Below the pieces are notes generated by a model. It made no database searches and was not told the origin of the DNA. It saw only the letters and a program-made list of their open reading frames with translations. The position numbers and the translations under genes were made by a program. Below, one piece after another: positions 1 to 64,000 of a stretch of 64,000 bases of DNA; the stretch's first letter is position 1, and every line of letters begins with the position of its first letter. Origin of the DNA: an uncultured beta proteobacterium (GTDB lineage: Bacteria > Pseudomonadota > Gammaproteobacteria > Burkholderiales > SG8-41); NCBI GenBank assembly GCA_903889565.1, contig CAISYC010000059.1:1-64000 (forward strand). Reading direction: 5' to 3'.

Positions 1-199
1 ATCCAACCCGCCCAAGGTGAACAACTCTTCCTGCATCACATCAGCTCCACGCATCTCGTTACTCCGAATCGTCGTTTGCATCGCTCATCTCATAGACATG
101 CGACAAACAATAAAATTCAGAGAATTTCAACAAACCCCTAGAGTGGCGGCGGGGCAAAGCCGTGCCGTGCCGGCGGGTCGAACACAGTACAATATCGAC

Positions 200-1015
200 A
201 TGTCCCTCAACATCCGTTTCGACCTGCGCGAAAAGCTCGGCGTCGGCTCCACCAGCGAAGTATTCGACGCCTACGACAAGAACCTCAGGCGCCACGTCGC
301 GGTCAAGAAGTTCAAGAAATTCGGCGACGTCATCGAGGACGCGGAGCTGAGCCAGCGTTTTCTGGTCGATGCGCGCGCGGCCGCCGGCGTGACGCATCCC
401 AACATCGTGACGATTTACGATGCCGGCAGCTTCGGCAGTGGCATTGCGATCGTCATGGAGCTGGTGCGCGATTCGCTGCGCAAAATGCTCGAACGCACGC
501 CGCAGTTGCCGCCGGAGACCATCGTGTCGATTGCGGCGCAGGTTGCCGACGGCCTCGCCTGTCTGCATGGCCACGGCATTTATCACCGTGACATCAAGCC
601 GTCGAACATCCTGATCGCGCCGGGCAACATCGCCAAGATCGGCGACTTCGGTCTTGCTCACCTGCCGATGTCGGAGCTGACGCGCACCGGCACCGTGCTC
701 GGCACGCCGCGCTATATGTCGCCGGAGCAGGCGCGCGGGCAGGCGGTGGACGGGCGCTCGGATATTTTTTCACTCGGCGTGGTGCTGTTCGAAATGCTGA
801 CCGGGCAGACACCGTTCGGACACCCGCCCTGCGCCGATCACGTGCTGCTCGAACGCATCATTCGCGCGCCGGCACCGGTGCCCTCGCAGTTGAACCCGCA
901 GTCGCCGCCTGCCTTCGACGCCGTTGTTGCGCGCGCGCTGGCGAAAAAAATCGAAGATCGTTATCAGACATCGGCGCAGTTTGCGGCGCATCTGCGCGCC
1001 ATCAAATGCTCCTAG
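200..1015 (+). CDS. Serine/threonine protein kinase (Hanks type)
   Basis: A 271-residue protein consisting of a eukaryotic-like kinase domain only. Visible are the glycine-rich loop (GVGSTSEV, residues 14-21), the ATP-binding Lys36 in VAVKK, the catalytic loop HRDIKPSN (129-136), DFG (149-151) and an SPEQ activation-segment end. All key residues are present, so it should be active. No transmembrane or sensor domain follows, so it is probably cytosolic. The frame is open further upstream (ATG at 17). I chose the ATG at 200 because kinase homology begins immediately after it and the upstream residues look non-coding. No strong Shine-Dalgarno is visible, so the start is uncertain. Substrates cannot be inferred. 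Confidence 0.85.
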   Translation: MSLNIRFDLREKLGVGSTSEVFDAYDKNLRRHVAVKKFKKFGDVIEDAELSQRFLVDARAAAGVTHPNIVTIYDAGSFGSGIAIVMELVRDSLRKMLERTPQLPPETIVSIAAQVADGLACLHGHGIYHRDIKPSNILIAPGNIAKIGDFGLAHLPMSELTRTGTVLGTPRYMSPEQARGQAVDGRSDIFSLGVVLFEMLTGQTPFGHPPCADHVLLERIIRAPAPVPSQLNPQSPPAFDAVVARALAKKIEDRYQTSAQFAAHLRAIKCS

Positions 1016-1101
1016 GGAACCCGCTTCCCCATTCGCGCGACGCGCGACGGTATGCTATAAATCGCGCATAAGAAAAAGCGTCGCAGCGGCGGGAGGGGAA
1101 G

Positions 1102-2472
1102 TTGGGTCTGACACGGAATTTGTGTGAGCTGATTCAAGCCACGCGTTTTGAGTCGCTGGGCGATGAATGCGTGGCGCGCGTCAAGCAGGCGATCCAGGAC
1201 GGCGTGGCGGTCGCACTCGCCGGCTGCGCCGAAGCGCCGGTCACCATTGCCGCCGCGCACGCACAAAGCCTCGGCGGCGCGCCGCAGGCCAGCGTGTGGG
1301 GCGCGGGCTTCAAGGCTTCGGTGGTGCAGGCCGCGCAGATCAATGCAATGGCGACCCACGTGCTCGATTTCGAGCCGATGTGGAGTCCGCCGACGCACTC
1401 GGTGTCGCCGACGGTGCCGGTGGCGTTTGCGCTGGCCGAATACCAAGGCGCCAGCGGACGCGCCATCATCACCGCGGTGGCCAAAGGTCTGGAGATTCAG
1501 GGCCGCCTGCAATACGCCGGCAATCAGTATGTGCCGGAGGATCTGAAGTTTCATCCGCCGGGTGTCGCCGGTGTGCTCGGCAGCGCGATCGTCGCCGCCG
1601 AATTGCTCGCACTCGATCTCAATCATATGCAGCATGCCCTCGGCATGGCCGCCTCGCGCGCCGGTTCGCTGCTCGCCAACGTCGGTTCGATGACCAAGTG
1701 CACGCACTGCGGCAACGCGGCGGCGGGGGGGCTCGATTCGGCGCTGCTGGCGGCGCGCGGCTTCACGGCGAACCCCGATGTGCTCGAGGCGCACAAAGGT
1801 TTGATTGCGACATTTTTTCCCGACGGATTCGACGAGGCGCGCCTGCTCGGCTGGGGCCAGCCGTGGCGCGTGGTCGATCCGGGGCTCGCGATCAAGCTCT
1901 TTCCATCGCAGTTCGGCACGCATTTCTCGATCACCGCCGGACTCGATATCCACCGGCAGATCGGCAAGAACGCAAAGATCAGGGCGGTGCGCATCGACTC
2001 GCCGCTGATGAAGTACACCGACCGCGCGCAACCGGCGACCGGGCTCGACGGCAAGTTCAGCCTGCAGTACACCGGGGCGGCGGCGATCCTCGACGGCAGG
2101 GTCGGCATCGACACCTTTACCGATGCGCGGCGTTTCCGCGCCGACATGGTCGAACTGCTCGGCAAAATCACGCTGACCCAGGACGCCTCCATTCCCGGCG
2201 ATTTTCATCACATGCATATTGCCACCGAGGTCGATCTCGAAGATGGCCGCACCGTCAAGGCGATCTGCCGCGGGCCGCAGGGCGCATGGGGTGTGCCGCT
2301 CGATCCGGCCGCGCATCGCGAAAAACTGCTGGATTGTTTCAGCCGCGCGCTGCCGGCCGCGCGCGTTACCGAATTGATCGGTCTGTTCGAACGGCTGGAG
2401 ACGCTGGATGCGGCAGCTGTCGCCGGGCTCGTCGCCTTGATCGCTGCAGCACGTCCGGAGAAAACATCATGA
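1102..2472 (+). CDS. MmgE/PrpD family protein
   Basis: A 456-residue protein, full length for the MmgE/PrpD family, which includes 2-methylcitrate dehydratase, cis-aconitate decarboxylase and many uncharacterised carboxylate hydro-lyases. The N-terminus (RFESLGDECVARVKQAIQDG) and the segment with VLDFEPMW and PPTHSV fit the family's helical domain. The start is a TTG at 1102 preceded by a strong purine-rich Shine-Dalgarno at 1091-1100. The stop overlaps the ATG of the following TctC gene by 4 nt, so the two are translationally coupled. That suggests the enzyme acts on the ligand bound by the TctC partner. The exact substrate is unknown. Confidence 0.85.
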   Translation: MGLTRNLCELIQATRFESLGDECVARVKQAIQDGVAVALAGCAEAPVTIAAAHAQSLGGAPQASVWGAGFKASVVQAAQINAMATHVLDFEPMWSPPTHSVSPTVPVAFALAEYQGASGRAIITAVAKGLEIQGRLQYAGNQYVPEDLKFHPPGVAGVLGSAIVAAELLALDLNHMQHALGMAASRAGSLLANVGSMTKCTHCGNAAAGGLDSALLAARGFTANPDVLEAHKGLIATFFPDGFDEARLLGWGQPWRVVDPGLAIKLFPSQFGTHFSITAGLDIHRQIGKNAKIRAVRIDSPLMKYTDRAQPATGLDGKFSLQYTGAAAILDGRVGIDTFTDARRFRADMVELLGKITLTQDASIPGDFHHMHIATEVDLEDGRTVKAICRGPQGAWGVPLDPAAHREKLLDCFSRALPAARVTELIGLFERLETLDAAAVAGLVALIAAARPEKTS

Positions 2473-3431
2473 AGAAAATCCGCTTTGTGATCGCGCTGTG
2501 CGGCCTTCTCGTTGCTACCGTTGATTCTGCGCAGGACTATCCGACCAAGCCGGTCCGCCTGATCGTGCCCTTCGCGCCCGGCGGCGGCACCGACATCGTC
2601 GCGCGCGTGCTGGCGCAGAAAATGAGCGAGCAATTTAAACAGACGGTGATCGTCGATAACCGCGCCGGCGGCGGCGGCGCCATGGGCGTGGAGACTACGG
2701 TACGCGCGACGCCCGACGGCTACACCGTGATCATCATGTCTGGCAGCTACGCGACCAATGCGGCGATGTCCAAGATGTCGTTCGATCCGGTCAACGACAT
2801 TCTGCCGATGGGCCTGATTGGCTACACCGCGTTCATACTGGTGGTGCATCCTGGGGTGCCGCTGAAAAGCGTCGCCGAACTCGTCGCCTATGCGAAGGCC
2901 AAACCGGGGGCGCTCAACTATGCCTCGTCGGGCACCGGCGGCATCGCGCATCTGTCGGGCGAGTTGTTCGACCTGCTGGCCGGAACGCGCATGACGCACA
3001 TTGCCTACAAGGGCACCGGGCCGGCGATGAACGACGTGCTCGGCGGTCAGGTGCAGCTTATCTTCGGCAGCGCGCCGGCGACGGTGCCGCTGGTCAAGTC
3101 GAACCGTCTGCGCGCTCTCGCCGTGACGACGCTCAAGCGCATGAGTTCGTTCCCCGAACTGCCGACCATCAACGAAGCCGGCGTCAAGGGTTATGAAGTG
3201 GTTTTGTGGTACGGCGTGCTCGGACCGAAGGGCCTGCCGAAGGCCATCGTCGAGCGCTGGAACAACGGCATCCACGAGGCGACCCGGTTGCCCGATTTGC
3301 GTGAGCGGCTGATCGCCGAGGGTTTTGAAATCGACGACAGCCCGCCCGCGGTGTTTCAGGCGCTGCTCAAGCGCGACGTCGCCAAGTGGCAGAAGGTGGT
3401 GAAGGACGCCAGGGTGCCGCCGATTCAGTAA
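2469..3431 (+). CDS. Bug/TctC-type tripartite tricarboxylate transporter substrate-binding protein
   Basis: A 320-residue periplasmic binding protein. A signal peptide (residues 1 to about 21) is followed by the Bug signature YPTKPVRLIVPFAPGG, then VDNRAGGGG and PDGYT, typical of the carboxylate-binding fold. It starts at an ATG overlapping the stop of the MmgE/PrpD gene. The same frame is open far upstream, but that part is a shadow of the preceding gene. The ligand is unknown; the family binds small carboxylates and related amides or aromatics. No TctA or TctB membrane subunit is nearby. Confidence 0.9.
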   Translation: MKKIRFVIALCGLLVATVDSAQDYPTKPVRLIVPFAPGGGTDIVARVLAQKMSEQFKQTVIVDNRAGGGGAMGVETTVRATPDGYTVIIMSGSYATNAAMSKMSFDPVNDILPMGLIGYTAFILVVHPGVPLKSVAELVAYAKAKPGALNYASSGTGGIAHLSGELFDLLAGTRMTHIAYKGTGPAMNDVLGGQVQLIFGSAPATVPLVKSNRLRALAVTTLKRMSSFPELPTINEAGVKGYEVVLWYGVLGPKGLPKAIVERWNNGIHEATRLPDLRERLIAEGFEIDDSPPAVFQALLKRDVAKWQKVVKDARVPPIQ

Positions 3432-3526
3432 AACGGCATGGGAGGCGAGGTGGCGGGCATTGCGGGATGGATAGACCGGTTTCGTTTTCGCGCACTTGCT
3501 TGTTTGCGGCATAACAGGGGATAACG

Positions 3527-4519
3527 ATGTCGACCTTATGCAAACGCCGGCTCTCTTGCGCAGCACTCGCTTTCGCGGCGGCAGCATGCGCGCATGCGCA
3601 GTCCGCTCCGGCGGAGGCCTATCCGGCGCGGCCGATCCGTTTTGTCGTGCCGTCAACCGCCGGCGGCGCCGGCGACATTTTTGCGCGCACCATCGGCCAG
3701 GCGCTGTCCGCAAAATTCGGCAAACCGGTGGTGGTGGATAATCGTCCCGGCGCCAATGGCATCGTCGGCTGCGAACTGGTGGCGCGCTCGGCGCCCGACG
3801 GCTACACACTGCTGATGGGCAACAGCGCGTGGTTCGTCATCAATCCCAATCTCTACGCGAAGCTCCCCTACGATGCGGTTGCCGACTTCGCGCCGGTCAA
3901 CCTCGGCGTGGTCTACGGTTACGTGCTGGTGGTGCATCCGTCGGTGCCGGCCGCCAATGTGCAGGAACTGATCGCGCTGGCCAAAGCCAGACCCGGTCAG
4001 CTGACCTTCGGTTCGACCGGACTCGGCGCAGTCAACCATCTGGCCGGCGAAATGTTCAAAAGCATGACCGGCACCAACCTCACGCACGTGCCGTACAAGG
4101 GCAGTTCGGCGGCGCTCGCCGATGTGCTCGCCGGTCAGGCGTCGCTGATGTTCGACACGCCGATCACCTCGGTGCCGCAAATTCGCGCGGGCAAACTACG
4201 CGCGCTCGGCATTACGTTGGCGCGGCGCTCGTCGCTGCTGCCGGAAGTCGCGACGCTCAACGAACTCGGCCTCAAGGGCTACGAGGTCAATTCATGGCAG
4301 GCGGTGCTGGTGCCGGCCGGCACGCCGCGCGCGATCGTAGAGCGGCTCAATACCGCCATCGTCGAGGCGTTGAAGTCGCCAGATGTGATCGACCGGCTGG
4401 TCACGCAGGGCGGCAATGAAATCGTCGGCCCGCCGCCGGCGCCGTTCGCGCTGCAGATCAGGGACGAACTTGCGCGCTACGCCAGGCTGATCAAGACGGT
4501 GGGGCTGCGGCTGGAGTGA
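3527..4519 (+). CDS. Bug/TctC substrate-binding protein
   Basis: A 330-residue secreted binding protein. An N-terminal signal peptide (to about residue 24, ending AHA) precedes YPARPIRFVVP. The usual APGG is replaced by TAGG. VDNRPGANG and PDGYT follow. A Shine-Dalgarno-like AGGGGA lies just before the ATG. It is 95 nt downstream of the previous TctC gene on the same strand and may be the third gene of one operon with the MmgE/PrpD gene. Its loop variant suggests a ligand different from its neighbour's. Confidence 0.9.
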   Translation: MSTLCKRRLSCAALAFAAAACAHAQSAPAEAYPARPIRFVVPSTAGGAGDIFARTIGQALSAKFGKPVVVDNRPGANGIVGCELVARSAPDGYTLLMGNSAWFVINPNLYAKLPYDAVADFAPVNLGVVYGYVLVVHPSVPAANVQELIALAKARPGQLTFGSTGLGAVNHLAGEMFKSMTGTNLTHVPYKGSSAALADVLAGQASLMFDTPITSVPQIRAGKLRALGITLARRSSLLPEVATLNELGLKGYEVNSWQAVLVPAGTPRAIVERLNTAIVEALKSPDVIDRLVTQGGNEIVGPPPAPFALQIRDELARYARLIKTVGLRLE

Positions 4520-4549
4520 GGCGTTTGCGAAAGCCGCATGCGCCGCTGG

Positions 4550-5254
4550 TTATTTAAGCGGCAGGAACACCGCAGTGGCGAGACTTTGGATTGCCTTCAC
4601 CACCGTGCGGTCGGTTTTGTCGGCGACGATTTTCGACAGGATGTCGAGACTGGCAATGACCTTGCCGAACTCGCGCTCGAAACTGAGGTTGGCCACCGGT
4701 CCGGCGCCGTCGTTCGAGAGCAGAAACAGTTCGCCGCCGCCGTTGCGGTCGTGCGAGAGCTTCCACACCGCGATTTCGACATTGCGCGCGGCGTTGTAAA
4801 TGGTTTGCGGATCGAGGTCGTCGAGCACGAAAAATTCGGTCTTGTCCTGGAATGCAGTCTGGATCATGCTGCCGAGACCGGCCATGAAAGCGAGCACGCG
4901 GTCGCCGGCGTAGTCCTCGCGAAAAGCGAGCTGGATCGCCGGCGTGCCGCGGCGGCCCTGCAGCTCGTCGAATTTCCACGCGTGTTCCTGCTCGAAGATG
5001 CGGGCGACGCCGGCGGCGACGTTCGCCTGTCCGCTCTTTTTCAATTCGCGCGGGTTGCGGCGGTAGAGTTTTTCGGTGAGCAGTTTCAGATTGGCGAAAA
5101 CTTCGCGCTGATGCGCTTCGGCGACGCGGTCGATGTCGGTCTTGGCGAACTGTGCGGGCGACAGGCCGCGCGCGGGTTTTTCGGGCAGCGTGCCGCGATT
5201 TGCGCAGGCGGCCAGCAGCGACAGGCCGGCGAGCGCGACGATCAGTTTAAGCAT
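4550..5254 (-). CDS. Putative lipoprotein of unknown function
   Basis: A 234-residue protein with a classic lipoprotein signal: a short n-region, a hydrophobic stretch and the lipobox LLAAC with Cys16. The remainder is soluble and helix-rich and I recognise no family. Segments such as LFLLSNDGAGPVANLSFEREF and YNAARNVEIAVWKL suggest an envelope-anchored globular domain. It converges on the TctC gene at 3527-4519 and is followed 37 nt downstream on its own strand by the gene at 5292-8483, transcribed first. It may therefore be the second gene of a unit with the GGDEF-EAL protein. Confidence 0.7.
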   Translation of the reverse strand: MLKLIVALAGLSLLAACANRGTLPEKPARGLSPAQFAKTDIDRVAEAHQREVFANLKLLTEKLYRRNPRELKKSGQANVAAGVARIFEQEHAWKFDELQGRRGTPAIQLAFREDYAGDRVLAFMAGLGSMIQTAFQDKTEFFVLDDLDPQTIYNAARNVEIAVWKLSHDRNGGGELFLLSNDGAGPVANLSFEREFGKVIASLDILSKIVADKTDRTVVKAIQSLATAVFLPLK

Positions 5255-5291
5255 GGCTAATGATAACGCGAATGCGCGGCCGCGCCGCGCG

Positions 5292-8200
5292 TCAGATCGC
5301 CACTGCGCGCGGTCCGCTCAGCGGCAGGGGCTGGCGTTCCAGCCACGCGGCAAGGTCGGCGGCCGGCATCGGCCGCGCGAACAGGAAGCCCTGGTATTCG
5401 TCGCAGCCCGCGGTGCGCAACATCGCCGCCTGCTGCTCGGTCTCGACGCCCTCGGCGACGACGACGAGCCCCAGCGTATGGCCGAGGCCGATGATGGCGC
5501 GCGTGATCGCCAGATTGGCCGGGTCGCCTTCCATGTGATGGATGAAGGAGCGGTCGATTTTCAAGCGGTCGAGCGGCAGCCGGCTCAGATAGTTGAGGCT
5601 CGAATAGCCGGTGCCGAAGTCGTCGATCGCGAGCCCGACGCCGTGGGTGCGGATTTCCATCACCCGCGGCAGGATTTTAACCATGTTCTCCATCAGCGCC
5701 GACTCGGTGATCTCGATTTCGAGTTCGTCGCGCTGCACGCTGTGGCGCGCCATGCTGGCGGCGACCTCGTCGGGCAGGCGGTCGTTGAGCAATTGCAGCG
5801 GCGACAGGTTGATCGATACCTCGAAATTGCCGTGCCCTTCGCGCCGCCAGCGCGCGATCTGCGCACAGGCTTCCTCGATCACCCAGCTGCCGATCGGCAG
5901 GATGAGGCCGGTTTCCTCCGCAACCGGAATGAATACCGCAGGGCTGACCGCACCGAGCCTGGCGTTGTTCCAGCGCAAGAGGCCCTCGACGCCGGTGATA
6001 CGGCCCTGCCGCGCGTCGACGCGCGGCTGGTAGTGCAGCGTGAATTCGCCGCGTTCCATCGCATGGCGCAGCTGGCTTTCGATTTCGAGCCGGGTCTGCG
6101 CGCGTTCGGTCATCTCGTGACTGTAGAAATGCGCCGCGTTGCGCCCGCTTGATTTGGAGTGATACATGGCGACGTCGGCGAGCCGCATCAACTGGTCGAT
6201 GTCGGTGGCGTCGTGCGGATACATTGCGATGCCGACGCTGCAAGACACATTGAGTTCCGCACCCTCGACCTCGTGCGGCTTGCGGATCAGCGGAATCAGC
6301 CGTTGTTCGACGATGCGCCGCGCTTCGCTGGCGTCGGCGACACCATTGAGAATGACGACGAATTCGTCGCCGCCCAGGCGGCTGACGGTGTCGTTGCCGC
6401 GCACCGCCTCGAGCAGGCGGCGCGACACCGAACGCAGCAGCCCGTCGCCGACATGGTGGCCGAGCGAATCGTTGATGTACTTGAAGCGGTCGAGGTCAAT
6501 GAACAGCACCGCGACTTCCTGCCCGGTACGCTCGGCTGATTGCAGCGCCATGCCGAGGCGTTCGAGACAGAGCGAGCGGTTTGGCAGTTCCGTCAGCACA
6601 TCGTGATGGGCGAGGAACTGGATGCGCGCCTCGCTCTTCTTGCGGTCGGTGATGTCGATCGAGGTGCAGATGTAGTACTCGGGATTGCCCTGACTCTCGC
6701 GCACCACGCTGACCATCAGCAGCACCGGCAGGGTGCCGCCGTTGCGGCGGCGCAACTCGATCTCGCCCTGCCAGGCGCCGCGTTTGCGCGCACTGTCTTT
6801 CAGGCGCTGGAACAGCGTCGCCTCGACCGGCCCGGGCGCGAGAAACGCCGGATGCTCGCCGACGACGTCGTGGAAGTCGTAGCCGGTGGCGCGCACGAAG
6901 GCGTTGTTGACCGTCATGATGCGGTCTTCCGCATTGATGATCATGATGCCCTCGGACGAGGCTTCGAACACCTTCGCCCACAATTCGAGGCGCTGCTCCA
7001 TCAGCTTCAGGTGGTTGATCGGCGTGAACACGGTGAGGATCGCGTCCTGCCCCTGATAATCCATGCGGCAGGCCGAGAGCACCGCCCACGCCGGCTCGCG
7101 TCCGCCCTGCCAGTGCACCTCGTATTCGTTGACCGCATCGTGATCGGCAATCTGCTGGAAGAAGCGCGCGCGCACGCCGGGCGCGAGGCCGACCGCCCAA
7201 GGGTCGGTGCGGCAGCCGTTGAGCCATTTTTCCGCCGGCTGGTTGGCGTGCAGCACCTCGTGTCCCGGGATCGCGGTGACCACCATCGGAATCGGCGTCG
7301 CCTCGACCAGCGCCTGCTGGGCGGCGGCGGCGCGCGCGTTGGCGGCGAGTTCCTTTTGCGTTTCGCGGTCGCGGTCGAGTTCGTTGAGCATGCGGTTGAA
7401 GCCGACCACCAAGCGGCCGATTTCATCCTGACTGTCCCACTTCGCGCGCAGGCTGTAGTCGCCGGTGCGGCCGACGGTGTCGGTGACTTTCGACAGATGG
7501 CGCAGCGGCAGCGCAATCTGGCGCGCGACGAAATACACCATGGTCAGGATCATGCACAACAGAAACGCCGCGGTGCCCAGATGCAGCCACATGCGCGAAA
7601 ACAGGCCATTGATGCGCGTATTGAGCAGCTGATCGAGCTCGATGCCGGCGTCGCGCCAGGTGTCGCGCAGCTGGCCGACCAGCGCCGCGTTGGCGGTTTC
7701 GACTTTTTCAAGGCGCGCGCGCGTGCGCCCGCCGTCGATCACGCCGCGCGCCGAGACGCGAAAGGCCTCGATGGCGGCGGCGAGTTTCTCTTGGCCCGGG
7801 GTCAGCGCAGCGCGCACGCCGTCGCCGCCGCCGGCCACCGCCTCGCCGTAGTCGGAAGCGATACCCTTGGCGGTGGCGTCGAGCCGGCCTTCGAGAATCA
7901 GATATTGCGTGCGCGCGTCGCTCGCGCCGTTGGCGCCGGCCGGCGGTTGATGGAGCAGGGCGCCGATACCGTGCACGAGTTCGAGCAGTTCGGGGTAACG
8001 CAGCACCGCCAGCGACATCGTGTAATAGCTGTCGAGATCCGGATCGAGGATCAGCTTCGACTGGTTGCCGATGCGGGTCGCCAGATCGCGTCCCTGCGTG
8101 AGTCCATTGGTAACCGCGCGGTCGCGTGCCGCCTGCGCGGCGGTGCTGCTGGCGCCGACGTTCTGCAATGCCGCGCGGAACACCGTGCTGTCGAAACCTT

Positions 8201-8483
8201 CGCCGAAACGCGCGTCGGCCGCGGCCTGCGCATCGACATGCCGCGCAAAATCGCCGGCCGGGCCGCGTGTCGAGGTGAGTGCGATATCGATCACCGCGTC
8301 GCGCAGCACGGCGACGTAGGCGTTGCCGCGCAGTTCGTCGCGCGCAAAATCGATGGCGATATATTTTTCGTTGATCAGAATGCCGCTGATGAAAATCACC
8401 GCGGTGAGGTCGAGCAGGTAGATCAGCAGCAGCTTCTTGCCGACCGAAAGCCTGGCAAGCAGGCGCAGAATGGATTCGCGCAT
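5292..8483 (-). CDS. Membrane HAMP-PAS-GGDEF-EAL protein (cyclic-di-GMP turnover)
   Basis: A 1063-residue sensor protein. It has an N-terminal transmembrane helix (about 16-38), a long periplasmic helical region, a second helix near residues 297-322, a HAMP segment with ALPLRHL and DEIGRL, PAS-like regions, a diguanylate cyclase domain with intact GGDEF (704-708) and a C-terminal phosphodiesterase domain. The EAL signature reads EGL (Glu833 retained), and DDFGTG, NLSPLQL and AEGVET are present. The catalytic acids appear intact, so both activities are possible. It probably makes or degrades c-di-GMP at the inner membrane. The periplasmic ligand is unknown. Confidence 0.93.
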
Positions 8484-8633
8484 TTCAGTGATCGCAATGG
8501 TTCGGGTTGTCGCCGCGCCGGCGGAAGTGATCTGTATCCAGTAACGTCGGCGTATGCGTCAACTTTAGCACCAGTCACAAAGATGCAGCGCGGGCCCGAA
8601 TCCGGTGCGGTCGCGCATTCATTTGGTGCCCGC

Positions 8634-8683
8634 CCGAAAAAACATCGGGGCATCCCGAATTCCGGATGCCCCGACAATTTTTG
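8634..8683 (-). terminator. Rho-independent terminator of the 8723-10123 gene
   Basis: An 11-bp perfect stem (8645-8655 with 8664-8674) with an 8-nt loop, flanked by an A tract at 8637-8642 that reads as a U tract on the minus strand, right after the MmgE/PrpD gene. A weaker T run (8678-8682) could also serve the plus strand. Confidence 0.8.
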
Positions 8684-8722
8684 CGTCGATTCCGGCGAAC
8701 TCCGCCGGAAAATCGCGCCGGC

Positions 8723-10123
8723 TTACTGCTTTTGCATCAGCTTCGCGAGTTCGCCTGCATCCTTGAGCGATTCGAGATTGAGCATCGCGTCGCGCAGTTT
8801 CTGCATCTGGGCTTTCGGCAGCGCCTTGACCGCGAGCTTCTCGAATTTTTCGCAGATGTCGGCTTCGGAGGCGAAGTTGTTTTCGTTGCCGCGGCCGGCT
8901 TCGACCGTGCGCTCCATTGTCTTGCCGTTGTTGAGGTGGACTTCGACGCGCACCATGTGGCGGAATTTCGAGCCTCTGGCGGTGATCGCGTCGTCGTGAT
9001 GCACTTCGACCTTCTCGGCCTGCTTCATGCGTTCCGGATCGGCGACCTTGTCTTCGGTGAACTGATCGACGAAGCAGTCGCCGTCGAGCAGCCAGGTCGC
9101 CACGCAGTACGGCAGATTGAGTTGCGCGGAGGTCAGTCCCTGCGGCACGTACTTCCAGCCGACGTGATCCATCGTCACCTGCGAGCCATGGACGACGATT
9201 TTTTTGACGTCGTTGGCGCCGAAGGGGCGCTCCTGCTGCATCAGGCGGATGGCGTCGAGCGTGGTGTGGTTGCTGCCGACGCAGGAGTAGAACTTCAATG
9301 CCACGCCCATGGTCTGCCAGACTTTGCCGAAGTCTTTCGTCAGTTCTTCGAGCTTGAAGCGATCGTTGGAGCGGCTGAAGGTGGTGCAGAAGCCGCCGTA
9401 TTCGCTCTCCAACACGTTCAGAATTCCCGTAAAGCCGCCTTCGGCGAGCAGCGCGCCGTATAGGCCGGACTGCGAGGCGCGGCCGGCGTGCATGCGTTTG
9501 ACCATGGCGCCGTACTGCGCGGCCATCAGGCCCGCGGCCTGCGTGCCGGCGATGCCGAGCGCGTGCACGGTTTTATCGACATCGAGTTTCATGCCGCGCG
9601 CGGCGCCCGAAGCAGCGGAGAACACGCCGAGGGTGGCGCCGGAGTGCCAGCCCTGCGCGATGTGCTCGGGGCCCATGCAGATGCCGATGCGCGGACCGAT
9701 TTCGTAACCGGCGACGGCGGAAGCGAGAAACTCCTTGCCGCTCATGCCCGGACGCATTTCCGCGATCGAGATCAGCGCCGGCAGCACTACCGCGCCGACA
9801 TGCAGCACGCCCTGACGGTGCACGTCATCGAGTTCGAAGCCCTGCACCTGGGTGCCGTTGATCAGCGCCGCGTGTGGCGCCGAGATTTTCTGATTGGTGC
9901 CCCAGATCGTGCAGCTGCGGGTGGTATCCACCGCGCCGAGCGATTTCTGCATGATGCGAGTCCACTCGAGGTCGGCGCCGTAAATCGCGCAGCCGAGCGA
10001 ATCGAGCATGCACAGCTTGATGCGCGTCAACACCTCGGGCGGGATGTCTTCGTAGCGCAGTTTCGAGACAAATTCGGCGATGCCGCGGGTGTAGCGGTTG
10101 TCAGAGGAGGTTTCGTGTGCCAT
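8723..10123 (-). CDS. MmgE/PrpD family protein
   Basis: A 466-residue protein of MmgE/PrpD type: the N-terminal IKLCMLDSLGCAIYG, then NGTQVQGFELDDVH and HVGAVVLPAL, match the conserved helical domain. Length is normal. It is the last gene of the minus-strand block from the FAD enzyme at 15.3 kb, but a 162-nt repeat-containing gap separates it from the preceding TctC gene, so it may have its own promoter. A strong terminator follows. It probably acts on a small carboxylate; the substrate is unknown. It is divergent in sequence from the PrpD at 11311-12747, so the two are unlikely to be redundant. Confidence 0.87.
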   Translation of the reverse strand: MAHETSSDNRYTRGIAEFVSKLRYEDIPPEVLTRIKLCMLDSLGCAIYGADLEWTRIMQKSLGAVDTTRSCTIWGTNQKISAPHAALINGTQVQGFELDDVHRQGVLHVGAVVLPALISIAEMRPGMSGKEFLASAVAGYEIGPRIGICMGPEHIAQGWHSGATLGVFSAASGAARGMKLDVDKTVHALGIAGTQAAGLMAAQYGAMVKRMHAGRASQSGLYGALLAEGGFTGILNVLESEYGGFCTTFSRSNDRFKLEELTKDFGKVWQTMGVALKFYSCVGSNHTTLDAIRLMQQERPFGANDVKKIVVHGSQVTMDHVGWKYVPQGLTSAQLNLPYCVATWLLDGDCFVDQFTEDKVADPERMKQAEKVEVHHDDAITARGSKFRHMVRVEVHLNNGKTMERTVEAGRGNENNFASEADICEKFEKLAVKALPKAQMQKLRDAMLNLESLKDAGELAKLMQKQ

Positions 10124-10166
10124 GAGATGTTTTCCGTTCTAAGTGTTAACAACAATAACGTTTTCC

Positions 10167-10249
10167 CCCTCTCCCTTGACGGGAGAGGGCGGGGGTGAGC
10201 CCTGCAGAATTACCCCTCACCCTGTCCCTTTCCCTCAAGGGGCGAGGGA
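10167..10249. repeat. Intergenic palindromic repeat (CCCTCTCCC / GGGAGAGGG type)
   Basis: A 9-bp stem with 5-nt loop at 10167-10189, followed by a GGGGTGAG/CTCACCC pair and a third imperfect hairpin ending near 10249. The composition resembles dispersed GC-rich extragenic palindromes widespread in Proteobacteria. It lies between the TctC gene (10286-11314) and the MmgE/PrpD gene. A related 12-bp hairpin occurs at 45197-45226. Confidence 0.6.
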
Positions 10250-10285
10250 AGCTGTTGCTTGATTTGTCCTTATTCTTGCGAACTG

Positions 10286-11314
10286 TTATTCAGCCCGCGC
10301 ACCGGACAGTGCGACGACGCGGGCCCATTTCACAATTTCCGCCTTGATGAACTTCGTAAATTCCTCCGCAGTGCTGGCGACGACTTCGACGCCCTGTGCG
10401 GTCATGCGCTCGCGCACTTCCGGCAGCTGCAGCGCTTTGACGATATCGGTGTTGAGCTTGCGCACGATCGCCGGCGGTGTTTTTGCCGCGACCACCACGC
10501 CGTACCAGGCGCCGCCGTCGAAGCCCGGCACGCCGGATTCGGCGATGGTCGGCAGTTCCGGCGCCAGGCTCGAACGTTTTGCGCTTGAAATGCCGAGCGC
10601 GCGCAATCTGCCGTTGCGGATGTTCGGCAGCCCGGTGGCGGGCACCACGAACATCAATTGTACCTGCCCGCCGATCAGTTCGGTGATGGCGGGGCCGGCG
10701 CCGTTGTACGGGATATGCGTCATGTTGACGCCGGCCATGTGCTTGAAGAGCTCGGTGACCAGATGCGTCGAGCCGCCGTTGCCCGACGACGCGTAATTGA
10801 GTTTGCCCGGCTGCGCCTTCATGTAGGCGATGAGTTCCGGTACCGTTTTTGCCGGCACCGCAGGATTGGCGACGAGAATGAACGGCGTCGAGCCGATCTG
10901 CGTGACGGGCGCGAAATCGCGCTCGGGATCGTAGCCGAGTTTTTTGTACAGACTCGGCGCCATCGTATTGGCGATGTTGAACTGGAACACCGTGTAACCG
11001 TCGGGCGCGGCGCGTGCGGTGGTTTCGGCGGCGATGTTGCCGCCGGCGCCGGGGCGGTTGTCGATCACCACCTGTTGGCCCCAGGCTTCGCCGAGTTTGG
11101 CACCAAGCAGGCGGCCGACGATGTCGTTGCCGCCGCCGGGCGCAAACGGAATGATGAAACGCACGGGTTTGGCGGGGTAGGGGGTATCGGCAGCCTGTGC
11201 CGGCGCAACGGCACCAGTCGCGAACAGTCCGCACAGCATCGTCATTCCCGCGCAGGCGGGAATCCAGACTGGACCCCCGCCTGCGCGGGGGTTACGAAAT
11301 CGCGTGTTGGTCAC
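10286..11314 (-). CDS. Bug/TctC substrate-binding protein with repeat-invaded leader
   Basis: A 342-residue binding protein with YPAKPVRFIIPFAPGG, VIDNRPGAGGN and PDGYT. The GTG at 11312-11314 overlaps the upstream prpD stop (GTGA), which argues for coupled translation from this start. Residues about 6-25 are encoded by the palindromic repeat at 11244-11292, so the leader is abnormal: polar, Pro/Gly-rich residues precede a short hydrophobic stretch (MLCGLFATGAVAPAQA). Translation could instead begin at Met24 or Met26, giving a short but plausible signal peptide. Export efficiency is uncertain. The mature domain looks intact. Confidence 0.85.
   Translation of the reverse strand: MTNTRFRNPRAGGGPVWIPACAGMTMLCGLFATGAVAPAQAADTPYPAKPVRFIIPFAPGGGNDIVGRLLGAKLGEAWGQQVVIDNRPGAGGNIAAETTARAAPDGYTVFQFNIANTMAPSLYKKLGYDPERDFAPVTQIGSTPFILVANPAVPAKTVPELIAYMKAQPGKLNYASSGNGGSTHLVTELFKHMAGVNMTHIPYNGAGPAITELIGGQVQLMFVVPATGLPNIRNGRLRALGISSAKRSSLAPELPTIAESGVPGFDGGAWYGVVVAAKTPPAIVRKLNTDIVKALQLPEVRERMTAQGVEVVASTAEEFTKFIKAEIVKWARVVALSGARAE
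11244..11292. repeat. Double-hairpin REP-like palindrome inside a coding region
   Basis: Two hairpins of 8-bp stem and 4-nt loop (11244-11263 and 11273-11292) separated by a 9-nt palindromic spacer (CCAGACTGG). The arms match the widespread ATTCCCGC/GCGGGAAT dispersed repeat. It lies within the 5' end of the TctC gene at 10286-11314 and keeps its frame open. Confidence 0.8.
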
Positions 11315-12747
11315 AGCGCCAGCAGATCCATGAACTCGTTGACCGGGGTGGCTTCGAGTTTTTTCTGGTCGGTCATCAGGGCATACACGGCATCGAGCTG
11401 TTTTTTCGCGTAACGGCGCGCCAGATTGCCGTGGATTTTTTTCTCCAGCAGCGGCACGCCTTCGCGGCGCCGGCGCGGGTCGCCAACGGAGAATTCGATT
11501 TCGATGCGCGGCGTTTTCGTGCCGTCGCGGAAGAATACCTGCACCGCGTTGCCGTTGCCGTGGCGCGCTTCGTAGTCGTCGGTGAAATGCTTGTTCTCGC
11601 GGACGACCATTTTTTTGCGCAGCGCGTCGATGCGCGGGGCAGCGGCGTGCGCGTCTTCATAGGATTCGGTCGTGATGTCGCCGTCGATCAGCGCCACTGC
11701 CACCACATACTGCAGGCAATGGTCGCGCGCCGCGAAGTTGGGCAGCGGACCTTCGACGCTGATCATGCGGATGGCGTGCGAATGGGTTTCGATGACGACG
11801 CGGTCGATCTGGTCGATTTTGTTTTTCAGCAGCGGATGCAGGCGCATCGCGCATTCGGCGGCGGTCTGCGAATGGCGCTGCGCCGGTACCGAGATCTTGA
11901 ACTGGATGTCGCTGATGACGCGGCATTTATAGGGCGTGCGCACCTCGAGCGAGCCTTTCGGATAAAGCACATCGTAGAAGCCCCAGGTCTTGGCGGTGAG
12001 CGCGGTCGGATAACCCATCTCGCCGCGCATGGTGAGCGTGGCGAGCCAGGTCGCGCGCGCGGTGGCGTCGGCCGCCGCCCACGATTTGCGCGGGCCGGAG
12101 TTGGGCATCATGCGGTAGATATTGAGCGGGTGGCCGTCGACGAAGGCATTCGACAGCGCATTGGTCACATCCTCGACCGTGCCGCCGAGCAACTGCGTGA
12201 CCACGGCGGTCGAGGCGATCTTCACCAGTATCGTTGAATCGAGCGCGGTGGCCGGGCGGTCGAAGTGATTGCTCTCGGCGAGTACGCCCTGGATTTCGTA
12301 GGCCTTGATCATGGCCGTCATGACGTCGCGCATTTTGAGCGGCGCCTTGCCGGCGGCGAGTTGCCGGCGCGACAGGTGATCGGCGACGGCGAGAATGCCG
12401 CCGAGATTGTCGGACGGATGTCCGCCCGCCCACCAGGTATCGCTGAAATCGAGCCAGCGTATCAGGCAGGAGATGTCGAAGGCGGCCTTGATCGGATCAA
12501 GCGCATACGATGTGCCGGGTACCTTTGCGCCATGCGGTACCACGGTGTCGGGCACGATCGGCCCAAGCAGTTTGGTGCAATCGGGCGAACCCAGGGCTTC
12601 GAGTGCGCAACCGAGCGCGTCGATCAGGCAGTAGCGCGCGTGGGTATAGGCACGGGTGTCACCGACCTTGTTGCCGCAGGTGTATTTGGCGATCGCGACC
12701 AGTTCTTGGTCGGGTGCGGGGCGTGCTGATGCGGGTAAAGCGCTCAT
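11311..12747 (-). CDS. prpD: PrpD-like 2-methylcitrate dehydratase
   Basis: A 478-residue protein, the closest of the four MmgE/PrpD members here to true PrpD. It has the conserved IRWLDFSDTWWAGGHPSDNL block, then GGILAVADHLSRR and an ESNHFDR segment, and its length is near that of enterobacterial PrpD (about 483). PrpD dehydrates 2-methylcitrate in the propionate-degrading methylcitrate cycle. However, no prpB, prpC or acnD lies nearby. Its partner is instead a TctC gene overlapping its stop by 4 nt, so a related tricarboxylate substrate is possible. A palindromic repeat precedes the gene. Confidence 0.8.
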   Translation of the reverse strand: MSALPASARPAPDQELVAIAKYTCGNKVGDTRAYTHARYCLIDALGCALEALGSPDCTKLLGPIVPDTVVPHGAKVPGTSYALDPIKAAFDISCLIRWLDFSDTWWAGGHPSDNLGGILAVADHLSRRQLAAGKAPLKMRDVMTAMIKAYEIQGVLAESNHFDRPATALDSTILVKIASTAVVTQLLGGTVEDVTNALSNAFVDGHPLNIYRMMPNSGPRKSWAAADATARATWLATLTMRGEMGYPTALTAKTWGFYDVLYPKGSLEVRTPYKCRVISDIQFKISVPAQRHSQTAAECAMRLHPLLKNKIDQIDRVVIETHSHAIRMISVEGPLPNFAARDHCLQYVVAVALIDGDITTESYEDAHAAAPRIDALRKKMVVRENKHFTDDYEARHGNGNAVQVFFRDGTKTPRIEIEFSVGDPRRRREGVPLLEKKIHGNLARRYAKKQLDAVYALMTDQKKLEATPVNEFMDLLAL

Positions 12748-12766
12748 GGTTCAATTCCAAAAAATC

Positions 12767-12862
12767 CAGCCGCAGAGGACACATAGATCACAGAGGTAAA
12801 GCAAAAACAACAACCCGCCGGTTTACGGGTTTTCTCTGTGCCTTCTGTGATAGCTGTGGCTG
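12767..12862. repeat. Imperfect long inverted repeat between prpD and TctC
   Basis: Left arm 12767-12796 and right arm 12833-12862 are imperfect reverse complements rich in CAGAGGACACA/TCTGTG. They enclose a small CCCG/CGGG hairpin. Similar GAGGACACAGAG palindromes are dispersed in betaproteobacterial genomes. It could act as a transcript boundary between the two gene pairs. Confidence 0.6.
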
Positions 12863-12874
12863 CCTTGTTTGTTT

Positions 12875-13855
12875 TCAATCCAGCTTCGCGCCGGAATCCT
12901 TGATGACTTTGGTCCACTTCTTCAATTCGGCGGCAATGAAGGCGGAAAATTCCGCCGGCGTGCTGATCGCGGGATCGGCACCCATGACCAGTATGCGTTC
13001 GCGCGTGTCGGGCGACTGGATGATTTTCGCGATGGCGGCGTGCAGTTTTTCGATGATTGCAGGCGCAGTGCCGGCGGGCGCCATCACGCCGTTCCAGATG
13101 CCGGCTTCGAAGCCAGGCAGTCCCGATTCGGCGGCGGTGGGAATGTCGGGTGCGAGTGCGGAACGCTGTTTGGTCGCGATCGCCACGGCGCGCAGGCGGC
13201 CGGCTTTTATGTGCGGCAGGATCGAGGTTGCGCTCGGATACATCATCTGCACCTGGCCGCTCGACAGATCGGTGATCGCCTGCGAAGTGCTTTTGTACGG
13301 AATGTGCACGATGGTGATGCCGTTCATCGAATTGAACAGCGCGCCGGCGAGATGTCCCGGCGAACCGTTGCCCTGCGAGGCGTACGACAATTCGCCCGGG
13401 CGCGCCTTCGCCAGCGCGGCGAGCGCCTTCACCGTTTTCGCAGGCAGCGCCGCCGTCACGGCGATGATGATGGGCGTCGAACTGGTCTGCGCAATCGGCG
13501 CGAAGTCGCGGATCGGGTCGAACGGCATTTTCGAATACATGCCGGGGTTGATCGAATGGCCGCTGGCGATAAAGCCGAGGGTGTAGCCGTCGGGCGCGGC
13601 CTTGGCCAGCAGTTCGGTGCCGATGACACCGTTGGCGCCGGCGCGGTTGTCGATGATGATCTGCTGCGCGAACATCTCGCCGAGTTTCTGCGCGACCACG
13701 CGCGCGAGCAGGTCGGCGTTGCCGCCGGCCGCATAGGGCACGATCATGCGGACGGGTTTATCCGGATAGTTCTGTGCGTTTGCGCCGGCGCAGACGGCAA
13801 ACAGTGCGGCGGCAGTCGACAGCCGCCGCATAGCCGACGCGCGCGTCTGGATCAC
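12875..13855 (-). CDS. Bug/TctC substrate-binding protein
   Basis: A 326-residue binding protein: signal peptide ending near GANA, then YPDKPVRMIVPYAAGGNADLLAR, IDNRAGANG and PDGYT. The GTG start at 13855 overlaps the TGA of the FAD enzyme gene (GTGA), showing coupled translation. An ATG at 13831 (Met9) would give a tidier signal peptide and is the alternative. The APGG motif reads AAGG. Pairing with a TcuA-like dehydrogenase suggests a tricarboxylate such as tricarballylate as ligand, by inference. Confidence 0.9.
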   Translation of the reverse strand: MIQTRASAMRRLSTAAALFAVCAGANAQNYPDKPVRMIVPYAAGGNADLLARVVAQKLGEMFAQQIIIDNRAGANGVIGTELLAKAAPDGYTLGFIASGHSINPGMYSKMPFDPIRDFAPIAQTSSTPIIIAVTAALPAKTVKALAALAKARPGELSYASQGNGSPGHLAGALFNSMNGITIVHIPYKSTSQAITDLSSGQVQMMYPSATSILPHIKAGRLRAVAIATKQRSALAPDIPTAAESGLPGFEAGIWNGVMAPAGTAPAIIEKLHAAIAKIIQSPDTRERILVMGADPAISTPAEFSAFIAAELKKWTKVIKDSGAKLD

Positions 13856-15336
13856 GCTTTCGCGCCGAGCGCTGCACCGCGCCCCGCAATTTTTCCGAAT
13901 ACCGCGCCGGAGACGAGACCGGCGCCGCTCGGATAGCTGAAGTAAAACAGACCGCCGACCATTTCACCGGCCGCATAGAGACCGGGGATTTTGTGGAAGT
14001 TCACGTTCAGCACCTGACCGGTTTCGCGGTCGATGCGCAAGCCGCCGAAGGTGAAGGTGATGCCGCAGGTCGTTGCATAGGCGTCGAATGGCGGTGTGTC
14101 GAGCACCTGCGCCCAGTTCGATTTCGGCGGCTCGATGCCTTCGGTGCACTTGCCATCCTTGATGATGTGATCGAAGGGTACGTCTTTTTTCACCGCCGCA
14201 TTGTATTCGCGCACGGTCTTCAAGAAGCCCTGCGGATTCACACCTTCCATTTTCTCGGCCAGTTCTTCGAGCGTGTTGGCGGAAAACTTGGTCATGAACT
14301 TGATGCGGTATTCAGAGCGCAGCAGCTTGCTGACCTTGGCGTCGAACACCTGATAGGCGAACTGGCCGGGCTGCTTCAGCACTTCGCCGCCGTACTTGGC
14401 GTAGGTAAAAGAGTGGAAGTCCCAGCCTTCATCGACAAAGCGTTTGCCGTCGGCATTGATCAGGAGACCGAAGATGTAGGAGTGCTTTTGAAACTGGTCG
14501 CCGACGTTGATGTCGCCGAATTCCGGCGCGTAGCGGTCCCAGCCGGTGGCATGGCAACCCGACCAGTTGCCGTACGGGCAGGCGCCGACATCGAGTGCCA
14601 TCTTGATGCCATCGCCGACGTTGTACTTGGTGCCGCGCACTTTCGCCAGTTCCCAGCCCGGGCCGAGGTAGCGCGCGCGCATTTCCGGATTCGCTTCGAA
14701 GCCGCCGCAGCCGAGCACCACCGATTTCGCTTTGAGTTCTTCGAGCTTGCCGTCGCACTGCACGCGCACGCCGGAGACGCGGATGCCGTCGAATATGAGC
14801 GAGATCGCGCGCGCGCCGTAACGCACTTCGATGCCGGCTTTCTTCGCCGCCGCATCGAGATACTGCACGAGGCCGGCGCCGCCGCCCGAAACCTCGATCG
14901 GCAGGCGGCCGAAGAACTTGCGCTTGCCGTTGACCATGCCCGACTGGCGGCCGTAGTTCGGCACGAAGCGCGCACCCTTGCTGCGCAGCCACGCCATGGT
15001 ATCGAGACTGTCGTTGACCAGCGTTTCCGACAGATCGGGATCGGTACGGTAGCTGGTCAGACGATAAATATCTTCGAGATATTCCTCGCGGGTGTTGGTG
15101 CCGAAATCGCTGGTGGCGATTTCCTCGTCGGTCAGATCGGTGACGCGTTTGAGGTCATCGACCGTTTCGTAGGCGAAGCGCATGACGCCGCCGGCGAAGC
15201 GGCTGTTGCCGCCGGATTCCTCTTCGGTGGCGGCTTCGAGAACAAGTACTTTGGCGCCGTTGTCGGTCGCCGAGAGGGCGGCACACAGGGCAGCATTGCC
15301 CTTGCCGACCACGATCACGTCGTATTGGCTGGTCAT
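13852..15336 (-). CDS. FAD-dependent dehydrogenase, TcuA/fumarate-reductase flavoprotein family
   Basis: A 494-residue flavoprotein. The N-terminal dinucleotide-binding motif VVGKGNAALCAAL, ESGGNSRFAGG after the first strands, and the C-terminal FGGLRIDRETGQV and GLYAAGEMVGG blocks are typical of the FAD_binding_2 family. TcuA (tricarballylate dehydrogenase) is the closest member I recognise; 3-ketosteroid dehydrogenases and fumarate reductases are alternatives. It is cytosolic, with no signal peptide. The ATG at 15336 was chosen because homology begins there. It heads a minus-strand unit with the TctC gene at 12875-13855. Confidence 0.82.
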   Translation of the reverse strand: MTSQYDVIVVGKGNAALCAALSATDNGAKVLVLEAATEEESGGNSRFAGGVMRFAYETVDDLKRVTDLTDEEIATSDFGTNTREEYLEDIYRLTSYRTDPDLSETLVNDSLDTMAWLRSKGARFVPNYGRQSGMVNGKRKFFGRLPIEVSGGGAGLVQYLDAAAKKAGIEVRYGARAISLIFDGIRVSGVRVQCDGKLEELKAKSVVLGCGGFEANPEMRARYLGPGWELAKVRGTKYNVGDGIKMALDVGACPYGNWSGCHATGWDRYAPEFGDINVGDQFQKHSYIFGLLINADGKRFVDEGWDFHSFTYAKYGGEVLKQPGQFAYQVFDAKVSKLLRSEYRIKFMTKFSANTLEELAEKMEGVNPQGFLKTVREYNAAVKKDVPFDHIIKDGKCTEGIEPPKSNWAQVLDTPPFDAYATTCGITFTFGGLRIDRETGQVLNVNFHKIPGLYAAGEMVGGLFYFSYPSGAGLVSGAVFGKIAGRGAALGAKA

Positions 15337-15445
15337 TTGATTGCATCTTAAAACGAAGGGGAGGCCGCACTTTACACGCCGAGATTGAGTTTGGAAAGCG
15401 CGTGCCGCACAATCGCCGCAAACAGCTTGCTCCGGGGGAGAAACA

Positions 15446-16645
15446 ATGATCCGCACATCACGCGTTTTGACCATGGCGGTTGCGCTTTTCTGCGCGGCCG
15501 GTATCGCGCCGGCGGCGCTGGCGCAGGCGTATCCGGCGAAACCGCTGCGATTGATCGTCGGCTTTCCGGCCGGCGGCCCGATCGACATTGTCGCGCGACT
15601 GCTCGCGGTGAAAATGTCCGAGGTGTTCGCCCAGCAGGTGGTGGTGGACAACCGCGCCGGCGCCAACGGCATGATCGGCACCGAGCTCGTTGCCAAATCG
15701 GCGCCCGACGGCTACACCATGATTCTTGCCAGTACCGGCATTGCCATCAATCCGAATCTGTATCCGAAAATGCCGTACGACGCGCTGCGCGATCTGACGC
15801 CGGTGACGTTAATTACCGCGACGCCGGAACTGTTCGTCGTGCACCCTTCGGTGCCGGCGCAATCGATGCGCGAAATGATCGCGCTGGCGAAGGCGCGGCC
15901 GGGCCAGATCAGCATCGCTTCGACCGGCAGCGGCGGCCTGCCGCATCTGGCACTCGAAATGTTGAAGACCGCGGCGAAAATCGACGTAATTCACATTCCG
16001 TACAAAGGCGCTGCGCCGGCGATTGCCGATCTGCTCGGCGGACAGATCAGCGGCATGTTTGCCGACCTGCCGGTGCTGCAGCCGCAGATACTCACCGGCA
16101 AGCTGCGCGCGCTGGCGGTAGCAAGTCCGGCGCGCTCGCCGCTGCTTCCTGAGGTGCCGACGCTGCGCGAGCAGGGTCAGCCGATCGATGCTATCAACTG
16201 GTACGGCATCGTTGTCGCCGCCAAAACGCCGCCGGAGGTCGTCGCGCGCCTGCGCGAAGGCCTGCACAAATCGCTCAATGACTTCGATCTCGGGGAAAAA
16301 CTGGTCAGCCGCGGCGCCGATCCGATCCCCGGCAGCGGCGAGCAGTTTGCGGCCTTCCTCAGGGACGAAATTGCCAAGTGGGGCCGCATCGTCAGGGAGT
16401 CCGGCGCGCGCGCCGACTGCGTCCGCGGCGCCCCGCCGCGCGCGCCGGCCGGCATGCCCGGCGCATTCAAGTCGTGGCCACGGCCCGCCGTTAATGAAAC
16501 GGTAGCGGCTGTTTATTGCGAACGGGTCGGGGGGAGCGTGTGCCCGGCGGCGCGGGTTCGCAGCATTCGAGCCCGTTCGCACCTCTATCCAGGCCCGAAA
16601 CCATGCCGAAAAACGCAGCGCGATCAGATGACGCCGGGCAACTGA
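15446..16645 (+). CDS. Bug/TctC substrate-binding protein with C-terminal readthrough extension
   Basis: A 399-residue protein. Residues 1-324 form a normal Bug protein: signal peptide to about residue 26, YPAKPLRLIVGFPAGGPIDIVAR, VDNRAGANG, PDGYT, ending at ESGARAD like its relatives. After Asp324 the frame continues for 75 Arg/Pro-rich residues with no family similarity and runs 43 nt into the next gene. The codon after Asp324 is TGC, one base from TGA, so the native stop was probably lost. The start has a strong GGGGGAGA Shine-Dalgarno. It is divergent from the FAD dehydrogenase gene. Confidence 0.87.
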   Translation: MIRTSRVLTMAVALFCAAGIAPAALAQAYPAKPLRLIVGFPAGGPIDIVARLLAVKMSEVFAQQVVVDNRAGANGMIGTELVAKSAPDGYTMILASTGIAINPNLYPKMPYDALRDLTPVTLITATPELFVVHPSVPAQSMREMIALAKARPGQISIASTGSGGLPHLALEMLKTAAKIDVIHIPYKGAAPAIADLLGGQISGMFADLPVLQPQILTGKLRALAVASPARSPLLPEVPTLREQGQPIDAINWYGIVVAAKTPPEVVARLREGLHKSLNDFDLGEKLVSRGADPIPGSGEQFAAFLRDEIAKWGRIVRESGARADCVRGAPPRAPAGMPGAFKSWPRPAVNETVAAVYCERVGGSVCPAARVRSIRARSHLYPGPKPCRKTQRDQMTPGN

Positions 16646-19335
16646 CCCCGGCGGCGGCCCGCGCCGGCGCAATGGGCGGGCGGCTGGCGCGCCTTGCCTG
16701 CGTGCAGACGGCGATCGTCGCCGTTGCCGGCGCTTTGATTTTCGGTCTCTGGTTCGCCACCGTCCTGCATGTCGAATCCGACCGCGAGGAAATCATCGCC
16801 GGCGTGGTGCGCCAGAACGCCAGCCTCGCCAGCGCGTTTGAACGGCATGTCGCCAACGCCATCAAGGGCGCCGACCGCACGCTGCGCCTGGTGCGGCAGG
16901 AATACGATGCCCAGGGCAGGCGCATCGATCTGGCGGCATTCATCGCGCACGATTTTGTCGATAGCGAATCGCTGCTCAATGTGATGATTCTCGACGAACG
17001 CGGCGAATTGGTGGCGAGCCGTGTGGCGACCGCCGCTGCGGCGTTTGCCGACCGCGGCTACTTCATGCATCACCTGCAGAACGCCGGGGACGAGCTATTC
17101 ATCGGCAAGCCCGAGGTCGATCCGGTCGCTCGCCACTGGGTCATCCCGATGACGCGGCGTCTGAATAAATCCGACGGCGGCTTCGGCGGCGTGGTGATGC
17201 TCGCATTCAATCCCGACCAACTGGTCAATTTCTACGAGAGCGGCGACCTCGGCCGCGGCGGCATGGTCGATCTGGTTGGCTTCGACGGCGTCAGCCGCAT
17301 GCGCCAGTCCGGTCGCGAAAAAACCTTCGGTTCCGCATGGTCGGCCGGCGCGTTGTCACAGATGGTCGCGCAGGGTTCCGGCCATTTTGCCGGCGGCGGC
17401 GCGGGTGATGCGGTCGATCGTTTCGTCAGCTACCGGCGTCTTACACCCTATTCGCTGCTGGTCGCAGTCGGCATCGCGCAGGACGAGGTGCTGGCGCCGT
17501 TGCGGCGCGACGCCAACGGCTATTACCTGATCGCCGCCATTGTCACGCTGGTCATGGTCCTGTTTACCAAAGTGCTGATGTCCGCGGTGAGCAGCGACAA
17601 ACATGGCGTGGAAGCGCTGGTGCGCAGCGAGGCGCGCTATCGCGCGGCCTTCAGCCAGGCTGCCGTGGGCATTGCGCAAACCTCGCTCGATGGCCGTTTT
17701 CTCGAGGTCAATCAGGCGCTGTGCAACATGGTCGGCTTTGACGCGCGCGAAATGCTCGAGCGCTCGGTGCAGGATCTGCTGCATCCGGACGACACGCAGG
17801 GCAGCATCGATCATTTGGTCCGTTTGCTGGCCGGCAAGGAGAACCAGAAGCCGGTCGCCAGCCGTTACCGGCACAAGGACGGCAGTGCGATCTGGCTGGA
17901 AGTTGCAAGCGCGCTGGTGCGCGATGCCGACGACGCCCCCGATTATTTCGTGCACATGATCGAGTGCATCACGGAACGCAAACGACTGCAGGACAATCTC
18001 GAACATCTGGCTCGCCACGACAGCCTCACCCAACTGCCCAACCGCTCGCTGTTCTATAACCGCCTGCAGCACGCGCTGGGCCAGGCGCGCCGGCGCAACT
18101 GGCTGACCGGCGTCATGTTCATCGACCTCGACCGCTTCAAGGCGGTCAACGACACGCTCGGGCACGCCGTCGGCGACCAGCTGCTGCAGCAAGTGGCGGT
18201 GCGGCTGATGCGCTGCGTGCGCGCCGACGATACTGTCGGGCGCCTCGGCGGGGACGAGTTCGCGGTGGTACTGTCGGAACTGTCGCAGGAAAACAGCGCC
18301 GCGCTGGTCGCGCAAAAAATTCTCGACGCGCTCGGCCAGCCGTTCCAACTCGAGAAACACGAGGTTTTCGTCACCGTCAGCATCGGCATCGCCACCTGCG
18401 GGGCCGGTGAATGCGACGTCGATTCGATGATCAGCAATGCCGATGCGGCGATGTACGACGCGAAGAAACTCGGTCGCAACAATTACCAGTTCTATGCCGT
18501 GACCATGAGCGAGCGCGCGATGGAAAAACTGCTGCTCGAAAAGGAATTGCGCTACGCGCTGGCGCGCAACGAGATGCTGCTTAATTTTCAGCCCAAGGTG
18601 AGTTTGAAGAGCGGCGAGATCACCGGCTTCGAGGCGTTGTTGCGCTGGCACCGCACCGGTGGCGAGATTGTCTCTCCTGCGTTGTTCATCCCGGTGGTCG
18701 AAGACTGCGGCCTGATCGAGGAGATCGGCGAATGGGTATTGCGCGGCGCCTGCGCGCAGATTGTGGCCTGGCAGAAAGCCGGGCTGCAGCCGGTGCCGGT
18801 GGCGGTCAACCTTTCGCCAAAGCAGTTCCAGCGCAACGATATCGCCGACACCATCCGGCGCGCCTTGCACGATTACGCGATCGATCCGGCCCTGCTTGAG
18901 CTTGAAATCACCGAAAGCGCGGCGATGGACGACGCCGAGGGCGCGATTGCGGCGCTGGCGAATCTGAAGGCGCTGGGCGTGCGCATTTCGATCGACGATT
19001 TCGGCACCGGTTACTCGAGCCTGAGCTATCTGACGCGCTTCCCGATCGATTGCCTGAAAATCGACCGCTCGTTCGTCATCAACCTGCCCGACAGCGAGGA
19101 CGGCGCCTCGATCGCGCGCGCCGTCATCAACATGGCGCAGTCGCTGCGCCTGAAGGTGGTTGCCGAAGGGGTGGAAACGGCGGCGCAACTGGAATTTCTC
19201 GCCGCCAACTACTGCGACGACATCCAGGGCTATTACTGTTCGCGGCCGCTGCCCGCCGCGCAGGCGACCGAACTGCTGACTACGCGGCGGCGCCTGTTGC
19301 CGCGGCCGCAGCTGGTGAGCGCGGTCGCGGCCTGA
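16603..19335 (+). CDS. Membrane sensor PAS-GGDEF-EAL protein
   Basis: A 910-residue protein. A transmembrane helix (about 29-50) leads to a periplasmic Cache-like sensor region (with NVMILDERGELVAS and FIGKPEVDP), a second helix near residues 305-325, a PAS domain (RYRAAFSQAAVGIAQ), a GGDEF domain with intact GGDEF (549-553) and an EAL domain with intact EAL (Glu677), DDFGTG and AEGVET. Both cyclase and phosphodiesterase sites look complete. The ATG at 16603 was preferred to an in-frame ATG at 16516 because the upstream stretch overlaps the extension of the TctC gene. No partner gene is evident. Confidence 0.93.
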   Translation: MPKNAARSDDAGQLTPAAARAGAMGGRLARLACVQTAIVAVAGALIFGLWFATVLHVESDREEIIAGVVRQNASLASAFERHVANAIKGADRTLRLVRQEYDAQGRRIDLAAFIAHDFVDSESLLNVMILDERGELVASRVATAAAAFADRGYFMHHLQNAGDELFIGKPEVDPVARHWVIPMTRRLNKSDGGFGGVVMLAFNPDQLVNFYESGDLGRGGMVDLVGFDGVSRMRQSGREKTFGSAWSAGALSQMVAQGSGHFAGGGAGDAVDRFVSYRRLTPYSLLVAVGIAQDEVLAPLRRDANGYYLIAAIVTLVMVLFTKVLMSAVSSDKHGVEALVRSEARYRAAFSQAAVGIAQTSLDGRFLEVNQALCNMVGFDAREMLERSVQDLLHPDDTQGSIDHLVRLLAGKENQKPVASRYRHKDGSAIWLEVASALVRDADDAPDYFVHMIECITERKRLQDNLEHLARHDSLTQLPNRSLFYNRLQHALGQARRRNWLTGVMFIDLDRFKAVNDTLGHAVGDQLLQQVAVRLMRCVRADDTVGRLGGDEFAVVLSELSQENSAALVAQKILDALGQPFQLEKHEVFVTVSIGIATCGAGECDVDSMISNADAAMYDAKKLGRNNYQFYAVTMSERAMEKLLLEKELRYALARNEMLLNFQPKVSLKSGEITGFEALLRWHRTGGEIVSPALFIPVVEDCGLIEEIGEWVLRGACAQIVAWQKAGLQPVPVAVNLSPKQFQRNDIADTIRRALHDYAIDPALLELEITESAAMDDAEGAIAALANLKALGVRISIDDFGTGYSSLSYLTRFPIDCLKIDRSFVINLPDSEDGASIARAVINMAQSLRLKVVAEGVETAAQLEFLAANYCDDIQGYYCSRPLPAAQATELLTTRRRLLPRPQLVSAVAA

Positions 19336-19341
19336 GTCGGC

Positions 19342-20409
19342 CTAAACCTTCTTGCGGTTGATTTCCAGCCGCGCATCGACCAGCGCGACGGTTTCGTCGA
19401 GCACCGCGGATTTTTCGCCCTTTTGCGCAGCGATCGTTTTCACGAGGCGGTCAACGCGCTCGATGTTGGGCGCGCCGGCAAACAATGCGCGCGCGGCCGA
19501 CGACGGTGTCACCAGGGATTGCGCTGCATTGGCGTATTTCTCGAACGGCACCATGTCGCTTTCGTCGGCGCCGAGACTGACGCAGAGCTTCTTAACCCAG
19601 TTGTAGACGGCGCGCGTGGCCTCGATGTCAGTGTGCACCGCTTCCTTGATCGAGCGTGCGGCGTCCTTCTGCACGCAGCGGTAGTTGCCGGCGATCAGCA
19701 TGCTCCACTTCGCGAGCGGCACGAAAATCGACTCGTGCACCTTGAGTTTGACCGGGATTTCGAGTTTCTCGCTGCCGGTGTCGAAGCGCGCCGCTTCGAT
19801 GTCCGCGGCAAGATCGCGCAGGATCTGGGTGTGCGCGTCGGAATCGAAGCGCGCCGCCTTGAAGTTGGTCGGCAGGCGCACCTGCAGCACGTTGACTTTG
19901 TCTTCCGGCGGACGGAAGGCCTGCGGGTCGGGGCTGCACAAGGTCATCAGTTTCGGATCGAAGTTGTCCCACACCGTGGCATCCGTGTAGCAGTCGCGCA
20001 GCTTGCTGACGTCGAGCCCCGGGATGCGCGCCAGGTACGGCAGCGGCGGCATGTTCATGATCGACATGCAGGGCACTTTCGATTTCGCCACCGCATCGAG
20101 CAGTTCACGCACGCCCGGCGAGCGGTATTGCGGCTCCTGCATCGCCAGCGCGACGAGATCGTAATCGGCCGGGTTGACGCCTGCAGTGCCGCCGGCGGTG
20201 ATCTTGCCCGGCAGTTTCTTCGAATTGATTTCGACCAGACCTTGGCGGCCCTTGATCGGCATGCGCACGATCGCGCCTTCGCTGTTCATCAGATCCGCCT
20301 CGGCCGGCAGGCAGATCAGATGGGTTGCGTGCCCTGCCATCGCCAGCTTGGTGCCGAGCAGCGAGCCGTATGACGCGCCCATGATGAGAATTTTGTATTT
20401 TTTGGCCAT
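19342..20409 (-). CDS. Ketopantoate-reductase-like Rossmann protein, unknown substrate
   Basis: A 355-residue protein with an N-terminal nucleotide-binding motif (ILIMGASYGSLLGTKLAMAG, residues 7-26) as in ApbA/PanE-like reductases, and a helical C-terminal half (KEAVHTDIEATRAVYNWV). The Gly pattern is GASYGS rather than the canonical GxGxxG, so NAD(P) binding is plausible but unproven. A Shine-Dalgarno AAGGGA precedes the ATG. It converges with the GGDEF-EAL gene, leaving 6 nt between stops. I cannot assign a reaction. Confidence 0.7.
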   Translation of the reverse strand: MAKKYKILIMGASYGSLLGTKLAMAGHATHLICLPAEADLMNSEGAIVRMPIKGRQGLVEINSKKLPGKITAGGTAGVNPADYDLVALAMQEPQYRSPGVRELLDAVAKSKVPCMSIMNMPPLPYLARIPGLDVSKLRDCYTDATVWDNFDPKLMTLCSPDPQAFRPPEDKVNVLQVRLPTNFKAARFDSDAHTQILRDLAADIEAARFDTGSEKLEIPVKLKVHESIFVPLAKWSMLIAGNYRCVQKDAARSIKEAVHTDIEATRAVYNWVKKLCVSLGADESDMVPFEKYANAAQSLVTPSSAARALFAGAPNIERVDRLVKTIAAQKGEKSAVLDETVALVDARLEINRKKV

Positions 20410-20529
20410 TTGAATCGTCCCTTGGGAAGTTGGCAGATAGGCGGAGCCAGGCCCCGTTGTCTGGAGGCCAGATGGTATTCAATTCGCCGCTGCGAAGCAA
20501 ACCGGCGCTTGCCCGTCAGCCAGACGCAA

Positions 20530-22122
20530 TCAGGCGGCGAGCGGAAAATGCAGCGTGAATTCGACGCCGCTGCCGTCGTCGCGATTGGCAGCGGCGACGC
20601 GTCCGCCGTGGAATTCGGCGATCAGGCGCACGATGTAGAGACCGAGGCCGAGATGGGGCTCGCGCGCCTGCTCGCCGCTTCTCACCGACACCATGGATTC
20701 AAACAGCCGTTCACGCATCGCGTCGGGCAGCAGCGGGCCGCGGTTGGCGAAACTCAGCACCGCTTCGTGCGTGTTCTTGACCAATGCGATGCGTACCGGC
20801 GTGTCGCCCGCACTGAAATCTGCGGCGTTAGCTGCGAGTTTGTCGAGCATTTGCGCGAACAGATCGGGCGCGCCCGACAATATGACTTCAGTATCGGCAT
20901 TAGCGAGTTCGAAGCGCCGTGCCGGATAAACACTGCTGTAGCCCTGCACGCAACCGGCGAGCACGGCGGCGGCATCGAAGCGCTCGCGTTCGCTGTGGTC
21001 GCCGGCGCGCACCAAATGCTCGAGGCGGGTTGCTTCCGCCATGCGCGTGAGTATGGTATCGAGCCGCGCGACGCCTTCATTCGCGCGTTCGACATAGATC
21101 TTTGCTTCGTCGGCGAGCGGTTGCAGGCGCAGGTTGTCGAGCGAGGAGCGCACGACTGCGATCGGCGTGCGCAGTTCGTGCGACAGGCGGCCTGCCATCT
21201 GTTCGAGGTAGTCGTTGTATTGCGCGAGCCGTTCGAGCACGGTCGAAAAACCGCGCGACAGATCGCCGATTTCGTCATGCGCTTTTTCGCCGGCGACGAG
21301 ACCGCGCACGCGGCCCTGCGAATCGATCGCGTTTTCCGCCTCGTCGCGCAGGCGCCGCAGACGCGATGACAGGCTGGAGGCGAAGAAGAACAGCGTCAGC
21401 GCGCCGACCGCGAAGGCGATTAAGGTCACCGCGGTCAATTGTTCGAGCGCTCGGCTGCCGAAACTGAGCACCGCCTGCGTGGTTTCCTCGACTACCACCG
21501 CGCCGACCACATTGTCGCCGACCCACACCGGATGCACCGCGGTGACGATGGCGGCGCGGCCATCGGCGGCCGGGCGCAGTCGCCACGACGGCGTGCCGTC
21601 GAGCGCGCGCTCGATTTCGCGGCCGCCGAACAGCGTGTCGTTCGGGATCACTTCCTCGGTCGCCTCGGGCGTATGCTCGTGCAGGCGGTCGAACAGCAGT
21701 TGCAGCGGTGCGCGCACCATGCGTTCGAGCGCGCCGAAGGCGAGCGTGCCCGGCGACTGCGGCGGCGCGTTGTCGATGCTGCCGGCGACAGCCACCAGAT
21801 GCAGTTTCGAATCGAGCAGCCAGATGCGCGAGCCGGCGCGCGCGAGGCCGGTCATCAGCAGCTGCATTTCTTCGCGCACCGGCCGCGGCGCGGCAGCAGC
21901 AGGGTCCGGCACCGCCGGTGTACGCAATTCAAGCAGGCGCGGCCGGTCCTGCAGCGCGGTGGCCACGGCGCGCGCGGTTGCGACCACCGTCTGCACCTGG
22001 TTGTCGCGCAGCATGTTTTCCATGGTACGCACGTAACGGTAGCCGACCCAGGGGATCACCAGCAGCACCAGCGTGACGAGCACGAGCTTGCTGCGGATGC
22101 CGAGCGAGAAACGCGGCGTCAT
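20530..22122 (-). CDS. Sensor histidine kinase (PdsS/CreC-like)
   Basis: A 530-residue membrane kinase. TM1 (about 12-28), a periplasmic domain of some 200 residues, TM2 (about 229-250), a HAMP linker, a phosphoacceptor box GRLSHELRTP with His315, and an ATPase domain ending in GLGLYIVRLIAEFHGG. The periplasmic region resembles kinases of the 'proteobacterial dedicated sortase system', but no sortase gene is visible here. It starts at an ATG overlapping the regulator stop by 4 nt. The signal is probably envelope-related, judging from the divergent SPFH/SH3 genes. Confidence 0.88.
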   Translation of the reverse strand: MTPRFSLGIRSKLVLVTLVLLVIPWVGYRYVRTMENMLRDNQVQTVVATARAVATALQDRPRLLELRTPAVPDPAAAAPRPVREEMQLLMTGLARAGSRIWLLDSKLHLVAVAGSIDNAPPQSPGTLAFGALERMVRAPLQLLFDRLHEHTPEATEEVIPNDTLFGGREIERALDGTPSWRLRPAADGRAAIVTAVHPVWVGDNVVGAVVVEETTQAVLSFGSRALEQLTAVTLIAFAVGALTLFFFASSLSSRLRRLRDEAENAIDSQGRVRGLVAGEKAHDEIGDLSRGFSTVLERLAQYNDYLEQMAGRLSHELRTPIAVVRSSLDNLRLQPLADEAKIYVERANEGVARLDTILTRMAEATRLEHLVRAGDHSERERFDAAAVLAGCVQGYSSVYPARRFELANADTEVILSGAPDLFAQMLDKLAANAADFSAGDTPVRIALVKNTHEAVLSFANRGPLLPDAMRERLFESMVSVRSGEQAREPHLGLGLYIVRLIAEFHGGRVAAANRDDGSGVEFTLHFPLAA

Positions 22123-22814
22123 GCCGGCGCGCGCCAGCGGTAGCCCATGCCGTAGACGGTGTCGATGCAGTCGAATTTCGCATCGACGGCGCAGAATTTT
22201 TTGCGCAGGCGCTTGATGTGCGAGGTGATGGTGCTGTCATCGACCACGATATGCGCGTCGCCCATCAGCGCCTCGCGGTCCTTGACGTGCCCCGGAAACT
22301 TGGCGAGCGCGTGCACGATCCAGAATTCGGTCAGCGTCAGATCGACCGGCCGGTTCTGCCAGGTCACGGCAAAACGCTTCATATCGATGCGGAGACTGCC
22401 GCGCTCGAGGAAATCCTCCGAGCGGTCCGGCTGCTGCATCACATCGGCGCGGCGGAACAGCGCGCTCACGCGTGCAAGCAGATGCGGCAGTGAGACGGAT
22501 TTCGAGAGGTAATCGTCCGCACCCATGCGCAGTCCGGACACGATGTCGAAGTCGCTGTCGCGCGCAGTCAGAAAAATGATCGGCAGCGTCGGCGACAGCG
22601 CGCGCAATTCCTGGCACAGCGCGTAGCCGCCGTCGAGATCTGCGCCGAGCCCGATATCGAGCAGCGCGAGGTCCGGCAGGCGCGTGCGCAGCGCTTCGGA
22701 GGCCGACTTGCGGTCGGCATGGGCGGCAACTTCGTAGCCGTGCTTCTTCAGCGCATCGGCATAGTTGGCGCGGATGGTCGGGTCGTCTTCGACGATGGTG
22801 ATGCGTTTGGCCAT
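22119..22814 (-). CDS. Response regulator, OmpR type (PdsR-like)
   Basis: A 231-residue regulator. The receiver domain has acidic residues ED(D) at 9-11, phosphoacceptor Asp53 in LALLDIGLG and the conserved Lys in YLSKS. The C-terminal winged helix contains LTLTEFWIVHAL and DTVYGMGYRW, typical of OmpR/PhoB DNA binding. YLSKSVSLPHLLARV resembles PdsR-type regulators. The Shine-Dalgarno AAGGGGAAA is strong. It is the first gene of the pair with the kinase at 20530-22122. The divergent region 22815-23001 is the natural place for an autoregulated promoter that could also control the SPFH cluster. Confidence 0.92.
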   Translation of the reverse strand: MAKRITIVEDDPTIRANYADALKKHGYEVAAHADRKSASEALRTRLPDLALLDIGLGADLDGGYALCQELRALSPTLPIIFLTARDSDFDIVSGLRMGADDYLSKSVSLPHLLARVSALFRRADVMQQPDRSEDFLERGSLRIDMKRFAVTWQNRPVDLTLTEFWIVHALAKFPGHVKDREALMGDAHIVVDDSTITSHIKRLRKKFCAVDAKFDCIDTVYGMGYRWRAPA

Positions 22815-23001
22815 GCATTTCCCCTTTCAGCGCGCCCAATATAACCCAGCGCGGGGCCCCGGCGGCGGCGCCCGGCGCACTGCCATTTTGTTGCCACAAT
22901 TGATCGCTGGTTTGCCCTTGCGGTGGCGCCGGCGCGCCCGAATGCAGGCATTAAATGCTTCCGTCGCCGCCACTTTTTTGGCGGCTTAACGGGAGACCAC
23001 C

Positions 23002-23154
23002 TTGGAACTGCACGCACAGACACAGACGATCCACAGCACGGCGGCGATTTCGCGCGAAATGTTCGGGCTCGCGCTCAGGGCGCTGGTGTCGGGCACCGCC
23101 TGCGCCGTCGTCGCCGGCGGACTCGTGGTGCTGCTCGCAATCAACAACAGCTGA
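23002..23154 (+). CDS. Small single-pass membrane protein upstream of the SPFH gene
   Basis: A 50-codon frame starting at TTG 23002 with a GGGAGA Shine-Dalgarno at 22991-22996 and ending at TGA 23152-23154. The product has a polar N-terminal 19 residues and then a hydrophobic helix (about 21-47: MFGLALRALVSG, CAVVAGGLVVLLAI). I infer it is real from the RBS, the clean amphipathic-to-hydrophobic layout and its position as the first frame divergent from the two-component genes. It is too short for family assignment and may be missed by gene callers. Confidence 0.55.
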   Translation: MELHAQTQTIHSTAAISREMFGLALRALVSGTACAVVAGGLVVLLAINNS

Positions 23155-23313
23155 TCGGCGCGCCGGGTGCTGCGGGCCGGTGATTGGGGCTTCGCGCGAT
23201 GCGATCGCGACGTGGCTGCCGTTCCGACCGGAATACGGAACGCGGCCGGTCCCCAGTTTCTGGCCCACAGCATCTGGCGCCAACAAACCATCTGAATTCA
23301 ACGGGAGAACATC

Positions 23314-24618
23314 ATGCTGCAACGTCTTAAAGTCATGGCTCGCGCGATCCGCGCGCGGTTTGCGGGCGGAATATCCAACAATGAAAAAGCTGCCGCGGCG
23401 GCCGACGCGCTCAAGGCCGGTGCCGCTCGTGCCGCCGCGGGCCTCACTGGTGCGCGTACCCTGCTGTTCACGCTCGGCGTCGCCGGTGCCGCTGGTTATA
23501 TGATTTATCAGCACCCGCCAGTCAAGAATATCGAGCCCGGCGAAGTCGGTGTGCGCATCAACCAGCTCACCGGCAACGTCAGCGAATGGCGCGACGGCAG
23601 TGTGTTCGTAATGCCGGGTCTGCACACGCTGCGGACCTTTTCGCTGCGCGACGAAACCTACCGGCCGGAGCAGATCCGCCGTGCCGATGGCGGCGCGCCG
23701 GTGCAGTCGGTCGAGGGGCTGTCGTTCGGCGTTGATCTGTCGGTGCGCTACGCGCTCGATTCCGCCGCCATCGCCGCCAACTGGAAAAACCTCAGCGGCA
23801 ATATTTCAAACGAAGTGGTCGAGCCGGCGGTGCAGGGCATCATCTACAAAACCTTCGCGCGTTACACCGTGCGCGAAATTTTCTCGACCAAGCGCGTCGA
23901 AATCCAGCAGTCGATCGAAAGTGAACTGAAAACCAAGCTCGCCGCCGACGGCATCGCGCTGCGCAGCGTCTATCTCGGCAAAGTCGATCTGCCGGCTGAG
24001 TACCGCCGCGGCATGGACGCGCTGCTGTCGGAGGAACTGGCGACCGAGAAAATGCGCTACACCCTGGAACTCAAAGACAAGCGCGTGAAGGAAACTGAAC
24101 TCGAAGGCGAGGCCGATAAAATGCGTCGCGAGAAAGCGGCCGAAGCGGCGGCGCGCGAGCAGATCATCGCTGCCAAGGGGCAGGAGGAGGCGATGAAGCA
24201 TGTGCTGCCATTCAAACAGCGCCAGATCGAACAGCGCCAGCTCGAAGCCGAGGCCGACAAGCAGTCGCGCATCCGCGTCGCCGAAGGCAGCGCGCAGGCG
24301 CGCCGCGTCGAGGCCGGCGGCGAAGCCGACGCGCGTCAGAAGCTCGCCGATGCGGAGGCCTACCGTCTCGAGCGCGTCGGCAAGGCCAACGCCGAACAGA
24401 TGTCGCGCGAGGGCATGCTGGTGACGCGCCACCCGCTGTTGATCCAGAAAACCCTCGCCGACAAACTGTCGGACAAGATTCAGGTGATTATCGCGCCGCC
24501 GCCGGCCGATGGCGGATTCATCGGTACCACGCTGCTCGGCAGTAAACAGCGCGCGGCACAGACGATGGCCGCGGCGCCGGCGCCCGCCGAAGAAGCCGAC
24601 GACAAGGCGGAGAAATAA
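23314..24618 (+). CDS. SPFH/Band 7 (prohibitin-like) membrane protein
   Basis: A 434-residue protein. A transmembrane helix around residues 50-67 is followed by an SPFH domain ([39 protein letters not shown]), then a long charged Glu/Lys/Arg/Ala coiled coil (about 240-350) as in prohibitins and flotillins. Such proteins form ring-like membrane scaffolds that often modulate proteases or envelope stress. The Shine-Dalgarno GGGAGA is strong. The next gene begins 2 nt after its stop, so they form an operon, probably with the small membrane protein upstream. Confidence 0.9.
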
Positions 24619-24619
24619 C

Positions 24620-26107
24620 ATGGGCCTCAATCAGATTGCGAGCCTGCTTCTGGTGCTGAGTAGTTTCTTCGCGCCGTTGGCCACCGCGATGGCGGCCGTC
24701 ACCGGCATCATCGTGCGCGACCAGGTTTCATTGCGCGCAGCGCCGCGCGACTCGGCGCAGCAACAGGCGCTGCTGTGGCAGGGCGAGGCGGTCGAGATCC
24801 GCGGCGAGCGCATGGACTACCTGCAGGTCTGGGATTACCGGCGCGAACGCGGCGGCTTCGTGCGTGCCAATCAGGTGCGGCGCACGCAACTCACGGCCGC
24901 GGAAACACCGGAGTTGCTGGCGATTCTGCGTTTCGTGCGCGAGACGGCGGGTGCAGAGGCGCTCGGCATCGGGGTTGCCGCGGCGTTTATCCAGGCCGCG
25001 CCCGCTGACGTATTGCAGGGCGAGTCGGGGGTTGAGGTGCTCGATGCGTTGGGCACGGTCGCCGAACGGCTGGCGCGCCGCGCCAGTGCCGGCGGCACGG
25101 TTTCGCGCAATGCCGAGAGTGCGCTGGCGGCGCATCTGGATGTTGCCGCGCGTTACGGCGTGAACTTTGTGAGTTACGAGCGCGACGGCCGCATGCAGAT
25201 TTGTTACGACGGCGCCGTGTATCGCCGCGTGCTGGCGATGCGGGCGACCCCGGAACAGCGCGCGCGCGCGGTGCTGGGATTGACGCGCCCCGAGTGCATG
25301 GATCCGGAGCTGCGTGCATCGGAACACGCAAAGCTCGATGCCTGGCGCGGCGAAGTGCTAGACCATGTTGATGTTGCTACATTGCCCGGTTATCTGAAGA
25401 ATCGCGTATTGATGCGGCGTGCCGCAGTGTGGAGCGCGATCGCCTATCAACAGGCGCGGGCGGGTCAAGCGGCGGAAATCTCTGCGGCGCGCGCGCTCAC
25501 GGAATTTGCCGGCGTCGCGAAAACCGAATTGACCGACGAAGATATGACGGCGTTCAATGACACCGCGATGCGCGTCAATGCCACGCGCTGGGCGGCGCTG
25601 CCGGCAACGACGGGAACGGCGGCGCGCGGCGTGATCATCGTCACCGAACCGCGCCAGCCCGGCGAAACCTGCGTGCACCTGACCGATGCTAAACATGACG
25701 TCAAGAACGCGCTCGTCACCCGCTGCACTTACGGGCTGGTGTGGAACGGCTCGGGCACGCTGAATCGCGAAGGCAACGCGCTGGCACTCGCGGTACAGCC
25801 GATGGACGGCTGGCGCGAGCTGTGGGTGTTTCGCAAGGAGGGCGCGAACTGGACAGTCAGCGTATTGCCGCCGGCCGCCACCAGTCCGGAACTCGGTTAC
25901 GCCGAATTCGCCGGCTGGGTGCCCGGCGGCAAGCAGATGCTGGTGGCGCGCGAGGCGCGCGGTGACGGCAAATACAAACGCAATTTCGAACTGCTGCGCC
26001 TCGACACGTTGACGACCGAACGCCAGGCCGGCGACCCGTCGATCATGGGTTCGTTCCAACGCTGGCAGGACCCGGCGTGGAAGCGCAATACGCTGAGTTT
26101 GCGCTAA
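24620..26107 (+). CDS. Secreted SH3-like domain protein, function unknown
   Basis: A 495-residue protein with a signal peptide (about 1-26), then a bacterial SH3-like domain ([20 protein letters not shown] ... [18 protein letters not shown], about 27-85) of the kind that binds cell-wall peptides. A helical middle and a C-terminal beta-rich region ([29 protein letters not shown]) resemble a propeller-like repeat. The ATG at 24620 follows the SPFH stop by 1 nt. The in-frame upstream sequence is an SPFH shadow. It probably acts in the periplasm with the SPFH protein under PdsR-like control (inference). Confidence 0.75.
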
Positions 26108-26162
26108 GCCCGCGGTCTAAGCTGCGGTCGTTGCCGGTAGAATCGGTCACAAAAGGACAGGC

Positions 26163-27443
26163 ATGAATCAGCTTATGATTTCGCATCGACTACGGTCGGC
26201 CGCAGGTATGAAACGGGCGTATTGCCTGTTTTGCTTATGCCTGCTGGCCGGGCCGGTTATTGCGCAAACAACAAAAAATGTTTATCCGAATACGGGCATT
26301 TGCGCCGGACTGCCCAAAGTTGATTTGGCTACTCCCGCTGGGTTCTGCGTTGGCGTTGTGGCGCAGGGGTTCAAGTTTCCGCGCGGCATCGCGCCGTTGC
26401 CAAATGGCGATTTGATCGTCGCGGACCTCGGAGGCTGGACACCAAACAAAGGATCGGTCTGGTTATTGCAGCGCACCGCTTCGGGGTACAAAAAAAGGCA
26501 ATTGCTCGATCGAATCGATCGTCCGCATGGTGTTGCGATCGGGCCTGATGGCCGGGTCTATATCGGTGTGGTCGGCGGCATTTTTCGATTCAATTTGCGC
26601 GAGCCGAAAATCGAGTATGTGATCGGTGAAAATTCCGGCATCGCGGCGACGCCGAGCAGTGGCAGGCATCCGTTGACCAGTTTTGTTTTCGACCGCGACG
26701 GACAATTGTTCGTCAATGTCGGCTCGGAGAGCGACAACTGCGACAAGGATGACGTTATGCCAGATCCTGCGCGGCCCTGCGCGGAAACCACGGGGCGCGA
26801 GCCGCGCGGTGTGATTCGCAAGTACGCGATGCAATGGCCGGAAGGCAAAGTTGGCGCATGGGTGAATTTTGCCTCTGGTTTGCGAAATTCGATCGCGCTG
26901 GCGGCGCACCCGGAATCGAAGCTGCTGCTGCAAGGCGAGAATTCGCGCGATGCGATCAACCGCAGGATTCCCGGAATGGCGAACGATGAAGACCAGCCTC
27001 ACGACGAGTTGAACGTCATCGAGAGCGCGCAAAATTATGGCTGGCCTTATTGCTACGATAACGGCAAAGCAAGTCCCGAGTTTCCCGGCGCCGACTGCAG
27101 TCGCTACCGCAAACCTGCATTGTTGTTGCCTGCGCACGTGGCGCCATTGGGCATGATCTATTATTCCGGCAATGCATTTCCCGCGGAATACAAGGGCAAT
27201 CTGATTATTGCCTACCACGGTTATCGCAAGTACGGTCACCGCATCGTTGCGATCCCGGTCGACGTGCGAGGCGTTCCAAACGGTCCTACGCGTGATCTCA
27301 TCAGCAACTGGGAGCCGCGCAAAAATCAACCGAGAGGTACGCCGGTTGATGTCAGGACCGGCGCCGATGGCGCTCTTTATATCAGCGAAGACCGAAACGG
27401 CACGATACTCAAGCTCGTGTACGAAAATCCGCCGCCGCGTTGA
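26163..27443 (+). CDS. Secreted sorbosone-dehydrogenase-like (PQQ-type) beta-propeller
   Basis: A 426-residue protein with a signal peptide (hydrophobic core around residues 18-34, cleavage near IAQ), then a six-bladed propeller of the glucose/sorbosone dehydrogenase superfamily. Evidence is FPRGIAPLPNGDLIVADLGG, DRPHGVAIGPDGRVYIG, and ESAQNYGWPYCYDNG near the C-terminus. Family members oxidise sugars or aldehydes in the periplasm using PQQ; cofactor use here is not shown. It starts at ATG 26163 with AGGACAGG upstream. It converges with the MmgE/PrpD gene, with 5 nt between stops. It could also be a non-catalytic propeller. Confidence 0.78.
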   Translation: MNQLMISHRLRSAAGMKRAYCLFCLCLLAGPVIAQTTKNVYPNTGICAGLPKVDLATPAGFCVGVVAQGFKFPRGIAPLPNGDLIVADLGGWTPNKGSVWLLQRTASGYKKRQLLDRIDRPHGVAIGPDGRVYIGVVGGIFRFNLREPKIEYVIGENSGIAATPSSGRHPLTSFVFDRDGQLFVNVGSESDNCDKDDVMPDPARPCAETTGREPRGVIRKYAMQWPEGKVGAWVNFASGLRNSIALAAHPESKLLLQGENSRDAINRRIPGMANDEDQPHDELNVIESAQNYGWPYCYDNGKASPEFPGADCSRYRKPALLLPAHVAPLGMIYYSGNAFPAEYKGNLIIAYHGYRKYGHRIVAIPVDVRGVPNGPTRDLISNWEPRKNQPRGTPVDVRTGADGALYISEDRNGTILKLVYENPPPR

Positions 27444-27448
27444 ACGAA

Positions 27449-28846
27449 TCAGCCGTGCGCAGCAAGCGCCGGCCGCCCGCTATTTTTCGGCAGCGTTGTC
27501 AGCGCGGAGAGTGCGCGCACGTCGGCAAGTGTTTCGATCGTCTGGATCGCGGCATAAAGCTTTTCTACAGTATCCGCCGGCAGCGCCATGGTCGCGCAGT
27601 TGACGAATTTTTCTTTCAGCAACGCGGGCGGCAGCGCGTTTTTCGAAGTGCGGCCGAAGGGCTGGTCGACTTTCTGTTTGAGCACCGTGCCGTTCTTCAG
27701 CGTGATGTTGACCTCGGCTGCGAAGTGATTGTCGGCCGGGAACTGCTCAGTCGTGTACGGCGCGACATGGATGCGCGGCAGGATCGCACGCACGGCCGGA
27801 TCCATATAGGTTTCCCCCTCGAAGTGCGGCAACGCGACTTTGCGATTGACGAGCGCGCGCGACAGCGCGTACTGCACGCTGAACTTGGCGTCGAAAGTGC
27901 TCAGCGGATCGGGCCGGTTGGTGTGCTCGAGGCGGCGCTTGTGCGTCCATGAATCGATGCGCGTCACGTCGTCGGGTTTGAGATCGTGCTCGCGCACCAG
28001 CATCAGCATGGCGTCGATCGCGGGATGGGTGCTGCCGCAGCAGGGATATTGCTTGATCGCGATGCCCGGCTCGATGATGTCCCAGGGCTTGCCCCAGGCC
28101 GGCAGGATTTTCGCGGCGTCGTAGTTGCCGGCGCCGTTGAAGACCTCGAAGTAACCCTGATTGTGCTCGAAGGCGACGGCGCTGGCGGTGAAACCGTCGC
28201 GCGCGAGCAGCGCGGCGAACAGACCGCTGCGGTTGCAATGGCCGACGTGCAGGGGTTTGGTCATGGTGCCGAAGTTCGATTTGACGCCGGCGGCGAGCGA
28301 GGCCGCGATCGACAGCACGGTGGCGGTCTGTTCGTCGGAGAGTTTGAGCAAATGCGCGCAAGCGGCGGCGGCGCCGAACACGCCGATGGTCGTCGTCGGA
28401 TGCCAGCCGCGCGTGTATTGATAAAAATTCACGCCCATCGAAATTTTGCACTCGGCTTCGAAACCCGCGACGTAGGCGGCGACGAAGTCGCGGCCGCCGG
28501 CGCCGATCTCGTCGGCGAGCGCAAACAGCGCCGGAATGATGGGTGCCGACGGATGGCCGCCCAGCGTGTTGTTGCAATCGTCGAAGTCGAGCGCGTGCGA
28601 GGCGGTGCCGTTGATCAGCGCGGCGTCGAGCATGCCGACTTTTTCAGCGCTGCCGAAGACATACGCCGGCCCGCTCGCCGAACCGAGCGACCGCGCGCAG
28701 ATGCGTGCCGACGGATCGGCGGCGCCGGCGATGGTGACGCCGACGGTGTCGAGGATGCCGACCTTCGCCCAGTGCAGGGTGTCCGCGGGCAATGAATCGA
28801 AGGTGGTGGCGTTGATCAGTCTGGCGAGTTCGAGGGCAAAGGGCAT
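27449..28846 (-). CDS. MmgE/PrpD family protein
   Basis: A 465-residue full-length MmgE/PrpD protein. Conserved blocks include KVGILDTVGVTIAGA, NGTASHALDFDDCNNTLGGHPSAPI (central active-site region), and QYPCCGSTHPAIDAM with two Cys. It probably isomerises, dehydrates or decarboxylates a small carboxylate. It is transcribed away from 28.9 kb together with the TctC gene at 28880-29851, which lies 33 nt upstream on the same strand. This reproduces the TctC-MmgE pairing seen at 1.1-3.4 kb, but in reverse order. Confidence 0.87.
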   Translation of the reverse strand: MPFALELARLINATTFDSLPADTLHWAKVGILDTVGVTIAGAADPSARICARSLGSASGPAYVFGSAEKVGMLDAALINGTASHALDFDDCNNTLGGHPSAPIIPALFALADEIGAGGRDFVAAYVAGFEAECKISMGVNFYQYTRGWHPTTTIGVFGAAAACAHLLKLSDEQTATVLSIAASLAAGVKSNFGTMTKPLHVGHCNRSGLFAALLARDGFTASAVAFEHNQGYFEVFNGAGNYDAAKILPAWGKPWDIIEPGIAIKQYPCCGSTHPAIDAMLMLVREHDLKPDDVTRIDSWTHKRRLEHTNRPDPLSTFDAKFSVQYALSRALVNRKVALPHFEGETYMDPAVRAILPRIHVAPYTTEQFPADNHFAAEVNITLKNGTVLKQKVDQPFGRTSKNALPPALLKEKFVNCATMALPADTVEKLYAAIQTIETLADVRALSALTTLPKNSGRPALAAHG

Positions 28847-28879
28847 GTTGGTTTCCGATCTCTAAAAAATTGCTGCAGT

Positions 28880-29851
28880 TTATTCGGCGCGTATGTTGGC
28901 TTCACGCACAACTTTCGCCCACTTGGCAACTTCCGATTTGATGTGCGCGCCGAACTGCTCGGGCGTGCCGCCGACCGCTTCGGAACCGTCGGCGGCGAGT
29001 TTGCTCTGCACGTCGGGGCTGTGCAGGATGCGCACGATTTCCGCGTTAAGCTTGTCGATGATGGGGCGCGGCGTTTTCGCCGGCGCCAGCACGCCGTACC
29101 AGCCGGCGACTTCGTAACCGGCCACCCCGGCTTCCTGCATGGTCGGCAGTTCAGGCGCGCCGGCCGAACGTTTTTTTGTCGTCACCGCCAGCGCGCGCAC
29201 GCGGCCGGCCTTGCGTTGCGCGTCGCTCTGCAGCAGTGTCGAGAACAGCATCTGGATCTGGCCGCCGACGACGTCATTGAGCGCCGGAAAACCGCCTTTG
29301 TACGGCACATGCACGAGTTTGATGTCGGCGAGCGAACAAAACAGCGCGCCCGACAGATGGCTCAATCCGCCGATGCCCGACGAGCCGTAGCTCAATCCGT
29401 CCGGTTTGGCTTTGGCGAGCGCGACCAGTTCCCACACCGATTTCGCCGCCACCGACGGATGCACGACCAGCGCGTAAGGCTGCGAGGTTGCCTGCGTGAT
29501 CGGTGCCAGATCGCGCGTCAGATCGTACGGCAGTTTGTAGAGCGACGCGTTGACCGAATGGCTCGATGAAATCATGGTCAGTGTGTAACCGTCGGGTGGC
29601 GACTTGGTTGCGATATCGACGGCGATGGTGCCGTTCGCGCCCGCGCGATTGTCCGCCACCACTGTCTGACCCCAGGCCTCGGTGAGTTTCTGCGCGATCG
29701 CGCGCGCGGTGAGATCGGTGCCGCCACCGGGGGCGAAGGGTACGATCAGACGGATCGGTTTGGCGGGGTAGTCGGTGGGGGAGGGTTGGGCTGCGTGTGC
29801 CGTTGTGACTGCGAGCAGCGCGGCCGACAACGCAAGAAGTTTGGATCGCAT
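28880..29851 (-). CDS. Bug/TctC substrate-binding protein
   Basis: A 323-residue binding protein: signal peptide to about residue 20 (THA), YPAKPIRLIVPFAPGGGTDLTAR, DNRAGANG, PDGYT and LVVHPS. It has all the canonical Bug residues with no extension. It is the first gene of a two-gene unit with the MmgE/PrpD gene 33 nt downstream. The nested inverted repeat at 29923-30373 lies about 70 nt upstream of its start and probably isolates it from the selenoprotein gene transcribed towards it. Confidence 0.9.
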   Translation of the reverse strand: MRSKLLALSAALLAVTTAHAAQPSPTDYPAKPIRLIVPFAPGGGTDLTARAIAQKLTEAWGQTVVADNRAGANGTIAVDIATKSPPDGYTLTMISSSHSVNASLYKLPYDLTRDLAPITQATSQPYALVVHPSVAAKSVWELVALAKAKPDGLSYGSSGIGGLSHLSGALFCSLADIKLVHVPYKGGFPALNDVVGGQIQMLFSTLLQSDAQRKAGRVRALAVTTKKRSAGAPELPTMQEAGVAGYEVAGWYGVLAPAKTPRPIIDKLNAEIVRILHSPDVQSKLAADGSEAVGGTPEQFGAHIKSEVAKWAKVVREANIRAE

Positions 29852-29922
29852 AATTGTATTGGTCGTTTATCGATGGTTAGCCACGCATTTTAACGCTGCT
29901 GGCCGGGGGCAGCCCGGCGGCT

Positions 29923-30373
29923 GGTTACTTTCTTTGAATGGCCAAAGAAAGTAACCAAAGAAAGCCGCCCCAGGTTCGCCGGTCCTGCGGACTCCCCTGC
30001 GCTGCTCGCGATGCGGGGCGGCTGCGGAACTCGCCCTCGCAAACGCGCGAGGGCTCAGACAGTCCTCGCCGACTGCCCCCCGCATCGCTGTGCTGCTCGG
30101 CGGCTCTCATGGGGGAACAAAAAACAACCAGTGCGCCACTTCAATAGCACTGCCCGTAATCAATGCGCGGCGTAGCCCCTTGTGAGACGCCGAGTAACGA
30201 AAACGAATCTGGGGGTTTCGGCGAGGACTGTCTGAGCCCTTGCCGCGCAGCGGTGAGGGCGAGTTCCGCAGCCGCCAGATTCGTTGAGTAACGCAGGGGA
30301 CCCCGAAGGGGCGTCTCACCAGGGTGGCCTTCTCTTTGGTTACTTTCTCTTGGCCACACAAGAGAAAGTAACC
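29923..30373. repeat. Nested long inverted repeat filling a 0.55-kb intergenic region
   Basis: The gap 29852-30406 holds no convincing gene. Its ends are two 14-15-bp hairpins (29923-29956 and 30338-30373) built on GGTTACTTTCT/AGAAAGTAACC. Inside, 30020-30038 pairs perfectly with 30255-30273 (19 bp) and 30050-30070 with 30220-30240 (21 bp), so the element is an imperfect inverted repeat with arms of roughly 150 bp. The right hairpin lies 34 nt from the stop of the selenoprotein gene and could serve as its terminator. Similar GTTACTTTCT palindromes are dispersed in Burkholderiales. Mobility is not shown. Confidence 0.75.
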
Positions 30374-30406
30374 GGCCGCCGGGCCGCCCCCGGCGAATCT
30401 GCTTTT

Positions 30407-32140
30407 CTACTTTTTACTTGCGGAAACCAACTGCGCCCAGTTCTTCGGCAATTCGACCTTGCGACTCGTCGGCGGCCCCTGCACATGATTACTCATATAA
30501 GCCCGCGACTGATTGCGGCCGGGATCGCCGGCGACAAGGATTTCGACCATCTCCGGTTTGATCAGCACGTTGACGAGGCGCTGCGGGTCTTTTGACTCCG
30601 TATACGACGGCGGCAGGATGCCCTGCTCGACGAGGCTTTCGAAATTGAAGGTCGGCGTGCTGGTCATCTGCGCATAGTGCGTGGCTTTGGCAGCGGTGAC
30701 TTTCATGTGGTCGTACATGTACTGCCGCACCTGATCCTTGCTCCACTCCTTGGCGATCACGCCGGCGATGCTGGGGCCGGCAATGATGAGCGGACTCCAA
30801 AGGCCGGTCTTGAAGCCGGTGTGCGCCCAGTAGGTGAAGCTGCCGCCGATGATGTCGGTCCACTGCTGCACGTGGGTTTTCGCATCGTCGCCGCCGCTAT
30901 ACATCGGCGAGGTGATCGCCACCACGCTGTGCACGGTGACGATGTTCTCGCCTTTTTTGAATCCGCGGTCCTCGGCATAAGTGGGCCAGCCGACGGCGGC
31001 GGCGCTGTCTTCGTCCTCGGCCATCGCGACCAGAAACGTTTGCCCGATGCTGCCCTTGTCGCCGGCGCCCGGCGGAATGCGGAAGCCGCAGATGTTACGC
31101 AGATACATGCGCACGAAGCGCCCGATGCTGGTGTTGGCCTGGCGGCCGACGCGCATCACGCCCTGACCGTAATTGAAGTCGAGTTCCTTGACGATGGGGC
31201 CGTTGACGATGACCACCGGTTCCCAGCCCGGCGTCGAGCCGGAGTCTTCAACGCGGTACTTCGGATCGCACAGCGCATCGACGATTGCAATCAGGACCGG
31301 CATGTATTCCGGACGGCAACCCGCCATCACGCCGTTGACGGCGATGCTGAGAATTGACGCTTCGCGGCCCTCCTGCGGAATGACGCGCAGCACTTCATCG
31401 GCTTTGCGCTCCGTGAAGGCGAGGAAGGCATCGACGCGTTCACGCGTCGGCGGTGTCACCGGCAGACCGTCGGTCCACAGATTCCTGTAAAAGTATTCCT
31501 GCACATCGTCATAGCTGCCGCTGAAGACAACCGCGCCCGCTTGCGGTTCGACCGATGTATCGCCTTCGACCGGCGCATCACCGGTGATGCCCTTTAACAG
31601 TCCGGGCGCGAGCGATTCTTCAACCTTGCGCATGAGTTCGGCTTCGCTGTCGACCATCGGTGCGCCCGGATAGACGCCGATGGCGAGCGGCACGCCGATG
31701 CCTTTGAGGATGACCTCGGCCTGCTTCAGAAAGCCGGAACCGATGATGGACGCAGTCGGCACGCCCATCTTTTCGACGATCGCTGCGGCCCGCAACACGG
31801 CGGGCGTGCAACTCCCTCAGGCGCCGATGCCGACGATGGCGGCGTCGGCTTTGAAGTGGCGGATCTTGTCGGGAATGGTGGCGGTGACTTCACGTTCGCG
31901 CGCGCCGTGGAAGTTGCCGATCTCGGTGTACGGCACGAACTTGACGCCGGGGAAACGCTTTTTGATGTACTCGCGCACCAGCGGGTAGATTGTTTCACCG
32001 CGGAAAATCACGTCCCACAATTCGACGATGGTCTTGCCGTTGAGATCGGGCACGCGCGGCGCGGCGGCAGTCTTCTTGACAGCCTTGCGCGACAGCGGCC
32101 ACAGCACGTCGTATTGCGGTTCGTTTTTGGCGGTCATCAT
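30407..32140 (-). CDS. UGSC-family selenoprotein (UGA at 31817-31819 = Sec108)
   Basis: A 577-residue protein if the in-frame UGA is read as selenocysteine. Upstream of it are 107 coherent residues ending AIVGIGA. Immediately after come GSCTPAVLRAA and 462 further residues in the same frame, giving the redox motif U108-G-S-C111. A paralogue at 45280-47019 aligns across both halves, including MAGCRPEYMP (Cys275 here). A SECIS-like hairpin follows the UGA, and tRNA-Sec, selA and selB lie upstream on the same strand. A family is named for this motif; its reaction is unknown, and Sec-x-x-Cys suggests thiol/selenol redox chemistry. No signal peptide, so cytosolic. It is the last gene after three TctC genes. 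Confidence 0.92.
31784..31810 (-). promoter_or_regulatory. SECIS-like hairpin of the 30407-32140 selenoprotein
   Basis: On the minus strand, a 6-bp GC stem (31805-31800 with 31793-31788) carries a 6-nt loop CGTGTT (31799-31794) containing GU. An outer 3-bp TGC/GCA stem closes it across an AC/C internal loop. The apical loop starts 17 nt after the UGA, within the spacing known for bacterial SECIS elements bound by SelB. Confidence 0.8.
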
Positions 32141-32170
32141 ATCTCCGGGCTTGCTTGTTGTGGCTCGATT

Positions 32171-33139
32171 TTACTGCGCTTTGATGCCGGCAGCTTGTAC
32201 CACGCGCGCGTACTTCCCCGTCTCGCTGTTGAGGAATGCGGTGAATTGATCGGGCGTGCTGGCCACTACTGTTAAACCGTCCGCGGTCAAACGTTCGCGC
32301 AGCTCGGACTGCTGCAATACGGCGTTGATCTCGCTGTGCAGACGCAGCACGATCTCGCGCGGCGTCGCTGCTGGCACCAGCAGACCGAACCATGTAGCCA
32401 TGTCGAAACCGGCGAGCCCGCTTTCGGCGACGGTCGGGATTTCTTTCGCAATCGCCACGCGCGTGAGGCCGGTGACGCCGAGTGCGCGCAGCCGCCCCTG
32501 CTTTATGAAGGGCAGGCTCTGCAACACATTCATGAAATACACCGGCACTTCGCCGCTCATGACATCGATAGTGGCGGCCCCCGACCCTTTGTACGGCACG
32601 TGGGTCATGCGGATGCCGGCAGACAACGCGAACCATTCGCCGGCCAGATGCGGCAGCGAGCCGACGCCCGACGAGCCGTAATTGAGTTCGGCCGGCCGCG
32701 CCTTTGCCAGTGTGATCAGTTCGCGCACGTTTTTCACCGGCAACGACGGGTGCGTCACCAGCGTCAGCGGACCCGACACCAATTGAGTAACGGCGGCGAG
32801 ATCGCGCGCCTGATCGTACGGCAGATTCGGATAGAGGCTGGGATTCACCGCATAACCCGAAGGCACGATCAACAGCGTGTGGCCGTCGGCCGGCGCCGAT
32901 TTGGCAACGTAAGCAGTGCCGATGGTGCCGTTGGCGCCGCCGCGGTTTTCCAGCACCACCGGCAGTTTGAAGCGTTCATTCAATTTCTGCGCAATCGGTC
33001 GCGCCAGAATGTCGGTGCCGCCGCCGGGCGGAAAGGGCACGATGATTTTGACCGGGCCGCTCGGGAAGGTTTGTGCGCCACCGTGGTTGCAGGCGAGTGC
33101 GACGACCGCGACCAGCAATGTGTTTACGGCAAATTTCAT
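32171..33139 (-). CDS. Bug/TctC substrate-binding protein (third of a tandem triplet)
   Basis: A 322-residue binding protein: signal peptide to about residue 22 (HGGA), FPSGPVKIIVPFPPGGGTDILAR, ENRGGANG and DGHTLLIVPSGYAVNP. Its ATG at 33139 overlaps the stop of the preceding TctC gene (ATGA). The open frame upstream is a shadow. It lies 30 nt before the UGSC selenoprotein gene, so the two are probably cotranscribed. DGHT replaces the usual DGYT, as in the middle gene of the triplet, supporting recent common origin. Confidence 0.9.
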   Translation of the reverse strand: MKFAVNTLLVAVVALACNHGGAQTFPSGPVKIIVPFPPGGGTDILARPIAQKLNERFKLPVVLENRGGANGTIGTAYVAKSAPADGHTLLIVPSGYAVNPSLYPNLPYDQARDLAAVTQLVSGPLTLVTHPSLPVKNVRELITLAKARPAELNYGSSGVGSLPHLAGEWFALSAGIRMTHVPYKGSGAATIDVMSGEVPVYFMNVLQSLPFIKQGRLRALGVTGLTRVAIAKEIPTVAESGLAGFDMATWFGLLVPAATPREIVLRLHSEINAVLQQSELRERLTADGLTVVASTPDQFTAFLNSETGKYARVVQAAGIKAQ

Positions 33140-34101
33140 TGCGCCTGCGCGATGCCCGCAGCCTGAATGATTCGCGCATATTTCGCGTTTTCGCTTTTCA
33201 GGAACGCGCTGAATTGTTCGGGCGTGCTGGCGACCACCGCCATGCCGTCGGCCGCCAGACGTTCGCGGATATCGGGCTGATTCAAAATTTGCGCGACCTC
33301 GACCTGCAGTCGGGCGACGATCTCGCGCGGCGTGCCGCCGGTCACCATCAGTGCGGTCCATGTCGTCATGTCATAGCCGGGCAGGCCCGATTCGGCGATC
33401 GCCGGAATCTCCGGCGCGAACGGCGAGCGTTGCGGCGTGGTGACGCCAAGCGCGCGCAGGCGGCCACTTTTGATGTAGGGCAGGCTTTGCAGTGCGTTCA
33501 TGAAGTAGAGCGAAATCTGGCCGCTCATCAGATCGATCACACCGGCGCCGCCGCCCTTGTACGGCACGTGGGTCATTTTGACTCCGGCGGATAACGCAAA
33601 CCACTCGGCGGCGAGTTGATTGAGCGAACCGGTGCCGGAAGAACCGAAACTGATTTCATGCGGATGGGCTTTGGCAAGCGCAATCAGATCACGCACGGTT
33701 TTCGCCGGCAGCGACGGGTGCACTGTGAGCGTCAGCGGCCCGGCGACGAGTTGTGATGCCGGCGCGAGATCGCGGCTCTGATCGTAGGGCAGATTTTTGT
33801 ACATGACCGGATTGGCGGCGAAGCCGGCGGGCACGATCAGCAGCGTGTGCCCGTCGGGCGGCGCTTTCGCCGCCATTGCCGCGCCGATGGTGCCGTTGGC
33901 GCCGGGCCGATTGTCCGCTACCGCCGGAACCTTGAATTTTTCATTCAGCTTCTGCGCGATGACGCGACCGAGAATATCCGTCGAGCCGCCGGGCGCGAAC
34001 GGAACGATGATGCGCAGCGGCCCGTTGGGATAATTTTGCGCCAGCGCCGCTGAAGCGCACAGGCAAAGCGCAAGCGTGAAGCCTGTGCGCGTCGGCGCCA
34101 T
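33136..34101 (-). CDS. Bug/TctC substrate-binding protein (second of a tandem triplet)
   Basis: A 321-residue binding protein: signal peptide ending near ALA (about residue 21), YPNGPLRIIVPFAPGGSTDILGR, DNRPGANG, DGHTLLIVPAGFAANP. It shares NYPNGP, LLIVPAG and LTVHPSLP with its tandem neighbours, far closer to them than to other TctC proteins here. It begins 4 nt after the preceding TctC stop and overlaps the next start by 4 nt. It may bind a ligand similar to its neighbours' or be a specialised duplicate. Confidence 0.9.
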   Translation of the reverse strand: MAPTRTGFTLALCLCASAALAQNYPNGPLRIIVPFAPGGSTDILGRVIAQKLNEKFKVPAVADNRPGANGTIGAAMAAKAPPDGHTLLIVPAGFAANPVMYKNLPYDQSRDLAPASQLVAGPLTLTVHPSLPAKTVRDLIALAKAHPHEISFGSSGTGSLNQLAAEWFALSAGVKMTHVPYKGGGAGVIDLMSGQISLYFMNALQSLPYIKSGRLRALGVTTPQRSPFAPEIPAIAESGLPGYDMTTWTALMVTGGTPREIVARLQVEVAQILNQPDIRERLAADGMAVVASTPEQFSAFLKSENAKYARIIQAAGIAQAQ

Positions 34102-34105
34102 GCGG

Positions 34106-35086
34106 CTACAAACCCTTGATGCCGGCGGTCTGGATGATGCGGTTGTATTTAGCCGTTTCGCGGGCGAGGAATTCGACGAACTGCTCGGGCGTGCTGCCGA
34201 CCACCATCATGCCTTCGCCGGCAAGGCGTTCTTTCAGTTCCGGCAGATTGAGCACGCGCGTCACCTCCTGCTGCAGCCGGTTGATGGTGTCGCGCGGCGT
34301 GCCGCCCTGCACCAGCAGGCCGTACCAGTTGGTCATGTCGAAATCCTTGAGACCGGATTCGGCGATCGACGGCAGGTCGGGCGCGATCGGCGAGCGCTTC
34401 GGGCTCGTTACGCCGAGCGGGCGCAGCTTGCCGGACTTGATCAGCGACAGGCTCTGCAGAATGTTCATGAAATAGATCGGCACCTGGCCGCTTAACACGT
34501 CGATCACCGCCGCACCCGAACCCTTGAACGGAATGTGCACGATCTTGATGCCTGCGGAAGAATTGAATAGTTCGGCGCACAGATGCGGCAGCGAGCCGTT
34601 GCCGGCCGAGCCGACATTCAGCGCACCGGGTTGCGCTTTGGCGAGCGCGATCAGGTCCCTGACGTTTTTGACCGGCAGCGACGGATGAACGACGAGCACC
34701 AGCGGACCGGAGGCGAGATGCGACACGGGTGCCAGTTCGCGCGCCTGATCGTAAGACAGGCTTTTGTACAGCGCCGGATTCGCCGCATAGCCGGCCGGCA
34801 CGATCAGCAGGGTCTGGCCGTCGGGCACGCTTTTCGCGACGTAGGCGGCGCCGACGGTGCCGTTGGCGCCGGCGCGGTTTTCGACCACCACCGGCACGTT
34901 GAAGCGTTCATTCAGTTTTTGCGCGATGGTGCGCGACAGGATGTCGGTGCCGCCGCCGGGCGGGTAGGGCGAGACGATGCGCATGGGCCCGTTCGGATAG
35001 TTCTGGGCGAAACCGGGTGCCGCCGCAAAGATCAGTGTGGTGAATACCGACGCGACGGCGCGTCTCTGTCGATCCGACGAAGCCAT
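34106..35086 (-). CDS. Bug/TctC substrate-binding protein (first of a tandem triplet)
   Basis: A 326-residue binding protein with a longer charged n-region (ASSDRQRR), then a hydrophobic core and cleavage near GFA. It has YPNGPMRIVSPYPPGGGTDILSR, ENRAGANG and DGQTLLIVPAGYAANP. Its start lies 38 nt downstream of the tRNA-Sec gene on the same strand, so the triplet and the selenoprotein may be expressed by readthrough from the Sec machinery genes. Confidence 0.9.
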   Translation of the reverse strand: MASSDRQRRAVASVFTTLIFAAAPGFAQNYPNGPMRIVSPYPPGGGTDILSRTIAQKLNERFNVPVVVENRAGANGTVGAAYVAKSVPDGQTLLIVPAGYAANPALYKSLSYDQARELAPVSHLASGPLVLVVHPSLPVKNVRDLIALAKAQPGALNVGSAGNGSLPHLCAELFNSSAGIKIVHIPFKGSGAAVIDVLSGQVPIYFMNILQSLSLIKSGKLRPLGVTSPKRSPIAPDLPSIAESGLKDFDMTNWYGLLVQGGTPRDTINRLQQEVTRVLNLPELKERLAGEGMMVVGSTPEQFVEFLARETAKYNRIIQTAGIKGL

Positions 35087-35123
35087 TGATGACTTTCCCC
35101 GTAATTAAAACGATCGTGATGGT

Positions 35124-35218
35124 TGGCGGAAGAGAGTGGGAGTCGAACCCACGCAGGACTGTAAACAGCCCCTACCAGGTTTGAAGTCTGGCCGCCCCAC
35201 CGGGAGCGATTCCCTTCC
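35124..35218 (-). tRNA. selC: tRNA-Sec (anticodon UCA)
   Basis: The minus-strand 95 nt begin GGAAGGGA and end TCTCTTCC-GCCA, giving an 8-bp acceptor stem (one G-U) and an encoded CCA. The anticodon TCA lies at 35182-35184 inside ACTTCAAAC, preceded by GGTGGGGCGG. A long variable arm and the T-loop segment GGTTCGACTCC follow. It matches the E. coli selC layout closely. It lies between the TrxR-like gene and the TctC triplet, in the same orientation as selA and selB. It delivers Sec at UGA codons with SelB. Confidence 0.97.
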
Positions 35219-35270
35219 GTTTTGTCCGGCTTGCTCTGGCGACGATATTAACTGCGTATTGCGGCGGCGG

Positions 35271-36176
35271 CTACTTGCCGAGCAATTTTGCTGCCGCGGC
35301 GCCGGCTTTTTCACCGTCGGCCAGCGCATCGGCCAGCATGCCGCCGCAGCCGGCGCGCACGACGCCGGCGGCAAATACGCCCGCCATGCTGGTTTGCAGC
35401 GCGGCATCGGTGACCAGACGGCCGTTGGCTTCGCGTTTGATCTCGGCCGGCACGAATTCGATATTCGGCTCGAGGCCGACGTAGGCAAAGAAGCCGACTG
35501 CGGCGATGTCGGTAGTCTTGCCGTCGGCGCTTTTGACGCGCACCTTGTTCAGCATCTCCGCGCCTTCGATCGCTTCCACCGTGCTGTTCCAAATTGGCTG
35601 GATGACTGGCTGCGCGGCGACCGCATCGATCAGCGCCTGACGCGCGCTGAATTTCGCGTCGCGATGCACCAGATGCACTTTTTTGCAGAAGTGCGCCAGC
35701 ACCAGCGCTTCCTGCAGCGCCGAGTCGCCGCCGCCGACCACCACAACTTCCTCGTCCTTGTACATCGGGCCGTCGCAATCGGCGCACTGCGAGACGCCGC
35801 GATGCTCGAACTCGGCTTCGCCGGGCACGCCGAGGCGTTTCAAACGCGCGCCCGAAGCGATGATCAGCGCGCGCGCGCTGTGCGTGCCGCCGTCGGTGGT
35901 GATGGTGATTTTGTCGCCGTTCTTCGCGATCGTGCTGACGGTTTCGCTCAGGCTTTCGACGCCAAGGTCGGACATTTCCATCATAAGGTTCGAGGCGTAA
36001 TCGGTGCCGGAGCCTTCGATCTCGCCGTCGAGCTCGTTGATGTTGACGACAAGGCCGCCAAACAGCAGTTGCTCGACGCTGGCGGCGCGCAGGCCTTTTT
36101 GCGCGACATGTTTGGCGGCGGCAAGGCCGGCAACGCCGGCGCCGATGACGATCACATCAAAATTCGAATCGGACAT
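35271..36176 (-). CDS. Thioredoxin-reductase-like FAD/NAD(P) oxidoreductase
   Basis: A 301-residue flavoprotein of TrxB type: FAD motif VIGAGVAGLAAA (10-21), an active-site disulfide C131-A-D-C134 followed by DG, NADPH motif VVGGGDSALQEA (147-158) and a C-terminal FAD motif AGVFAAG. The catalytic Cys pair is normal, with no Sec. The start is close behind selB (9 nt), so it is cotranscribed with the Sec machinery. It is therefore a candidate electron donor to the local U-x-x-C selenoproteins (inference). Classical TrxB has CATC; CADC also occurs in ferredoxin/NADP reductase-like relatives. Confidence 0.88.
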   Translation of the reverse strand: MSDSNFDVIVIGAGVAGLAAAKHVAQKGLRAASVEQLLFGGLVVNINELDGEIEGSGTDYASNLMMEMSDLGVESLSETVSTIAKNGDKITITTDGGTHSARALIIASGARLKRLGVPGEAEFEHRGVSQCADCDGPMYKDEEVVVVGGGDSALQEALVLAHFCKKVHLVHRDAKFSARQALIDAVAAQPVIQPIWNSTVEAIEGAEMLNKVRVKSADGKTTDIAAVGFFAYVGLEPNIEFVPAEIKREANGRLVTDAALQTSMAGVFAAGVVRAGCGGMLADALADGEKAGAAAAKLLGK

Positions 36177-36185
36177 GACTTTTCC

Positions 36186-38207
36186 TTAATAACGTTTGAT
36201 CGGACGGTGATTGGGACGGCGCTGCACCGACGGTGCGGCGGGTTTGGCCGGTGCGGCTGCGGCGGCCTGTTTCGGCGGTGCGGGCGGGGCGACGGCGTCA
36301 CCGAGTATGGGCGCGAACTCGCGCCGCATCTTGCGCATGTCGCCGATGCGTTGCGTGATGCCGAGGCGATCGAGGCATTCGAGGATCTCGATCGCCAGCC
36401 CGCGGCCGACGCCGGTGCGGTCACGGTATTGCGCGGCGGTGAACTGGTTGCCGGGCGAATTCTGCGCGACATCGACGGCGCAGGCGGCGAGCTTCGCAAG
36501 TGTCGTGCGCGGATAAAAGCGCTCCGGCGTGACGCGGATGACTTCGTTGGTTTTCGCCTTTCGATACAGGAAGTCCTTCAGCATGACTTCCTTCAGCTTC
36601 GTCAGGGGTGCTAAGTCTTTCAGCGGCGGCACGTTGAATCCGGCCGACTCCATTACCGGTTTGACCGCCTCCCACATTTTCTGATCGGCGGGGTTGTCGG
36701 TGGCGACGTGCTGCGGCAGCCGGGCGTGGTTGCCGGCGACCTCGAGTTTCCTGTCGTCGGCGAGAACGCGCAGCAGCGCGGTGAAAGTCTCCGCTGCGAG
36801 CGCCTGTGCGTGCGCTTTGCGCAAGGCATCGATTTCAATGCCAACGGCCTGCGGCGCATCGCGGTGAAACTTCACCAGCGCCTCGACCACGGCGGTTTTG
36901 ATTTTTTCCACCAATACCTTCGGCAGCGCGACGCGCTGTTCGCGGCCGACGATCGCGGTGTCGAGGGTGGCAATCAACGCATCGACGCGGTCGGGCTTGA
37001 GATTAAAAGTGCGTTCGAATTGCGCGAGATCGACGCCGGCCGGCGAGCAGGCGAGCAGCGCTTTCAATGCCGCGGCGGGGTCGTCGTGTTCGAGCGCGGC
37101 GAGCTGGGCCGCGCGCGCGGCGGTGTTGCGGCGCGATGCCGGCGCGAACGGATCGACCACGCTGCCGCCGCCAACGGTGCGGGTGGCGGATTGATCGCGC
37201 ACGATGAAGCGGTCGCCGTGCAGCACCGCCAGCGGCGCATCGGCGATGAGTTGAACTATCGCCGATTCGCCCGGCGCGATGACGGCGCCGCGTCGGATCG
37301 ACACGCGCGCGGTGACGTCCGCAGTGCCCAGATGCAGATGCACCGGCGTCCAGTGCTTGAGCGGCTGCGCTTCGTTGGTCAGAACCTGCAGCCGCACATC
37401 GATGCGTTGCGTCGGCGCATGCACGGCCGGCGCGACCAGCCAGTCGCCGCGGCTGACCTGCGCGAGTTCGACGCCGGATAAATTAAGCGCGCAGCGTTCG
37501 CCGGCCGCTGCCTGTTGCGCGGCGCCCCCCTGTTTCTGCATGCCGCGCACGCGCACGTCGATGCCGCCGGGCGAGAGCGTCAGATGATCGCCGACCGCCA
37601 CTGCGCCGGTGACGACGGTGCCGGTGACGACGGTGCCGCTGCCGGCCTTGGTGAATACGCGGTCCACGGTGTAACGGAAATGGCGGCCGGCGTGTTCTCG
37701 CTGCTGATGCGCTTTGGCGGCGGCGGCGAGTTCGTTGCGCAGCGCTTCGATGCCCTCGCCGCTGATGGCGGAGGCGGGCATCACCGGAATGGCGGCGAGC
37801 TTCGTGTCCGCGAGCAGACTTTTCACACCGGCAATGACCTCGGCCACCCGCTCGGCCGGCACGCGGTCGCATTTCGTGATGACGGCGACGCCGCGCGAGA
37901 CGTTGAGCAGATTGACTATGTTGAGGTGCTCGACGGTCTGCGGCATTACGCCGTCGTCGGCGGCGACGATCAGCATCACGTAATCGATGCCTGCCACACC
38001 GGCGAGCATGTTGCGGATGAAGCGCTCGTGACCCGGCACATCGACGAAGCCGATCAGCGCGTCCGGTGTCTTCCAGTAGGCGAAGCCGATGTCGATCGAA
38101 ATGCCGCGCGCTTTTTCTTCGGGCAGGCGGTCGGTGTCGACGCCGGTGAGCGCCTTGACCAGCGTGGTTTTGCCGTGGTCGATGTGGCCGGCGGTGGCGA
38201 CGATCAT
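36186..38207 (-). CDS. selB: Selenocysteine-specific elongation factor SelB
   Basis: A 673-residue GTPase. G1 GHIDHGKT (7-14), DVPGH (56-60) and TKCD (111-114) match SelB rather than EF-Tu. Long C-terminal winged-helix repeats (for example [17 protein letters not shown] and [21 protein letters not shown]) bind the SECIS RNA. The tail ends in an Ala/Pro/Lys-rich low-complexity stretch. The ATG at 38207 was chosen because the GTPase fold begins at once; the upstream open frame overlaps the methyltransferase. It brings Sec-tRNA to UGA codons. Confidence 0.96.
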
Positions 38208-38286
38208 GGTCGTGGCCGCAATACGCGACGCAATGTGGTGGCGGCCGACGAAGCGCAGGAGCTGTCGCGCGATTCGGGATCGGGCA

Positions 38287-38916
38287 TCATGCGATTTTCC
38301 TGAATGTTTCGGTATGGCCGGCCCGGCACTGGTGCTGCCAATGCGCGGTGTCGGCGAGTATTCCGCGATACAGCTGCAGAACGCCCGGGTAGGCATCGAT
38401 GGCGTCGTCGAGCACGACGTAGCCGCCGGCGACGACATGGCGCGTCCATAGGTCGAAATCCTGTTTCACCGCCGGATAGCGGTGATCGCCGTCGATGAAG
38501 AGCAGGCGTATCGGGCCCTTCGTCCACTGTCGCGCGGCCGCGGCAGATTCTGCTACGACTGGCTCGATGTGGTCAAAGAGGCCGAGCGTTTCCATGTTTT
38601 CGCTGAATCGATGGTAGGTCGTGCCTTCGGTGCGGATGATGTCCTGGTCTTTCAGCATCGGGCCGCCGTCAAACACATCGACCGCATGCACCGTTTCGCG
38701 TCCCGCCGCCTTGCTGCCGGCGGCCAGCCACGCCGTCGAGAGCCCCATCCAGCTGCCGATTTCGACAATGGCGCCGGCACCCTCGCCGTCGCGCGCGAGA
38801 CGGTAGAGCAGATAGCCGTCCGCCGGGCCGAGCCAGCCTTCGATTGATGCGAAGCGTTGCGCGAGTTGCACGAATTCGACGGTATTGGCGACGTCGCTGA
38901 ACAGGTTGCCGACCAT
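38287..38916 (-). CDS. Class I SAM-dependent methyltransferase-like protein
   Basis: A 209-residue protein with a Rossmann-type SAM-binding motif ([15 protein letters not shown]), an acidic strand-2 end (VHAVDVFDG) and [11 protein letters not shown] followed by VLDDAID, as in the Methyltransf_24/TylF-like family. It sits between selA (6 nt upstream) and selB (79 nt downstream) on the same strand, which is unusual and may indicate a role in the Sec pathway or selenium metabolite methylation. That link is positional only. It could also be an unrelated passenger gene. Confidence 0.8.
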
Positions 38917-38922
38917 GATCGT

Positions 38923-40341
38923 TCAGTCCCGCGTGCCCTGCACTGCGTGCAGTTGCGCAAGTTGTGCGACAAAACGGGCCTCGTCATCGAGACATCTGAG
39001 ATCGATGATGAAGGCGCCGTCCTTGACGCGGCCGATCACCGGCCACGGCAGTTTGCGGAAGGCATTCGACAAACGCTTGGCGGCGCTGTTGCGGTTTTTG
39101 CCGCGCGGGGTGATCGCGATGCCGGCGCTGGGCAAGGCATCGACCGGCAGCGCGCCGCTGCCAATCTGGCTGGCGCAGTCGATCACCGCGGCGTCGGCGC
39201 TGTCGCCGACGGCTGCAGCGAGCGCGGGCAACAGGCGCGCGGCCTGCGCGGCAATGTCTTTTTGCGGGCGCGTCAACAAACGCAGCGTGGGCACCTCTTT
39301 GACCAGCTTGTCCGGATCGGCATAGAGGCGCAATGTTGCTTCGAGTGCCGCCATGCGCATTTTGTCGATGCGCAGCGCGCGTTTCATCGGGTTCTTGCGG
39401 ATTTTCGCGATCAGGTCTTTGCGGCCGACGATAAGGCCGCATTGCGGGCCGCCGAGCAGTTTGTCGCCGCTGAAGGTGACGAGATCGGCGCCGTTGCCGA
39501 TGGCATCGCGGGGCGTGGGTTCGTGCGGCAGGCCCCAGCGTTCGAGTTCGACCAAGGTGCCGCTGCCGAGATCGACCCAGAACGGCAGTTGATGTTCGTG
39601 TGCAATCGTCGCCACTTCGGATTCGGGAACCGCGCTGGTGAAGCCCTGGATTGCATAGTTGCTGGTGTGTACCTTCATCAGCGCCGCGGTACGATCGCCG
39701 ATGGCTTCGACGAAGTCTTTCGCATGCGTGCGGTTGGTGGTGCCGATTTCGCGCAGCTTGCAGCCCGAACGCGTCATGATGTCGGGGATGCGGAAAGCGC
39801 CGCCGATTTCGACGAGTTCGCCGCGCGAGACGATGACTTCCTTTTTCTGCGCGAAGGTATTGAGCACCAGATAAACGGCGGCGGCATTATTGTTGACCAC
39901 CACCGCGGCCTCGGCGCCGGTCAAGCGGCGCAACCAGTCCTCGACATGGCTGTCGCGTTCGCCGCGCGCGCCGCCGTCGATGTCGAATTCGAGATTGACC
40001 GCGCAGGTCATCGCCTGCATCGCCGCTTCGGCGGCGATTTTGCCGATTAGCGCGCGGCCGAGATTGGTGTGCAGCACGGTGCCAGTGAGATTAAATACCG
40101 GACGTATCGACGGGCGTGTGGCGGCGGCCAGATATTCGGCGCAGCGTGTGATCAACGCGGTTTCATCAACGGCCGCGATGTTTTGCGCCATCGCCGCGCG
40201 CTGGGCGTCGATGATTGAACGGATGGTTTCGACCACCAGCGGGCGGCCGTATTGTTCGATGAGTGCAGCAACCTGTGGCTGTTGCAACAGGCGGTCTACC
40301 GAGGGGAGCGCGCGACGCGCGGCAGCAGGCGGATTCACCAT
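38923..40341 (-). CDS. selA: L-seryl-tRNA(Sec) selenium transferase SelA
   Basis: A 472-residue PLP enzyme that converts Ser-tRNA(Sec) to Sec-tRNA(Sec) using selenophosphate. Visible are the N-terminal LPSVDRLLQ, LTGTVLHTNLGRA, VNNNAAAVYL and the PLP-lysine segment TFSGDKLLGGPQCG with Lys294. Length is typical (E. coli 463). The ATG at 40341 was chosen from homology; the frame is open further upstream. It is the first gene of the Sec cluster. Selenophosphate synthetase (selD) was not found within the window, so it must be encoded elsewhere. Confidence 0.96.
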   Translation of the reverse strand: MVNPPAAARRALPSVDRLLQQPQVAALIEQYGRPLVVETIRSIIDAQRAAMAQNIAAVDETALITRCAEYLAAATRPSIRPVFNLTGTVLHTNLGRALIGKIAAEAAMQAMTCAVNLEFDIDGGARGERDSHVEDWLRRLTGAEAAVVVNNNAAAVYLVLNTFAQKKEVIVSRGELVEIGGAFRIPDIMTRSGCKLREIGTTNRTHAKDFVEAIGDRTAALMKVHTSNYAIQGFTSAVPESEVATIAHEHQLPFWVDLGSGTLVELERWGLPHEPTPRDAIGNGADLVTFSGDKLLGGPQCGLIVGRKDLIAKIRKNPMKRALRIDKMRMAALEATLRLYADPDKLVKEVPTLRLLTRPQKDIAAQAARLLPALAAAVGDSADAAVIDCASQIGSGALPVDALPSAGIAITPRGKNRNSAAKRLSNAFRKLPWPVIGRVKDGAFIIDLRCLDDEARFVAQLAQLHAVQGTRD

Positions 40342-40538
40342 GGTCGCTGGCGATCCGCGCGGATCAGTTTGATGTGCTGCAGCAAAGTCATGCGGGCGGG
40401 GCGCACACGGCGCCGGCGGTGACGTTCGGGGGAAAGAGTTTAGCGCAATCGGCGGCGCGGCGCTGGCAGCGGATTGCGCCGCTGCGGCATCTTGGCTACT
40501 CTCGGCCATTCATCAAACCAACCACTCCGGGTAATCCC

Positions 40539-41273
40539 ATGATCGAATGCTCCGCACAAGCGCGCGCCGAACTGATGCCGAAGGGCAAACTGCGTGTCGG
40601 CATCAACTTCTCGAATTTTCTGCTGACGCACAAGGATCCGCAGACCGGCGCGCCCGGCGGCGTGGCGGTCGATCTCGGTCGTGAACTCGGCCGCCGGCTC
40701 GGCGTTGAAACAGAGATCATCGGTTACCCGTCGCCGGGCGAACTGGCGGAAGCCGCGCCGACGGATATCTGGGACGTCGGTTTTCTCGGCGCCGAGCCGC
40801 AGCGCGCCAAACTCATCGACTTCAGCGCCGCCTATGTCGAAATCGAATCGACTTATCTGGTGCCGCCGGGTTCGTCGATTCAATCGGTGGACGAGGTCGA
40901 TCGCAAGGGCATCCGCATCATCGTGCCCGAGAAGGCAGCCTACGACCTGTATCTGATGCGTACCATCAAGAACGCCGAACTGCTGCACGCGAAGGGCGCC
41001 GACAATGCGTTCAAACAATTCGTCGCCGACAAACTCGATGCCTTGGCCGGCCTGCGCCCGCGCCTGATTACCGATCACAGGAACCTGCCGGGCTCGCGCC
41101 TGCTTGACGGCCGCTTCACCTCCGTGCAGCAGGCCGCCGGCGTGCCGAAGGGGCGGCCGGCGGCGGCGGCCTATCTCGCGGCTTACATCGAAGACGTCAA
41201 GGCGTCAGGGTTGGTCGCGCAGTTGATTGAGAAACACGAGGCGCACGGGCTGACGGTGGCGGCGAAAGCTTAA
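40539..41273 (+). CDS. Family-3 extracellular solute-binding-like protein lacking a signal peptide
   Basis: A 244-residue protein with the SBP_bac_3 pattern: LRVGINFSNFLLTHKDP, GVAVDLGRELGRRLGV, DVGFLGAEPQRAKLIDFSAAYVEIESTYLVP, and RIIVPEKAAYDLYL. No hydrophobic leader precedes the domain from ATG 40539, and the upstream in-frame sequence does not offer one. It may be cytosolic, or the true start lies elsewhere. It is divergent from selA (197 nt between starts). No ABC permease or ATPase gene accompanies it. Ligand unknown; amino-acid-like by family. Confidence 0.8.
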   Translation: MIECSAQARAELMPKGKLRVGINFSNFLLTHKDPQTGAPGGVAVDLGRELGRRLGVETEIIGYPSPGELAEAAPTDIWDVGFLGAEPQRAKLIDFSAAYVEIESTYLVPPGSSIQSVDEVDRKGIRIIVPEKAAYDLYLMRTIKNAELLHAKGADNAFKQFVADKLDALAGLRPRLITDHRNLPGSRLLDGRFTSVQQAAGVPKGRPAAAAYLAAYIEDVKASGLVAQLIEKHEAHGLTVAAKA

Positions 41274-41296
41274 ACGCGGGTCAAATGCGGCTGTAT

Positions 41297-42262
41297 TCAT
41301 TCAGGCTTTACGCCGCCATCGCGTGCCACCTTCGCCCACTTCTTTAGATCCTTTTGCACGGTCGCGGCGAGCTCGTCGGCAGTGCCGCCGACCGGTTCGG
41401 CGCCGAGGGTGGCGAACTGATCGCGCATTGCATTGCCTTCGAGGCCCTTGCTGATCGCGCGGTTGAGCGTGCGGATGATTTCAGGCGGCGTGGCAGCGGG
41501 CGCAAAGATCGCATACCACGAGGCGAGCTCAAATCCCGGCAAGCCGGCTTCGGCGATGCTCGGCACGTCGGGCAATAGCGGCGAACGTTTCGCCGAGCCG
41601 ATGCCGAGGGCGCGCACGCGGCCGGCCTTGATGAACGGTTGCGTGACCGGAATCGAATCGAAGGCCATCGCCACTTCGCCGGCGACCGCAGCCTGGGTCT
41701 GCAGCGGCGAGCCTTTGTAGGGCACGTGAATCATGCGCGTGCCGGCGGCCGTATTGAGAGCGACGAATCCGAGATGGGCAATGCCGCCGATGCCCGAGCT
41801 CGAATACGTCAGCGAGTCGGGCCGCGTTTTCGCCAGCGCAATCAATTCGTGCAGGGACTTCACGGGAATCGACGGATGCACGACCAGCACGAAGGGCGCG
41901 ATGCCGACCAGTGACACCGGGGCGAAATCCTTGACCGGATCGTAGGGCAGTTTGGCGAACACCGCGGGGTTGGTGGTGTGCGTGCCGGTGGTGCCCATCA
42001 GCAGCGTGTAACCGTCGGGTGCGGCGCGCGCGACCGCCTCGCAGCCGATGATGCCGGCCGCACCGGTACGATTATCGACGACGAAGGATTGTGCAAGGTC
42101 TTCGCCGAGCTTGCGCGCGATCATGCGGGCAAGAATGTCGGTGCCGCCGCCGGCCGGAAAAGGCGCGATCAGGCGCACGGGTTTGCCCGGAAAGTTTTGC
42201 GCTGGCGTATTGCCTGCGGCAAACAGCAGCAGCGGCGCGATGACGACAATTGATCTGTGCAT
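41297..42262 (-). CDS. Bug/TctC substrate-binding protein
   Basis: A 321-residue binding protein: signal peptide (HRSIVVIAPLLLFAAG, cleavage near PAQ), FPGKPVRLIAPFPAGGGTDILAR, DNRTGAAG, PDGYT, LVVHPSIP. I chose ATG 42262 over the in-frame ATG at 42283 because a perfect GGAGG lies 6 nt upstream of it. It converges with the SBP_bac_3-like gene and is divergent from the amidohydrolase. An apparent single-gene unit. Confidence 0.9.
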   Translation of the reverse strand: MHRSIVVIAPLLLFAAGNTPAQNFPGKPVRLIAPFPAGGGTDILARMIARKLGEDLAQSFVVDNRTGAAGIIGCEAVARAAPDGYTLLMGTTGTHTTNPAVFAKLPYDPVKDFAPVSLVGIAPFVLVVHPSIPVKSLHELIALAKTRPDSLTYSSSGIGGIAHLGFVALNTAAGTRMIHVPYKGSPLQTQAAVAGEVAMAFDSIPVTQPFIKAGRVRALGIGSAKRSPLLPDVPSIAEAGLPGFELASWYAIFAPAATPPEIIRTLNRAISKGLEGNAMRDQFATLGAEPVGGTADELAATVQKDLKKWAKVARDGGVKPE

Positions 42263-42399
42263 TGAAGCCTCCATTGCGATCAAGTATTGCAGAATCGGCG
42301 GCTTTGCGCTTCATCGCATGCCGCGAATTCGCGGTTGTTGCGTGGACGCGCGCACTCGGCGTCTTTAAAATCCGCGCTTTGATTGAATGCGGTGCCGTC

Positions 42400-43239
42400 A
42401 TGTTGATTGTCGATTCTCAGGTGCATATCTGGGCGGCGCACACGCCGGCGCGGCCGTGGCCGGCGGCCGATCCGAATTTGCCGGCGGCGCACAAGCCGCA
42501 ACCGATTACCGCCGGCGATCTGCTGCGCGAGATGGATGCGGCCGGTGTACACCGCGCAGTGCTGATTTCACCGGTGTTCGAAGGCGCGCGCAACGATGTG
42601 GTGGCGGCGGCTGCGCGTGCGTATCCCGAGCGCTTCACGGTAATGGGGCGCTTTGATCCCGATGCGCCGGATGCTCGCGCAATCGTCGCATCGTGGCAGG
42701 ATGAGCCGGCGATCCGCGGCGTGCGTTTTACGTTTCATCGTCCACACCAGCGGCCGTGGCTGGTAGAGGGGCAGCTCGACTGGTTGTGGGCGCAGGCTGA
42801 GCGAAACAACCTGTCGGCGATGCTGCTGGTGGCGCATTACGATCTGCCGTACGTCGCGCGGCTTGCCGAGCGGTACCCCGGTCTCAGGATTGCGCTCGAT
42901 CATTTTGGGCTCACCGAAGGGCGCGATGAGAGCGCGTTTGCCGATTTCGATCAGGTCATTGCGCTCGCGCGTTTACCAAATATTGCGCTGAAGGCCAGTT
43001 GCCTGCCGCTGTATACGAACGATGGTTACCCGTTCCGTCGTCTGCACACGTACGTCCGGCGCGCCTGGGAAGCATTCGGGCCGCAACGCCTGTTCTGGGG
43101 CAGTGATCTGTCGCGGCTGCCGTGCGGCTACCGCGAAGGGGTGACGATGTTTACGGAAGAGATGCGGTGGCTGCCGGCGCGCGATCTGGAGTTGATCATG
43201 GGCCGCGCGCTGTGTGCGTGGCTGGACTGGAAGGTCTGA
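42400..43239 (+). CDS. Amidohydrolase-2 family metal-dependent hydrolase
   Basis: A 279-residue TIM-barrel hydrolase. The N-terminal DSQVHIW carries the first metal-binding His (usually HxH or QxH in this family). RGVRFTFH, the mid-barrel LVAHYD, ALDHFG and the C-terminal FWGSDLSRL with the catalytic Asp follow the PF04909 pattern. Family members hydrolyse or decarboxylate lactones and aromatic or dicarboxylic acids. The in-frame sequence before ATG 42400 looks non-coding. It converges with the bicupin gene. It may process a carboxylate taken up by neighbouring TctC systems (inference). Confidence 0.85.
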   Translation: MLIVDSQVHIWAAHTPARPWPAADPNLPAAHKPQPITAGDLLREMDAAGVHRAVLISPVFEGARNDVVAAAARAYPERFTVMGRFDPDAPDARAIVASWQDEPAIRGVRFTFHRPHQRPWLVEGQLDWLWAQAERNNLSAMLLVAHYDLPYVARLAERYPGLRIALDHFGLTEGRDESAFADFDQVIALARLPNIALKASCLPLYTNDGYPFRRLHTYVRRAWEAFGPQRLFWGSDLSRLPCGYREGVTMFTEEMRWLPARDLELIMGRALCAWLDWKV

Positions 43240-43245
43240 CCTTCG

Positions 43246-43926
43246 TCAGCGCATCGCCACCGACAGCAGCGTCGCCCCCTGCGGAAAATGCACCGGCCCG
43301 TGTTCGACGCCTTTGCGCTGATACAGAAAATCCCATACGCCGAGCTGTTCGCCTTCGATCACCGCGCTGCCTTCGACGATGAGTGAGGCGTGCATATAAG
43401 GATGCGTGTGGCGCGCAAGCGTGGCGCCCGGCGCGAATTTGACCGCACGCAGCAGGAGGCGGCCGGCGCCGTGATCGACCAGCGTTTTGCCCTCACCCGT
43501 GCCGCCTTCGGATTTTGCCCACGCCAGTTTGTCGGCCTGAATCAAACGATAGTGGCGTTCGCTGCCGAGTTGCTGAACTTCGCTGTGATCGTTGCTGCCC
43601 TGAAAGCAGGAAAACAGCGTGCAGCTGTCCGGGTATTCGAGCGGGCCGTGCGGTTCGTGGCTGGGGCCGAGGATGACGTCGAGCGGTTTCAATTCGAGGC
43701 CGTCGATCAGCGCGCGGCCTTTCACGACGGTGGTGGCGTGCGTGCCCGGATGCACATGGCGCGGCTCGACCGAGCCGACCGGATATTCGACGATCGACAT
43801 GCGCAGGCCGTTTTCAAGGTCGTCGTTGTACATGGCGAAACGGCTCTCGCGGCCGTCGAAGCGCACGCGCTTTTGCCACGGCGTGTCGGCGATGCGTGTG
43901 ATTTCGAAGCCGGCTAATTTGATCAT
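43246..43926 (-). CDS. Bicupin protein
   Basis: A 226-residue protein with two cupin barrels. The first has PRHVHPGTHATTVVKGRALI and the second LARHTHPYMHASLIVEGSAVI; both carry His-x-His-x4-5-His metal-binding patterns. Such proteins include dioxygenases, isomerases and sensory domains. ATG 43926 was preferred to an in-frame ATG at 43977 because homology starts there, and AAGAAA lies upstream. It converges with the amidohydrolase (6 nt apart). No precise reaction can be given. Confidence 0.8.
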   Translation of the reverse strand: MIKLAGFEITRIADTPWQKRVRFDGRESRFAMYNDDLENGLRMSIVEYPVGSVEPRHVHPGTHATTVVKGRALIDGLELKPLDVILGPSHEPHGPLEYPDSCTLFSCFQGSNDHSEVQQLGSERHYRLIQADKLAWAKSEGGTGEGKTLVDHGAGRLLLRAVKFAPGATLARHTHPYMHASLIVEGSAVIEGEQLGVWDFLYQRKGVEHGPVHFPQGATLLSVAMR

Positions 43927-44021
43927 GGTTAATTTCTTTTTTGAAAGGTGCGGAGGAGTTTGAAAAAAGTATAGCACCGGGCTTGTCGCGAATCAGGCGG
44001 GTTCGTGTGGTTGTAGACCGA

Positions 44022-44040
44022 TGCAGGCGGGGCGCCTGCA
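44022..44040. repeat. Short GC hairpin in the bicupin-TctC divergent region
   Basis: A perfect 8-bp stem TGCAGGCG/CGCCTGCA with a 3-nt loop in the 298-nt gap between divergent genes. No T tract follows on either side, so it is not a terminator. The rest of the gap shows no gene. It may be a palindromic repeat remnant. Confidence 0.45.
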
Positions 44041-44224
44041 CCACAACTGCACTGCCAGGTGCGGGCTTTTGTGGCGCAGGCCGAATTTTAGATGCGGGCC
44101 TGCGATCAGCCGGAACGAGCGTGGCGAGTTCCGGTGGTTTTGCAATTTTTTGCGCCACGCGCAATGCTAGAATTGTTCAAACAATAACGCTTACATCGAT
44201 CAAATAAACCGAGGGGATTACGGG

Positions 44225-45190
44225 ATGCTGAAATCATTTGCGGGAGCGCTGCTCATTGCGTTAGTTGCCGGCGCGAACATGGTCGGAGCTGCGGGTTATC
44301 CGGAACGGCCGATCACCGTGGTGGTTGCGTTTGCTGCGGGCGGTGCGACCGATATTTCAACGCGCATCGTCGGCAAGTACGTCAGCGTGCCGCTCGGTCA
44401 GCAAATCATCGTCGATAATCGCGGCGGTGGGGGCGGCATGATCGCGGCCTCGGCGGTGATGCGCGCCAAACCCGACGGCTATACTTTGCTGTCGTCGTCG
44501 AGTATCTTCGTGGTGGCGCCCAGCCTCTACAAGAATCCTTCATACGATCCGTTCAAGGATTTTCTGCCGGTGGTCGAGTTCGGCGCCTCGCCCAATGTGA
44601 TGGTGGTGCATCCGCAGGGCGGCATCAACAGTCTCGCCGAACTGATCGCGGCGGCGAAGGCGAATCCGAATCTGATCAGCTACGGCAGTCCGGGGCTCGG
44701 CACCACGCCGCAGCTCGCAGCTGAAGTGTTGAAGCTGCGCACCAAGACCAATATGGTGCACATTGCGTACACGGGCGGCGCGCCGGCGGTGCAGGCGGTG
44801 CTGAGCAAACAGATCCAGATGATGTCGGCGAGCCTGTCGTCGGTGATGCCGCAGATCGCCGGTGGCCTGCTGAAACCGATCGTGCAAACCGGCAAGGAAC
44901 GCTGGCCCGATCTGCCGAATACGCCGACGATGGCGGAGGCCGGCATACCGGATGCGGTGTCCGATACATTTCAGGCGCTGTTCGCGCCGGCGGGTACGCC
45001 GCCGGAAGTGATCAGCAAGCTGGCGAAGGAAACCATCGCCGTGCTCGGCCAGAAGGACGCGCGCGATGCGCTGTGGAATGCGGGCCTCAAGGTCACCGCC
45101 GGCGGCCCCGATGCTTTGCGCGCGCGCGTCGCTCAGGAAGTGCCGATGTGGCGCGATATTATCGAGAAGGCCGGCATCAAGGCGGAATAG
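44225..45190 (+). CDS. Bug/TctC substrate-binding protein
   Basis: A 321-residue binding protein: signal peptide to about residue 22 (MVGA), YPERPITVVVAFAAGGATDISTR, DNRGGGGG and PDGYT. The VVVAFAAGG block departs from the common IVPFAPGG and marks it as a distinct subgroup here. A GAGGGGA Shine-Dalgarno lies upstream. It precedes the second UGSC selenoprotein gene by 89 nt, with a 12-bp hairpin in between. Cotranscription is likely since no U tract follows the hairpin. Confidence 0.9.
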   Translation: MLKSFAGALLIALVAGANMVGAAGYPERPITVVVAFAAGGATDISTRIVGKYVSVPLGQQIIVDNRGGGGGMIAASAVMRAKPDGYTLLSSSSIFVVAPSLYKNPSYDPFKDFLPVVEFGASPNVMVVHPQGGINSLAELIAAAKANPNLISYGSPGLGTTPQLAAEVLKLRTKTNMVHIAYTGGAPAVQAVLSKQIQMMSASLSSVMPQIAGGLLKPIVQTGKERWPDLPNTPTMAEAGIPDAVSDTFQALFAPAGTPPEVISKLAKETIAVLGQKDARDALWNAGLKVTAGGPDALRARVAQEVPMWRDIIEKAGIKAE

Positions 45191-45196
45191 AATGAC

Positions 45197-45226
45197 CCCC
45201 TCTCCCCGCGATAACGGGGAGAGGGG
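45197..45226. repeat. 12-bp intergenic hairpin (CCCCTCTCCCCG type)
   Basis: A perfect 12-bp stem (45197-45208 with 45215-45226) and a 6-nt loop CGATAA. It is related to the repeat at 10167-10189. Without a T tract it is more likely a dispersed palindrome or mRNA-stabilising hairpin than a terminator. Confidence 0.6.
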
Positions 45227-45279
45227 AACATCGGGCAGAATGCTTTGCCCGGCAATCGTTTTTCTCAGGGAGAAATCGC

Positions 45280-47019
45280 ATGAGCGGCAACAGCAGCGAA
45301 CCCAACTATGAAGTCGTGTGGCCGCTCGGCGCCTCGGCTTATAAAACGCGCGCGCCGAATGCACGCATCGACGATCTGTCGGGCAAGGTGGTCGGCGAGC
45401 TGTGGGACTTTTTGTTTCGCGGCGAGGATATTTTTCCGATCGTGCGCGAGGAACTGACGAAGAAATTTCCCGGCATCCGCTTTGTCACCTACGACGTGTT
45501 CGGTAACGTGCATGGCCCGCAGCAACGCGAGCTGGTCGCCGACGTGCCGAAGCTGCTCAAGCAACACGGTTGTAACGCGGTCATATCCGCGATCGGCGCC
45601 TGAGGCGCTTGCACGCCCGCCGTGTTGCGGGCGAGTGCGGCAGTCGAAAACGCCGGTTATCCGGCGGTCTCCATTATCTCGAGCGGCTTTCTCAAGCAGG
45701 CGGCGGTGGTCGCCAAGGGGCTCGGCCTGCCCGACATGCCGATCGCGGCCTATCCCGGCGTGCCGATGACTGACAGCGACGAAGAACTGCGCCGCAAAGT
45801 GGTTGAAGAACTGGTGCCGCAGATCATTGCCGGCCTGTCGAAGCCGGTCGGCAAAATGTCCGATGACGCAGCGGATGCGGAACCGGCGATGCGCGACATC
45901 GTGTTCCGCGGCACGCTCGACGAAGTCAACGAGCACTTCCAGAAAAACTTCTGGGCCGATGGCATGCCGGTGATGCCGCCGACACTCGATCGCATCGAGC
46001 GCTTTCTCAAATTCACCGACCGCAAACCCGACGAAGTGATCGGGCCGTGCCCGCCGGCGAACCGACTCGCCACGGTGTGGAACGTCGCGGTCAACGGCGT
46101 GATGGCCGGCTGCCGGCCCGAATACATGCCGGTGCTGCTGGCGGTGATCGAAGCGATCGTCGACCCGGTTTATAAAATTGAAGACGCCGGTTCGACGCCG
46201 GGCTGGGAATCGCTGATCGTGTTGAACGGCCCGATCGCGAAGCAACTCGGCTTCAATTCGGGGCAGGGCGTGATGCGCACCGGCATCCAGGCGAATACCA
46301 GCGTGGGTCGTTTCCTGCGCCTCTTTCTGCGCAACATCGCCGGTTTTCATCATGCACCCGAGGGCGCCGACAAGGGCAGCATCGGCCAGAGTTTTCTGGT
46401 CGCCGCAGCCGAGAATGAAGAGGCAGTGGCGGAGATCGGCTGGCAGCCGTACAGCGTCGACCGCGGTTTCAAGGCGGGCGATAACATCGTCACGGTGCAA
46501 AGCGTGGTTGCGATCAGCGCGCCGACTTATACCGGCAGCGAAAAGGCCGAAGAACATGCCGCGCTGATTGCCGACGTGATCGGCCAGCGCGCCTGCGGCT
46601 ACTGGTCGGCGATCGGCATGGTTTACAGCCACTGGCATCCGTTGATCATGCTCGGGCCCAGCATCGCCAAAGTGTTCGCGCAGGACGGCTGGAGCAAGGA
46701 CGATCTGCGGCGCTATCTTTACCAGAATGTGACGATGAAGGCCTCGCTCGCCGAGCGTTATGCCTATTATTGCGGGCAGACCGGTTTTCGCGTCAACAAT
46801 TACGTCAAGCAGGGTCTGCTGCCGCCGGCCTATGGCGAGTCTGACGATCCGGAGCGCTTGATTCCGGTGTTTCAGCGGCCCGAGTGGATCGGCATCATGG
46901 TAGCCGGCGACTGGGGCCGCAATCAATCGAAGGGTTACGTTAGCAATCACATTCAGGGCCCGCCGGTGAGCAAGGCGGTACGCTTGCCGAAAAGCTGGGA
47001 TACTTTGCTCAAGCGCTAG
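45280..47019 (+). CDS. UGSC-family selenoprotein (UGA at 45601-45603 = Sec108), U-G-A-C variant
   Basis: A 579-residue protein when the single in-frame UGA is read as Sec. The upstream 107 residues end AVISAIGA. The frame continues with GACTPAVLRAS and 461 more residues, giving U108-G-A-C111. Both halves align with the selenoprotein at 30407-32140, with Sec at the same residue number and shared blocks MAGCRPEYMP (Cys278 here), STPGWE, GQGVMR, QANTS and ADKGSIGQ or GDKGSIGQ. A strong Shine-Dalgarno AGGGAGAAA precedes ATG 45280. A SECIS-like hairpin follows the UGA. TctC genes lie on both sides. Cytosolic; reaction unknown, probably Sec/Cys redox chemistry. Confidence 0.92.
45611..45638 (+). 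promoter_or_regulatory. SECIS-like hairpin of the 45280-47019 selenoprotein
   Basis: GCAC plus GCCCGC (45611-45620) pairs with GCGGGC (45627-45632) and GTGC (45635-45638) across a 2-nt GA bulge, giving 10 bp. The loop CGTGTT (45621-45626) contains GU and begins 17 nt after the UGA. The loop and upper stem are identical to those of the other UGSC gene. Confidence 0.85.
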
Positions 47020-47049
47020 CGCCGGACAAACTTGAACCAGGAGTGTGCG

Positions 47050-48021
47050 ATGAAGAAGCGGATTTGCCCGATCGTTCCCGCGCTGGCGTTGCTGTCCTCG
47101 CCGGCGTTCGCCGCCGATCAGTGGCCGACCAAACCGATTCGCTGGATCTGCCCCTACGTGGCGGGCGGCGCAGCGGATATTTTTTCGCGCACGATCGGAC
47201 AGAAGTTAGGCGAAGCCTTCGGCCAGACCGTCATCATCGACAACCGCGCCGGCGCCAACGGCAGCATCGGCACCGAACTCGCGTCGCGCGCGCCGGCTGA
47301 CGGCTACACCATCCTGATGGGGCAGAGCGGGCCGCTCACTACCAATCCGGTGTTGTATAAAAAGGTTGCCTACGATCCGGTCAAGGATTTCATTCCGGTG
47401 ACGCAGGGCACGCTCTACATGTACGTGCTGGTGGTGCCTTCATCCAATGCGGTTGCCAACATCAAGGACATGATCGCGTGGGTGAAGTCGAAGCCGGGGG
47501 CCTTGACCTACGGTTCGACCGGCATCGGCGGCGGCAATCATCTCGCGGGTGAGTTGTTCAACCTGATGACACAAACCAAATCGATCCACGTGCCGTACAA
47601 GGGCAGCGCGCTGGCGCTGGCCGATTTGCTCGGCGGTCAGCTGAGCTACATGTTCGATACCACTATCACTTCGGTGCCGCAGTTGAAGGCCGGCAAGCTG
47701 CGCGCAATCGGCGTGACCGCATTGAAGCGTTCCAGTTCGCTGCCCGAGGTGCCGACGATGGATGAACTCGGTCTCAAGGGTTTCGAGATCACGCAGTGGC
47801 AGGCGGTGATGCTGCCGGCCGGCACGCCGCAAGCGATCGTCGATCGCCTTTATCGCGAGGTGGTGCAGGCGCTGAAAATGCCGGACGTAATCGAGCGGCT
47901 CTCGACTCAGGGCGGCAACGAACTCGTCGGCAACACGCCGGAGGAATTCGCGCGCGTGATCAAGAACGATCTGGCGAAATACGCGAAGCTGGTGAAAGAG
48001 GCGGGGATCAAGATCGAGTAG
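47050..48021 (+). CDS. Bug/TctC substrate-binding protein
   Basis: A 323-residue binding protein: signal peptide to about residue 20 (PAFA), WPTKPIRWICPYVAGGAADIFSR, DNRAGANG, DGYTILMG. It resembles the protein at 3527-4519 in FSRTIGQ/FARTIGQ and LDELGLKG/LNELGLKG-type blocks. ATG 47050 is preferred to the in-frame TTG 47032 because AGGAG sits 8 nt upstream of it. It follows the UGSC gene by 30 nt and is closed by a strong terminator, so 44.2-48.0 kb is probably one TctC-UGSC-TctC operon. Confidence 0.92.
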   Translation: MKKRICPIVPALALLSSPAFAADQWPTKPIRWICPYVAGGAADIFSRTIGQKLGEAFGQTVIIDNRAGANGSIGTELASRAPADGYTILMGQSGPLTTNPVLYKKVAYDPVKDFIPVTQGTLYMYVLVVPSSNAVANIKDMIAWVKSKPGALTYGSTGIGGGNHLAGELFNLMTQTKSIHVPYKGSALALADLLGGQLSYMFDTTITSVPQLKAGKLRAIGVTALKRSSSLPEVPTMDELGLKGFEITQWQAVMLPAGTPQAIVDRLYREVVQALKMPDVIERLSTQGGNELVGNTPEEFARVIKNDLAKYAKLVKEAGIKIE

Positions 48022-48040
48022 CGACAGCGGCACGCTGACG

Positions 48041-48070
48041 AAAAAAACCCCGCACTGCGGGGCTTTTTTA
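48041..48070 (+). terminator. Rho-independent terminator (bidirectional)
   Basis: A CCCCGC/GCGGGG stem with ACT loop, preceded by seven A and followed by CTTTTTT. It closes the TctC-UGSC-TctC unit and, on the other strand, the Grx-DinB selenoprotein gene. Confidence 0.92.
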
Positions 48071-48191
48071 TTTTCGCATTGGCAGCCTCTGAAACTGTCA
48101 GTGTAGGCACCGACCCGGGTGTCGGCTGCTGCGTCCCTCAGCGGTCACATCCCCGCTTGTCAGCGGGGCCCCTGTTCCGCGCTTCGTGCCG

Positions 48192-48965
48192 CTACTCCCA
48201 TAATCTCTCCGGCATCGGCAGCCCGGCCAGATCTTCGGCCGTCAGCGGCCGGTCGGGCTGAATGCCGAAGCGTTCGATTACCGAGGCAAGCTGGCGCGTG
48301 TGCTGTGCCGAGTGCCAGGTCGAGCGCTCGAACAGCAGGTGGATCGGCAGCGGGCCGATGAAGGTTGGCACCTTGCGGCTGCAGGCGCGGTCGTCGAGTT
48401 CGTCCCACCATTGTTGAATCAAACCGATGACTTCGTCGCCGTAGGCGGCGAGTTGGTCGCCGCTCATGCAGGTGCCGGCCGGTGGCGGCACCGTGGCGAG
48501 CGCATTGGTGTATTCGGCGTCGCGTTCGACCGTGTCGAGGAAGGCGCCGCCGACGCGAAATACATGGTGAGCGAGCAGGCGGATCGAGCGCTCGCGGTTG
48601 GCGATGACGTTCTCGGCAAGCTGCGCCGGCGAGAGCTGACGCACCAGGCGCTGCGCTGCGCGCAGCACCAGCAGCCACTTCGCGATCAGTTGTTCGGGCG
48701 GCAGCGGCGTGTGGCCGGTGCCTTGCAAGCCGACGAACTCGGCAACGTCTTCCAGATTCATTGCGAACACGTACTGTCCGCCGCGGGCGACCACCGGCAC
48801 GGTGCGCACGCCAAGCGCCATCAGCTTTTCGCGGCCGCCGGCATCATTGAGGATGTCGATGGCGACGAAGTCGATACCTTTTTTCGAAAGAAACTCTTTC
48901 GCGCGGAGGCAGCTGCTTCAGCCGGGCTGCGTGAACAGTATGAACTTGTCGGTGCCGGTGTCCAT
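48192..48965 (-). CDS. Glutaredoxin-DinB fusion selenoprotein (UGA at 48918-48920 = Sec16)
   Basis: A 257-residue protein if the UGA is read as Sec. MDTGTDKFILFTQPG precedes the UGA and SSCLRAKEFLSKKGIDFVAI follows, i.e. the glutaredoxin strand-active site-helix layout with U16-S-S-C19 in place of C-x-x-C. The Grx TVP cis-Pro motif is at 55-57. From about residue 90 a DinB-like four-helix domain follows with His133/134 (LLAHHVFRV) and WHSAQHTRQL (His218, His222), possible metal ligands. Callers would start at Met49 (48821) and lose the active site. A SECIS-like hairpin follows the UGA. I infer a redox or thiol-transferase enzyme, cytosolic. Confidence 0.87.
48885..48901 (-). promoter_or_regulatory. 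SECIS-like hairpin of the Grx-DinB selenoprotein
   Basis: On the minus strand CGAAAG (48901-48896) pairs with CTTTCG (48890-48885) around the 5-nt loop AGTTT, which contains GU. The loop begins 22 nt after the UGA, within the bacterial SECIS range. The stem is weaker and unrelated in sequence to the UGSC hairpins. Confidence 0.65.
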
Positions 48966-49060
48966 GTGCGCCTTGGGGGACTGTGAGGGATTGGTGATTG
49001 CAGTGAGCGGCGAGCGTACTACCCGCTGCGGCGCGGCGTCAAGCAAGCGGCCCGGCGCGC

Positions 49061-49088
49061 CTGAAGCGCGCAGGCGCGATGGTATAAT
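49061..49088 (+). promoter_or_regulatory. Possible sigma-70 promoter of the GST gene
   Basis: A perfect TATAAT (49083-49088) lies 50 nt before the ATG at 49139. At 16-bp spacing upstream only a poor -35 (CTGAAG) is seen. Confidence 0.4.
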
Positions 49089-49138
49089 GCAAGGCATGGC
49101 GAACATTCGCAGTCACATTTTCAGGAACGGACGACAGC

Positions 49139-49750
49139 ATGAAGTTGATTGCAGCGCCCGCCAGCCCGTACAGCCGCAAGGTTCGTATCGTGCTTGCGGA
49201 AAAGAAAATCGATTACGAATTCATTATTGACAGCCCCGGCGAAGCGGCGACGCGTGTTCCGGAATTCAACCCGCTTGGCAAGATTCCGGTCCTCGTACTC
49301 GAGGACGACACGACGTTGTTCGATTCGCGCGTGATCGTCGAATATCTTGACAACGCCAGCCCGGTGGGCCGTCTGATCCCGGACGACACGCGCGCGCGCA
49401 TTCAGGTGCGCCGCTGGGAAGCGCTCGCCGACGGCTGCACCGATGCCGCCAACGCGGTAGTGGTGGAGTCGCGCCGGCCGGCCGCCAAGCAGAGCGGCGA
49501 GTGGATTGCTCGCCAGCAGGGCAAGATCGACCGCGCGCTGAGGGCGATGTCGGACGAACTCGGCACGCGCGCATGGTGCAGCGGCGATCACTACAATCTT
49601 TCCGATATCGCGGTCGGTTGTGCGCTGGGTTACCTCGATTACCGCATGACCGACATTCAATGGCGCAAGACTTATCCGAATCTCGCCAAGCTGGCCGAAA
49701 AACTGGCCAAGCGCGCGCCGTTTCAGGATACCTTGCCGCCCAGGATCTAG
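49139..49750 (+). CDS. Glutathione S-transferase family protein
   Basis: A 203-residue protein with a thioredoxin-like N-terminal domain (MKLIAAPASPYSRKVRIVLAEK, then GKIPVLVLEDDTTLFDSRVIVEYLD with the SNAIL/DSR glutathione-binding block) and an all-helical C-terminal domain (LSDIAVGCALGYLDYR). SPYSRK has Ser at the position of the catalytic Cys/Ser. It is cytosolic and probably conjugates or reduces electrophiles using glutathione. AGGAACGGA upstream is a plausible Shine-Dalgarno. It is divergent from the Grx-DinB selenoprotein gene (173 nt between starts). Confidence 0.9.
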   Translation: MKLIAAPASPYSRKVRIVLAEKKIDYEFIIDSPGEAATRVPEFNPLGKIPVLVLEDDTTLFDSRVIVEYLDNASPVGRLIPDDTRARIQVRRWEALADGCTDAANAVVVESRRPAAKQSGEWIARQQGKIDRALRAMSDELGTRAWCSGDHYNLSDIAVGCALGYLDYRMTDIQWRKTYPNLAKLAEKLAKRAPFQDTLPPRI

Positions 49751-49789
49751 GATTGCGGATCGAGTTTCAATCCGCAGTCCTCCATCCAG

Positions 49790-50866
49790 CTATTGAATGA
49801 TGCCGCCGCCGAGGCAGACGCGGCTTTCGTAAATCACCACCGACTGGCCCGGCGTCACCGCCCATTGCGGTTCGGCGAAGGTCATGGCACATTGCGCCGC
49901 ATCGACGCTTTCGATGGTGCACGGCGCGTCCTTCTGCCGATAGCGCGTTTTGGCGGCGTACACCCAGTTGCAATGCGGCGGCTCACCGCTGATCCAGTTC
50001 AGATCGCGGCTCTCGAGCGTATTTGACAGCAGGGCGTCGTGTTCGCGGCCCTGCACCACGATCAAACGGTTGTTCGGCATGTCCTTGCCCACGACGTACC
50101 AGGCGTCGCCGTCGCCGTCGCGCGTGCCGCCGATGCCGAGGCCCTGACGCTGCCCGATCGTATAAAACATGAGTCCCATGTGGCGGCCGACCATGCGGCC
50201 GTCGACTGCCCAGATTTCGCCCGGTTCGGAGGGAATATAGCGGTTGAGAAATTCGCGGAACGGGCGCTCGCCGATGAAGCAGATGCCGGTCGAATCCTTT
50301 TTCGCGAAATTGGCGAGCCCGGCCTTTTGCGCCATTTCGCGCACCTCGCGCTTGTAGAGCCCGCCGAGCGGAAACAGCGTTTTTGAGAGCTGACCCTGAT
50401 TGAGGCGGTAGAGAAAATAACTCTGGTCCTTGCTGCCGTCCTCGGCCTTCAGCAACTGATAGAGACCGTCGACTTCGCGCACCTGCGCGTAATGGCCGGT
50501 GGCGATGCGTTCGGCGCCCAGCGATATCGCGTGATCGAGGAAGGCGCGGAACTTGATCTCGGCGTTGCACAGCACATCGGGGTTGGGCGTGCGGCCGGAT
50601 TTGTATTCGCGCAGAAACTCGCTGAACACGCGATCCTTGTATTCGGCGGAAAAATTCACCGCCTCGATTTCGATGCCGATGCGGTCGGCCACCGACACCG
50701 CATCGATCAGGTCCTGGCGCGAGCTGCAGTATTCGTCGTCATCGTCATCCTCCCAGTTTTTCATGAACAGGCCGACCACGTCGTAACCCTGTTCCTTCAG
50801 CAGCAGGGCGGCGACCGACGAATCGACGCCGCCTGACATGCCGACCACGATGCGCGGTTTGCTCAT
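49790..50866 (-). CDS. mnmA: tRNA-specific 2-thiouridylase MnmA
   Basis: A 358-residue enzyme that thiolates U34 of tRNA-Lys, -Glu and -Gln. It has the PP-loop GMSGGVDSS (9-17), catalytic Cys100 in [10 protein letters not shown], Cys196 in [12 protein letters not shown], and the [12 protein letters not shown] block. Length is typical. Its ATG overlaps the stop of the Nudix gene by 4 nt (ATGA), reproducing the nudJ-mnmA order known from enterobacteria. A hairpin without a U tract (49750-49780) lies in the convergent gap with the GST gene. Confidence 0.97.
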
Positions 50867-51330
50867 GATTTCGGCGCGTAATGGCGGATGAGTGCGAGCG
50901 GATAGCGCATGCCGGCGAGATAGTCTTCAACGCATTGCAAGACGAGCGGCGAGCGGTGGCGCGCGCGGCTCTCGCGGATTTCGTCGGCGCTCAACCAGAC
51001 GTGGCGCAGGATGCCGCGGTCGAGCGCGCGGCCGGCTTCGTGCCGTCCGGCAGGGCCGGCAAAGGCAAATCGCATATAGGTGACGCCGGCAGGGGTTTCG
51101 TGATGGTAGATGCCAAGCAGGCACTCGGGCTGAAAATGATGCGCGCTTTCTTCAAGCGTTTCGCGCGCCACCGCCGCGGTCAGCGTTTCGTCGCGTTCGA
51201 GGTGGCCGGCCGGCTGATTGATTTTCACGCCATCGGCGGTTTCTTCCTCGATCAGCAGAAAGCGACCGTCGCGTTCGATCACGGCGGCGACGGTCACTTC
51301 GGGCGTCCAGATGACATCGTTGGATTGCAT
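50863..51330 (-). CDS. nudJ: Nudix hydrolase, NudJ-like
   Basis: A 155-residue hydrolase. [21 protein letters not shown] leads into the Nudix box [21 protein letters not shown], which has the G-x5-E-x7-RE-x2-EE pattern with Ser instead of Gly at the end. NudJ is a broad phosphatase acting on HMP-PP and nucleoside phosphates. QPAGHLE and the overlap with mnmA support orthology. ATG 51330 was chosen since homology begins there; the frame stays open upstream. Confidence 0.9.
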
Positions 51331-51582
51331 GGCGTCGATTTTACCGCCTTGCCGCGGCCGGCCCAAACCGGCTGTCTGAATTCGCGATCGTGGCTCCGCG
51401 GTTGAACCGGCGGTCAACGACCCGCGCCACGCGCAAGAGCGCCGCTTTCCTGCACAACAGTAAACACTGTCGGGCATTGAATATTCCATTTGTCGAAAAA
51501 TATACCGGCACCGGGTGCGGCGGTTGCACAAGCACGCCGCAATGCGGCATATTCGGAATTAATTGGTATTCATGATTCGGCG

Positions 51583-51888
51583 ATGACAAAACGGCTTTTG
51601 CAGACCTTTTTGCGCTCTCATCGAGGCACGGAACCATTATGGAAGATCTGGTGGATCTGCGGCATTCCGGTTGCCTGGCTGACGAGTGCGCTGGTGATCG
51701 CGTCCGAGGCGGCGCGTGTGGCGGACCACCCCGTCGCCGGCGACTGGCTGGACGTGCTGCGAATACTGATCTATGTCGCATGGGCGCGGCTGGCATGGCA
51801 ATGCGCGCATAACGCGCAAGCCGGAATCTGGACGCCGGTGGCGCGTTGTGCGCTGGCGGCCGGCTTCATTGTGATGTATCTGGTTTGA
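51583..51888 (+). CDS. Small membrane protein of unknown function
   Basis: A 101-residue protein with two or three hydrophobic segments (IWWICGIPVAWLTSALVIAS; VLRILIYVAWARLAW; CALAAGFIVMYLV) and basic connecting loops. It is probably an inner-membrane protein. ATG 51583 was chosen over 51490 because residues before it look unstructured and charged. A bidirectional terminator begins 12 nt downstream. I do not recognise the family. Confidence 0.6.
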   Translation: MTKRLLQTFLRSHRGTEPLWKIWWICGIPVAWLTSALVIASEAARVADHPVAGDWLDVLRILIYVAWARLAWQCAHNAQAGIWTPVARCALAAGFIVMYLV

Positions 51889-51900
51889 TCCGCGGACAAT

Positions 51901-51933
51901 AAAAAAGGCAGCGGTTGCCCCCTGCCTTTTTTT
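51901..51933. terminator. Bidirectional rho-independent terminator
   Basis: A6-GGCAG (51901-51911) pairs with CTGCC-T6 (51922-51932), with T/A runs on both sides. It lies between the convergent membrane-protein gene and the mini-protein gene at 51947-52102. Confidence 0.9.
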
Positions 51934-51946
51934 GGACCAGTAAGGT

Positions 51947-52102
51947 TTACTTCTTCTTGTCGTCCTTTTTCGCGTCGTCTTTCTTCATTTCATCTTTCTT
52001 GCCGTCCTTGGCCGGTTGCGCACCGACGTGCGAAGTGGCAAACGCGCCAACGGTTGCAACGGCGAAAGCACCAGCGACCAGAGCTGCGAGCAGTTTTTTC
52101 AT
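51947..52102 (-). CDS. Secreted Lys/Asp-rich mini-protein (paralogue 1)
   Basis: A 51-residue protein with a textbook signal peptide (MKKLLAALVAGAFAVATVGAFA) and a mature part of about 29 residues made almost wholly of Lys, Asp, Glu and Gly (KDGKKDEMKKDDAKKDDKKK). The Shine-Dalgarno GAGAGGAAAG is strong and a terminator follows directly, so it is a monocistronic gene. It is short enough to be missed. A paralogue lies at 54867-55019. It is probably a disordered, highly charged periplasmic peptide; function unknown. Confidence 0.85.
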   Translation of the reverse strand: MKKLLAALVAGAFAVATVGAFATSHVGAQPAKDGKKDEMKKDDAKKDDKKK

Positions 52103-52306
52103 TGTGGCTTTCCTCTCATTTTATTTTAAACGACTACCATGACCAACCCGGCTCGATGCGCCGCAGTTTGCTCTCGATACACCGCGCCCTGCATTGGTCG
52201 CGGCAATATATAACAGGTTGTTTCGGTTTGCCTAGCCCATTATGATGCTGCGCGCCTCGCGCATTTTGTGTTGCCGCACCGCTGGCCATTGGATTGATTT
52301 GATTGC

Positions 52307-53491
52307 ATGAAAATTTCCATTTATGCCATGGTGCTGGGTTTTCTCACCATCGGCGCTCTACATGCCGCACCGTACGTACCGGGCAGCGATGACGAGGTGC
52401 TCGAGCATCTGCCGTTCCGGCCGGATGATCCGGCGGCGCGCGAGATCAGCGAACTGCGGCGACAGCTGGCCGCCGATCCCAACAACGTGCGTATCGCATT
52501 GCAACTTGCACGAAGTTATTTCGCGCAGGCGGGCGGGCAAAGCGATCCGCGTTTCGCCGGCTATGCGCAGGCGGCGCTGCGGCCGTGGTGGGATTTGCCG
52601 CAACCGCCGCAGGCAGTGCTGGTGATGCGAGCAACACTGCGCCAATACAGTCATGATTTTGCCGGCGGGCTTGCCGATATCGACCGCGCGTTGCAGGCGA
52701 ATCCGTCCGATATCGACGCCTTGTCCTTGCGCGCCGACATCAACCTCGTGCAGGGCAATCTTGCGGCGTCGCGCGAGGATTGTGCGCGCATGGCGCCGTA
52801 CGTCACCGAGTTGACCAACGCGGGCTGCGTGCTTTTTATCGACGGCATGAGCGGGCGCGCGCGCGCGAGTCACGATGCGTTGCAGAAAGAACTTGCACGC
52901 GCAAAGGATGTCAGTCCCGACCAGCAGCTGTGGATACTGACGCGGCTTGCGGAAATGGCCTGGCGGTTGAACGAGCCGCGGGCCGCCGAGGCACATTTCC
53001 GGCGCGCGCTGGCAATGAACATCGCGGACGGTTTTTTGCTCGCGGCGTATGCGGATTTCCTGATCGACTACGGCCGCCATCCGGACGTGGTGAAGCTGCT
53101 CGGGGACTGGACGCGCGCCGACCCGCTGTTGCTGCGGTTGACGCTTGCTGAGCAGGCGCTCGGTGCGAAATCGTTTGCCGGGCACAAGGCGGCACTCGAG
53201 GCGCGTTACGCTGCCGCGCGACTGCGCGGCGATACGACGCACGAACAGGAGGAGTCCCGTTTTGCGCTCGCCATTCTGAACCGCCCGGAGGAGGCGCTGA
53301 AACTTGCACTGAATAACTGGCGCCTGCAGCGCGAACCGCGCGACGCGCGCGCCGTGCTTGAGGCCGCGCTTGCCCTGCGCCGGACGGACGCGGCGCAGCC
53401 GGTGCTGGCGTGGATGGCGCAGACCGGCATTGAGGACTGGTACCTGAAACAGCTTGCTGCCAAACTGGTGTCGACGGCGGGGGCGCAATGA
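52307..53491 (+). CDS. Secreted TPR-like protein
   Basis: A 394-residue protein with a signal peptide (about 1-20, ending LHA) followed by helical repeats. Examples are LAADPNNVRIALQLARSYFA, DIDRALQANPSDIDALSLRA and EPRAAEAHFRRALAMNIADG, which fit tetratricopeptide consensus spacing. Such proteins scaffold protein contacts in the periplasm. Its stop overlaps the start of the HupE-like gene by 4 nt, so they are translationally coupled and may work together at the membrane. Confidence 0.8.
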   Translation: MKISIYAMVLGFLTIGALHAAPYVPGSDDEVLEHLPFRPDDPAAREISELRRQLAADPNNVRIALQLARSYFAQAGGQSDPRFAGYAQAALRPWWDLPQPPQAVLVMRATLRQYSHDFAGGLADIDRALQANPSDIDALSLRADINLVQGNLAASREDCARMAPYVTELTNAGCVLFIDGMSGRARASHDALQKELARAKDVSPDQQLWILTRLAEMAWRLNEPRAAEAHFRRALAMNIADGFLLAAYADFLIDYGRHPDVVKLLGDWTRADPLLLRLTLAEQALGAKSFAGHKAALEARYAAARLRGDTTHEQEESRFALAILNRPEEALKLALNNWRLQREPRDARAVLEAALALRRTDAAQPVLAWMAQTGIEDWYLKQLAAKLVSTAGAQ

Positions 53492-54615
53492 ACTGGCGCG
53501 CCGGCGTTGCGTTGTTGCTCGCGCTGCTGCCGTCGCTAGCGGCTGCGCACAAGCCGAGCGACAGCTATCTCGTCGTCAACGTGTCGGGCGACATCGTGCG
53601 CGGTCAGTGGGACATTGCGCTGCGCGACCTTGATTTTGCCATCGGGCTCGACAGCAACGGTAATGGTGAGATCACCTGGGGCGAGGTGCGCGCGCGGCAG
53701 ACCGAAATCGACGCCTATGCCTTTGCGCGTTTGACCCTGGCGCTCGACGGCTCGACTTGCAATGCGCGCGTCGTCGAGCATTTGATCGACAATCACACCG
53801 ACGGCGCCTATGCGGTGCTGCGCTTCGAGGCACCCTGCGCCAAACCCGGCGGCGTGCTCGTCATGGGCTACAGTCTGTTCGCCGATCTCGATCCGCAGCA
53901 TAAGGGCCTGTTGCGTCTCGAATACGACGGCACGACGCGGACTGCGATCTTCGGCATCGATGCCGCGCTGCAGCGGTTCGAGCTGAAGAAAGCCGGCCGG
54001 CTGGCGCAGTTCCTTGATTACGGCCGCGAAGGCGTGTGGCATATCTGGATCGGTTTCGATCACATCCTGTTTCTGCTCTCGCTGTTGCTGCCCGCCGTGC
54101 TGGTCATTGCGCATAAACGCTGGCGCGCGGTTGACCGCTTCAGGCCGGCGCTGTGGGATGTGCTGAAAATCGTCACCGCATTTACGGTTGCTCATTCGAT
54201 CACCCTGAGCCTTGCCGCGCTGGGCGTGATTGCGCTGCCGACGCGGCTGACCGAATCGGCCATCGCACTGTCGGTGGTGCTTGCCGCTTTGAACAATATA
54301 TTCCCGCTGTTTCAGGGCAGGCGCTGGATGGTGGCTTTTGGATTCGGCCTGATTCACGGCTTTGGCTTCGCCAGCGTGCTCGCCGACCTCGGGTTGCCGC
54401 GCGACGCGTTGCTGCTGGCGCTGGTCGGGTTCAATCTCGGCGTCGAGGCCGGGCAGTTGACGATTGTGGCGGTATTTTTGCCGTTGGCGTTTGTCTTGCG
54501 TCGCAGCTGGTTCTATCAGCGCGTGGTGCTGGTCGGCGGTTCCGCGCTGATTTGCGTGCTGGCCGGCATCTGGCTGGTTGAGCGGGCGCTCAATCTCAAG
54601 TTGCTGCGGTTTTAA
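53488..54615 (+). CDS. HupE/UreJ-like membrane protein with an EF-hand loop
   Basis: A 375-residue protein: signal peptide (1-20), a periplasmic beta domain, then about seven transmembrane helices from residue 187 (HIWIGFDHILFLLSLLLPAV, FTVAHSITLSLAALG, GLIHGFGFASVLADLGL). GFDHILFL, VAHSITL and GLIHGFGFA with their His residues are hallmarks of the HupE/UreJ_2 family, linked to metal transport. Residues 55-66 form a perfect 12-residue EF-hand loop (D-S-N-G-N-G-E-I-T-W-G-E). Coupled to the TPR-like gene. Substrate unknown. Confidence 0.87.
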   Translation: MNWRAGVALLLALLPSLAAAHKPSDSYLVVNVSGDIVRGQWDIALRDLDFAIGLDSNGNGEITWGEVRARQTEIDAYAFARLTLALDGSTCNARVVEHLIDNHTDGAYAVLRFEAPCAKPGGVLVMGYSLFADLDPQHKGLLRLEYDGTTRTAIFGIDAALQRFELKKAGRLAQFLDYGREGVWHIWIGFDHILFLLSLLLPAVLVIAHKRWRAVDRFRPALWDVLKIVTAFTVAHSITLSLAALGVIALPTRLTESAIALSVVLAALNNIFPLFQGRRWMVAFGFGLIHGFGFASVLADLGLPRDALLLALVGFNLGVEAGQLTIVAVFLPLAFVLRRSWFYQRVVLVGGSALICVLAGIWLVERALNLKLLRF

Positions 54616-54816
54616 GGGCGCAATAAAAGGTCGACCGCGGCAATTTTTGATCCGGCTGAAATGATACCGGACACCCTTCGCATTGCGCCGGCGCAGGACT
54701 GGGCACTCGTGCCGTCTCGTCCCTTTCGGCAAAAATTGTCATTGACTGTCGCTAGCGCCCCGGCTGCGGCCGGTCGCAGTGGACTGTTTCGGTTACCGCT
54801 TCGAGACGTGCAGAAA

Positions 54817-54847
54817 ACAAAAAAGGCAGGGTCGAAACCCTGCCTTT
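54817..54847 (-). terminator. Rho-independent terminator of the second mini-protein gene
   Basis: An 11-bp stem (54822-54832 with 54837-54847) with CGAA loop. On the minus strand it is followed by a U-rich run. It lies 19 nt after the stop of the gene at 54867-55019. Confidence 0.9.
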
Positions 54848-54866
54848 ACTTTGACTGACAGAAGTA

Positions 54867-55019
54867 TTACTTCTTGTCGGCCGCTTTCTTGTCGTCTTTC
54901 TTGGCTTCTTTCTTCGGCTCGTCCTTCTTCGCGTCTTTCTTCATTTCATCAGCCGCGAAAACCGAAACGGTGCCCAGCGCGAACATAGCAGCAACGATAG
55001 CAGCAAGCATTTTGCTCAT
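54867..55019 (-). CDS. Secreted Lys/Asp-rich mini-protein (paralogue 2)
   Basis: A 50-residue protein: signal peptide MSKMLAAIVAAMFALGTVSV then FAADEM, followed by a Lys/Asp/Glu-rich mature tail with repeated KKD/KKE units. It shares leader design, the DEMKKDAKKD-type start of the tail and the terminator style with the gene at 51947-52102, so they are paralogues separated by an unrelated TPR/HupE pair. The Shine-Dalgarno AGAGGAAA is strong. Its own promoter is visible upstream. Function unknown. Confidence 0.85.
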   Translation of the reverse strand: MSKMLAAIVAAMFALGTVSVFAADEMKKDAKKDEPKKEAKKDDKKAADKK

Positions 55020-55172
55020 GTTATTTCCTCTTTAGTTTGATTAACGACTACCTATTTTTGACTACGACCGTAGTGCGGTCACAGCCATTAACGTGCTGCC
55101 TGCCTAGGCGGTTGACGCTAGGGCTTACGAAGCTGCATCGGCATCAAGCAGGGCCGGCAACACGAGGCAATA

Positions 55173-55201
55173 ATTATAATAATCAATCGCTTAAATTGCA
55201 A
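55173..55201 (-). promoter_or_regulatory. Sigma-70 promoter of mini-protein paralogue 2
   Basis: On the minus strand TTGCAA (55201-55196), 17-bp spacer, perfect TATAAT (55178-55173), in an AT-rich patch unusual for this GC-rich region. The implied 5' leader is about 145 nt, long enough for regulatory structure. Confidence 0.75.
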
Positions 55202-55260
55202 ATTTATTAGCCCATATTATGAGCGAATTGTCAGTGCATGCTTACTTTCTCGTTGTTTTT

Positions 55261-55845
55261 CTATTTTCCGCCGTGGTCTTGACGGTGCGGAACGGGGGAC
55301 GGCTCCGCCGGGGACTCGCGCCATGATCCGGGCGCGAGTCCGTCGATCGTCCAGTGGCCGACGGCATGGCGCACGAGGCGCAGCGTGGGGAAACCGACGG
55401 CGGCGGTCATGCGTCGAACCTGCCGGTTCTTGCCTTCCGCAATCCGCAGGCACAACCAGCTGGTCGGGATGAGTTTCCGCTGGCGGATCGGGGGATGGCG
55501 TGGCCACAGCCACGCCGGTTCATCAATCGCGGCGGCTTCTGCAGGGCGCGTGACGAAGTCGCCGAGATCGATGCCGCGCGCCAGTTTCTCCAACGCCTCG
55601 CTGGTGACGATGCCCTCGACCTGCACGAAGTAGGATTTGACTTGCTTGTGCGCGGGATCGCTGATGCGGTGTTGCAGGCCTCCGTCGCCGGTGAGAACGA
55701 CCAGACCTTCGCTGTCGGCGTCAAGGCGTCCGGCCGGATACACCTTGGGCACGCCGATGAAATCCTTCAGCGTCTGACGACCGGGCGTGGGGCTGAACTG
55801 GCACAGCACGCCATAGGGCTTGTTGAAGAGCATGACATTGCTCAT
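55261..55845 (-). CDS. rluE: 23S rRNA pseudouridine synthase RluE-like
   Basis: A 194-residue RsuA/RluE-family pseudouridine synthase. It has the catalytic Asp42 motif [31 protein letters not shown] at the N-terminus, and [23 protein letters not shown] plus [20 protein letters not shown], which match E. coli RluE rather than RluB or RluF. RluE modifies U2457 of 23S rRNA. There is no N-terminal S4 domain, as expected for RluE. ATG 55845 was preferred to the in-frame TTG 55872. Confidence 0.93.
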
Positions 55846-55936
55846 GGACGTTTGCACACGCAGAAACGACAACGCCCGCGAGGGCGGGCGTCGTATTGCT
55901 TCGCGATACCGGCCCGATCGGCCCGGATCGCAGGTG

Positions 55937-57313
55937 CTACTTGCTGCCCCACGGTTTGATTGCCTGCTTGAGCGCGGCGTAGCCGTCGAGGTAACGCGGG
56001 CGTTTGCCGCTATAGACCTTGTCGAAAGTTGCGAGTTGCGCGTCGAGCCAGTCCGCCAGTTCCTTGTTGCCGGGGTTGGCGGCCTTGTAGGCCTCGTTGA
56101 TCAGCACGAAGTGAATGCGCGGATCGTACGGCTGCTTCTCGCCGCCGACGGTTTCGTCACCGGCCAGGAGGCGCAGCAGCATCGCGTCGGCCGAGCCGAG
56201 CGTTTGTTCGTAAATCGGCTCGCCTTCGATGCGGTACATGACGCTGGTCATGTCCTTGCCGTTGGTCATGGTAAAGCCCATATCGGTCCACAGCTTTTTC
56301 ATGTCGACCTTGGCGCCGGCCTTGTCGAGCACGATCTGGCCCCAGGCACGCAGCACGTCCGGAGCATCGGCCATCAGGTCGGTCAGGCGGTCGCCGTCGA
56401 GGTCGGTGGCGTAAACAATGCAGGGGCGCTGCTGAATCATGTCGTGCAGCAGGAGACCGAAATTGGTGTCCGAGATATGCTCGTAAACGTCGCCGCCCCA
56501 GTTTTCCATGCCGGCCTTGAAATCCTTCGGCAGCAGCGCCGCGATCGCATCGACGTTCGCCTTGTGCTCTTCATAGGCGTCCACCGAATACTGGCGCTTC
56601 AACTTGAACTTGGTACCCTGCAGCAGCCAGCGCATGATGCCGGCGTTGACCGCATCTTCCTTGGCCTGGGTCGGCTTGGTGGCGACGCGGCCGATCTGGC
56701 CGGTTTCGTGCACCATTTTCAGGAACAAGCGCGCGGCGTAAGCCATGCGGATGCCCGGCGTGTTCATTTCGGAGTGAATGTTGCCAGTCGCTTTGTCGAC
56801 GATGAACTTCTTGTTGTCCTGCGAATAGGGCAGGCCCGGCATGAAGCGGATGCTGGTGATGCCGCCGTAGGGGCGCACGTTGCAATACACGCCGGCAGCG
56901 GTGCGCAGCGGCGCATTCGCCGACTTGCCTGCCACCACGACTTTTTTGCCGCCATCATTGACCATGAAGTCGCCGGCGGTCGACCATTTGAGGCAAATGT
57001 TGTCCATTTTGCCGAACCACTCGAGCGAAACGAGTTTGGTGTCATGGCGGAACTGCGCCATCATCGGTACGCCGAGAAACGGCAGACCAAGCACGTCGAG
57101 CGCCATGATGGTTCCGTTGAGCGCAAACATGTCGGTAAAGGCGTGCGCCACCGGCTTGACGCCGCCCGCGCTGTTGCCACCTTCCCAGATGACCGCATCG
57201 GTAAAGCCGCGCGGCTGCACCTTTGACCGCTTGTAGATTCCGTCCAGGGATTTGAACAGGTCTCCGCTCTGTTCTTCCTGAGCGATTTTTAGCAAGTCAA
57301 GTTTGTCAGCCAT
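55937..57313 (-). CDS. Conserved-looking protein of unknown function (458 aa)
   Basis: I do not recognise this family. From ATG 57313 the protein runs [20 protein letters not shown] and contains [42 protein letters not shown] and [21 protein letters not shown]. There is no signal peptide, no transmembrane segment and no obvious nucleotide-binding motif. Aromatic-rich, globular composition with normal codon use suggests a soluble cytosolic enzyme. It stands alone between rluE and the cold-shock gene. The 42 in-frame codons upstream look non-coding. Confidence 0.8.
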
Positions 57314-57535
57314 GATTCTCGGTCTCCGTTGGAATGTGGACGATTGATGATCGATGATGCAACCGGCCTGTCTTGGCAGCGGTCGATGCGCCCTGCAGGG
57401 GAATGCGGGCAGGCGGGCGTTTGCACGCTGGCTACCCATTTCGTGTAGGTACGACGCCGGATTATCGCATTTATTGGGGCCGGCATAAATAACCCCTTTG
57501 CCGTCGCGTGCGGGACTGGGCGGCCCGGGTCAGCC

Positions 57536-57569
57536 AAAAAAAAGCCCGTCCGGGTGAGCGGACGGGCTT
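57536..57569 (-). terminator. Rho-independent terminator of the cold-shock gene
   Basis: An 11-bp stem (57542-57552 with 57559-57569), 6-nt loop, with an A8 run at 57536-57543 that reads as U8 on the minus strand. The rest of the 57314-57604 gap shows no gene. Confidence 0.92.
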
Positions 57570-57604
57570 CCTATCGATATTCTGTAATGCCGTATAGCGT
57601 TAGC

Positions 57605-57808
57605 TTAGGCGCCTTGAATATTCGAGGCTTGCTTGCCCTTCGGACCTTGGGTTACCTCGAAAGTAACCTTCTGGCCTTCCTTCAGGGTCTTGAACCCACC
57701 CATCTGGATTGCGGAAAAATGCGCGAAAAGATCTTCACTGCCGTCATCCGGCGTAATGAAGCCATAACCTTTAGCATCGTTGAACCATTTCACAGTGCCT
57801 GTTGCCAT
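57605..57808 (-). CDS. Cold-shock domain protein (CspA family)
   Basis: A 67-residue single-stranded nucleic-acid-binding protein. [19 protein letters not shown] contains RNP1 (KGYGFITP) and DLFAHFSAI contains RNP2. It acts as an RNA chaperone. ATG 57808 is chosen because the GAGG Shine-Dalgarno overlaps an earlier in-frame ATG at 57823. The upstream region to clpS is about 267 nt and may contain a long structured leader, as in many csp genes. It is divergent from clpS. Confidence 0.96.
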
Positions 57809-58075
57809 ATTGCAGTACCTCATAAACTAAAAAATTACCGGAAAAAGTTTCCGGAGACTGTTTGAGTTTCAAGGGACACGTATACGGCGGCTGATACTGC
57901 GAAACCGGTCTTACGATCGAGCTTGAAGCCAAACACCTTTGGGCTTTCTAGGCTATTTGCCCGTGGAAGTCAAGTTTTCCGCGAAACGGGCCTTGAAACG
58001 GGCAAAAAGGCCGCTATTTAACACTTGAAAAATCTGCGGTTTTGGTCAAAATAAGAAATCGCAGTAGGCAGTTGA

Positions 58076-58399
58076 ATGGTGGTGCGAAAGATGGCAATAC
58101 AGCATCGTGATGGCACGGTTCTGGAGGCGAAAAAGGCAAAGGTCAAGTCGCCTCCGATGTTCAAGGTCATGCTGCTGAATGACGATTACACACCCATGGA
58201 TTTCGTGGTCGTCGTATTACAGCAATTTTTCTCCCTCAGCCGTGAAAAGGCGACGCAAATCATGCTTAAGGTTCATCGGGATGGTGCCGGGGTCTGCGGG
58301 GTTTATCCGCGGGACGTGGCCGCGACCAAAGTCGAACAGGTGCTGGGCTTTGCCCGCCAGCACCAGCACCCACTGCGTTGCGTGATGGAGGAAAACTGA
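58076..58399 (+). CDS. clpS: ClpS, adaptor for ClpAP protease
   Basis: A 107-residue adaptor that delivers N-end-rule substrates to ClpA. Hallmarks are the [11 protein letters not shown] block (residues 35-45), [27 protein letters not shown] and the final LRCVMEE. Typical length. The start could also be ATG 58091 (Met6), since neither has a strong Shine-Dalgarno. Its TGA overlaps the clpA ATG (TGATG). Confidence 0.96.
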
Positions 58400-60657
58400 T
58401 GATTGCCCAGGAACTCGAGGTGAGTCTGCACATGGCCTTCATGGAGGCACGGCAGAAACGGCACGAATTCATCACCGTCGAACACCTGTTGCTTGCGCTG
58501 CTCGACAATCCGTCGGCCTCCGAGGTGCTCAAAGCCTGCGCCGCCGAAATAGAGGAACTGCGCAAGCTGCTCGCTGACTTCGTCACCGAACACACGCCGG
58601 TGCTGACCAACGATGACGCGGACACCCAGCCGACGCTGGGCTTTCAGCGCGTGATCCAGCGTGCCATCCTGCATGTGCAGTCGTCCGGCAAGAAGGAAGT
58701 CACCGGCGCCAATGTGCTGGTCGCGATTTTCGGCGAAAAGGATTCGCACGCGGTGTACTTCCTGCATCAGAAGGGTATTACCCGGCTGGATGTGGTCAAT
58801 TTTATTTCGCACGGCATCAGCAAAGTGCCGCAGGCCGCCCCCGGCAAGACTGAAGGCGAGGCGGAGGCCGAACCCGAACAGGCGTCCGGCGGCGCGCTTG
58901 AAACCTATACGCTGAATCTCAACACGCTTGCGCTCTCGGGCAAGATCGACCCGCTGATCGGACGTGAAAAGGAACTCGAGCGCGTGGTGCAGACGCTGTG
59001 CCGCCGCCGCAAGAATAATCCGCTGCTGGTCGGCGAGGCCGGCGTCGGCAAGACCGCCATCGCCGAGGGGCTCGCCCGCCGTATCGTCGAAGGCGACGTG
59101 CCCGAGATTCTGGGCAAGTGCACGGTCTACGCGCTCGACATGGGCGCGCTGCTGGCAGGCACCAAATACCGCGGCGATTTCGAACAGCGTCTTAAGGCTG
59201 TGCTTAAACAACTGGTCGACAATCCGAACGCGATCCTGTTTATCGACGAAATCCACACGCTGATCGGCGCCGGCGCCGCTTCGGGCGGCACGCTTGACGC
59301 GTCCAACCTGCTGAAGCCGGCGTTATCGACCGGCCAGTTGAAATGCATCGGCGCGACGACCTACCAGGAATACCGCGGCATTTTCGAAAAAGACCATGCG
59401 CTCTCGCGCCGCTTCCAGAAGGTCGATGTGGTCGAGCCCAGCATTGCCGAAACTGTTTCGATTCTGCGTGGCCTGAAGACGCGTTTCGAAGAGCATCACG
59501 GCATCAAGTACGCAACCTCGGCGCTGACGTCCGCAGCCGAGCTTGCGGCGCGTTACATCAACGACCGGCATTTGCCCGACAAGGCGATCGACGTCATCGA
59601 CGAGGCGGGCGCGGCGCAGCGCATCCTGCCGAAATCGAAGCAGAAAAAAGTCATCACCAAGCACGAGATCGAAGAGATCGTCGCCAAGATCGCGCGCGTG
59701 CCGGCGCAGAGCGTCAACTCCGACGATCGCACGCAATTGAAGAACCTCGAGCGCAATCTGAAATCGGTGGTGTTCGGTCAGGACAAGTCGATCGACGCGC
59801 TGGCCTCCGCGATCAAGATGTCGCGCAGCGGCCTCGGCAATCCGCAAAAGCCGACCGGCTGTTTTCTGTTTTCCGGCCCGACCGGCGTCGGCAAGACCGA
59901 GGTTGCGCGCCAGCTCGCCTACATCATGGGTGTCGAGCTGATCCGCTTCGACATGTCCGAATACATGGAGCGCCATGCCGTTTCGCGCCTGATCGGCGCG
60001 CCGCCCGGCTATGTCGGTTTCGATCAGGGTGGCCTCCTGACCGAGGCGGTAACCAAGCATCCCTACTCGGTGCTGCTGCTTGATGAAATCGAAAAGGCGC
60101 ATCCGGATGTGTTCAACATCCTGCTGCAGGTGATGGATCACGGCACGCTCACCGACAACAACGGGCGCAAGGCCGATTTCCGCAACGTCATGATCATCAT
60201 GACCACCAATGCCGGTGCCGCCGAGCTGTCGAAGACCAGCATGGGCTTTACCACCACGGCCGAAACCGGCGACGAGATGGTCGAAATCAAGCGCACCTTC
60301 ACGCCGGAATTCCGCAACCGGCTGGACGCGATCGTTTCGTTCGCTTCGCTCGATCGCAGCATCATCATGCGCGTGGTTGATAAATTCCTCATGCAGCTCG
60401 AAGAGCAGTTGCAGGAGAAAAAAGTTGATGCGACGTTTACGCCTGCGTTGAAGGACTATCTGGCCAAAAAGGGTTTCGATCCGCAAATGGGCGCGCGGCC
60501 GATGGCGCGTCTCATCCAGGACACCATACGCTCCGCGCTGGCCGATCATCTGCTGTTCGGGCGGCTCGCCAGTGGCGGCAAGGTCACGGTCGATGTGGAC
60601 AAGAACGACAAGGTCCAACTCGTCTTCGCCGAGGAAGAAGCCGCCAGCGTGGCGTGA
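58399..60657 (+). CDS. clpA: ClpA, AAA+ unfoldase of ClpAP
   Basis: A 752-residue ATPase: an N-terminal Clp_N double repeat ([12 protein letters not shown]..., [14 protein letters not shown]), D1 Walker A GEAGVGKT (212-219) with the [12 protein letters not shown] Walker B, D2 Walker A GPTGVGKT (493-500) with [11 protein letters not shown], and a C-terminal ClpB_D2-small domain. The absence of a long middle coiled coil distinguishes ClpA from ClpB. A perfect GGAGG sits 7 nt before ATG 58399. Cytosolic; works with ClpP, which is not in this window. Confidence 0.97.
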
Positions 60658-60754
60658 TTTTTCCGGCGCGCGCCGGCGGCAAAATTTCGTCGCGAAATTA
60701 TCGAAGCGGAAAGCCGCCGTCGCGGCTGCGCGTGTTGTTTTTAGTGGAGGCAGC

Positions 60755-61096
60755 ATGCGTTCGATCCCTGCCCTGACGGCGATCGCCCTGTGCGCAACAA
60801 TCGGCGCGGCCGCGGATGCGCAGGATTTGCAATCGACCCGTGGCCTGGCCGCCACCTGCGCCGCCTGTCACGGACCGGATGGCGTGAGCGTCGGCGGCGT
60901 GCCGCCGGCACTCGCCGGGCAGGACAAAGCGGAACTGCTGCAGCGGTTAAAAGAGTTCAAGGCAGGCACGCGTCCGGCCACCGTCATGCATCAGCTCGCG
61001 CGCGGCTACAGCGACGAACAACTCGAACGCATTGCCGCTTATTTCTCCGCGGTCGCGGCAGGTCCGGCGCCGGCTGCACCGCGCGCCGGTGACTGA
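60755..61096 (+). CDS. Periplasmic monohaem cytochrome c
   Basis: A 113-residue protein: signal peptide (about 1-22), one haem motif C35-A-A-C38-H39 followed by GPDGVSVGGVPPALAGQ, and a candidate Met ligand in ATVMHQLARG. It is a class I cytochrome c resembling the small subunit of flavocytochrome c sulfide dehydrogenase. The Shine-Dalgarno TGGAGG is strong. The flavoprotein gene follows at once and overlaps or abuts the stop, so the two should form an electron-transfer pair in the periplasm. Confidence 0.88.
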   Translation: MRSIPALTAIALCATIGAAADAQDLQSTRGLAATCAACHGPDGVSVGGVPPALAGQDKAELLQRLKEFKAGTRPATVMHQLARGYSDEQLERIAAYFSAVAAGPAPAAPRAGD

Positions 61097-61106
61097 CGGG
61101 TTCGTT

Positions 61107-62387
61107 GTGCCGGTTTCGAGACGCAATTTTGTGCAAAGAATTGCGCTGGTAGCGGGCGGCATTGCGGCGAGTCCGGTTTCGCGCGGATTCGCCGCGAGCA
61201 GCGGCCGCACCGGCCGCGTGGTTGTCATCGGTGCCGGCTTCGGCGGCGCGACCGCGGCGAAGACGATCAAACGCTGGGCGCCGCAAATCGATGTCACCAT
61301 CGTCGAACGCAGCGGGGAATTTATCTCCTGTCCGCTCAGCAATCTGGTGGTCGGCGGCAATGCAGATATCCGCGACCTCGGATTCAGCTACGACGGCCTG
61401 CGGCGCCGCGGCATCGCCGTCGTGCGCGACGAGGCGATTGAAGTCGATACGGTCAAACGCGCAGTGCGCCTGTCCGGCGGCGGCGTGCTGGCGTACGACC
61501 GGTTGATCATCGCGCCGGGCGTCGAGATTCAGGTCGATGCAATACCCGGTCTTGACTCTGCAGAGGCGCAAAGCCGCGTGCTGCACGCGTGGAAGGCTGG
61601 CGCGCAGACGCTGGCCTTGCGCCGCCAGCTCGAAGCCATGGCTGACGGCGGCGTTTACGCGGTGCATCTGCCGCTCGAGCCGTTTCGCTGTCCGCCCGCG
61701 GCGTATGAACGCGTGTGCCAGGTGGCCGATTATTTCCGGCGCGCCAAGCCGCGCTCGAAGATCCTGGTGCTCGATTCGAACGAAGACATTCTTTCGAAGA
61801 AGGCGTTGTTCCTCGCGGCGTGGAACGGTCAGTACAAGGGCATGATCGAATACCGTCCGAACAGCGAACTGGTCGAGGTCGATGCGAAAACCCTGACCGC
61901 AAAATTGCTGTTCGAGGATGTGCGGGCGGACGTGCTGAACGTCATTCCGCCGCAACGCGCCGGCGCGATTGCGGCACGCGCCGGGCTGATCAATGCCAAC
62001 AATCGCTGGTGCATGGTCGACTGGACCACGCTCGAATCGACGGCCGTCAAGGGCGTGCATATTCTCGGCGACGCCACGCTGTCGGGACCGGCGATGCCGA
62101 AATCGGCGACCATGGCCAACCAGCATGCGGTTGTTTGCGCGGCAGCGATAATCGCGTTGATGCACGGCGAGGCGGTCAATCCGCGACCGGTGATGGCGAA
62201 CACCTGCTACAGCTTTGTCGACGCCCGGCAGGCCATGCATGTCGCGTCGGTTTACGCCTATGACCGCGCTGAAAAAACCATGCTGGCGATCAAGGGCGCC
62301 GGCGGACTGTCGGAAAAAGCCAGCGAGCAGGAAGGCCTTTATGCGTGGGGTTGGGCGCGCAATCTGTGGGCGGGTGCGCTGGCGTAA
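61107..62387 (+). CDS. fccB: Flavocytochrome c sulfide dehydrogenase-type flavoprotein
   Basis: A 426-residue FAD protein exported by Tat: the N-terminus has SRRNFVQRIALVAGG (twin-arginine motif). GRTGRVVVIGAGFGGATAAK binds FAD, SCPLSNLVVGG carries a redox-type Cys, and GDATLSGPAMPKSATMANQHA plus the FCSD C-terminal block (NTCYSFVDA) identify the family. It oxidises sulfide and passes electrons to the cytochrome c encoded just upstream. The start is uncertain: GTG 61107 gives a compact leader, GTG 61089 would overlap the cytochrome stop. Confidence 0.85.
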   Translation: MPVSRRNFVQRIALVAGGIAASPVSRGFAASSGRTGRVVVIGAGFGGATAAKTIKRWAPQIDVTIVERSGEFISCPLSNLVVGGNADIRDLGFSYDGLRRRGIAVVRDEAIEVDTVKRAVRLSGGGVLAYDRLIIAPGVEIQVDAIPGLDSAEAQSRVLHAWKAGAQTLALRRQLEAMADGGVYAVHLPLEPFRCPPAAYERVCQVADYFRRAKPRSKILVLDSNEDILSKKALFLAAWNGQYKGMIEYRPNSELVEVDAKTLTAKLLFEDVRADVLNVIPPQRAGAIAARAGLINANNRWCMVDWTTLESTAVKGVHILGDATLSGPAMPKSATMANQHAVVCAAAIIALMHGEAVNPRPVMANTCYSFVDARQAMHVASVYAYDRAEKTMLAIKGAGGLSEKASEQEGLYAWGWARNLWAGALA

Positions 62388-62457
62388 AATGCGCGGGTGC
62401 GGCAGCGACCCGCAGTACCCCATGCTGTCCGGAGCACATTCAACCGAAGTCTGCGCC

Positions 62458-63426
62458 ATGATGAAGATCCCGTTGCGTTTGCGTTGTGCCGCGTTCATCG
62501 CCTGTGTTATCACGCCCGTTTTCGCCGCTGAATCGTATCCGGTCAAACCGATCCGCATCATCGTGCCGAGTTCGCCGAGTTCGGGGCCCGACGTGGTAAC
62601 CCGTCTGATCGGCGGCGTGTTTACCGACTTGTGGGGGCAGCAGGTGGTGGCCGACAACCGCGGCGGCTCCGCCGGCAACATCGGCGCCGAAATCGCCGCG
62701 CATTCGGCGCCGGATGGATATACGCTGTTCATGGCCAGCGCGCAGCAGGTCACCGGGCCGCTGGTGTTCGACAAGCTGCAGTACAGCCTGATCGGAGATT
62801 TCACGCCGATCAGCCTGATCGCGTCGTCGCCCTATGTTTTGATCGTCAATCCGTCGGTGCCGGCCAATTCGGTGCGCGAGTTCATTGCGCTCGCCAGGTC
62901 GCGGCCCGGCACACTGTATTACGGCACCGGCGGCGTCGGCGGCGCGCCGCATCTCGCCACCGAGATGCTGCGCACGATGGCCGGACTCAAATTTGAACAC
63001 GTGCCGTACAAGACCATCGTGTTCGCGCTGATCGATACCATGGCCGGCCAGGTGCAGTTTTCGTTTTCGGTGCTGCCGGTGGCGCTGCCCATGGTCAAGC
63101 AGGGCAAGTTGCGCGCGCTCGGTGTCACCAGCCTGAAACGGTCGTCGCTGGCGCCCGAACTCGAAGCGATCGCCGAGACGGTGCCCGGCTACGAAGTGAT
63201 CGGTTGGTACGGATTGATGGCGCCGCAAAAAACATCGCCGGCAATCGTTGCCCAGTTGAGCGCGGCAATTCTAAGGTCGCTGCAGACAGCCGAGATGCAG
63301 GAGAAACTGCGCGCGCTGGGCGCCGATCCGATCGTTTCCGGTCCGCGCGAATTCGGCGGTTTTCTCGTCGAGCAAAACGAAAAATTCCGCAAACTGGTGA
63401 ATGCCGCCGGCCTGCGCAACAAATAG
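62458..63426 (+). CDS. Bug/TctC substrate-binding protein, divergent
   Basis: A 322-residue binding protein: signal peptide to about residue 23 (PVFA), YPVKPIRIIVPSSPSSGPDVVTR, DNRGGSAGN and PDGYT. The glycine-rich ligand loop (usually APGGGTD) reads SPSSGPD, the most divergent of the thirteen copies here. That points to altered ligand specificity. It follows the flavoprotein gene by 70 nt, with no strong Shine-Dalgarno at ATG 62458 (ATG 62461 is adjacent). It converges with the gene at 63433-63702. Confidence 0.87.
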   Translation: MMKIPLRLRCAAFIACVITPVFAAESYPVKPIRIIVPSSPSSGPDVVTRLIGGVFTDLWGQQVVADNRGGSAGNIGAEIAAHSAPDGYTLFMASAQQVTGPLVFDKLQYSLIGDFTPISLIASSPYVLIVNPSVPANSVREFIALARSRPGTLYYGTGGVGGAPHLATEMLRTMAGLKFEHVPYKTIVFALIDTMAGQVQFSFSVLPVALPMVKQGKLRALGVTSLKRSSLAPELEAIAETVPGYEVIGWYGLMAPQKTSPAIVAQLSAAILRSLQTAEMQEKLRALGADPIVSGPREFGGFLVEQNEKFRKLVNAAGLRNK

Positions 63427-63432
63427 CGGCCT

Positions 63433-63702
63433 TCAGCGCCGCCGGTCGTAATCGCGCAGGCGCGGATTGAGCAGATCGATGTCGGCCTGCACCTGTTCGC
63501 GGCTGCGTTCGTAGACGATTTCTCTGCCCACCACGCTGCCGACATAGGCCTTGCCGCTGCGTGTCGGCGTCAGCTGGCATTTCACGCTGTGCACGCCTTC
63601 GCCGAGCACCACCTCGATGCAGTCGGCGCGCTTGTTGAAGACCACCACCTCCATGGTCTGGTCGGTCTGGGTCACGCGAACCTTGATTTTTTCGTTGAGC
63701 AT
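63433..63702 (-). CDS. Small conserved-looking cytosolic protein, unknown function
   Basis: An 89-residue protein from ATG 63702. It begins MLNEKIKVRVTQTDQTMEVV and contains ADCIEVVLGEGVHSVKCQL. It is rich in beta-type residues and ends with a charged helix (ADIDLLNPRLRDYDRRR). No signal peptide. I do not recognise the family. It lies 53 nt downstream of the partial gene at the window edge on the same strand and may be cotranscribed with it. Confidence 0.65.
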   Translation of the reverse strand: MLNEKIKVRVTQTDQTMEVVVFNKRADCIEVVLGEGVHSVKCQLTPTRSGKAYVGSVVGREIVYERSREQVQADIDLLNPRLRDYDRRR

Positions 63703-63755
63703 GGCGGCCCCGCTTTCGGTTGGTGCGATGACGGATACTACAACGCCGGCCCGTG

Positions 63756-64000
63756 CTACATGAACAATCTGGCGGCATTCCACGCGACGACCGCCGCTGC
63801 CACCACCGCCACCGGTTTGATCGCGAAGCTGCCGAGCAGCGACAGCAGCCAGCCGAGTTTGAGCGCCCACGAATGCCCTTTGGCTTCGTCGAGGACGAGC
63901 GTCAGCCTGGTTTGCGCGCCGGCAAATTCCGGCGTGTCGCCGACGATCTCGGCCGTGAATGAATAGCGGCCGGAGCGGACTTCAGCGCGCCCGAGCAGGC
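63756..64000 (-). CDS. C-terminal part of a gene running off the window (possible membrane-anchored protein)
   Basis: An open minus-strand frame enters from beyond 64000 and ends at TAG 63756-63758. The visible 81 residues include GRYSFTAEIVGDTPEFAGAQTRLTL-type beta sequence (quoted only in part: GRYSFTAEIVGD, AQTRLTLVL) and then hydrophobic LGWLLSLLGSFAIKPVAVVAAAVVAW, suggesting a C-terminal membrane anchor. The start is outside the window, so no family call is possible. Confidence 0.6.
   Translation of the reverse strand, partial: LLGRAEVRSGRYSFTAEIVGDTPEFAGAQTRLTLVLDEAKGHSWALKLGWLLSLLGSFAIKPVAVVAAAVVAWNAARLFM

Follow-up and report, generated by a model that had tools for sequence, protein, structure and literature searches.

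The DNA analysed here, a window of 64,000 nucleotides from an uncultured beta proteobacterium, carries on its minus strand a gene that standard gene calling divides into two open reading frames of the same frame (31817-32140 and 30407-31798). Read through, they form a single frame whose sole TGA is codon 108 (31819-31817), in the context ...AAIVGIGAUGSCTPAVLRAA.... The sequence-only reading had claimed that a single in-frame UGA interrupts a frame of 577 residues and that reading it as selenocysteine (Sec) gives U-G-S-C, and both claims were borne out, this TGA being the only one in the frame and the joined translation around residue 108 giving the motif. Its placement of tRNA-Sec, selA and selB upstream on the same strand was likewise correct, as the tRNA has the anticodon tca and Pfam identified SelB and SelA (Table 1). 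SelD is encoded in the same genome away from the window by a gene that itself bears a TGA, and the set of SelA, SelB, tRNA-Sec and SelD is therefore complete. A second copy of the selenoprotein gene, on the plus strand of the window, had been missed by the sequence-only reading.

Table 1. Features of the selenoprotein locus and its surroundings in the 64,000-nucleotide window
Feature	Position	Strand	Basis or remark
MmgE/PrpD family protein, downstream	27449..28846	-	Pfam
TctC-type solute-binding protein, downstream	28880..29851	-	Pfam
UGSC-CT fusion selenoprotein gene	30407..32140	-	577 residues with UGA read as Sec; frame reading, Pfam, relatives, codon comparison
CT partner domain, about 375 residues	30431..31549	-	No Pfam or NCBIfam match
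UGSC domain (PF24696), predicted Rossmann/flavodoxin-like	31586..32110	-	Pfam, AlphaFold2 model, structure alignment
SECIS-like hairpin	31788..31805	-	6-bp stem, 6-nt loop; lies in the coding frame, shortly past the UGA
In-frame UGA, Sec codon 108	31817..31819	-	Frame reading, codon comparison
TctC-type solute-binding protein, directly upstream of the selenoprotein	32171..33202	-	Pfam; start uncertain
TctC-type solute-binding protein	33136..34101	-	Pfam
TctC-type solute-binding protein	34106..35086	-	Pfam
tRNA-Sec	35124..35218	-	Anticodon tca
Thioredoxin-reductase-like flavoprotein, C-A-D-C motif	35271..36176	-	Pfam, locus and genome scans
SelB	36186..38438	-	Pfam
SelA	38923..40509	-	Pfam
Second UGSC-CT selenoprotein gene	45280..47019	+	52% identity to the first copy; flanked by a TctC gene on either side
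In-frame UGA of the second copy	45601..45603	+	Frame reading, codon comparison
SECIS-like hairpin of the second copy	45615..45632	+	Sequence; register as in the hairpin analysis of the first copy

The joined protein matched the Pfam family PF24696 ('UGSC family') with 81.4 bits over residues 11-185, well within the membership cut-off of 25 bits, while its halves alone reached 28.1 and 19.3 bits. To determine how the interrupting codon is maintained, we compared the gene codon by codon with 12 relatives, namely the second copy of the window (52% identity) and 11 copies from other genomes (69-91%). All 12 have TGA at codon 108 and no other stop, and dN/dS was 0.08-0.50 before the UGA and 0.09-0.49 after it, signifying purifying selection on both sides; on these grounds the arrangement exceeds what chance would give. 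Homologues ending at the UGA and additional stops or frameshifts, either of which the sequence-only reading would have accepted as refutation, were not seen among these copies. Among the relatives listed, every match across residue 108 contains TGA, three rows without a stop start at residue 197 or later, and a few rows have an extra stop. In 80 loci from named genome records the Sec site is TGA in 77, Cys in 2 and TAG in 1 (Blastococcus endophyticus), so that the earlier prediction of Sec or Cys at residue 108 held for these relatives with the exception of the TAG copy. The latter represents an already known swap of the Sec codon to UAG, CUA tRNA-Sec and UAG-coded UGSC proteins being described for Geodermatophilaceae, the family of Blastococcus, in the available part of PMC5330540. 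The domain search yielded 228 hits. Removal of duplicates, of windows truncated at the end of a locus and of the 12 hits lacking U left 182 unique UGA windows, and the UxxC motif was retained in 181 of these. We also searched six genomes for tRNA-Sec, which was present with anticodon tca in all four with UGA copies and was not recognised in either of the two with Cys copies (Chelativorans and Nocardioides sediminis), where the best matches examined were a tRNA-Ser that barely exceeded the Rfam cut-off and a tRNA-Gly. The gene thereby shows the expected pattern of an in-frame UGA at a site where relatives whose genomes lack Sec decoding have Cys.

A hairpin just after the UGA adds to this evidence. 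We examined 89 non-redundant UGA copies out of the 182 windows (85% identity filter) and found a stem of at least 6 bp at one of two fixed registers in 68, against 10.7 expected from synonymous codon resampling; the 6-bp stem was absent at both registers in the other 21. The registers are represented by 33 copies with the peptide CTPAVLR and 35 with CTSWSVH, and as they go with two different peptides, a single peptide sequence does not account for the hairpin. It is kept in the TAG copy (L093) and is reduced to 3 bp in both Cys copies. By folding energy, the stretch after the UGA was more stable than its synonymous versions (mean z -1.33), as compared to a near-neutral -0.32 in a control stretch 200 bases on. 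Rfam gave no SECIS match, and a relaxed threshold over 31700-31900 yielded only four matches at chance level; the presence of a SECIS hairpin just after the UGA is supported here by the 6-bp stem of this copy and its recurrence in 68 of the 89, and not by Rfam.

Taken as a true stop, the UGA would leave two short proteins or a decaying gene, as the two ORFs of standard gene calling suggest. This explanation is already contradicted by the purifying selection on both sides with no other stop in 12/12 copies, by the joined protein far outscoring both halves against PF24696, and by the hairpin together with the Cys and TAG swaps at the site, and we regard it as scarcely tenable. Reading of the UGA as some other amino acid, by suppression or an altered code, is just as hard to credit: the open frame alone would allow it, but each gene has a single TGA, always at the same conserved position, a tRNA-Sec with anticodon tca lies within the window, and Cys takes the position in two relatives whose genomes have no recognised tRNA-Sec. 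Decoding of UGA-108 as Sec is thus strongly supported, without protein-level proof of selenium, and the gene that seems broken by a stop almost certainly encodes one Sec-containing protein.

Proteins of the UGSC type have been catalogued since 2007-2008 as an abundant selenoprotein family without known function. The membership of the present protein in this family, asserted by the sequence-only reading, is established by the PF24696 match of the joined frame, and the U/C-G-x-C motif stands after a beta strand as in the family, U108-G-S-C being preceded by a strand (100-106) and followed by a helix (111-124) in the AlphaFold2 model. However, it reached only 43.6 bits against the NCBIfam equivalog model NF041046 (UGSC_fam; cut-off 125 bits), owing to which we consider it a divergent, fused branch, and to that extent the label of a known family needs qualification. 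The second copy of the window scored 54.1 bits, and the cut-off was passed by two stand-alone UGSC domains among the copies of the same genome that were scanned (128.1 and 145.7 bits). With the UGSC family (PF24696; NF041046; the 'UGSC-containing protein' of the 2007-2008 selenoproteome papers, as far as these were available) it shares the PF24696 match, U-G-x-C and Sec with Cys relatives, and it differs in falling below the NF041046 cut-off, in its fusion to a partner domain of about 375 residues (CT) and in its tens of copies. The fusion as such is not new: Zhang and Gladyshev 2008 (PMC2398784, Figure S1A) describe a fusion of UGSC to an uncharacterised domain, 'Unknown_1', in aquatic bacteria, and the available passages of that paper do not mention the paralog number, split operons or neighbours reported here.

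We modelled the full protein with AlphaFold2 (pLDDT 94.8, pTM 0.94). Solved structures gave no sequence match at E up to 1 and Foldseek no match to the full model at E up to 0.001. The UGSC domain of the model aligned with Rossmann/flavodoxin-like chains, the best of which was a designed protein (Z 11.9, rmsd 2.8 over 125 residues). A thioredoxin fold was absent from the 50 structural rows listed for it, which does not exclude one. In the parts accessible, the 2008 paper guessed a thioredoxin-like fold for UGSC (PMC2398784) and a 2026 review still lists it among uncharacterised proteins of Trx-like fold (PMC13188914, sections 7 and 10).

The CT domain occurs on the same strand with all 21 UGA copies of the genome, fused in frame in 12 and encoded by a separate ORF within 251 bp in 9, and is hence an obligate partner of UGSC in this genome (21/21). 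Its AlphaFold2 model was confident (pLDDT 93.8, pTM 0.93), and with CT alone Foldseek retrieved class I fumarate hydratases as its four matches at E up to 0.001 (best E 1.8e-4, TM 0.25), while cyclic amide hydrolases ranked lower. The best VIA-align 2 match was to chorismate-mutase-like chains (Z 5.8), fumarase reaching 4.3, and since the matches from both programs are weak we name no fold for CT. A relationship of CT to the pyruvoyl-type partner subunits PrdA and GrdE was considered and rejected (hhalign probability 0.45 and 2.06, respectively), and the probability against GrdB was 0.80. On Sporomusa and Vibrio plasmids (L221, L222), CT accompanies a degenerate UGSC domain without U/C-G-x-C, beside genes for aconitase X and DUF126; the chemistry is not uniform across relatives, as these copies do not have the motif. 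Haloarchaeal plasmids (L220, L224) carry a Cys-type UGSC and CT as separate adjoining genes.

These resemblances bear on the possibility of a lyase, hydrolase or racemase that uses Sec as nucleophile or base with no net reduction and to which CT contributes a fumarase-like or cyclic-amide-hydrolase-like site. The fumarate hydratases and cyclic amide hydrolases retrieved by Foldseek would suit such an enzyme, as would the dehydratase-type neighbours MmgE/PrpD and aconitase X. Yet the fold matches of CT are weak, and the kept UxxC and the reductase-like neighbour suggest redox turnover, which makes this explanation an unlikely one.

A reductive function is suggested by the relationship of the Sec domain to known selenoreductases. 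When a profile of 100 UGSC domains was aligned by hhalign to one of the Geosporobacter GrdB/PrdB proteins as a group, the probability was 97.4 (E 1.3e-11) with the Sec residues in register, against 0.84 for the reversed control, and the 29 stand-alone-type UGSC domains alone reached 96.8; the GrdB/PrdB profile was built from three proteins of one genome. NCBIfam models of PrdB and GrdB relatives matched 5/8 UGSC-bearing proteins scanned at E up to 0.01, with scores that fell well short of the cut-offs in every case and one row (sarcosine_GrdF on L038) aligning outside the Sec region. The protein at 30407-32140 itself had no NCBIfam GrdB/PrdB match at E up to 1, and the family cut-offs of TIGR04483, TIGR01917, TIGR01918 and PF07355 were not met. 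By computation on sequence profiles, the UGSC Sec domain thus appears as a distant homolog of the Sec domain of glycine and D-proline reductases. GrdB (glycine/sarcosine/betaine reductase) and PrdB (D-proline reductase) have a U-G-T-C motif, and the present system differs from both in that PF07355 does not match over the domain, a pyruvoyl partner of the PrdA/GrdE type is missing and GrdA is not in the genome, from which GrdB is absent too. In a betaproteobacterial genome of the same genus (G003), we observed GrdA with a TGA and three GRDB-family matches (L213-L216). FarB/FarE of Cloacibacillus, a GrdB/GrdE pair linked to fluoroacetate reduction in dehalorespiration, set a precedent for the divergence of GrdB-type selenoproteins towards other substrates next to a transporter; these are, however, of the true GrdB/GrdE family, and the evidence in the available part of that report consists of expression and genome comparison (PMC10838667).

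Reductases of the GrdB/PrdB type are fed by thioredoxin reductase/thioredoxin. Of 80 loci whose gene neighbourhoods we examined, 24 have a thioredoxin-reductase-like gene nearby, a candidate electron donor, 23 having the CxxC-D/E motif, and none was present in the stretch examined at the other 56. At the same E-value limit there are 2 such genes in the whole genome under study and 5 in Geosporobacter, where the two best matches are located 1.8 kb from grdA (near grdA/grdB) and 134 bases after the UGSC-CT gene. As 9 of the 24 loci also have a selB hit, part of this link is to the Sec machinery. The gene also directly follows the Cys-type UGSC/CT pair in Haloterrigena, and in Variovorax it precedes Cys-type UGSC/CT with a TctC gene in between. 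Small thioredoxins with the WCxxC motif were not found in the 80 loci; Trx is mentioned for GrdA in the accessible text of PMC13188914 (section 7).

Genes for transport and organic acid metabolism are the other recurring neighbours. Among the near-neighbour proteins scanned, TctC accounted for 22/66, mostly in Betaproteobacteria, and SBP_bac_5 for 13/63, in Chloroflexi and others. These tallies are rough, as the scans covered 129 of 144 chosen proteins from simple longest-ORF calls with similar proteins removed and loci from one genome are not independent; TctC genes may moreover be abundant in such genomes generally, and there is no background rate for the tally. In isolates such as Geosporobacter and Chelativorans the neighbours include 2HCT, CitMHS, MmgE/PrpD, mesaconyl-CoA hydratase, CoA transferase and HpcH/HpaI, along with AtuA and DUF4387 in Geosporobacter and ornithine cyclodeaminase in Chelativorans. 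Across the 80 loci, we counted AtuA/DUF4387 at 3, 2HCT at 2, HpcH at 1, MmgE/PrpD at 11-16 and CoA transferase at 12, and a dedicated carboxylate operon common to many loci was rejected, no single pathway being shared.

The genome (5.04 Mb in 74 contigs, listed as 99.7% complete with 3.9% contamination) has 22 matches to PF24696, of which 21 contain one TGA; all 21 were read and have U-G-x-C except one with U-G-T-S. The 22nd (L188/L052; contig 5, about 87.2-87.8 kb) is a UGSC-like paralog that lacks a TGA and has Met where the others have Sec. The copy number is higher still in G003 (5.7 Mb, 98% complete, 2% contamination), with 58 matches, 54 with TGA and 4 without; 3 of the 54 carry a further stop, and the motif is present in all 30 copies read (the best 30 of 54). 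The closest pair among these 30 is 73% identical, hence these copies are not strain duplicates. Of 100 relatives searched with the protein, 63 have it, comprising 60/60 of the family (including the genome studied here) and 3/40 elsewhere in the order, and no relative was found in viral contigs. Some record titles of metagenome-assembled genomes (L057, L065, L071, L074 and others, e.g. Bordetella parapertussis and Chitinophaga pinensis) look mis-assigned. On the IncP plasmid p2-T1 of Acidovorax sp. T1 (L223), a UGA-bearing UGSC-CT gene (7803-9500) lies near IS1071, and its annotation shows no more than a short hypothetical protein that stops at the UGA. As this copy exemplifies, standard gene calling tends to truncate such genes at the UGA. 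The roughly 21 copies in the genome, the obligate partner domain and the GrdB/PrdB homology lay outside the view of the sequence-only reading.

The multiplicity of copies also weighs on the proposal that UGSC proteins are thioredoxin-like redox proteins of a housekeeping type. The proposal dates from 2008 (PMC2398784, in its available part), and UxxC in 181/182 UGA copies as well as the thioredoxin-reductase-like gene near 24/80 loci would agree with it. But the closest structural matches of the confident UGSC model are Rossmann/flavodoxin-like chains (Z up to 11.9), profile homology points to GrdB/PrdB, and dozens of diverged copies with a large partner and solute-binding genes suit substrate-specific enzymes better, so we think it quite improbable.

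In view of the homology, the fixed partner, the reductase neighbour and the transport neighbours, we propose a Sec-dependent, two-component selenoreductase for imported organic acids that is fed by the thioredoxin-reductase-like protein, a reading to which we assign a probability of roughly 0.55. The Sec decoding signals, paralogy, partner linkage, GrdB/PrdB homology and neighbours beneath it were computed, whereas its reductive chemistry, electron path and substrates are inferred. In the proposed mechanism UGA-108 would be read as Sec by the adjacent SelA, SelB and tRNA-Sec with SelD from elsewhere in the genome, insertion being guided by the hairpin that starts 14 bases into the message as counted from the UGA. 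By analogy with GrdB/PrdB, Sec may act as the nucleophile that cleaves a substrate bond reductively, the Cys three residues after it would resolve the product as a selenenylsulfide, and the thioredoxin-reductase-like flavoprotein could restore it directly or via thioredoxin. CT might play the role of the substrate-activating PrdA/GrdE subunit while being unrelated to it by sequence. Multiplication of the genes beside solute-binding proteins may have produced variants specialised for particular imported organic acids. Because GrdA and GrdB are absent from the genome and small thioredoxin from the loci, a cycle like that of PrdB, with the reductase-like protein as donor, is likelier than the complete cycle of glycine reductase.

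The UGSC family, its fusion to 'Unknown_1' and the Sec/UAG swap were already known (for the fusion, PMC2398784). In the open-licence PMC literature we did not find the heavy paralogy, the partner rule, the GrdB/PrdB homology or the thioredoxin-reductase link in print. A 2016 table has the row 'UGSC-containing protein 26 33', taken here as organisms and genes, the column heads not being visible in the part available (PMC5029168). For whole bacterial selenoproteomes, the available sections give maxima of 57 and 63 (PMC13188914, section 10) and, in another survey, 46 (PMC12013277). The 54 UGA-bearing UGSC genes of one 5.7-Mb relative, from a single family, approach the former two values.

With somewhat less than even confidence, we further suggest that UGSC proteins provide the selenium subunit in a so far unrecognised and heavily multiplied branch of the GrdB/PrdB reductase superfamily which, with a new partner and a thioredoxin-reductase-like donor, forms a catabolic repertoire for imported organic acids. 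The GrdB/PrdB homology, obligate partner and candidate electron donor make the function of UGSC directly testable. If the suggestion is true, lineages usually considered aerobic would employ such a repertoire as well, and the selenoproteomes of some members of this betaproteobacterial family, consisting mostly of UGSC proteins, would rank with the largest on record.
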